NCBI RefSeq assembly: GCF_030704535.1
Contig: NC_081811.1
Location: 3,488,501 to 3,552,500, forward strand
DNA length: 64,000 bases
Source: Vitis vinifera
Taxonomy: Eukaryota; Streptophyta; Magnoliopsida; Vitales; Vitaceae
Direction of reading: 5' to 3'
Translations under genes and position numbers: made by a program
Notes under the pieces: model-generated
The model's input: only the letters and a program-made list of their open reading frames with translations
Database searches by the model: none
Told to the model about the DNA's origin: nothing
Part shown: piece by piece, positions 1-64,000 of the stretch
Layout: the number at the start of each line of letters is the position of its first letter
Numbering within the stretch: position 1 is the stretch's first letter

Positions 1-338
1 GATGGTCACATGGTGGACCACCACCACCATGGTTTCTAGGTTACATTTTGCTGAACTTGAATTTTTCTCTTATCTTATTAATCCTAGTCTTTTGATATCT
101 TAAAAAATGGGATTCAGAATAATGTTATTGAATCATATTGAATTTATCAGTTTTTTCTATGAAGCATAGAGAGAAGATTTGCCCAAGGTATAAAAGAATA
201 TAACATGTAGCATGTAGTTTTAGACCTACATTTTTAGCAGATTAATAAAATAATAATAAAGATGGATGGCAATTCCATTTCTTTTATTTTGAAAAAGGGT
301 TCATCTTTTTTGGGTTGGATCAACCAATTTGATGTATT
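1..338. other. AT-rich flank without a recognised gene
   Basis: No open frame or repeat that I recognise. It ends at the left target-site copy of the LINE insertion that follows. Confidence 0.5.
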
Positions 339-446
339 TTATGTGAGTCATCCTTTTTTTTTTTTTTTTTGACAAGAAGATAATATATATATATATATAT
401 AAGCACTTACAAAAAGGTGCAATAAAGTACACAATATATACAATCG

Positions 447-1600
447 TTACCAAAAGAATAGGCAAGCAAAAGAAAGAGAGAAGAAACAAAACACAGACCC
501 TTTCTCATTTGAGCTAATCCAATCTATGCCTATCATGGTTATGGAATAATCACCTATATATAGTCTAACCCATTCCAAAAAAGTACTTATAAAAGAGAGT
601 TCAATTGCTTGTTGTGGTGGTTCTAAATCTTCAAAGTCCTTTCCGTTTCTTTCTTTCCACAACATCTAGAACACACACAATGAAGTGAACTCCCCTCTCC
701 CCCAACCCCGTATTGCCCTTAAAACTTTTTTCCGTTTCTTTCTTGACCACGAGAATTCCATGCCATCTTAACAGAGTTCCTCTTACTATTGAATGCATCG
801 CCTATACACCAAATAGAGAGAAAATCAACTACCACTTGATTCTCGCTTTAGGGAAGTAAAGGAGTAAGTGATCAACCGATTCCTCTTCCTTTTTACACAT
901 ATAATCTATTTGGCATAATCCTTCCTTTTCTTTAAGGTTGATCAGTCATAAAAAATCTGCTACACGATGCTTCCCAAGAAACAAAAAAAAAAAAAAAAAA
1001 AACCCACCTTCATGGAAACCCAGGGATTCCAAAAACATCTTGCAGGAAAAAGCTCGCTTATTCCTTGAACTAGTGAATGGTTAGAAGGATTTGATGAAGA
1101 AACTTTCCACCTTTGGATTCCTTTGACTCTAAACTATCATTTTCCTCTTTCCTAATTGAGCATGCTTGGAGTTTTTGGAAAAAGACAGTCACTCCTTCAA
1201 GTTCCCAATCGTGAAACTATCTTGAAAAGCGAGGGCTCCACTAACCTCTTTCCTCATATTGCTCCCACACTTCCACTACCCATGCATATTTAGCGATGAT
1301 TGTGGAAAACAATGACGGATAAGATTCTTCTAAAGATGAATGACCCTACCATCTATCTTTCCAAAATTTGACTTTTCTTCTATTGCTAATGGTGAAAGAG
1401 AAATCTGCCATTGATAGGGTCCCACTTATCTTTTATCACCTTCCACACACCCACCCTATAACCATTTCTTACTCCCCTTGAGCACCAACCCCCTTCTTCT
1501 TCCTTGAATTTATGAATGATAACTCACTTCCAAAGGGATTCCTTCTCAATTGTGAACCTCTAACACCACTTGCCAAGAAGAGTTTTATTCAAAATAGGCC
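447..1600 (-). pseudogene. LINE ORF2 C-terminal remnant (zinc-binding region)
   Basis: The reverse complement near 1595-1570 reads ILNKTLLGKWC, followed by a degenerate C-terminal ORF2 region. 665-447 ends with the typical WKERN motif. It joins the RT part at 3001 and above once the nested plus-strand LINE is removed. Confidence 0.7.
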
Positions 1601-3001
1601 TCATTTGTCCAAATGAGGGAGGTTGACTTTGGTAAAGAGCACTCTCTCTAGCCTCCCAATTTACTTTATGTCGTTGTTTATCATTCCTCACCAGGTGAGC
1701 CTAAGGTTGGAGAAGATTCAAAGAGGCTTCCTTTGGGGGGGAGGAGTTTCCCAAAGTAGGCCACATTTGGTGAATTGGTCTATTGTTTGCATGGAGAAAA
1801 AGGATGGGGGCTTAGATATTAGAAATCTATCTAGCCTAAATAAGACTCTTTTTGGAAAATGGTGTTGGAGATTTGCTTCAAAGCAAGATTCTTTATGGAA
1901 ACAAGTGATTGTAGGGAAATATGGAGAGGAAGAGGGAGGTTGGTGTTCTGGTGCTTCAAGGGATGGTTATAGAGTGGGACTTTGGAAGGCGTTTAGGAAC
2001 GGGTGGATGGAGTTTAGCAAAAGAGTGACTTTTAAGGTGGGGGATGGTAGAAGAGTGTGGTTTTGGAAGGATAGGTGGTATGGAGAGGATTCCTTGGAAG
2101 AGGCTTTTCCAAGCTTGTACTCTCTTGCCTCCTCTAGAGATGTTTGGGTAGCTCAGTTGTGGGATCAATCTGGGGAACTAGGTCACTGGAACCTTGTATT
2201 CACAAGACTTAACAATGATTGAGAGATGGAAGAGCTGGAAGCTTTTTTCAGAAGGTTACATGGTCAAGCACTTAGAAGGGAGGATGAGGATGTCATGTCT
2301 TAGCGGGTTTCAAAGAAAGACTTCTTTGCAGTTAAGTCTTTTTATTCATCCTTAGTTCCTTGCATCGGTAGAGAGTTCCCTTCAAGATTAGTTTGGAATC
2401 CTTAGGTTTCGAAGAGAGTCAACTTTTTTGCTTGGGAGGCTATTTGGGGAAGAATTCTAACCATAGATCAACTAAAAAGGAAGGGTTGGATTTTACCAAG
2501 ATGGTGCTATTTGTGTAAAACAGATGAAGAATCAACAAATCATGTGCTTATTCATTGTCCCAAGGCAGCTATGATTTGACACCTTATTTTTGCTCTTTTT
2601 GGGGTTTAGTGGGTTATGCCCAATTCCATCAAGGAAACCATTCTTGGTTGGAATGACTCCTTTGTTGAAAATAAAAGAAAAAAGGCGTGGAATGCAACTC
2701 CTTTATGTTTATTTAGGATTGTATGGAAGGAGAGAAATAAAAGAATCTTTGAAGATGCCGAATTAGCGGATCAAGCTATTTTACGGTCTTTTTTGTACAT
2801 GTTTTCGGATTGGGTTAGGGTGCATGTAGATTGTACATCATGATCCATTTTCGATTTCATTGATTGGTTGGGATGTAAGTAAGGGGATTATATTTTTGCT
2901 ATTCCTTTTCTTTTTGGCCTTGTTGCCTTGTATACATCGTGTATACTTTCAAGTGTACATCAGGCTTTCTTAATACGATTGCTTTTTCTTATATAAAAAA
3001 A
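1598..3001 (+). mobile_element. L1-type LINE, 5'-truncated, nested
   Basis: Plus-strand 3' part of a LINE inserted into the older minus-strand LINE. Flanking copies of a 16-bp duplication are GTTTTATTCAAAATAG at 1582-1597 and GTCTTGTTCAAAATAG at 3002-3017 (two mismatches). The 3' end is the short A run at 2995-3001. It begins inside ORF2 just before the codons for LSK*GRLTLVKS. Its 3' UTR is almost the same as the short LINE at 45742-46001. Confidence 0.85.
1623..2843 (+). pseudogene. LINE ORF2 C-terminal half, broken
   Basis: 1623-2222 encodes 199 residues typical of plant LINE ORF2 after the RT domain (LTLVKSTLSSLPIYFMS, then GGVSQSRPHLVNW). The frame then meets several stops: 2219-2221, 2302-2304, 2405-2407 and near 2577. 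The zinc-knuckle part continues with WCYLCKTDEESTNHVLIHC at about 2500-2560 and ends with WKERNKRIFEDAE by 2843. It is 5'-truncated and cannot be functional. Confidence 0.8.
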
Positions 3002-3291
3002 GTCTTGTTCAAAATAGAGAGACTGTTAATGCTAAGGCCCCTATACTTTTTGTCCAAACAAGCTATAGACCAAATAACAAGATGAGGTTTTTTGTGAGCT
3101 TTGCCCTGCCTTAAAGGAAATATCTTTAGATCTACTCCAGCCTTAGACTGACCTTTTTCGAGATAACGACTTGAGATAAATTGGGAGATTGGAAAGGCTG
3201 CTTCTAATCAAGGTGAGTCTCCTTCCCTTTAGAAAGATATTGCCTTTTTCCACATAGAAAGCCTATTTTGAAATCTCTCTTCCATCAAGTC

Positions 3292-4816
3292 CTAGATACT
3301 TGTTGATTTGAACGGAGCTCCCAATGGTAGGCCTAGAGAAATAGAAGGTAGATGCCACACCTTGCAACCCAAAAAAGCAGCTAGCACCTCCACTCCATTG
3401 TCATCCGCAACTGAGATGAGCTCACTCTTCTCCAACTTAATTTTTATTTCAGATATTGCCTTGAACCACATCAATGACCAATTCAAGTATTCTAAGTGCT
3501 CTTGACTATGTCACAAAACATAAGTGGCATACAACATATGAATCATTTCCTGCCCCTCACCATCTATACCCCCTACCTTCGTCCTCAACAAAATCTGACT
3601 AAGCGGTTCCATGGCTAAAATGAATGACTAAGGGGATAGGTGGTCTCCCTGCCTCAACCCTCAAGAACTCTAGAAGAAACCAGCTTACAAGCACCAAGAA
3701 TTGTGCTTTAGGAATACACCATATCATCCATCTTATCCATCTCTAACCAAAACCCATTTCTCTAAAACAACCATTAGAAAGTCCCAATTAATGTGATCAT
3801 ATGTCTTCTCAATATCCATTTTGCAAATTAGTTTGTTGATGCCACTTTTCATCCTTGAGTCAATGGCCTCATTTGCTATGAAAACTGCATCCAATATTCG
3901 TCTACCCTTCACGAAAGCATGTTGGTAGTTTGAGACCACTTTTCACACCACCTTTTTGAGTCTATTAGCTAAGACCTTTGCCAAAAGCTTATGTAACCCC
4001 CCCACTAGAGTGATGAATATGAAATATTTCAAGTCCTTTGCTCCACCTTTCTTGGGGATCAAAACCAGAAAAGTGACATTAAGATTTCTTTTGAAGGAGC
4101 TATTAATGAAAAATTCCCTGAGAAAACCCATTTCCTCTTGCTTAACAATACAATAGCAAGAAAGGCATGGTAAAACCATATGGCCTTGGGCCTTTATCCC
4201 TGCACAAACTAGACAAGGCAGCCCCAACATCCTCCTTAGAGAAAGGATTCTCTAAGCTCCTGGCATCCTCACTCTCCAAAGCCATGAAACCCAAACCATT
4301 GATATTGAGTGTCCAGTCCTCTGCATCGGATAAAAGACTTAGGGAAGCTCTTGTTACCCCCTCCTTAATATCTGTCTCCTAAGAAAACCAAATTCCATTT
4401 ATTCTTACTCTGCCAAAAAATTCCTTCTATGAGAATTGGCCGTTTTAAGGAAAAAAAACTGGTATTTCTATCCCTCTCCCTTAACCATAACTCTCTTGAT
4501 TTTTGTCTCTACATGGTTGCTTCTATTGGCGCCCACTTGCTAAACTCATTCACTGTTGCTCTTCTAGCTTCTGCCTCATCAACAAAGAGGGCTGCTTCCC
4601 TCTCCTTGGAGTCCCTGAATCCAAGTTGCTGTAAGGCCCCTCCTCTTTCCTGGTGCTGAAATTTCCAAAGATCTTGTTCAATTTTTGGACATCCAGCTTT
4701 AGAGCCTTTAGCTTTGCTGCCAGAATATGACTGAAAGACCCTCTAAAATCATACCCCATCCACCAACTCCTCACTAAATCTTTTGAAGCCTTCAGCTTTA
4801 AGCCACATATTCTCAA
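3292..4816 (-). pseudogene. LINE ORF2 reverse transcriptase remnant
   Basis: Fragments in several frames match plant L1 ORF2. 4816-4550 holds the linker (FRGSFSHILAAKLKALK). 4230-3943 holds the RT start (FLVLIPKKGGA). 3939-3733 holds the palm start ([13 protein letters not shown], then [16 protein letters not shown]). 3486-3292 holds the region after the active site (LNW-type motif, LGLPLGAPFKS). The catalytic box expected as F/YADD reads YATY near 3530, so the polymerase site is lost. This is a decayed copy, part of the element at 353-4836. Confidence 0.8.
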
Positions 4817-4850
4817 ATCTAAAAGTCTCTTCTAGCTTATGTGAGTCATC

Positions 4851-5240
4851 TTCTCACCAATTATTATTTCTTGCGAACAAAATTGAACCATTTAGAACCA
4901 TGTTATGAATCATCAGTCCCTAACTAAATAAATAAAATTCTAAATTTATATTTTTAAAAGAAACCAACAATTAATTCTATTTTACAAAATTTTAAAATAC
5001 ATAAAAAATATTAATCCAATTACCTTGTTAGGTAAAAAGGCAAATAAAAAATTATAATAGCCAAGTGTTCATGCATTATATCTTATCACATAGTATCAAC
5101 TAAATTAATGCAAAAAAAAAAAAAAAAAAAAGGAAAAAGAGAAAGAAAAGAAAAAGAAAAATCTTTCCTTTTATATGAAGACAAGGCACCAAAAGAAATC
5201 TATGCCAGTTCACTTGACAGCCAGGACTAACATGCAATTT
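4851..5240. other. AT-rich spacer before the GH1 array
   Basis: Contains an A-rich run at 5112-5160 and no coding signal. It is the flank between the LINE and the copy 1 promoter. Confidence 0.4.
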
Positions 5241-5286
5241 CAGAAAATTTGTGGGGATGTGTGCTGGGACCTGCCAAATCTATGGA
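5241..5286 (+). promoter_or_regulatory. Copy 1 core promoter region
   Basis: Holds the block AAAATTTGTGGGGATGTG (5243-5260), which recurs before copies 2, 5 and 6. About 20 bp on is CAAATCTATGGAA, a degraded counterpart of the TATA-like CAATATATG seen before copies 3 and 4. It lies about 100 bp upstream of the ATG. The promoter role is inferred from conservation and spacing. Confidence 0.45.
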
Positions 5287-5380
5287 ATTAGTATGAGAAT
5301 AATAATGAATGGAGGACAAAAGGAGTTTATCAGAGTAGAGATAAAGAATTTTTTTAAAAAAAAACTGGGTTGGTGAGAGC

Positions 5381-9515
<4,135 letters not shown>

Positions 9516-10380
9516 GCCATGCAGTGGGCTCTGCATTGAATTTTTGTGTTGGAGTTGATTCCCTTGTAACTGGCATGATCCTTTTGAGGTTGACACAATA
9601 TATATATGTCATCATTTACAAGAAAACAGCAAATTTTCTTTCTTTAATTAGATGATCATTGATGTTCATAGTTCACATTATTCAATTGTGCTCACAAGCT
9701 TTTTTCAATTCATGGATTTTGTGTCAAGTCACCTACTTTCTCTCAGGTGCATGCTTTTTCTTCACTATAAAATTAGAAGGGTTTTTTTTTTTTTTCATTT
9801 AAGCTGTTAGGATATCTAGATAAGATGTGGCAAATGATTGACAATTTAAAAAAAGGAAAAAAAGAAGTGGGGGAATTCATTCAACTAATTCTTCTTTGCA
9901 CATGAAGTCAAATAAAACAATATGAGAACTCAATCTGCGTTTGGCACAATAAGTATGAAATCTCATTTATATCCAAACACAGCCAAGAAAAAGAAAGTTG
10001 ATACACCAAATTTATTGCATCTTACCCAGGATGGAAAGGCAATGGCAGAACTGAAAAGCATGGAGAGAAGGGATGAGAACGATGGTCCCAAATTCGATCC
10101 TGGACTGGGTTACTTTTATTTATCATTAGGATTTTTTAATGGTAGCCAAAAGTTTTGGGGTGATCAATAAAAAATAATATATATTCCATCATTCAGAATT
10201 TAGTGCAGAGAGATGTGATGGATGTGGACTGTTCCTTATCATTATGCATGGAATATTGAAAACTGGTTAACAGACAATGCACTGCTATGTTTTGAACATT
10301 TCGCCCTCTGATCGTCATCACTAAAAGACACCAAAACTGTGGACCATTCTCTCAACAATCAGGACACCCTTGTATTTTCA
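9516..10380. other. Spacer between copies 1 and 2, with an RFI2-like fragment
   Basis: 9516-9660 is the likely 3' UTR. 9950-10060 resembles the region around the exon 5 end and intron 5 of the RING gene (near 39980-40070), including the CTTACCCAGGA boundary. No independent gene seen. Confidence 0.5.
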
Positions 10381-10435
10381 CAAAATTTATGGGGATGTGT
10401 CTCGAATCTGGATACTCCTGCCAAAGCTATGCAAT
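10381..10435 (+). promoter_or_regulatory. Copy 2 core promoter region
   Basis: CAAAATTTATGGGGATGTGT at 10381-10400 matches the block before copies 1, 5 and 6. A weak TATA-like stretch (AGCTATGCAATATAAC) follows at 10425-10440, about 90-100 bp before the ATG at 10523. Confidence 0.45.
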
Positions 10436-10522
10436 ATAACAGTAATAATGAATGGACAACAAAAAGAGTTTATTGGTGTAAGTATTAGGGAAAGAATTCT
10501 GGGTGGGTGAGTGTGAGCGAGC

Positions 10523-14755
<4,233 letters not shown>

Positions 14756-15609
14756 CTCTGCTTTGAATAGTTGGAATAGTGTGGTTCCCTCTTACTGGCA
14801 TGTTGCTTATGAGGGGTGCCACAATATGGCAGTTGTTATTTCCAAGTACAGGCAATTTTTTTTTCTTCAATAAGGTTGTCTATTGACTCTATTGGTTTCT
14901 CATTAGAATTTTTAATCAATTGATCTCATAAGTTTTATTCTATTCAGCAATTTCACAGATAAGAAAACTGGCCATTTTCTGATCTAAATTTAATAGAATT
15001 TGGATAAACCTAAGTTCTAAAATGTTTAAACAAACTTGAATTAGCCAACCTGATCAAGGAGGAGATGGTAGGTATCAACCAGCTTCAGGGACTTGGTGTT
15101 GGTGCATCTGTAATCAAGCAACCTGTCTCAGTAAGAATGGGAAATTTTTAAACACATGGTTGTCAAACATGGTTCTGAAAAATGAAATGAAATAAGATGG
15201 ACTATTATCCCAGAATGTTACCCGGTTGAAGAAGAACACGGTTTGCAGCTTGTCTTGGGGTTTGTTTGGAGCTAAACAAACTGTGTGTAACTGGGATTTT
15301 TTCCTCAAGTTTTTGTGGCATATCCAGAAAACATTCACTAGAACTCATTTTTCATTTAGCACCCAAAAAAAGAAAAAAAAAAGAAAAAGAAAAAGAAGGA
15401 ATTTCATGCATGTCAAAACTCAACCAAGAAGAAAAAGATAGATTTTCCAAAATTCTTACAGCTTACGCATGACCAAAGAGAGAACAAAAGTGAAACTTTG
15501 ATATTGGGTGTTCACATGCTAGACTTCAATTGGATGGGATAACCTCTTTTTCTCATTACGTGTGGAATATTGACAAACCGTTTGATAGAGACTGCATGTT
15601 CTCTTGTCC
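14756..15609. other. Spacer between copies 2 and 3, with an RFI2-like fragment
   Basis: 15340-15520 resembles RING-gene intron 5 and the end of its exon 5 (39940-40230), including the TTTGATATTGG words. 15190-15300 is shared with the spacer after copy 3 (20012-20130). No gene of its own. Confidence 0.5.
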
Positions 15610-15619
15610 AATATATGGA
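15610..15619 (+). promoter_or_regulatory. TATA-like box of copy 3
   Basis: AATATATGGA lies 89 bp before the ATG at 15699. The same box with the same spacing occurs before copy 4 and copy 6, and an ATAAGAATAATAATGAATGG leader follows in copies 3 and 4. Confidence 0.5.
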
Positions 15620-15698
15620 GTATAAGAATAATAATGAATGGGCAGCACAAGAAGTTCATTGGTGTGAGGATAAGGAGAAGAATACTAGGTGTGTGAGC

Positions 15699-18600
15699 AT
15701 GGCGAAGAATAAACTCTGTTTTTTCTCTCTATTTCTTGTGCTAAATTTAGCAGTTACAGCCTTCAGCTCCCTCAAGTTTAGCAGAGATGACTTCCCACTA
15801 GACTTCATCTTTGGGTCTGGAACCTCTGCTTATCAGGTTTATTTACTTTTTCATTTTGTCTTTGGAATCACCTTTTGAATAAAGGAGTTATGATTGTGAA
15901 TGAGTTTTGTATCATTACATAAAAGGTTGAAGGAGCAGCATTCCAAGATGGGAGGACCCCTAGTATCTGGGATACCTTTACTCATGCTGGTAAGTTTCTA
16001 CTCACTATAGTTTTTATCACTTTTATTATCATGTTTGTGCTCAGACTCTTGCTTCTTTTACCAGGGGAACATCTACCCCATCGCCATCAGTGATGAACAA
16101 GGTTTCCTTTTTATAGGCCTTGTCATTGAGTTCTCTAGTAGAAGTATGATATTTCATAATAATTAGGTATAGGTGATACTGCTTTGGAAACTGATGGGTT
16201 GTGATATTAAGTATGTTACTAAACATGCTTTTTATTTGTGATGCTAATTATAAAAGAAAGTTTCAGAGTAATCACTTCTTTGATCTTTAGTAAATAAAAG
16301 ACTTATTTAATATAAGAAGAATTGCAGATCATGAAACTTGGTTCTGAAACCTTTTCTACCAAAGTATCTTGTCTCCAACTTTACTGAAAAAGTATTTTGA
16401 TTTTTGACTTCCAAAAAGTTGAGCAAAACATGAGTTTAGTAGCAGTTGCTGAGAGATAAATACAACTACTAGATATTTGATTTGTATGACTGATTGTCCA
16501 TCCCAAAATTTTCAGGGCAATCCCATGGAGCTACTGGAGACATAACTTCTGATCAGTATCACAAATACAAAGTCAGTTTCCCTTCTTTATGATATTTCTA
16601 TTGGAATAATCATATCGCATGTTCATCTTCCTAATTAGATCACCACTGAAATGACTGTTCGAAGGGGTGGATGTTGTAGGAGTATGCACTCTTGATGCTC
16701 CACTTGAGCCAATATGTGGCTGTTGAACAGCTGGTTAAAGAAAATTCAGACTTCTGCAATTGAACCATTTTTCTTGTGCAAATGATCATGAAACTGTGAA
16801 TATGAAATTCCTTTTCTAGGAACTTTCCTGATGACATTCTTGCACACCCCCTACATGTCCCAAATGCCTGTAAACTTGTTTGTTGTTTCCTCCATGTGCA
16901 TGTATTTCTTGCAGGATGATGTCAAACTCATGGTTGAGACAGGCCTAGAAGCCTACAGATTCTCCATTTCATGGTCTCGACTTATCCCAAGTAAGATCAC
17001 CATACTATCATTTCTGTTATGAGAACAAGAACTCGGCCACTTTTTGGTTCTGTCTCAGTCATGCTATTCTTATTGTTCTAACAGATGGAAGAGGACCTGT
17101 CAATCCAAAGGGTTTAGCTTATTACAACAACCTTATCAATGAACTTCTCAGCCATGGTTGAGTCAAATTTCTGTCATATATGTTTTTCGGTTATCATTCT
17201 GGAAGTACTTTTCTTGACTTTGATAGATAAACTAAAGTAATTTTATCAGTCAAAAGCAAGAGAAAGTCCTTCCACACTGCTATCTGAACAATGCTTTACA
17301 AGCTCACTTATTCCAATATTTCTCTCTCTGGATCTAACAGGAATCCAGCCACATGTTACTTTATTCCACAGCGATACACCACAGGCTCTTGAAGATGAGT
17401 ATGAGGGATGGATTAGTCGAAGGATTGTGTATGGTTCTCATCTCTCTTGGTCAAATTTCACATTTTATGCTTGGGCAACAAGCCCTCCACCAAGAACAAA
17501 ATAGGCCATAGATGAACAGAGTCTTTATGTGGATGCAGGAAAGACTTCAAGGAATATGCTGATGTATGCTTCAGAGAATTTGGTGATAGGGTTTTGTATT
17601 GGTCCACCATAAATGAGGGCAATATATTTGCTTTGGGTGGTTATGATATTGGAATCACGCCCCCTCAGCGATGCTCTCCCCCTTTCGGAAATTGTCCTAA
17701 AGGGAACTCCCCATCAGAGCCATACATTGCTGGACATCATATCTTGTTGGCACATGCATCAGTTACACAATTGTACAGGGAAAAGTATCAGGTATTAACT
17801 AAACTTTCCAAATCAGTCAATGAATGTATGCATCTTCTCTCAACCATATGGCATTCAGAAATGGTAATCTTGGTTCAGCATCCAGTTTGTTGAAACCTAT
17901 CTTCAGATAAAGTTTGAATCTCCACCTTCACTTTTTCTGTTTTGGAATTCACCACTCACATAAGAAACATCAAAAGAAATTTGATGGTTATTAAACTGAT
18001 ATGGTGTTGCAGGACATACAACAAGGTTTCATAGGGACGAATGTCTTTGCTTATTGGTTTGTTCCTCTAACAAACAAAACAGAAGATATCATTGCTACTC
18101 AAAGAGCCCATGATTTCTTTCTTGGTTGGTGAGTTATGAACCTACACTAGATGAACTGGTATCTACATATCTTGAATTTTCACCATTTCCTTTTGCTCCT
18201 ATCCACTAGGATGTTAAATACCAAATGGTCCAGAAACTATTAGTTGGTTCTAGTACCAACTTATTTTTTGCCCTGTAAAATGGCTACATATTATGTATGA
18301 GAGTCTATATGAGGCTTAGTTATCTTTTATGCCCATTTCCTATTGCAGGTTTGTTCATGTCTTAGTGTTTGGAGACTATCCTGACATAGTGAAGAAGAGG
18401 GCAGGCACAAGAATTCCATCCTTCACTGAAGACGAATCCAAACAGGTCAAGGGTTCATTTGACTTCATAGGGATAAACCATTACACCTCACTACACATCA
18501 AGAATAACCCCATGAAGCTGAATATGGATTACAGAGACTTTAATGCAGATGTGGCTGCGGACATGATAGGTATGTTGCTTTGGGTCTTTAACTAAACTTG

Positions 18601-19886
18601 GTATGAACTTGATTCTAGGGTTTCCTTGCAGTAGTCCCTGGACACAAGTTCATGTTTTAGACACTGACTTGAATGAATCAAAGTTCAGTGTAGCATGCTG
18701 AGTCAAGTCAGTCTCTGCTTATTCTTTAGCTAATAAAAAAAAAAAAATGGAACTGATGTATAGAATCATTGCATTGTGGCAGCTATAATAGATGATACAG
18801 CACCAGATCAGGTAAGAATTGAAAAATGATATTATTCAGTTGCTTTGTAACCAGTTTAAGTCAGTGTATTACTAACCAGCTTCTTTGATTCAGTTTCCTG
18901 TTCTGCCCTGGGGTTTGCAACAATTGCTGGAATATTTCAAGCAAGTTTATGGCAATCCTCCAATCTACATCCATGAAAATGGTCTCTCTCTCTCTCTCTC
19001 TGTATTTTTCCTTTAGAGAATAATGGTTCAAGTAGACCCCATGGTCCTGTCAACTATTGGAACATGATGTTGTCAACGGCCTTTATGGATATTCCTCAGT
19101 TGTTTGTTCGTCCCCATTCTTTGAGGTTTAGCCCACAGGGTAGAGTTGGCTGGGGGGGTTGAGAAAACATAAATTTAATTTTCTTTTATCATGTGTTATC
19201 ATCTAATTGACAAATCTTTCCATGGCATGTGGCCAGGTCAACAGACAAAACGCAACACAACATTGAATGACACAGGAAGGGTGAAATATTTGCAGGGCTA
19301 CATTGGGGCTTTGCTCAATGCAGTAAGGTATGTCTATTTCAATAACAACCTTGATACAGAGAGCTTAGAGAAGCTAGCACTTTTTCTTATGAAATGTAAG
19401 TTTATAGAAGGATCACAATTCAACATTTGATAGAGGCTCAATCTCAACAGTCTATTAGAGATTAGCTTGAACATCTTTTCCTTTTGAATCATTATGAATT
19501 CATTTCTAGTTCACTTGAATTACTACTGAATAAGAATTTATTTTAAGTTGTCATTCCACTACACCTTTTTTTTTTTCTTTCTAAATGGTCTCTTTTGATG
19601 TGGTTTTCTGTTGTCATTTTTCTTTTTAATCTTTGGCAGGAATGGATCAAATGCAAAAGGGTATTTCACATGGTCATTCTTAGATGTATTGGAGTTATTG
19701 GACGGCTATGGATCATGCTTTGGCCTGTACTATGTAGATTTGGATGACCCAGATTTGAAACGATATCCTAAGCTATCTGCACATTGGTACTCTAGCTTTT
19801 TGAAGGGAGAAAACGTCAGTTCAGATGGGGCCATTGGAATTGAGAAGAATAAAACTCCTGTTTCTAGTGCTCGATCAATTCAGTAG
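15699..19886 (+). CDS. BGLU11-like: GH1 beta-glucosidase, array copy 3 (13 exons, 512 aa)
   Basis: Exons: 15699-15836, 15926-15989, 16516-16571, 16915-16990, 17085-17156, 17341-17428, 17539-17791, 18013-18128, 18349-18569, 18783-18811, 18894-18981, 19237-19327, 19640-19886. Sum 1539 nt, no internal stop. I chose the ATG at 15699 because it aligns with the other copies; an in-frame ATG at 15570 lies upstream of the TATA-like box. The protein has a signal sequence ([18 protein letters not shown]), acid/base Glu191 in STINEG, nucleophile Glu399 in YIHENG, and the C-terminal [20 protein letters not shown] block. An unusual HSDTPQ stands where siblings have HSDLPQ or HIDLPQ. Predicted retaining beta-glucosidase of the secretory route; substrate unknown. 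Confidence 0.9.
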
Positions 19887-20452
19887 TCTGCTTTGAATAG
19901 TTGTACTGGTGTGGAGTATGGTTCCCTTTTACTGTCATGTTGCTTATAAGGGTAACAGATTATCAGCTGCTATTTCCATGCACAAGCACATTTTCTTTCT
20001 TTAATAAGCACATTAAGATGGACTATTATCCCAGAATGTTGCCTGGTTGAAGAACACACTTAGCAGCTTGCTGTGGGGTTACTGGAAAGAACTCATGTTT
20101 CAAACAAACTTTAAACAGCTAAATCATGAATGTAACTGAGATTTTTTTTTTTCTTTTCTAAAGGGAACTCATCAAGTTTTTGTGACATAACCAGAGAACA
20201 TTTACCATAACTTATTTTGCATTAAGCACCAAAAAAAATGTGGAATTTTCATGTATATCCAAACACAACCAAGAAGAAAACTGTAGACTCTCCAAAAGTA
20301 TTACAGCTTTCCCATGACCAAAGAGCAACAATAGAACTGAAGCCTGGTGGATATTCACTGGTTAAATTTCAATTGGATGAGGCGATGTCTTTCTGTCTTT
20401 ATGTATGGACTATTGACAAAACTTTTTGATAGAGACCGCATGTTGTCTTGCC
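19887..20452. other. Spacer between copies 3 and 4, with an RFI2-like fragment
   Basis: 20185-20330 resembles RING-gene intron 5 and exon 5 end (39945-40080). 20012-20130 is shared with the spacer after copy 2. Confidence 0.5.
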
Positions 20453-20462
20453 CAATATATGT
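20453..20462 (+). promoter_or_regulatory. TATA-like box of copy 4
   Basis: CAATATATGT lies 92 bp before the ATG of the pseudogene at 20545, same context as copy 3. Confidence 0.45.
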
Positions 20463-20544
20463 AATATAAGAATAATAATGAATGGGCTACAAAAGGAGTT
20501 TATTAGTGTAGAGATGAGGAAAAGAATACTAGGTGTGCGTGAGC

Positions 20545-20909
20545 ATGGCAAGGGATGGACCCCTTTTCTCTCTATTTCTTGTGCTAAATTTCATGGTTAC
20601 AGCCTTCAGCACCCTCAAGTTTAGCAGAGATGACTTCCCACCTGACTTCATTTTTGGGTCTGGCGCCTCTGCTTACCAAGTTTATTTTTCTTTTACTTGT
20701 ATTTGCATGAACATAAGGAGAAGAACTGATTGAAGAAAATAATTGAAAACTAAGAAGAGAGTTGGTGAATGATTTTTGTATTATCATTATTATTATTATT
20801 ATCATGTAAAAGGTTGAGGGAGCAGCATTCCAAGATGGAAGGACTCCTAGCATTTGGGACACATTTACTCATGCTGGTCAGGTTCTAGTGATGTTTTTTA
20901 TTTTCTTGC

Positions 20910-20940
<31 letters not shown>

Positions 20941-22790
20941 GTTTGAGCTCCTATTTCTTTCATAGCGGGAGTACCTATCCTACCATTCCCCACAATGAAC
21001 AAGTTTTTTCTAATGGTGGGAGTGAGTTTATACATTGTTTTAGCACCATTAAATCTTTTGAAGAGGTATTTCTTGGGAGCATTTTGTACTGCAAAATATT
21101 TCTCATGTAAAGGTTTTTTAATTTTTATAACTAAATACACAAACTCCTTTTAATCTTTAATAGTTTTAAGCATTTATCTGATATCTGATCTGAATGACTG
21201 AATTTTTCCAACCAAATTTCAGGGAATGTTCATGGAGATACTGGGGATATAGCATGTGATGAGTATCATAAATACAAGGTCAGTTCCTTTTTTTTGTGAT
21301 CTTTTTTGTTGGAATAATCATGTGGAATGTTAATCTTCCTGGTTAGATCACCTCTGGTATGACTAATATAAGAGGTGGATGGTATAGAAGTATTCAATCT
21401 TGAAGAGCCAATATGTGGCCTGTTAAATGTATAGAAACATCTGAGTTACTTCTACATCTGAACCATTTCCTTCCCTGACAGCATTTATTTTTCCATTCCA
21501 CTTTTTCCAAGTGCCTATAAATTTGTTTATTGTTCATGTCCCATTGCAGGAAGATGTCAAACTCATGGTGGACACAGGCCTAGATGCCTATAGATTCTCC
21601 ATTTCCTGGTCTCGAATTATCCCAGGTATGATCACTAAACTGTAACTCATATCAACAAAGTTAGTACCTTGCAATTTCTGATGCTATCTCTCATAGTTAT
21701 GTTGCTATTGTTCTTTCAGATGGAAGAGGACCTGTCAATCCCAAGGGTTTAGCTTACTACAACAACCTAATCAATGAACTTATTAATCATGGTTGAGAGC
21801 AAGTTTCTTTCAGAAATGAACATACTGTTTGATTGGCATCTTTTAGAACATTTTTCTTGCATTCTATAGCATAAAGCAAAGCAACTTTTTCCATCCAAAA
21901 TGAGAGAAAATGCTTCCATTTTCCATTAGAACTCTGCCTTTTCTTATTGATTTACCTTCATCCCTTGATCAGGCAGGAATCCAACCGCATGTTACATTAT
22001 TCCACATTGATCTACCACAGGTGCTTGAAGATGAGTATGGGGGCTGGGTTATTTGAAGGATTGTGTATAGTTCTTAGCCCTCTGTCTTTTAACTTATCCC
22101 CATATTAAGCTTGGGCTACATACCCTGCAACAGGCACAAAATAAGCAATGAAAGTTATCTTATGTGGATGCAGGAGAGACTTCAAAGAATATGCTGATGT
22201 TTGCTTTAGAGAGTTTGGCGATAGGGTTTTGTAAGGATAATAATAAATAGGAAGCACAAGACGCTTATTGGCTTAAAGAACAGGGAAAAAAGGTAAAGAA
22301 ATTCATGTGAAATGGATGGAATGTAAGGATAATAATAAATAGGAAACACAAGAAGCTTATTGGGGTAAAGAAAAGGTAAAAAAGAAGAAGGAAAAGAACA
22401 GTGTGTGAGAACCTCAGCTTATATTTCGGGTCTGATTCCTGTTGCATGTTTGTCGATGCCTTGGTGTTTGGAGACCACCCTGACATGGTGAAGAAGAGAG
22501 CCGGCACAAGAATCCCAGCCTTCACTAAACAGGAATCCAAACAAGTCAAGGGTATCTTTGACTTCATAGGCATAAACCATTACAACACAGTACCATCCAT
22601 CAAGAACAACCCTGAGAAGCTGAAAATAATGAAGATGTGGGCGTAGATACGATATGTATATTCCCTTTTTTCACCTAAACCTGGTTCTCAAGCACTTCAA
22701 CTTAACTATCTCACCTTTTACGAACTGACCTGGATGAGCCGAGGTTCAATGTAGAAAAATGAGTCATTGCAGTCAGCTTAGTGTATTCCT
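20545..22790 (+). pseudogene. GH1 beta-glucosidase, array copy 4, rearranged and truncated
   Basis: Exons 1-6 are recognisable: 20545-20679, 20813-20876, 21223-21278, 21550-21625, 21720-21791, 21977-22064. Exon 6 has TGA at 22054-22056 in place of the CGA of LSRRIV. Exon 7 starts at 22174 but breaks off after the codons for FGDRVL, near 22232. There the sequence jumps to GH1 5'-leader DNA, present twice (about 22225-22275 and 22320-22400), then to the end of intron 8 and exon 9 (about 22448-22650). The exon 9 acceptor reads GCAT instead of GCAG, and exon 9 has an internal deletion near 22628. Intron 9 homology fades by about 22790. The rest of exon 7 and exons 8 and 10-13 are missing, so the nucleophile and acid/base codons are both absent. 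Confidence 0.85.
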
Positions 22791-23450
22791 CTTCAAATTC
22801 AATGAACTGACCATAGAAATTCTGTATTTCTCTCCTACCTCCCTTAATTTCCCTCTCTATAAAGTGGGGATCATTATTAACTGGTTGCTTAGTGTGAGGA
22901 AACAGAATTCAGATTGGCAGATTGATATGCTATATTTCAGGGTTTTCTGTAATTTTAGTAATAGAATTAAAATAGGAAAGATAATACAAAGCTTGAGGGA
23001 GTGTAAGTAGGGGTGACAAGGTTTAATATGGTTGACCAACACGACTTAGTCCAATTTTTTGTAGCCTGAGGAGTAGAATTAAGGCAAAGACATGAACAAC
23101 AGCCAAAATGAAGATACAAGCAACACATAGAGAGAGATGCCTAGAGGGAGAAACACTAAGTCATATCAATGTAACACCTGCAACCAATGCTGGTTTGGCA
23201 ATAAGAAATACAGAAGAACAAAACTCTTCTCCACCTCAGTTCTCTACAACTTAAAAGAACACACAAGATTATTCAATTCAATACATTTGCATTATTATTA
23301 TTTTTTATTTTAATTCCATTACTAAAATTACAGAAAAACCCTAAAAAATTACCAGACATTCTGATTCTCACATTAGGCAACCAAACTAGGATCCCCACTT
23401 TCTAGAACGAGAAAAAAAGGAAGTAGAAGAGGAATACAAACTTTGTAGGG
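22791..23450. other. Unrecognised spacer
   Basis: AT-rich, no confident gene. 23060-23450 could be 3' UTR of the putative minus-strand mini-gene that follows. Confidence 0.3.
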
Positions 23451-23979
23451 TCAGTCGATGTCCATGTTACCACCTTGGCCTTGGTCTTGGCTCCGCTGAT
23501 TCGCAAACTGAAAACCAACCCTGCTCACGGATTCTTGAGTCAATGCATGACATAAGACTACGTTTGATTCTCAGAAAATTTAAAGTCAGAAACAGAATCT
23601 TGATTTAGGAAAATACAAAAAGTCTAATATCACTTTCAAGAACTAATATTCTTTCGAAGTAACAAGAAACTATGTGATGTCATGTTTCAAAAGGCATCCC
23701 ACCTCAAAAACAATACACGAAACAGAAATAAATGACATAAACTATGAACTCCTGGTAATGTTCTTGAATTATTCCAAGAAATAAAGCCTGAATGACCCTC
23801 AAGAATCTAAAGATTTTAGACGCAAGGGCATTCTTTCTTGGAAATTTTAAGACGGTACAATGAGTAGAGAAGTAGAGCTTACTCAGAGAGAATTCTGGTG
23901 ATAAGACAATGAGAGCTTGGCATACTCGACAGAAGAAGGAATTGGCTCCAAGATTTTGATGGAATTCAAGAAGAGACAT
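23451..23979 (-). CDS. Possible two-exon small protein or gene remnant (67 aa)
   Basis: Exon 1 is 23979-23883 (97 nt, starts MSLLEFHQNLGANSFF). Exon 2 is 23557-23451 (107 nt, ends GQGGNMDID then TGA). The intron 23882-23558 has GT and AG ends, and the two exons join in frame (204 nt). The second exon has the polar, Gln-rich, acidic-ended look of a real C-terminus (SVSRVGFQFANQRSQDQ). A TTTAAAAT box lies upstream near 24115 on -. I do not recognise the family. It may be the end piece of a larger gene or a captured fragment. Confidence 0.3.
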
Positions 23980-24929
23980 TTCAAGCTTCAACTTCCAAAG
24001 AAAGTCGAAAAGCTATGGAATTCAAGGTTGAAGAGGAGAGATCGCAGGTAAATATGGTGGAAAGAGAATGGAGAGTTGGAATTGAAGAAAGTGTAAAGAG
24101 TAGTTGAATGGGATTTTAAAGCAAGGAGGTCTCTTGGAGCTTTATTTTTTCCTTGTCGCCTATTTGTTTTTAAACTAAATTTAATGATTGAAGTATAACC
24201 ATGCTCTATTCCTATAGCTTGGCTTCAAAATGGCCTTTCAACCAAATAAAAAATTCTATGTACTTATCTTTTGAAACTTTTGTTCAAAATGATTTCTTTC
24301 TGTTTTATTATCTCTTAATTTTTTTTATAAATAATGTTAGAAATCGAAGTTTCAAATTTTTGAAACTACGATTTCTAAATTTACACTAAAACCATATTTT
24401 AAAATGGAAACTTCTAAATAATTTAAAAAATAAAATATGAAGAGGATTACTTTGACCAATAGTTTGCAAATAGGCCTAGAATATAGATTTTTTATTTTTA
24501 GTTGAGGGCCTAATTTGACATAAAATTCCTATTCCTAAGCATATAGAACGTTGATACTTCTACTTAATTAAAGATTATGAATTATCATATTTCTTGAATT
24601 CCATTATATTGATTAGGTGATGTAAGAGCCATGCACATTTACGAATGAAGCCTTGTTGGCTAAGACCATTTCTAGTCCTTGCTCACCTATTTCTTAATTG
24701 TAGAATTATTTCAAAACTAATTAATTTGTATAAACATTTCCCACAATCTCTCTATTAAATTATTTATAATTTAAAATAAAAAATCAACTTAAAAAAACAA
24801 ATGCATGTTTCAGAATATTTTCCAAAACACTTATCTTAGGATATTGTGGCTCACATGACCATTTCAATATCTCTCTATAGGTTTAGTGATGTTGATTAGA
24901 CAAGTTGTCCTATTACAAGAAGGAGCACA

Positions 24930-25376
24930 ACGGGTTATTATGTTTTTCTTGGAGCAAATTGTATCTCTTGGTGTGCAAAGAAACAATCAACTATTGCTTG
25001 CTCGAGCATTGAGGTCAAGAATTGCTTTTTGCCCTTCTCCACAATTGAATTGACTTGGATTACTTAGTTTTTATGAGATATTGGTGTGTCCCTCTCTAAA
25101 CCACTATAATTATTTTGTAACAATATTAGCGCTTTTTACATGCCTGTTAATTCTATGTTTCATGCTTGTTCTAAAGATATTGAACTTGATTATCATTTTA
25201 CACGAGAAAGTAACTATAGGCACTCTTGTCACTCCTTATGTTTTCACACATTCTCAATTTACTGTTATTTTTATCAAATCTTTGTTAAAAGACGTCTTCA
25301 CCATGTTTTGGGATAAGTTAGGTGTCTATATACATTTTTACTCTAGTTTGAGGAGGCATGTTAAAGGAAATATTCA
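24930..25376 (+). pseudogene. Copia-type retrotransposon RNase H relic
   Basis: With frameshifts, + reads motifs of the Copia pol end: VFLGANCISWCAKKQSTIARSSIE at about 24940-25010, FSTIELTW at about 25036-25060, then IELDYHFTREKV-like words near 25183-25210, FIKSLLKDVF at 25270-25300 and LRRHVKG at 25348-25370. The order matches the family RNase H region to the pol stop. Stops and shifts show it is dead. LTRs were not found. Confidence 0.7.
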
Positions 25377-26860
25377 ATAAGGTACATTGAATCAAACACA
25401 TAAAGGATAGGAAGCACATAAAGACACTCTCATCAATATTTTCATAAATTCAGAGAAATCAAAGAAATCGAATATTAATTATATTTTATTTTATTTGATT
25501 TTAATATATTTTCTAATATGTTAAAAATATTATTTATTTATTTCCTTCTACAACTCATCTATATTTTTATATAAATTTCCAAAGGAAGTAGTAGAAAACA
25601 TAGCTTTTATTACCAAAGTATCAAACTTTACACCATCAACCTAATAATTTCAAAACAAAATTTTACCAATTGAACTATAAAATGATTAGACAAAATTTAC
25701 GTTAAGCTACATTGATTACGGAGATGGTAAGTATCAGCCAGCTTGAGAGGCTTACGGTTTATACAAATATTCAATGCAACAGGTAATCATATTCCTAAAT
25801 TTTAGAGACTACAATGAGAAATAACAAGACCTCTCAGTCGAGTGGGGTTGTAGGAATAGACCTTCAGGAGAGTGTCTTCATCCTGAAAGAGTTCAATTCC
25901 GCAACAAGCCCATTCATGTAGACTAGATTTCTTTCATTTCTTGGAAATGGGTTTACAATGATATGTGGTAAAGTCAGTGAAATACATCAACATTTATTGC
26001 TAGAGGAGAAACTTAAGTTATGTTTGGTTACAAAGAATTTGAAGAAAAATGCGGGGGAAAGAAAATAAAGAAAAAAAGTAAAAAAAAATAAAAATAAAGA
26101 AAAATAAAATAAAATTTTAAAATTAATAAATTAATTTTTTATCCTTTTTTTTTTTTCATTTATTTGATTCTTTTATATGATGGTTAAATAGTTTTAAAAT
26201 ACATCATTTTTTTTTAATAATTTTAATTTTATTTGACTTTCTCTCATTTTTTTTATTATATTAAAATCAAATATAAAAAAATTATTATTATTATTATTAT
26301 TATTTTCTTTCCTCGTGCTTACAGGACCCAACATAGTTAGAGATTTTGCCCAAATAAAAAGCTTCTAAATGTGAAAAAAAAACCAAGACAAGCCAGCAGC
26401 TGCAGTGGTCAGTTGCAAAGGATGAAAACCAACAGTTCTTTCTCAACTGATTTTGTATGGTTTTCAAGCCCCATCACAGCTTCCCTTTCTCCTCACCTAA
26501 AACCCTCTTTTCTCTCCTCTTCCCCAACCTTGTTCTGCTTGTCTCTCTCTCTCTCTGCTACTGTCCACAAAGACGGCCAAATTTCTTTTTCCAGTTGGAC
26601 CCCGCATCTTATCAGCTTCTGTGTGTATTTTATGGCACTAAAAGGATGCTCAAGAACAGCCAACTTGATGGGCATTTAGCCAATAAAGAGAGGTCCACCA
26701 ACTCATGGACTGGACCTCATGCTCCAACATTATCATTTTCTACTGAATTTTGACAAAACTGTTTGATAGGGACTTCTCGTGGACTGGACCTCGCAGTTGG
26801 CAAGGGAAGCCAAAAATCAAAATCACTTTTCACAAGAATTGGGACAGACATGTATTTTCA
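25377..26860. other. AT-rich spacer upstream of copy 5
   Basis: Low-complexity A/T runs at 26040-26305, including (ATT)n at 26281-26305. 26748-26790 resembles the upstream flank of copies 3, 4 and 6 (GACAAAACTGTTTGATAGGGAC). Short open frames at 26371-26753 look accidental. Confidence 0.4.
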
Positions 26861-26909
26861 CAAAATTTATGGGGATGTGTCCAGAAGTGAAATAGATGGA
26901 ATGTAAGGA
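26861..26909 (+). promoter_or_regulatory. Displaced core promoter of copy 5
   Basis: CAAAATTTATGGGGATGTGT (26861-26880), then CCAGAAG and TAGATGGAATGTAAGG. This parallels the copy 6 promoter at 33705-33760, but here it lies about 2.1 kb before the ATG because of the insertion at about 26902-28915. Confidence 0.55.
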
Positions 26910-28915
26910 CAAAAAGCCCATTTCAAGGGTATGATGGTCATTTCACACCTCAAGCCCAAAAGCTTAAGGTGGAAACGACACAAACATTCGTATTGTAATT
27001 GAAAATTTACCAATTATCAAATTCTTATTCAAAGTAGTATGACAAAATTCTAAAATCTCTAAGCATCAACTTAAAAAAAAAAACTAATACATCAACCAAA
27101 ATGTTATTGTCTAAATAACTCCAAAATCAAAATAATTCAAATGATAATTAAGTTTTAACATCTAAACAATGAAAAAAATAAAGAGAGTTTAAATAAATGT
27201 TCTAATAAAGCCGAATTTCCCTCCTAACGATCACTCCTCGCCCGAAGTGAGGTTACCGAAAAGATTATCAACAACTGAGGATGAACTCAAAGCCTAATAA
27301 GGAACATTAATACAGTTTTTTGGATCAAACATTTTCAATCATGTTTGTAAATAGGAGATATAACATATATTTATTTTCATAAAAACTTTTGAGTTTAAAA
27401 TACTAATACATTTAAATTATTCAACAAAACTTTTTCATATCCATTTCAAAACAATTTCTCATAAAAACCAAATCAAATGCATTCAAAATATCTTTACTTT
27501 GGTTATTGTATGACAAATGGTGCTCAATTATGTAAGACTTCACAATTGAGTAACTAGTTTCAAATTTGTTCCATTTAAGGTGAGCAAAACCAAATGTTAA
27601 TAATTATAACCCGTTGACTAGAACCATAAGGTCAATTATTATAACTCATTGACTAGGGTCATATAATATCAACTATTATAACTCGTTGATTATGGTCGAA
27701 AATGTCAACAATTATAATCCATTGACTAGGGTCATATAATCCGGAGTCAAAACACTTTATTTCATTAATTCAAACTTACAAAACAAAATATCATATCTCC
27801 TCAAATTTTCGCTTTTCATAAATAAACAAAGAAAATTCTCAAAAATGTTTTCCATACAAAACACATATTTGATCCATGCGAAAAGATAAAAATAATATTT
27901 TTACACATTTCAAAATATAATATAAAAAGAAAATTATTTTCTTTATATAAAAATCCGTATTAATTTCTCTTATCTTGAAAAAAACACTCAAAATCTTGAA
28001 GTATTTAACTCTAAATAATTTCCTTCTCACCTAACATAATATCATACACAAGATGAATTATTGATTATTTATCTAAATATATAAATTTGATAATCTTAAA
28101 AATATTTTATTTAGTATTAAGGATCCTAATTAATTTTTCATATTAATATTATTACCATCCAATATTATTTTCAACTTCTTAAACAATAATTTATTTCTCT
28201 TTTCTAATTTATCTAAATTAAATATTTTAAGAATATTTATTTGAATTAAACTATTATTACTATTATTTAAATCTCCTAACGAAAGTTAACAAATATCCCA
28301 TGCAATTTTTTATTTTATTTTCCAACAACTTCACACCAACTCCATTCATTATTATTGTTTCTTTTATTATTATTATTATTATTTTCAGTACCCAACAACA
28401 CCTTAACCGCCAAATCCTTCCTACGCATCTTTCATCATTTTTTTTTTCTTCTTTAAAATCAAAACTTTTAACCTTCATACTCACAAATTTTATGTAATTT
28501 TCACATCCGAAACTATATAATTTTTTTAATCTAAATATATTCATTTAAGTAATCAAAATTTATCGATTTCCATTAATAAATCAAACTATGTTTATAAATT
28601 TTTAATCTTTTTGACCTAGAAATTAATTAAACGAATTCTAATCAAAATTAAAATATTCCAAAGAATATATAAAATATTCAAAACTAATTAATGAATGTAA
28701 AATATTAATTTAAGGATTAAAAATTTTACTTAAAAAATTGATCTTCAAATCCTAAATCTCCAAATCTTCAACCTTATACTCTCTGAATAGAAAAGATAGG
28801 AAAAATCTAATTTATATCTAGGGTTTTAAATATGAAAAAGACATTTTTACCCTTATTAAATTACTTTAATTAATTAATAATTTCGAAATTACGATTTTAG
28901 GTTCGGGGCATTACA
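26902..28915 (-). mobile_element. Solo-LTR-like insertion in the copy 5 leader
   Basis: AT-rich block of about 2.0 kb between sequences that are adjacent in the other copies. Ends read TGTAAGGAC (26902 on) and GGGGCATTACA (to 28915), giving TGTAA/TTACA termini. On - it starts TGTAATGCCCC, like many plant LTRs. No pol coding and no clear 5-bp target duplication (TGGAA against TCAAC), so the exact edges are uncertain. It contains a 4-unit tandem repeat at 27598-27742. Confidence 0.5.
27598..27742. repeat. Tandem repeat, about 36-38 bp unit, four units
   Basis: Units begin AATTATAACCCGTTGACTAG and AATTATTATAACTCATTGAC, then two further variants, each with GTTGACTAGGGTCATA-like cores. They lie inside the LTR-like insertion. 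Confidence 0.75.
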
Positions 28916-28983
28916 TCAACAAATGGGCGTGATAAGAAGCTTATTGATGTAATGATAAGGAAAAGAACAGTAGGTGTTTGAGC

Positions 28984-32902
<3,919 letters not shown>

Positions 32903-33704
32903 GCTCTGCTTTGAATAGTCATCTATTGGTGCCTTCCCTTTCAACTGGCATGTTGACAACTTATCAACTCTTATTATCAGAACATTTTCTTTCTTAATAA
33001 GTATATTCAGTGATTTCTCATAGCTTGTCACTCAATTCAGAAAATATTATAGGTAAGTAAACTGGCTAGCCTTGGGTGTCAACCTAATATTTTTTTCAGA
33101 ACAAAATCTGAATCCAACTTTAGCTATCTTGATTCAGAGTATGTTATGTATAAGCCATCTTCAGGGGCTTACCGCCTATACATCCTTCATCAGCCTCCCG
33201 ATTCCAACAAAAATTCGCCACTGAACTGTAAAGTAATCTTGGTTGCAAGAAGTAACATCATGTTCTCAAAATTTCAGACAGATATGAGCAATAACAGTTA
33301 ATTGGGACTGCCCAACTTGTTTCAGCAAAAGATAGAAGCTTTAAACAAGATTCTCAAAATAAGTACATGTCTTCCAGAGGGAAAATTACAGCAACGGTCC
33401 AAATTAGCAGTAAAGAGAATCCACAATGAACAACTATTTGAATAGAAATCTCCTAGTCCAAGTCACCAAAGACGGCCGAATCAGTATACAACAAAGTTGA
33501 CAATATTGGCATGCTAGAGTTCAATTTGATCAAGCAACCTCCATCATTATGTTTTCAATGTCGACAAAAATGTGTGATGGAGACCGCCCATTCTCTAGAG
33601 GGAGGAAAGTTCCACCCAGCACAACTTTCGAGGATGCTGAAAATCAATACCCAATAATAATAATAAAAAAAGAAAAAAAGAAAAACCAGGACAGAAGTAT
33701 TTCC
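32903..33704. other. Spacer between copies 5 and 6, with RFI2 intron DNA
   Basis: 33285-33450 is clearly similar to 40590-40790 in the RING gene intron 3 (for example GGGACTGCCCAA and ATAGAAGCTTTAAACAAGAT, both present in each). 33030-33280 resembles the flank after copy 6 (38690-38890). Confidence 0.6.
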
Positions 33705-33752
33705 ACAAAATTTACGGGGATATGTCCAGAAGATTATTGTGAAAATATATGG
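33705..33752 (+). promoter_or_regulatory. Core promoter of copy 6
   Basis: CAAAATTTACGGGGATATGT (33705-33724) and TATA-like AAATATATGG (33743-33752), 95 bp before the ATG. This is the only promoter here that has both the ATTTATGGGG block and a good TATA box. Confidence 0.5.
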
Positions 33753-33837
33753 AATGTAAGGATAGTAATAAATGGGAAACATGAGGAGTTAATTGATGGA
33801 AAGACAAGGGAAAGAAGAATACAAAAAGTGTGTGAGC

Positions 33838-38221
<4,384 letters not shown>

Positions 38222-39249
38222 TAGGTTCTGTTTTGAATAGTTATGTCTTGGTGTGTTTCTCTTTCTGCTGCCTTATATTGGCAACACAATTTATCAGTTA
38301 TTTACTTGAACACAATTTCCTTTGATGACTGTTGGGATTTGAACCTGAACCCTGCCTAGAGATTTCAAGGTCCATTAGGACATTTGAACTATTTTTCCCT
38401 CCTTTTTTTGATTTTTTTTCTCCGAATTTCCATTTCACTCATCTTACCATAACCATCTACCATAACCTAATACTTCAACACATGCATATCTCAAATGAAT
38501 TTGACTTTGAACGGCTTAAAGTAGAATGCAACAGGTCAAACCCTTGAAAGGTATAATGCATCAAATTTAGTGCAATACTGGAACAAAATTTTCAACCTAA
38601 TTGAATAGGTTAGCATGTGGGTAACACAATCCATCAGTTACTATCAACAAGCAATTGTTATTCTTAACAATGTTATCTACTAAGTTCACAAGTTGTATTC
38701 AATTCAGAAAAATTTATGGATAGGCAATCTGGCCTTCCATGAGTTTCACCCTAACATTACTTCAGAACAAAACTTGATAGAAATTGAATAATACTGAATG
38801 CTAAAAAGTGATTACACAAAATCCACTTTAGCTGTCTTGATAAGCAAGATGGTGAAAACCTTAGATGCAAGTATGGTCATGTTCTCAAATTCCACGACCA
38901 GCAAAACCCAATGCATTTGGTTGAAAATTCAGAAAAAAGCTTGTCCCAACTGTGAACCATCCATTTCAAGTTATCCCATATAAACATATTTTATAAAGAG
39001 GGATTAAATGTCATTGCATGGCCACAAGATTGCCACAAAAGTGTTTTGCCAGCTTACCTTAGCCAAATTCCAGGGCCATATGACTGGACAAGTTTGCCGA
39101 AATTTACAGGAACAGACAATTGTTCACCAATTGTCAAATATATTTTTTTGGTTCCGGAATTGAGAAGTTCAGATGCAATTCAAATGAGAAGTTTTCAAAA
39201 AGCTGGGATGAATTGACTGACAAACTTTCTCAACCAACCTGGTGGGCAT
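38222..39249. other. Convergent intergenic region
   Basis: 3' flanks of copy 6 (+) and of the RING gene (-). No further gene seen. Parts (38690-38890) are shared with the spacer after copy 5. Confidence 0.5.
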
Positions 39250-42200
39250 CTAAGACCAGTGCCTCCAAAAGCTGCTAGACCTGCTGCCAGAATCAGAGCC
39301 ACCGGTAGCCTGATGAAACGATCCCCAGCCTGAGTCCCATGCATGAAAATGATTCAGTGATGGGTTTTCTGCCTCATGTATGTTTCGGATTGATGCTCCT
39401 GAAGGAGGAAAGATGTAGAAACCAGCACTGTGATCAGATTGTGAGGCTGCTGGCACTACAGGAGGCAAGGCCCTTGGACCATTGAATCTCCTGACACCAG
39501 GAACAATAGAAGTGGGCATGCCTGGAGAATTAGGAGGTGGATGTTGATGAGGTAGGGCATGGGAGATATGGATTCTTTCATAGGTTCGAAGAACACTGTT
39601 TCCTGGATGATTAGGGACAATTGAGGAGACAAATGCACTCCCAGCCCTATGACCAGACCTATGAAAAGTACAGGCATGCATATTAATATCTAATTGCTCT
39701 AATAAAGCACAACCTTGTTGATTTCTCAAACATGTTATTTGAACATGTGTTCTTCTAAAATGAATCAAAACGGGCTATGCTATATCAGAATAATGTATAG
39801 TTGAATGAAAAGAACATAGTTCACAGCTTTTTTCGAAGATTGCAATTTTTAATGGCTAAACAAAGTATGCATGTAAGTGGGTTTTCTTGAAAATTCATTC
39901 AACTAGTTTTTGCAATCCCTGTTCAATGAATCTTGCAACCAAAAAACATTTACAACTCATTTTGCATTTAACACAAAAAGATGAAACATCATGTACATCC
40001 CAACACCAAGAAAAAAAAAAGATAGATATTCCGAACTGATTAGAGCTTACCCAGGACCGAAGAGCAATGGATGCACAAAAGATCCAGACCTTGTCATAGC
40101 ATCAGATTCACCTCTCATAGATCTCAGTGTTGCAGGTAGAGCTGGAGCCTGTTCAGCACCGTTAATATGGCTGCTGGTTGGTGAGAAGGGAGGGGAATGA
40201 TGACCCCAACTTTGATATTGGATATCAATAGCAGGAAAAGCATGGGAAGAAAAGATCTCACTGTGTGCAGAGAGGCTATTCCAGTGATGATTGAAGTTCA
40301 GATCATCAACACTTTCAGAGGAGTTTGAGTGGGTGGGTGGAATGGGTCCAAAGTAAGCAACATATGAATGAGCTGCAGATGATGCAGCAGCATGTTCAGA
40401 TAATATGGCATGGTGTCCCTGTAAGTCATGATCTGCATGGAAAAAAACTCCTTTCTTGTATATTTAATCACCAAGGCACGACTGAATTTTGATCAGGAAA
40501 CCAATAGAAAAGAAAACACTTACGTGTAGTTGATGGAGATTCCACTTCCCTGAAAGATTTGAGGCATCAAAAGGTCAGAAACAGCAACGAGCAATAACAT
40601 TTATGGGACTGCCCAATTTGTTTCAGCAAAACATAGAAGCTTTAAACAAGATTCCCAAAAGAAGTCAATGTCTCTCAGTTATTTTCAGAATCCATAAAGG
40701 AAGTTGCAGCAGTAATATCAAAAGGGAAAATATTCCACTTATAATTTAAGAGAACCCCCATGAGCAATCATTTCAAAAAGAATCTGCATTGATACTCACC
40801 GAAGTTATACAGATCCATATGCTATCCAACACAAAAAAGCGTTTTTTCTTTTTCTTTTTCTTTTTCTTTTTTTCCTTTTCCTTTTGAGGAGTGGCATGTT
40901 AAAAAGGAAAGAAATAAAAATAAAAAAAATAAAAAAATGTGAGGTGTGATACAAGAATGGAATATATTGCACTTAACGCAGGGGTGAGACTTAGGAACTC
41001 CATAAGCATGAAGCGATTAGAAATGCCAGAAGAGCAACCAAAATAAAATTGAAAGCATTATGAAGCAGGCAGCAAACCAGCAAGGAAGAGAAGGTCAAAT
41101 AAAGACATAAAATTGGGTCCAGTAGAGATTTGCAAATTTAATAAATTTCCAACATGATCATGCAATCCTGGTACTACACAAGTAGTTCTACTAAATTAGT
41201 TATCAATTTACTAAATCTTGAACATTGAAGAAACAAAGAATAAATAGTAGAAGGATGACCATATCTAGAGACACAATAATGCTCTAGATTTTGAATTGTT
41301 AAAGTGCATACTCATGTAAACAAATAAAGCTTGCAAACTCCCACCAGAAGTGATGTTATTCGATGTGAAACAGGAGCACTTGCAAATCAACATAGAAAAT
41401 GTAGGAGAAAGTAACTCAAATGCAAGTCCATCTGTGCTTACTCAAAAGATGAACGAACTTGTGTAAATCCACTAAATGGACACCATTGCACTCTAAATGG
41501 CTGTAAAAAAGATGAATGACACAAGTGTTATCCATGAGGTAAAATCCAGAGTGTCTGTCAATAAACACAAATAGCTTCAATAGATACATAAAATATATGT
41601 ACAGAAAAAGTACAGAAAAATAAATGTACAATTGCTTCAATAGAAACATAAAATGGTAGAAAGATTTATACTCACTAAAGGACTGCTAATGGTCAATTTT
41701 GATATAGCTTAACAATAAATTTAGTTTTTTCAAATGATAGGATAGCACGAGCTTGATTTAAAAGAAATCTAAAGCACATGCATTCTAGACAATGTACTTC
41801 TAATTGTATCTCAAAGCAAGATATGATCATCATTCACAAAAGGTGGAATTATTAAACAACCCCTCATATTTTTTAGGGAAAAATTGATGCCCCAAGTCAA
41901 ATTTAGGAAAAATGTAAATTTAATCATACTATCCCCAAATGCAAGGGAGTGCTGAAGCAGGTTTTGAATTGGCAATGAAAATTGAAAGTGACCTTCAGCA
42001 CTGATGAGGGATTGGATACCAGCTATTGCTACTTGCGAATGATGGTTTTCCGGATGGCAGTTTCTCAAATTATTTTCAAAACTCTATAGTTCTTCCTCTG
42101 AGGAGTGAACAATCAAAGGTTCAGGCCCCTTCCCATTGCGCCAAATAAAACCTATGTGAAGATTGCCTCTAGATGTGAGAATTGCCTCATTTAGGGTTCT

Positions 42201-45200
42201 ATTACATGTTAATTTTAGCATATCATCACTTGTTTAATAGGGGGCTTCTTCAGTAAGCGTAAATTACAGGTCATCTTTTGGCACCTAGACTTTTTTTTTT
42301 CTTTTGATAGGCAAATAAGAGTATATAAATATATATAGAAAAAAGTGTCAAACTAATGTGGTGAACACTGTATACTAGAAGTATACAAATGAGGAACAAA
42401 AACCAGCCACCATAACTACAACCCTACTTTAAGACTTGGAGCACAACCAATCTATAAAATCTAACAAAGACCGTGGAACTCTCTAACCATCACCAAGAAG
42501 AAACCCTTGAGACCAAAAATATAGATTAGTAATTAGGGAATCCTTAAGAGCTTGAATATTGCATTGGTCCCCTTCAAAGGTTCTTTGGTTTTGTTCCTTC
42601 CAAATTGTCCACAAAAGGCAAAGAGGGGTTGTTCTCCAAACCTTCCTTCTCTTCTTGCCCATAAAGTTATCATGCCAACCTATTAACAAATCCTTAACAA
42701 GATGCCAAAAAAAGAGAAGAGAAAGTGCTATAACTTTCTAGCTATTCCGCAATGGATGAGAAGATGGTCTACCGATTCATCTGCATCTTTGCACATACAA
42801 CAAAAACCTGCCAAAACCCATCCTCTCCTCTTGAGTTGGTCTATAGTTAGGATCTGTCCCCAAGTCGCTTTCCATGCAAAAAAAAAAACCATTTTGGTAG
42901 ATGCCCAAGATCCCCATAGTATCTTTGGGGGGAAAGTCACTTCACCCTCTACTTCCAATGCAACAAAGAAAGACCACACAGAGAATACCCCACTCTTGCT
43001 AGCCCTCCAAATCACTTTATCCTCCCCATCTCTAATTCTCCCAAACTCATCAAGTTTTCGAATAAAATTCTGGACAGCATCCATCTCCCAATCATGAAAA
43101 CTTCTTGAGAAGCAAGGGTTCTAAGTGACCATCCCTCCTTCTACCTCCCGAACATCTTCCACCCATGCCTCCTTAGTAGCTGCCAGGGTGAATAATGAAG
43201 GAAAAGAGTCCTTTAAAGGTATATCATCACATCACATGTCATGCCAAAATTTGACTCTTCTCCCGTTGCCAACCTCAAATCTTATTTTATTTTGGCCTTA
43301 AAACTTCACCATCCTTTTTTGATTGACTTCCACAAGCCTACTCCATAACTCTCTCCCCTCTTGAGAGCACCAACTCCTAGGTCTTTTACAAACTTTCCCA
43401 ATATAAGTTTTCTCCAAAGCATATCCTTTTCAAGGTGAATCTCCAACATCATTTACCCAAAAGAGCTATATTAATAGTGGACAAATCCTTAATACCAAGA
43501 CTCCCTATTTTTCTATCTTTGCAAATCGTTGACCAATTCACTAGATGAGGTTTTTTCTCCAAAGCCCCTCCTCTCCAAAGGAAGTCCCTTTGGATTTTTT
43601 CTAATATTTTAGCCACCGACTTAGGAATAACGAAAAAGAACAAGAAGCAAATTGGTAGGCTGCTCAAAGTACTAATTCAACAAAGTGATTCCTCCTCCTA
43701 TTGGAAGGCACCTAGACCTTTTTTTAATACTGAAAATTTGAAAATCATTATTTCTCCCATGTATCAATATCTGAAACCCTTTATTGCATAAGGGAGAACT
43801 GCAGAAGTCATCATTGACATTAACATGGATAATGTTCCAATTTTTGTCTGCATCATTATGCAGATGTCAATTGTAAGGGAATGCCATTTCTGAATTCATT
43901 ATGTCACCATACTGATTTGCATAAACAGACTATTTCAAAGGTTCCTCTTAACAGGGATGGAATGTACTTCTAGACAAACAGTTAAGATTGGATTAAAACG
44001 GAAAACTTAATTAGTAACTGCCTTTTACCATTTCAGAATAATTGAAATCATATGTCTCTTCATCAGGAGTCCAGTCATCCATGCTAAACTCAGGAAATGA
44101 ACGAGCAGAGCCATTTGCAAATAACCACCGACCTCTCTCAATCTTTCGGCAGTTGGGGCATTGCATTGCCCCTTTCATATTGAATGCAGAACCAATGCAA
44201 TCTGTATAATACATAACAATAAGAGAACTAAGTTTATCATTAAAAATCAATGACCACAACCTTTACATGATTAGTTATATTTTACAAAACAGTAAAACAT
44301 ATGAATGCATTCTTTTAGGTGGAATATGTCATTTTTTTATAGGTCTTTTAGGTGGACTATGTTATTGATGAAGTGAGATAAAAAAACATCAATATCCTAA
44401 AAAGAAACCAACACAGTCAACATAGTTTATCATGTGATGCCATATCATATAAATTTTAAGATAGAAAAAAAAAACCTGTCTTAAATATGTGAAGGGATAA
44501 ACACTGGCACAGCTAAACATCTATTTGAGTCTATAATCATATATGAACATCTGTGCAAGTGTATATTCATCATATGTAAGATCATACTGTTTGTGATCAC
44601 TTCATATAACAGGCCATTTGGCACACTAAACCACAAATTTTTTATGACCGGTTGCAGAAATAAACCATGCTTAATACTAGAAAGAAGCCATCATAACTTT
44701 TGAACTACAAATATACGAAAAGCAGCTTCATCATTTAACTCTTACGCTCAATAATCACCCATTTTGTATCACACTTAAACCACAAATTTTTTACATGACT
44801 GGTTGCAGAAACAAAGCATGCTTAATACCAGAAAACAACCATCATAACTTTTGAATTACAAGTATATGAAAAGCAACTTTATTATTTACTTTGAAGGAGT
44901 CATCTCTTGGAACTCTAATGGTAGTCACCCAATAGCAACTACAAAGATATTTGCATCTACTTTAATGCTTATTTTAAATATTCAAGAGAATAATCTAATT
45001 AACTCAAGTGAAACTTTAATGTAGGAGACAAAATTCTCAGAGTGTAAAATATTGGGAGTGCAGAAGTCTTTGCCTTAAATTTCCTTTCTATAAACCATAA
45101 TCTAAGCCATTACTAGAACATGAGAATTTGCTCCTAAATATTCTCCACAAAGGGGCACATGTCATCCTTATCCAGTAGCTCCACAACTGTCATTCCTATT

Positions 45201-48200
45201 TGAGTGTCACATGGGGGGCCCACTTGGAGAAATACCCAGTTCAGTTGTTAACTTCCCAATTGCACCCGGTTGACATCCACATGTCAAGTAGGCAAATGGC
45301 ATAGTTGACAAATGGAGTCATGGTTGCCTAATAAGAACACCAACAAAGCATTATCACACTACTCCCCCCTTTCAATTGGATGATGTGTGCCATGTGTACA
45401 GTGGCAAGTTTGACATATCTTTACTCTCATGATGCGCATGTAAGATCTGCCCTTAAAGGTGACCCTTCATTATTGTGTCGCCACCATTCCAAGAGGTTCA
45501 CCTTTTTCAAGATGCCCAATCTTAAAATTTGAAATGCTTCTTTAAGACCTTCCCCCTTGATTTCTGGGGTGCCATCATTGGTGGTTCTACAAACCAACAT
45601 TTCGATATCAAACTATCACCAAGAGAGCTATAAAAAGAGGTCTCACCAGTGGCTTATGCTTCTTCTTCTTCCCCTCCTCTCTTGCTGCTAACATTGCTAG
45701 CACCCCTACCTGCTGAACCAAAGTTGTCTTATCTCCACTTTTTTTTTTTTTTTTTGATAATTAAAATCAATTGTATTAAGAAAGCCTGAAGTACACCTGA
45801 AAGTATACACGATGTATACAAGGCAACAAAGCCAAAAAGAAAAGGATTAGCAAAAAAAATCCCTTACTTACATCCCAACCAATCAATGAAATTGAAAATG
45901 GACCATGATGTACAATCCACATGCACCCTAACCCAATCTGAAAACATGTACAAAAAAGACCGTAAAATAGCTTGATCCGCTAATTTGGTATCATCAAAGA
46001 TTCTTATCTCCACTTTCCTACTCGCTTCTTCCAAACTCTCCCTTCTCTCTTCTATCTATATTTCTGGTACTAGGGGCACTTTCTTCATCATTTTCGTTTT
46101 TTTGTCATTGTATCTCATGATCTGCCCATACTTTTCCTTTTTTTTTTTTTTATTATTTATCAGGACCCATACTTTTCCTTTTGATTTCTACCTTTTTCTT
46201 AATTTTTAGGTTCCTCTTCATATCCTTGTACACCGATTATCTCCTAGGATCTTTGTTGGCTCCTCTCCTATTTTCTAATTGTCCCCTTTAACATTTGGTG
46301 TTGCCTTGGTAGTATCTCTTACTAACTTCTCAAATACCTTATCATGTATCCATTCAGTCCTTTTTCATTTACCATGATGGCCCCCCTCCAACCAAGACAC
46401 CCCCAAAGCCATGTTTCATTTTCTATACAATACCATAAGAGAGTCCATGTCCATCTACTTTCCCACTCTGAAAACCCCAACTTGAGGTGGATGACCATAA
46501 CAAGATAACCCTGCACTATTCCCACTTCCAGGCAGGGTTGAGGTTGCCTTTTCATCCCCTTATGTGTCCTCTACTTCTTTCAACTCCACACCTGCCAAAT
46601 CCATTCCAACATGATCAGGTCACTAACCAGGTGCCTAGCACACAATCACTAGCATAACTTAGATGTTAGATTAGGCAAGATATTATTTGTGTACATTTTA
46701 AAGATGGACAAGGAAAGAACCTACTTCCCCTCTCCTCTGAAGAGGTCCCAGTCTCTGGTTCTCAATTTCCATGACCGCAACAAAGGTTGGGAGAACAAAT
46801 ACATCAAAGTAACCAGGGATTAGGAATTTGACTCTAGAGATGAGAAGTTATGGGATATTTCGAGGATATGTGGCCAACTAATTAGGTGTTTCCCATTCAT
46901 AAAGTATTCAACTTCTTCCTTTTATTTTTTTAAAATAGAGTAGTACACTAACAAACTTGTCGGATGTTCAGAGTAGCATGGACACTTTTGCTACTTGATT
47001 AGCAATGAATGTGTGAAAGTATTAGTGGAAGCCCTCAAGAAGTCAAGAAGAGAGGACGCCTGCTTCCTCAGAAGGAAATTAATTAATAGAGCTCTCGGAC
47101 ACTTTCCACCCACCAACTCGACAAACTTTGAGAATTGAAAACCTCTGCACCACAAAAAATAGTGCTTGCCAAAATTCAAGGTTCTAGATTCATTAGATTA
47201 CATAACTCCTTTAGAAGACATCAGCCTGATGGAAATGGAGAAATTTCTTCGCCCAATTATGACAGACATACAGTCCAGCAACATCCTAATAAGAAGCCAG
47301 GAGGTAATGGGGGGCATGAGTAGGCAGCTAAGCACTCAAGTGTTGGGAGAAAAAAGGACTAGAAACTCTACACTGACTGGAACTCCTGATGAGGTGATCC
47401 TTATATCTTCTCCCACCGATCCAATAGAAATCTCAAATGACAGAAACCAGTAAATTGTGTCACCCCCACAACAAAGAGCACAGACTGAAGAAAGCTCCCT
47501 AACCTGAGGAGTGCATGGAAAGAAGGTTCTTAAGGCAACATCAAGTTGGCAAAGCTGTTTGAATCCATCCTTAGCTCTTCCTCTCCTGAAGTTGTAGCTA
47601 GTCCTATGTCCCTAGAGGAAGAGTATAGGGGGAGACTGAAAAATATTTCTTTATCAACCAATAGCACTGGCTTCAACAGGGCTACCAATAAGGTCATTCA
47701 CAATAACCAAACAATCACATCATAAAACTTCTTGTCTTCATTCTTTCTAGTCACTAATTGGATTGCAAATCCTTGTCATATTTACACATAGGTTTTCAAA
47801 GTTGATGAACCATGAAGTGAAGCACCTGACTAAGGATAAGCTGGTAGCCAACAAGGAGGCTCTTTTAACCAAGTTTGGGGAGGGAAGAAAAGTGGTAGAA
47901 GAAAGTTGTTTAAAATTGAAAGAGAAAGCAAGTGCTATGAAAAAGAAATTTATGGATTTGTAGGACAGATCCTTAGAAATATTAAGAGAAAATGAAAGGT
48001 TCTAGAAAAAGTTAGTGAATGCTTCCACTAAGTTTGAGAAAAAGAAAGAAGAAATTCTCAAAATGGGGGACTTGTTCATCCAACAATTTCAACAATTAGG
48101 ATACATTATTGGATATGAGGAATGTTATATGAAGTATGATATTCCACCTTCCTTAGAAGCAAATATAAAAGGATAGGAAGGGGTTGCTGTTAAAAGTGTC

Positions 48201-51200
48201 ATTGAGAATACAGAGGGAGATCACAACACCAATTGAGAAACGAAGTTGGCTTCTCTTTAGATCCCCTATGTGGGATAGTTTTTGTCTCTTGATTACACAA
48301 TCCATTAACTATGTATTGCCCAAGTTGTAGGAAAATGGGGCATGTCAATTAATATTTTTTGGATGCTTATTGAATTCTCTTTTGTTTACTTTCACTTGGA
48401 TCCACTCTTTTTATGGTACTTCTTAGGCCTTTGTCTCTTTAACTACCTGTATAGTTGGTACCTTTATTTATGAGAGTCTTTTGCTTTTAAGATACCTTAA
48501 TAACTGTCTATATGCATGTATCTTTCAACTTTTGATATATATCTTCTTCTTTCTACCTTCTATGATATGATGCCTTAGATGCATATTTTGTGTTTGTCAG
48601 ATTCTTGCTCTGTCAACTTCTATAAAATAATAGAATATTCAGCTGTCTACCATCTTGACGAAATTTTAATCTGTTAACTAGACTACATTATGCCTAAATT
48701 ATAAAATATCAAGTGATTAAATTAAGAAAAGCTAGCAAAGGATTAGGTCAAATGATAAAGGGACAAACTCATAATCCATCAAGCAGTCAAGTTGTCATTG
48801 ACAGAATTATTTACTGTCAACCTTTATTAACACTATTGCAAGCAACCACTAAAAAAGCAACTTAAGAAAAGTTGACTATGAAACAACTCAAGGATTCGCT
48901 GCAAAAAAAACTAAAAATAATATGTTTTAAGTTTACAATATTCCATGGCCTCATGAACTATTCACTAGATAGAGTTTGTAGTCAGTATACTCTAGGTTGG
49001 CCTCATTGCAAACCTAATATGGACCTTTCTAATTCAACCTTAACTTTCCTTCCTTAGGATCTAGTGTACTCATAAAAACTTGCTTGAGAACTAGGTCCCC
49101 AATGTGTAGAATCTGCCTCAAGCCTTCTTGTTGTGATCTTTAGACACCATTTGTTGACAAGTGGCCATCTTTACACAAACGTCCTCCCTTCTTTCTTCAA
49201 CCCAGTCCAGAGAGCCTGACATATTGATTAGAGTCACAAATTGTGCTCTAATGGCATAATTAGAGAGCAAATTATATAATAAAAAGGCTTAACTCAAATT
49301 GTTGCTAAGACCTTAGCCATGAGTCTAACGTATATCTTAAGCTAAAATCCAGGTTTAAGAGATGAAAATGATGCAAGTCACAAGAATATCTTTCACCCAT
49401 GATAGCGAAGGAGCTTAATGTGCATACAAGGAGCTCCAAGAGTTCTCAAGCATGATGAGAGTTGCAACAAATGAAAATGGAGTAATTCATAACATGATAG
49501 ATGAGAAATGAAGACTATGGAAAGATTTGGAGAGCAAGCAAAGACAAGAAAAAAGGTCGAAGGCCATAGCTTAAAGTTCATACATGGGAATTGGAATTCA
49601 AAATCTGGTAGTAGCACATACCTTCACTTTAAAGTGAATTTTGAAAGACTTTCCGAGATTAATTTTGTGCAAGCTATATATTATTTCGAAGCTCAGGAAA
49701 TCAGGAGTCCAACGCTTCAAATGGTGTACAAATCAGAGCTGAAACAAAGAAGCTATGGCCATTTGAAGGCAATTGCATAGAACTAAAGGACCATTTCGAA
49801 ATGATTTCGAAATTCAACTTATGATTTTGGAATCCTTTTAGAAATGACCCTAATTTCAAAATCATACACTGCCACTTTGAGATTTCGCCTCCTCCACCTT
49901 GGAAATTGTGTTGTGGGCACTCCATCCACTCTAAGTGGGGCCCCATGCGATTGGAAATCATGATTTTATTTTATTTTTAGTCATTTTTAAGTAATTATTT
50001 GTAAAATAAGTAGTCAATAGGAACGTGTCATGTGTTAGGTTTTTTTGTGGAAACTATAAAAACTCAATTTTTAGATTTTATAGGGAGTTTTGGACTTTTT
50101 TTTGTTGGAAAGAACAAAACGGAGTCCAAATTTTGGTTTGTTCTCTTTTCCATTATTATTAATTAATATATAGTTTTTTATTTCTTTAATTTTCAAGAAT
50201 GGTTCTTTATCTTTCTTCAACGGATTGTGCTTGTGATAACACACCCATGAGAAGCTAAAAAGCTTTCTTGGAGTGTAAAGCATGAAAACTTAGGGTTAAG
50301 GCTTGCAAGAAAACAATGGGAAATTGAACTCAATAATGGAATGAATGATTGGTTAAAGGCATAATTAATGAGAATAGAGATGCCCTCCTAGATTGGTTTG
50401 AATTAGAGAATGATACAATTGTTCATTCCTTGATACTAGAGATTCTTGATAATTCTTTATTCTAGTTATCTAAGATTTAACCCTTGTTATCTTCCCTAAG
50501 GCAAATCCATACGGAGTGGTAAAGGCCTACAAATCCTAAACGTAAACTAAAATCTCAATTCCATTCATTTAATAGATAATTCAAAAGTAAATAAAATGTT
50601 ATACATAAGGAGATGGATGCAACTCTAAGTTATTTAAGTTGATCTCGTTTAGCCCACTTTTTGAATATCACCAGATTTACACAAATAAATACCCTTGTTT
50701 AACCTAAAACCCTAAGCCCGAAGTTGGATTGTGGAAACCCCATTCTTGAACATTTGAATCAAAAATCAAGAAAATCTTGCATTTTTAATTTAAATTTATT
50801 TAGCAAATCTAATTTTATTCAAATAGATTTTCAAACATTTTCAATTTAAAGAATTTGATTAAAGTAATCCTTTAGACCTAGTTTGACAAATTCCATAGGT
50901 TAGTTTCTAAAGACGATACCCGGAATACTACAAAAGCCATAGTGACTCTTTCTCTAGTTTTTCTTGGCCAAAGTCGCTATGTACAAGGCTTAGTATTCAA
51001 GACTCCTTTGATGTTTGCACCTATGCAAGCTTAACTTCAATTCCTTGGATGAGATCTTTAGAACTAGAGGCTTACACCTCGTTCTATTGCGAGACTTATA
51101 CCTCACCTCATTTAAGCAAACGCCTAAAGACTGCCTTTAGCCTTTTAAAACATCATTTAAAATGAGATAGGAATTTGTTCTTTTTAATAAATGTCAGGTA

Positions 51201-52464
51201 GTATCTTAGAGATAGGCATAAGCATGTCAGAAACATATCCCGTGCCCAAACTCTTGCCACGTCATGTCTGCCACAAGAATTCACATACTTCGAAGTTTCC
51301 ATCTAAGTTAGGAGTTCAACATAAATCCTACTATGCCAGTTTAGCCCATCATAAGTTATATTTCTAGCGGAAGTGTGAAAATCTAGATGCCCTTTTATGA
51401 TATTCATCCATGTTCTCTTGGTCTTTCACCCAATTTTTAGTTCTTACTACCACAAAAGCATACATTTTCTTCACATGACCAAAGCTTCCAATTTAGGATC
51501 TCGAATGCACTTTCGCCAATTAGGCCCAGTCCTAAGATTTCCCAGCTGTTCTCTTACCCTAAAAATTTGTTTCTTCAAACCTACTACTATTTGTTGAGAA
51601 ACCAGGGGAAAAAGGAAAACCAGACTAGAAATCTTCTGTATTATGTTGTTTTTCATTCCACAAAACCCAGAAACTCACCCCAATCCCCAAATACACTTAG
51701 TTGAGACACTGTTTTTCTTTTCTGTTTTGTTCTGTTTTGTTTTCTCTTTGTTACAAATGATGGACAGAATTGTAGTATGTTCCTTTTCCCTGCTTTTCTC
51801 AGAAACCAAACTGCACAAATAGAAGAAAACAATAGTCCCATATAGGGATTCACACCCAAGCTGGATTGGAAAAACAATGCAACAACACTCAACCCACAAA
51901 CCCGCCATATCCTGCTGAGCAAGCCCACAAAAATCCCCAAAACCCTCCATTTCAAACATCCATTCACTAAAACACCAAAATTGAAACCAAACCCACAACC
52001 CTCCACCACCCACACACCCAACAAAAAAATCCAGAAACCAAATTCCAAAAATTTCAAACCCATTGCAACAACACTAGCCCTACAGAGTCACCGTATTCCA
52101 CTCATCCAACGCAGAAAAATCCCAAAAACCTCCATTTCAACCACTCATTCACAATAAAAATCCAAAAATTCAGACCAAACCCACCACCCACACACCCAAC
52201 AAACAAAACCCAAAAACCAAATTCCAAAAAAAATAAAATAAAAATCCAAACCAAACCCAACAAGAACAAAATTGAATGCATTAAATTACCAAGATGAAAT
52301 TCATGGCCACATTGCAGCTTAGCCCTCGATCTCTCTCCATTATCAGTGACCAAATCAAGGCAAATCGAGCAGGAAACAAAGGAAACTTCACCATGGGAAG
52401 GCGGTTCCACACCCCCAACATCGTCATCATCCATAACATCACCTCCTTTAGTCCCCACCACCAT
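39250..52464 (-). CDS. RFI2-like: RING-H2 E3 ubiquitin ligase, RFI2 type (6 exons, 407 aa)
   Basis: Exons on -: 52464-52290, 44201-44029, 41500-41442, 40549-40524, 40432-40051, 39658-39250. Sum 1224 nt, all junctions GT-AG and in frame. An acidic N-terminus (residues 9-16) precedes the RING finger, residues 32-76, with ligands C32, C35, C52, H54, H57, C60, C73 and C76. Then come WLFANG, FSMDDWTPDEETYDFNYSEM and VQWCPFSGF, and a long low-complexity His/Ser/Pro tail ending in FHAWDSGWGSFHQATGGSD-type sequence. This order is what I know from the Arabidopsis RFI2 and rice IPI1 family, E3 ligases linked to light and flowering or growth control. Role here is inferred. Intron 1 is 8.1 kb and splits the RING between H57 and C60. 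Introns 1 and 2 carry LINEs in the gene's own orientation. Confidence 0.85.
42291..43706 (-). mobile_element. 5'-truncated LINE in intron 2 of the RING gene
   Basis: Minus-strand LINE 3' part. The poly(T) run begins at 42291. The 11-bp repeat GGCACCTAGAC flanks it at 42280-42290 and 43707-43717. It carries ORF2 C-terminal pieces at 43667-43449 (KILEKIQRDFLWRGGA), 43084-42728 (zinc-knuckle CCMCKDADESVDHLLIHC) and 42689-42483 (WKEQNQRTFEGD). Frameshifts separate the pieces, so it is inactive. Confidence 0.88.
44631..44890. repeat. Tandem direct duplication in RING gene intron 1
   Basis: 44631-44740 and 44780-44890 are similar (CCACAAATTTTTTA, GGTTGCAGAAA, CATCATAACTTTTGAA words in the same order), period about 149 bp. 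Confidence 0.75.
45742..46001 (-). mobile_element. Short LINE 3' end in RING gene intron 1
   Basis: About 260 bp, poly(T) at its left end, flanked by a perfect 15-bp duplication TCTTATCTCCACTTT at 45727-45741 and 46002-46016. On - it is near-identical to 2745-2995 of the nested LINE at 1598-3001, so the two belong to one subfamily. Confidence 0.9.
46690..48235 (+). pseudogene. Decayed retroelement gag-like region in RING gene intron 1
   Basis: + strand reading with stops gives DRNKGWENKYIKV near 46770-46820, like the conserved start of plant gypsy-type gag proteins. After that come LEDISLMEMEKFLRPI (47213-47260) and a Lys/Glu-rich coiled-coil-like stretch at 47790-48100. Several in-frame stops. 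No LTRs or pol identified, so the family call is weak. Confidence 0.4.
48240..49390. other. RING gene intron 1, no feature recognised
   Basis: AT-rich intronic DNA. I see no coding or repeat structure with confidence. Confidence 0.4.
49391..50960. other. Retrotransposon-like noncoding DNA in RING gene intron 1
   Basis: Words such as GGAGCTCCAAGAGTTCTCAA, repeated ATTTCGAAAT-type motifs, a TATA-like CTATAAAAACTC near 50055 and CGATACCCGGAATACTAC near 50915 resemble noncoding ends of plant gypsy elements. No coding, no paired LTRs seen. Confidence 0.3.
51931..52235. repeat. Tandem direct duplication near the donor of RING gene intron 1
   Basis: 51931-52060 and 52116-52235 share CCTCCATTTCAA, CCACCCACACACCCAACAAA and ACCAAATTCCAAAAA in the same order. 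The open frames on - here are a by-product of this A/C-rich repeat. Confidence 0.7.
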
Positions 52465-53682
52465 CCAAACAAAATCCCTTTAATTGAACAAGAAAAAAAA
52501 AAAGAAAAAAGAAAAGGTTCTCTGGTTTAGGAGAAAAACCGGAGGATCAGAAGCAGGTGATTCCCAATCTGTGTGTCTGAGCTGTCAGATTACGTGGTTC
52601 GAACCTTTCATGGTCTGTCTTCGAATGCAGTAGAATCACATGATGAAACTGAATGGACGGTTTGCATTTGTTTAACGTTAGGGGTTTGGTTGGTTGGAGT
52701 TATTGCCACCAAACGCTGCTATTATTGGAGAACAAAATCTGCTGGTCCTACCACCACTATTTCTTTATAATTGCCGTTCTGATTTAGTGCCCCACCATCT
52801 GGATAATGCTTCATTTTTTGGACTATTTTTCTGGATTCCATCATGTTAATTTACAGCCGGTTCTGGAAGAGGAGAGATTGATTGGAGAGTTTTTATTTAA
52901 GAAAAATCATATGCTTTGTGTTTGATTCCTAGGAAAATATTAAAAAAATATTTAACAATATTATTTTCTTAGATTTGATTTATCATGAAAAGATATGAAA
53001 TAAAATAAAACTTAATTAAAATTAGTTTTAAAATTATATATTTTTAAATTATTCAATTTTTATATAAAATAAATAAATTTAAAAAAACATATAAAAATAA
53101 TTTAATCACACTGAAACTTAATTTGTTTATTGCTAAGTCGAGTAATTTATGATACCGTGTTCTATTTTTATATTAAATTCTTTGTGTTTGAGCGAAAAAC
53201 TTCAATCTTATATTATTTTTTTATCTCATTTAATATATTATGTAATTAATGTTGTGTTAATATGATTATGACTTGAATTATATACAAGTGATCATTTGAA
53301 TGTAATACTATCTTGTCATATTTATCGCTCAACTTGAAGATGGTCACTTATTCCAACAGTAGTAAATTTTAATTTTTTTTTTTTAAATAAGACTCTTATT
53401 AATAAACTATTTTAATTTGGTTAATTTTTAATAAATCATTTAAAAAGAAGTTAATGTTTAAGTTATGTAAATTTAAAATATTGTATAAATTAGATGAGTT
53501 ATAATCATACCAAGTATCATAATCCTTTTTGAATAATAAATAGGTAAATGAATTATTCTTATCGGCTCGATCTTAATTTAATGGGTAAATTACACAATAC
53601 ATGTTTGTATTTTTACTCTTATTATATTTTTGAATATAAAAATACTAGTCATACCAACATTTTTATTATCTTATCGAGATGA
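52465..53682. other. Upstream flank of the RING gene
   Basis: 5' UTR and promoter side of the minus-strand gene, followed by very AT-rich DNA (52900-53640). No TATA box that I would defend. Confidence 0.4.
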
Positions 53683-56600
53683 GGGTTGTGTGGACCCCGC
53701 ATTTCGGGCACTCGAACGCGTTTCCCACTCGATGGTGAAACTCGATTTTTATTTGAAAATATTGAATTTTATTTATTCAAAAATGACTTGGAGTCGCCAC
53801 TTATTTTTGTTTTATTTTTAAAGGGTAAACAAAATAATAAAGAAAAACCCTAAGTATGACTCCTTATTTTGGAAAAGGTGATCTACGAAAAACCGGATCG
53901 GGTTCGGGGGTCAGGTTACTTATCGGGAAGGTACGATAAAGACCGTAGCACCCCTCTAAGTCCCTAAAGTCGGATCTCTACTAATGAGATGAAGCTAACG
54001 TGGCAATCAATAAGAAAATCAATGAACACTTAAATCGATCATGCACAATAGGGTGATCAGAATATGCAAATAGAATGATCAGAACGAGAATGAGTGCATA
54101 CCTGGACCTCCAGTCACCCATGCGCTATCAATGAAATAGAGTTAGTGCGCAATGAATATTAAAATATAGCACATGTGTCACTAAACCAAGTAATAAGCCA
54201 TCAAATGTCACACTTCAATTCACTCAAATTCATTTTCAGAATTTTGATGTGGGGCCCCCACCAAAGCCCGTTTATTTTGCATGAATCAATTCCATAAATT
54301 CCATCACTTGGAATTACGGAATTTAATTCTTACTTATTTAAAAAAAACATTTTAAAAACAAAGAAAATGCAAAAGTGGCTTGCCGGAAGGAAAATGGCAA
54401 CCAAATTTTATTGAAAATGGGATTTCGGTATCCAAAAATTCTAAGGATGAAAGCTTTGGAGACTTGAAGTTATTTAAAAACCGGAATTTAGGAAATTATT
54501 TACAAAATGAAGTTTGGGAAAATCTTTTTCAAATTCAAAGAGAATTGGAGAAAAGGAAACTGACACGTGGCTCCTGAGTTGCATGCCAAAGGTGGCCATG
54601 CAAAACAGGTCGTGCTTTGAGGAAAGAGAATAGGCCTGGGGTGCAAATGAACTGGCCACTGAACCACAGTATTGAACACGCAACTGCAGGTGATCAACTT
54701 GTTGGCTGAGATAAACCATTGATGTCAAAGAGGAATTTCCATTGGAGTTCACGTCCCTCAACATCCCCTTTGAGCTCAGATTATTGAATATTGGGACCCG
54801 CTTTGAGATGATGGACCTCCAGTGGTAAGATAGGAATTTCCCAGCATAGAAATCACCTGTAGAAGTGCTCATCATAGAGGATCCTCCACCAAAGTTGATG
54901 CTCCACCACATGTCACCTGCAGCCAGGGAGTGTACTGAAGCCTGCTAGCGTATCAGACGCACCAAAACCACGACAGTCAATAGCTTAGACAATCTGAATT
55001 TCAGCCAGCATCACCTTATCTCTCGGCTGAATTAGCTATCCCATGTAACTTTCCTCAGTTTCGCTCTTCATGGAACATTCTTGGTGGGCATAGGCTCATA
55101 AGGTTCCATCCTCTTTAAAGTTCCAGATTTTCCGGATCTCATAAGAGAACAACAATAACCACTTTCAGCAGAGGAACGCAACATTCAAGCCCATAAGCTT
55201 TACCCCATCATGGTTCCTTGCCCAAGCGACAAACTCTTGCAAGCAACTTCACAGAAATGAGTTACTGTAAGGACCCACGCGACAGCAAGTACAAAAGAAC
55301 CACTCGCATGTATTACCAATTCTCCTCTGAAATTCCTCAATATCCTATGCACTTCGCATTCGGAGCATACCCAGTGGAGTTGAACGAAGTGAGCTCACAG
55401 TTCCTCATTAAAACCAGGTTCAAAAGCCTCATTATTAACGCGGAACCTCATTGTATACCTTCAGCTTCTGGCGTTTTTCCAAACAGCCATGCGTGTTTAC
55501 TTCGATCACGCTGACGCCTAGAAAGAGTCATCCCCTTGCAGACGTACTAAAAAAAATCCATTGGTGCGCACCGGCAAATGCTTCGAGCATTGAGCTATGT
55601 GTATACAAATCTGACATGGGGAAAATACCGCCACCATCCATGCATATACTAGAAGCAAACAACAGCATCATCGGTGGTCATACATTGACACTTGGCTGTC
55701 AAATCTGAAAGGAAGTCTGAATATGAAGCAGGTTGTTTCCTTATGAGCTTTCCGGTCTTCTCATGCCATGAAGAAGAATTATTTAAATGGTGGTCAGGGG
55801 AATGAGTTCATAGGATGATGAAATAAATGGGTTTGGGGAAGATGAATGAGGAACGGGTTAGATGGCATTGGGCTTGGTGGATGAAGCATGGAAGATGAGA
55901 TAGTGTATGATAGACAGCCATGCACGCATGAGACTCCACGTACGTGACAAGATCGAAGGCAAGCGGGTGATGAGAGAATGATACAAAGGGTAATGGAAAG
56001 TGGTGAAGGAAAGTGGATTCAATGATAAAACGGCTGCAGCAAGGGGCATATTGAGTAAGTGAGAGTGATGACATAGTGCATGGTGGTGTAGAGAGAGAAA
56101 CGGGTATGGGATGTGACCACATGGGTGTATGTGTGAGGGTATGAAATATAGGTGTGGAGACGGGTATGATAGGCAAAAGAGGTGGCCATGCACATGGGAT
56201 GAGTGTGAAGCACGGCCACGGGTAGTGAGAGAAAATGAGTGGTTATGTGTTAAGTATGGGGGGTGATGAACTGTGTATGAAGGTTAGAACAATGGGTTTA
56301 GAGGATGGAGAGAGGAGTGAATGGAGTGGGTGGTTGGACGAGTGGTAAGGCTTAGAGAGATGGTAGTGGGTTTGGAATAGGTGCAAGAGAAGATAATGAA
56401 TGAAGATGAATGAAGAGAGCGTGAGATAGAAGATGGATGTGATGGACAAGAAGGTGGCCACGTGCCTGGAGCTTCGTGTATATGGGTATGGGAGCCATGG
56501 AAAAAGAAATGGTGGGGGTATGCATGAGCATGAAGGTGTGCATGAAGACAAAGACTATGAGATAGATGTCACAAGTGGTAGAGACTGGTGAGATAAAATA

Positions 56601-56989
56601 AGTATGTATAGGGGCATGGTGGGTATGGAACGGGCATGCATGGTGAGAGAAATAAGGTATGGGTAGGGTGGAGTGTGAAAAGCATGTGGTGTAGAGAGAA
56701 GGACATGGTGGGTGCCATGCATGGCCATGCAAGGAGCTGTAATCAACACCTCGTTTTTCACTAGGCTTTTCAGAAACTCCAAGCAAATAATCTGCGTATC
56801 CATTGGCATTGGAACCCATGTTTATATGAAGCTTCTTTGGCTGACCATTTAGCCTTCCGGATTTGATTTTTCATTCACATAATCACCACCCAAGGAGGTC
56901 TTTGTCAACATGACGCAGAGGACCCGTCAAAGCAAGGGCAAAGATAATGTTTCCAGTGAAGATCAGGCCCAGAATCTAGAGTCCAGAGT

Positions 56990-57475
56990 GCTAACATGAT
57001 TACCCATTGAGTTACCCCGTGCCAATATAGTTAATCCAAGGAGAGATGGATTAACCCCAAAAATAACACCGAATTCCACCAACAGGGCTACAAGCTCACT
57101 TGCAATTATGTAGAACCAGATGATACTCATTATAAATCCTCCCAAAACCCACAGAATTAAGAACCTCTGAGGTGGCTGATCAGATACAGTATAACGATAT
57201 GCAAGAATGCCAAGACTACAACCAACTGTTACACCAACAAGATATGCGGCGTTCATGCCTTGAGAACCCACATCGTCTTAGGAATTCCACAAAAATGCAA
57301 GAAGAACAGGAGCCAATGAAGCACTAGCTACAGCATATACCCTTGACCATCTTTCCCCCTCAACTATAGGGATTGTTAACCGCTTTGGCACTGTCAAGGG
57401 CATCTTCACCAGTGAAACAAACTTAGAGACTGAAAACAATGGTTGGTTGTTTTCCATGCCCTCATCAGTCCAGTG
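56990..57475 (-). pseudogene. Captured cation/calcium exchanger (CCX) fragment
   Basis: On -, 57475-57290 reads VKMPLTVPKRLTIPIVEGER, then VYAVASASLAPVLLAFLWN and a stop. The same frame resumes from 57271 with NAAYLVGVTVGCSLGILAY, then GFIMSIIWFYIIASELVALL, VNPSLLGLTILARGN. This is the second half of plant CCX transporters up to the alpha-2 repeat. The expected GNSLGD ion-site motif reads GNSMGN and the similarity ends there. No introns are visible. Truncated at both ends with a stop, so nonfunctional. Confidence 0.75.
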
Positions 57476-58574
57476 ATTTCAAGTAACGGTCATCCACGGG
57501 TCAGGAGCAACCAATATTCCACCAAAAGATGATACACAGATCAAGGTATTTTCACAAATGGAAGTCCACATGAGCAGAGGAGCATAGAAAATGAAAAAGT
57601 TAAAGAGGAAGAAGAAAACAGAGTGAAAATGAGGGACTCCAGGAATTATTAGTCAAAACCTCATTACATGAATGATAAACGGGCGTGAGGCAAATGTGGG
57701 ACAAGCCGAAAGTTCACAATACAACTATCAATCGTCAAACCCGAAGAAGAATACATTTATTTACAGAGGAGAATATGAAGTATCAAAGAGGGACAAAACA
57801 GAGCGTTAGGTGCGCAATAACCATGTTCAACCAAAGCAACCTGTGGCCCTTGATGTCCACAACAAACAACAAACGAATGCACGAAAAGCAACAAGGAAAT
57901 GAAGCAGAACATCAAGAAACGAAAACATATCAAGCTCGAGATAGCTTTACCTGGTAATCCACGATACGATTTCCTTCTGCTCCTCCTTCAGCTATTCTCC
58001 CAAGAAAAGATCTCCTCCAAACTCAGCAACTCCCAGACACCACCTCACCCAAAATATCTATAAAACACTCACTCCAACGACCTATTTCCCAAGAACTCCG
58101 CCACCTCGGCAGCCCCCACTCTCAGAAAATCTCTCTAGCAGCAAAACTTGACTCCTTAGCAAGAAAAACGTCCCTCTAAAAATGACCAGAAAAAAAAAAT
58201 CACCTTCTCCCCAGTTCTCACCCTCACCCAGAAAAAATCCTCTCTACTCCTCCAAAAGAGATGAACTCTCCTCTCACTTTTTCTCTCTCTTCCACCCTGT
58301 AATGCCGATGAAACCAGCAACTTCCCTCTCTGTAGATCTCTCTTCTCTCCTCTCTACCGCCAAACGAGCCCCTCTTTCTCTTTTTCTCTACCGAAAATAA
58401 CCAAACCAAAGCTCTGCCCCCCCCACTCACTCCTGATTTTTCTACCACCTTCCTACCCCACTACTCCGCAGCCTTCCAAAAAGCACTCCTCCAACGGCCA
58501 GACGACCTCCCCATGCAGCTGGTTTTTCTCCCTCAAATAACAGCCAAAATGATTTTTGTTTGATTCCATGATGA

Positions 58575-58648
58575 CACGTGTCAACCCCGGATTGGCCTTC
58601 AAAAGCACTACTCTGATTCCATGATGGCCAATCAGGGATTGACACGTG
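58575..58648. repeat. 23-bp inverted repeat near the right end of the element
   Basis: Arms 58575-58597 and 58626-58648 pair with two mismatches (CACGTGTCAACCCCGGATTG against its complement), loop 28 bp. A 13-bp direct repeat TGATTCCATGATG precedes each arm. Confidence 0.8.
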
Positions 58649-58711
58649 GGTGCTTAGGAGCTGGCTAAAAGCAAACTGCAGAATGACTCCCAAAATGGGG
58701 GTCTACAGGGT

Positions 58712-59239
58712 GACAATTTGATTTTTAACATATTTTAACATTTAATATAGAATGTCACCTTTTTATTTATTTTGTGCTCGTAGGGTGACTCCCTTGTGCA
58801 TCCCAACTAAGGTCTTATCGTCTTATAGCTGTTCTTTTTTAGTAGCATTAGTAAAAGTGATTGTAAGGGAATTGGACCAAAGCTTTCATGGTCTTGCATC
58901 ATTCTTCCTTAACTGGATTCTAACTTGCATGGTCCTTTTTCTACGACGAGTCAAGTGACTCTTGAAATCTCTGGATTACTCCATTTCAAGCCTTGGAATG
59001 TTGGAGTACATGCTACTACAATTCTAGGGATCTTTAAATCTACATAGTGGAAAACTATAACAAATATAAAGCGTAGATTTATGTGTATACAAAAAAAACA
59101 TGTTTGTGATCTAGATATTCCTATATCAATTTCAATCAGTAAAAAGGATCATGTAGATCTCAAAAATCTCGTAATCTTTTATCCAATGGCTCTCTCTTGA
59201 ATCTTGGCACATAAGGATGGTAGAATCTTATTTGTAGGG
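58712..59239. other. Spacer, no feature recognised
   Basis: AT-rich DNA right of the 5 kb element. No gene seen. Confidence 0.4.
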
Positions 59240-62095
59240 ATGGACATTATATTTTATCTCTCTAAAAGAGAGGAGGGCAAAACTCTTAAGCTTTAAACCT
59301 TTAAAAAAGTCTTTAAAGGCTTACTTGCGAGCTTAAGTGACTTAAGCTCATCGGGCTTGAGCCACTTAATCAAGTCCACTGAGTTTTAGTTAATTAATTA
59401 GATCTATTAGGCTCCAATTAATTGATTAGCTCAATCATAAATACCACTCAAAAGCTTTTATGCAACCTTATGTATTAACCAAAATTCCTTTATGCATAGA
59501 TATGAATAAAAAACTCAAATATCTCTTAAATAATGTGTCACCAAGGAATAAGAGTTTGTGTAGAGAGTCTAGGGATGATTGAGACTCATAGGAAAATACT
59601 AGTTCTTTTAAAATCTAATTTTGAAGTTGAGTCAACATCCCACGACAAAGAGTTAATTGCATTCCAATATCATATGATATTAGATTGTGATAAAAAAAAA
59701 CTTATGTCCATTCCCTACTATCAACCACATGAAAGCTCCCCATGAATTGATGTCCATAATTTGACGAAATGGATGTTATCAACCTCTCAAGATTAGTTAT
59801 ACCATATTTGAGTATCAAATCTTCATATTATGTAATCAACTAACATACTTTAACTCTCTAAAAGTATATGTCAAATTCTACTAAACGATTTACTACAACC
59901 ACAAATCTTATGATCACATGCCCTTAGAATCACTTAAAATGATACATTGTCTCAAACCCATAAGATATCATGGTGTTTTTCTTGAGAATATATGTTACTA
60001 CATGCCTTGATAAACATTGACTCAATCCATAACAATTATATGACTACCTTAAGATCTTACTTATAGGCCAAAACTACTTTAAACCTTATCACTATTTCAA
60101 TATTCTCTTAAGGTTGAGAGTTCGTGCAACGTAGTAGTTTGGTGATGTCATGACTACTTGATAGTCAATATCATAATTAACCATAAGTTTTCTCCAATGT
60201 GTAACCAAATATAATAGTGCACACATCATAAAAACTTCATCTTGATAACCAAGATAAGTCACTCATTTAATTAAAAGGTAGTGCTCTACAACATTTATTA
60301 AATTACCTAAGTGCATGAACTAACAATGAACTACTCATCAACTTGTAAGGAATCAATGATTTGAATATTTCATACAACTCCTAATACATCAAAGTCATGT
60401 GCAATGTAAATGATGCAAATTTGAATGTTCATCATGGATAATGCATAAATAAGATAATGAAAGAAAAAACTAGAATCATTCATATAAATAACAATGAAAT
60501 TAATTTATTATTACATCATGTCATGTTTTTAAAGGGTTAATATTGACATCTTACATCTAAGCAACAGAAATAATGCTAATTTTATAAATAAATAAAAAAT
60601 TGATCTTTAAGGTTAAAGTATTAACTTTTAGATTTGAATTTTCTAAACCTTGAATTCCAAATGTTGAAGAATCAAATCAATTTGAAAGTCTCGTAGACCC
60701 ATGATCTTCTGCTTGATCACTCTTTCTTCATTTTGGCACACTTCTGGTGGGAATAGAAGAAATGGTGGAGGTTGTGACTTTCTTTCTCTCTAGAGGTGGA
60801 AGACAATTCTATGGAAAAACTATAGAACCCTAACTCTAACCTTAAAGGGGTATTTATAGGGTTCCCCAATGGGTTTAAGTGATTTGAACACATGGGTTTG
60901 TGTCACTTAATATAACCTAAAACGGATTTTAATTGATTAATTAACCCAATATGATCTATTAATTAATTAATTAACTCAATTCGGAGACCTTATTCATTTA
61001 CTCATATGCAATCTTGTATAATTACCAAAAAAATACCTTTATGCACAAAAGTGAACTTAGAGTCAATCCAACTACAAAAAACTATGCCAACAAGGTAGAT
61101 GAACTCAAACGAGGAACATTGGAATCCATATAATAGTACTAACTCCCTTAGAATCCAATTTTAAAGTTGATTCAACATCCCATTACAAATAATCATTTGC
61201 ACTCTAGTACCCTATATAAATAACAACGAGACACTAAGTGCTCGGGTTTATAACTTGTTATTCATTACATTTAGTCTCCCCATGAACCGATGTTCGTAGT
61301 ATAATAAAGTAAAAGTTATTATTCTTTCAAGACTACTTTTACTACTCTTGGGTTACAAATCCTCCTATTATGTATTCAATTGACATGTCTTAGCTCTTAA
61401 AAAAGTTTATGTCAAGTTTCACTTAAAGAACTATTATGATCATAGTTTTCCTGATCACACCTCTTTAGGATCATCCAATGGAACACTTTGTCTTAATCCC
61501 ATGAAATATCATGGTGCCTTTATTAAGAATATCTATTGCTACCAATTTCTATCAACAGTAGCTCAATTCATAAGGAATATATGATCAACTTACAATTTCA
61601 CTTGTAGGTCAAAGCTACTACTAACTTTAACACAAGTTCAATATTCTCTGAAGGTTGAGAAATAGCACAATGAAGCAATTTGGTTAGGGCATGACTACTT
61701 GATAGCCTTAAGTTATGATTCATTGTAGTCCAATGTGTAATCACACACTAATGCACTCACCATGAGAAACCTATTCTAATAGCCAAGATTAGTCATACCT
61801 CCAATAGGAGGTGGTGCACTATAGTCTCTAATGGGTTGCTTAAACCTACGAATCGGTTATGAACAAGTCATCTATTTGCAAGGAACTCATGACTTGAATC
61901 TTTTATATAACTTCTAATGCACCTATATCATGTACAATGCAAGAAATATTAGGCGAGAATGCTCATGAAGTATAATGTATGAAATGAGGATAAACAAAAG
62001 TGTAACTAAAATATCATTAAATAAATAATTAATTTCAAATATATTATATCATGTCATACTTTTAAAGACTATATCCTAATACTTAATCTTAACAA
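59240..62095. repeat. Two diverged direct repeats of about 1.3 kb
   Basis: 59240-60560 and 60770-62095 share words in the same order over their whole length (for example CATGACTACTTGATAG at 60149 and 61696, ATATCATGGTG at 59966 and 61506, CAATATTCTC at 60100 and 61640). They could be two old LTRs in tandem, or a duplicated LTR. No coding between them. Confidence 0.7.
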
Positions 62096-62575
62096 CGACT
62101 TGTTAGTACCACTAATTGAATGTCAACACATAGTTGTACTATCGGCAAACCCAAATAGTGCTAGGAATCAATGAATGACCATGTACTCTTTCCCTTACAT
62201 GATGTCCTAGGTACACTTGCCACTTGACACAAATCCACATGCACAAATGATATGCAAAGAGAGGATTGCATCCCGTTCTTACCTAGCTGGTATCAAGTTT
62301 AAAGCATGCCTACTCTACCATCTCTCAAAGAAAATGGTGTCATTTTTAATCTAAGTAACTCTAAATTACCAATTGGTCTTAGGTCAATAAGTGACTAGTC
62401 AAATATGAAAGAAAATACAGTTTACTTGTGTGTTGCTTTATAATTGAAATATTGCTCTAAGTTGCAAGCTAGTTGTAGAACAACAAGTCACTAGTGGAAT
62501 ATGAAAGAAAATACAACTTACATGTTTGTCCACTTTGTAATTGAATAACCATTGGTGTTCATTCTAACCCTTGTT

Positions 62576-64000
62576 TGTGTAGACCCACATTTTTCTCATG
62601 TATCCTCACTCAATAGGAAACTCATTTTTATTTTGAAAATTTTGATTTTTGTTTTAAAGTTTGAGTCGTCACTTATTTTATTATTTTTTTAGAAGAAAAA
62701 TAAAAAGAAAAAAGAAAAACCTTAAGAGTGACAAGGAAAAAGACAAGTCTACGAACTAGGAATGGCTTTGATGATCAAATCACCTATTAAGAAGGTATCG
62801 AGATAAGCTATAGTATCCTTCTAAACTTGCATACCTACAACCTTTAATAAACAAGTGGAGAAAATTTTGACATTAATGAATTAATTAATAGATATTTTCA
62901 TCAAAATTGTGTGCAAGACAAATATACCAACAAAATATATATAAGAAGAAATAAATATATACAAATAAATTTACAACCAAGCAAGAACTAATGGGCAATG
63001 AATGAGCGGATGAATGAACAAATAAATAAGCATATAACTATCTTGGAAGAATTTTTATGGAAAAAAAGTGAATTAACTAATAAAATTATTTTCTTTTCGA
63101 ATAATGCAATTAATGAACTTTGAATGGCTTATAATTTATGGCTTTGCATGATTGCATGATCATGTCCGTGTGGATAGCGGTGGAAAAGGTGCGGTATATG
63201 GTAGCAGCATGGTGGTGGGCAGACTGTGGGTAATGTGGCCATGGGTGCAGTTGTGAGAGAGAACGATGACTACAATGGAGAAGACCATGATTGTGGCCAT
63301 GGATGAGCAGTGGTGGTGGTGATAAGGCATGTGGATAGTGATTATAGTTACCTTCCCCCATGCACGTGTACCCCGCGCCTCTAGCTACGTGGCAGTACCC
63401 TTGCTGAACCACGTATTACCTCATCCATTACTACCCGAACAACCTTTGAGGCACCCCCGGAGTATTCTATTTGGACCATATGGGCCCACTAAGCGGACCA
63501 CATCTTCCTGACATCCCAAAATCCTTTTTGGTATGTGAGACTATGAGTATCTAACACTAGAGTGACTGATGGGACCCTTCCCATCCTTACGTATACACCA
63601 ATGGACCATCACGCCCAGTCACATACCGTCAACAGGCTAAAACGACGACAAATTATGTCATGACGCACCACTTGACACAACCACCTTGCAATTGTAATGA
63701 TTGCCCTGTCACTTACTGCACAACCATCATTGTAGTATTAGGTCAAGGCGTCAACTCAACACTATAGTGTTTTCTCCCATTGAGTACTATAAAAACCCCA
63801 TTAAAACAAAACTCAGGTATGCAACACTAAGGGTTTTCTCATCTATTCTCTCTCAAAGGGTTCCTACCATTTTCAGTATCTGATTTAGGTTTCGGAGAGT
63901 GTGTTCGGACAGGTTGTCCGAGCATCCTTTGTACAGAGAAAAAGAATGTCCGGTCTTCAGTAGTTGGGCAGAAGCTTTTGTTGTCACAACCAAGGGAGGA
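62576..64000. mobile_element. Second element with a TGTGTAGACCC start, runs off the window
   Basis: Starts TGTGTAGACCCACATTTTTC, then GAGTCGTCACTTATTTTATT, AAAGAAAAACCTTAAGAGTGAC and AAGGTATCGAGATAAG. This follows in order the left 300 bp of the 5 kb element at 53687. A similar purine-rich GTGGTGG region lies at 63170-63330. The right end is not in the window. Confidence 0.5.
63786..63798 (+). promoter_or_regulatory. TATA box of an LTR-like promoter
   Basis: ACTATAAAAACCC followed by a C/T-rich leader (CTCATCTATTCTCTCTC) and GTTCGGACAGGTTGTCCG, a layout I know from grape gypsy LTRs. It may belong to the element starting at 62576 or to one nested in it. Confidence 0.45.

Follow-up and report, generated by a model that had tools for sequence, protein, structure and literature searches.

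Fragments of a convergent RING gene in the spacers of a tandem GH1 array of Vitis vinifera

In a window of 64,000 nucleotides of Vitis vinifera contig NC_081811.1, the whole stretch of DNA analyzed here, six copies of a GH1 beta-glucosidase gene stand in a head-to-tail series on the plus strand, and every internal spacer of the series holds at least one block collinear with the flank between the last copy and its convergent neighbor, a RING gene (Table 1). Sequence from the body of the RING gene was recovered from four of the five spacers, with spacer 4 holding intergenic DNA only, and all of the blocks have the strand and order seen beside copy 6. These pieces of the neighbor were most likely copied along with the GH1 genes during formation of the array. 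We consider it probable that an illegitimate tandem duplication broken in RING intron 3 was followed by unequal exchange and by separate shrinkage of the spacers.

Table 1. Coordinates (window positions) of the GH1 copies, the RING gene and the blocks shared between the spacers and the RING flank.
Feature	Position	Strand	Description
GH1 copy 1	5381..9515	+	start approximate; stop codon ends at 9515
GH1 copy 2	10523..14755	+	start approximate; in-frame stops TGA 12268 and TAG 13128, both within conserved exons
GH1 copy 3	15699..19886	+	start approximate
GH1 copy 4	20545..22666	+	truncated, with in-frame stop
GH1 copy 5	28984..32902	+	start approximate
GH1 copy 6	33840..38221	+	start approximate; convergent with RING gene
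RING gene, intact	39250..52464	-	six exons, 407 aa; right of GH1 copy 6
RING gene exons	52290-52464, 44029-44201, 41442-41500, 40524-40549, 40051-40432, 39250-39658	-	open frame, 407 codons
RING gene parts	intron 5 39659-40050; exon 5 40051-40432; intron 3 40550-41441	-	from the gene model
Spacer 1 RING fragment	9874..10104	-	9874-10045 matches 39892-40070 (intron 5 and edge of exon 5), 122/166
Spacer 1 weaker exon 5 piece	10061-10104	-	matches 40179-40222
Spacer 2 intergenic block	14891..15069	.	matches GH1-RING intergenic DNA 38654-38853; 0/100 shuffles as good
Spacer 2 RING fragment	15144..15480	-	15144-15302 matches 39721-39888; two pieces in 15324-15480 match 39939-40064; intron 5 to edge of exon 5
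Spacer 3 RING fragment	19968..20328	-	19968-20182 matches 39733-39912; 20189-20328 matches 39937-40067; intron 5 to edge of exon 5
Spacer 4 intergenic block	25511..25728	.	homologous to 38655-38853
Spacer 5 intergenic block	32956..33131	.	matches 38626-38777, plus a short piece, 38821-38839, not significant alone
Spacer 5 RING fragment	33266..33471	-	intron 3: 33266-33372 matches 40567-40673, 93/105; weak extension matches 40718-40804
GH1 upstream sequence	15515..15604	+	common to 20362-20447 and 33505-33596; starts shortly after the RING-derived stretch

The array copies are 68-81% identical to one another. The Pfam profile Glyco_hydro_1 matched one exon of copy 2 only (E 2.6e-11), and copies 1, 2, 3, 5 and 6 retain the TxNEG and YIHENG motifs, the acid/base and nucleophile motifs of GH1. 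Judged from its reading frame, copy 2 is likely a pseudogene, because two in-frame stops interrupt conserved exons. Elsewhere in the genome, many GH1 genes lie on contig C13, several of them close together as in the array, and the sequence outside the array that best matches the exon of copy 2, with 59% protein identity, is on contig C14. Extra DNA (22670-25510 and 26940-28910) comes after the truncated copy 4 and interrupts the upstream region of copy 5; it is AT-rich from 24 kb onward, includes inverted repeats after copy 4 (22935-22979/23301-23345) and probably represents insertions. A leftward continuation of the array was considered and rejected: the adjoining 20 kb on the left side showed neither a GH1 copy nor a RING exon (blastn, E 1e-4 or better), and this flank matched the window only at 42.3, 53.7-54.4 and 62.6 kb.

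The exons of the RING gene were placed by eye at GT-AG sites, and the resulting six-exon, convergent open frame confirmed the claim of the first-pass annotation that the sole complete RING gene lies right of copy 6. Exon 1 gave a partial match to zf-RING_11 (E 4.1e-5, below Pfam's cut-off), and the second half of the RING can be read in exon 2, with the Cys pattern extending across exons 1 and 2. The name RFI2-type comes from the first-pass annotation and is a putative assignment. An RFI2-like RING paralogue was found at C14:1907534-1917011, where exons 1, 2, 5 and 6 were matched in the same order with 52-73% protein identity by piece; unlike the RING gene of the window, it is not near any of the 34 places that a GH1 protein query matched in the genome. 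The only other related RING gene found was a short match of 34 aa on C5. RING intron 2 contains a LINE-type zf-RVT match (42731-43120, minus strand), and RING intron 1 harbors one member of an inverted pair (2741-3001/45748-46005, 92% identical over 261 bases) that is likely a mobile element.

The first-pass annotation had assigned stretches after copies 1, 2, 3 and 5 to the exon 5/intron 5 region or to intron 3 of the RING gene, and this assignment agrees with the six-exon gene model. Alignment of the spacers to the RING side recovered the blocks collinearly, in order and on the same strand, and their scores stood above both shuffles and controls. The best scores of spacers 1, 2, 3 and 5 against the 3' part of the RING gene were 68, 47, 73 and 134, compared to shuffle maxima of 39, 31, 28 and 33 (30 shuffles each), and the same spacers scored at most 32 against both strands of seven control regions, some of which overlap each other and three of which lie within RING intron 1. 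The fragments of spacers 1-3 span the border of RING exon 5 and intron 5; in the alignment, the GT of the intron 5 splice donor is kept in spacers 1 and 2 and lost in spacer 3. The weaker exon 5 piece of spacer 1 was equalled by 2 of 300 shuffles. The weak extension in spacer 5 (33373-33471) was equalled by 2 of 2000 shuffles and, across the window, by 8 of 1193 positions, of which one overlaps this spacer; in a global version of the test, 27 of 1000 shuffles and 5 of 650 positions did as well.

None of the five spacers yielded RING exon 6, and the part of the RING gene upstream of intron 3 (41442-52464) had no match in them (best E 0.021). The region upstream of copy 1 yielded no RING body sequence above shuffles, nor did spacer 4, where 156 of 300 shuffles were as good; against the RING side, scores of 40 or more were absent from both spacer 4 and the sequence preceding copy 1. 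Scans of the window returned no Rfam match at gathering thresholds and no tRNA.

Intergenic DNA from between GH1 copy 6 and the RING gene is retained in spacers 2, 4 and 5, and spacer 1 had no significant match to it, with 25 of 100 shuffles scoring equally well. Under the scoring used for the control regions, spacer 4 was unremarkable (score 35, highest control 39). With looser scoring, its alignment of 25511-25728 to 38655-38853 reached 79, the best of 100 shuffles being 72, and the short stretch 25636-25728 reached 71, the best of 100 shuffles being 45. Under the same looser scoring spacer 4 resembled spacer 2 (79 against 50) and spacer 5 (70 against 40), whereas spacers 1 and 3 did not resemble it in this way. 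Spacers 2, 4 and 5 also share sequence past the equivalent of 38853 that is absent or altered in the RING flank. The duplicated unit proposed earlier, a GH1 gene plus the 3' part of its convergent neighbor, is supported by the collinear flank block in each spacer, and has to be enlarged by the intergenic DNA, which the first-pass annotation overlooked.

A GH1 tree of 387 aligned codons, with copy 4 left out, was rooted on three outgroup genes of the family located on C14, C17 and C10; the best topology was ((1,(2,3)),(5,6)). Support for copies 2 and 3 was 100 with all positions, 96 with positions 1 and 2, and 97 with protein, and for copies 5 and 6 the corresponding values were 75, 71 and 48; copies 2 and 3 were sisters in DNA trees with support of 96-100. 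Neither a rooting with copy 1 basal (AU p 0.057) nor one with copy 5 and then copy 6 at the base (AU p 0.18) was rejected. Copy 4 was placed with copies 5 and 6 in an unrooted DNA tree (100) and with copies 2 and 3 in a rooted coding tree (54); by windowed identity, its upstream part is like copy 3 and part of its leader is like copies 5 and 6, a pattern read from the identities. For its last exon, copy 6 is grouped with copy 3, and the AU p for copies 5 and 6 as sisters was 0.038 on this exon and 0.136 once the 3' UTR was added, making the mosaic signal of copy 6 a weak one. The apparent mosaicism of copies 4 and 6 gives signs, not proof, of exchange between copies.

These relations bear on the direction of growth. 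The first-pass annotation had concluded that the array grew from its right-hand end, by repeated duplication of the rightmost GH1 gene with the 3' part of the RING gene, each fragment being taken independently. Such a history would account for the most similar fragment (85%) lying in spacer 5, beside the last copy, for the RING segment of that spacer differing from that in spacers 1-3, and for fragment 1 being nearer to the RING gene (184/265) than to fragments 2 (108/182) and 3 (117/191). It is nevertheless quite unlikely and largely refuted by the tree, which omits copy 4 and rejects the rightward ladder (AU p 0.00086). Like copies 2 and 3, whose relation they mirror, spacers 2 and 3 pair: they are nearer to each other (166/210) than to the RING gene (129/197 for spacer 2 and 144/221 for spacer 3). 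Furthermore, the unit that follows appears to start from one common upstream point in spacers 2, 3 and 5. Nor does the place of the intact gene imply growth from the right, because it will stay at that edge after any tandem duplication with its right break inside the RING gene, no matter where later copies arise. The apparently common upstream point also speaks against two separate duplications, both broken in the RING gene, that would have produced a left block of copies 1-3 and a right block of copies 4-6. The separation of copies 1-3 from copies 5 and 6 in the best rooted tree suits this proposal, as does the presence of intron 5/exon 5 in spacers 1-3 and of intron 3 in spacer 5, but with spacers 2, 4 and 5 sharing sequence not seen in the RING flank we regard it as unlikely.

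Another reading takes the shared stretches for a dispersed repeat or transposon that is also present in the RING introns. Low-complexity runs occur in the spacers (among the matches listed) and the window contains the LINE-type zf-RVT remnant, both of which would be in keeping with a repeat. We searched the genome (495.6 Mb, 21 contigs) with a tool that skips very common words, using 39250-40790, 20014-20450 and 32960-33640 as queries; 3, 3 and 2 places were returned, respectively, all of them at this locus and the queries themselves included. Short pieces of about 72% identity escape these searches; spacers 2 and 3 were absent from the results of the RING query, as was the RING gene from those of the spacer 3 query. 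A GH1 protein query returned 34 places in the same genome, indicating that the search does list families. Within this limited sensitivity, the matches of the three queries were confined to the array and its neighbor, and the spacer matches traverse an exon-intron border and run on in order through intergenic DNA, so that a dispersed repeat, which the first-pass annotation had named as refuting the unit model, is not supported and is very unlikely. As for a function of the fragments, GH1 transcripts entering the spacers would contain antisense sequence of the RING pre-mRNA, and the RING gene could be acted on by small RNAs derived from the array. We hold this to be extremely improbable; if true, the passenger fragments would have a regulatory role on the RING gene.

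Under the duplication that we favor, broken in RING intron 3, the duplicated unit would run from a single GH1 gene through the intergenic DNA into the convergent RING gene, taking in the 3' part of the latter up to intron 3, and the spacer fragments would be the right-hand ends of this unit after its tandem duplication. A single first, illegitimate event may have joined RING intron 3 to a point upstream of GH1. The break would lie between 40673, or perhaps 40804, and 41442, and only the right edge would have kept a full RING gene. Later copies would have arisen by unequal exchange between GH1 copies within the array, with the RING-containing spacer as passenger DNA, and the spacers would then have been eroded by deletions that removed the last RING exon from all five. 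The absence of exon 6 is read as loss because the C14 paralogue matches this exon (52% identity).

We infer the first junction from eroded sequence. The common upstream sequence begins about 35 bases past the RING part in spacers 2 and 3, and in spacer 5 it begins 34 bases on if the weak extension is counted and otherwise about 130; the match of 15515-15604 to 33510-33596 had an E of 0.004 among the matches listed. Although the junction bases are eroded, the common start seen for spacers 2, 3 and 5 suggests one old junction that was later trimmed by different deletions. Against a single duplication of this kind, the RING body sequence of spacer 5 (intron 3) and that of spacers 1-3 (intron 5/exon 5) do not overlap; spacer 5 is tied to spacer 2 by the intergenic DNA. 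The closeness of fragment 1 to the RING gene does not favor one common ancestor of the fragments, and a slow-changing RING gene could explain it.

The array represents an ordinary mode of plant gene-cluster evolution with a neat duplication footprint. The kind of event proposed here, illegitimate joining and then exchange between copies, has precedent in plants: the P1-wr genes of maize at the p1 locus likewise form a head-to-tail array, with both illegitimate joining and homologous exchange in its history, and the chimeric genes at its edges are a further likeness to the GH1 array (PMC2686159). The P1-wr repeats are nearly perfect, whereas the GH1 copies are far less alike, and the P1-wr chimeras are between paralogues, whereas the passenger of the GH1 array comes from an unrelated neighboring gene (PMC2686159). 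A literature search found no description of the GH1 array among the titles listed, which is no proof that it is unpublished. The passenger fragments serve as an internal record of the duplicated unit, of the side of the original break and of the relation of later copies, and the present case highlights that the position of an intact neighbor must not be taken as the direction of array growth. Right of the RING gene, the window also contains a direct repeat of about 950 bases (59597-60534/61137-62067) with 68% identity, which is possibly another tandem pair.
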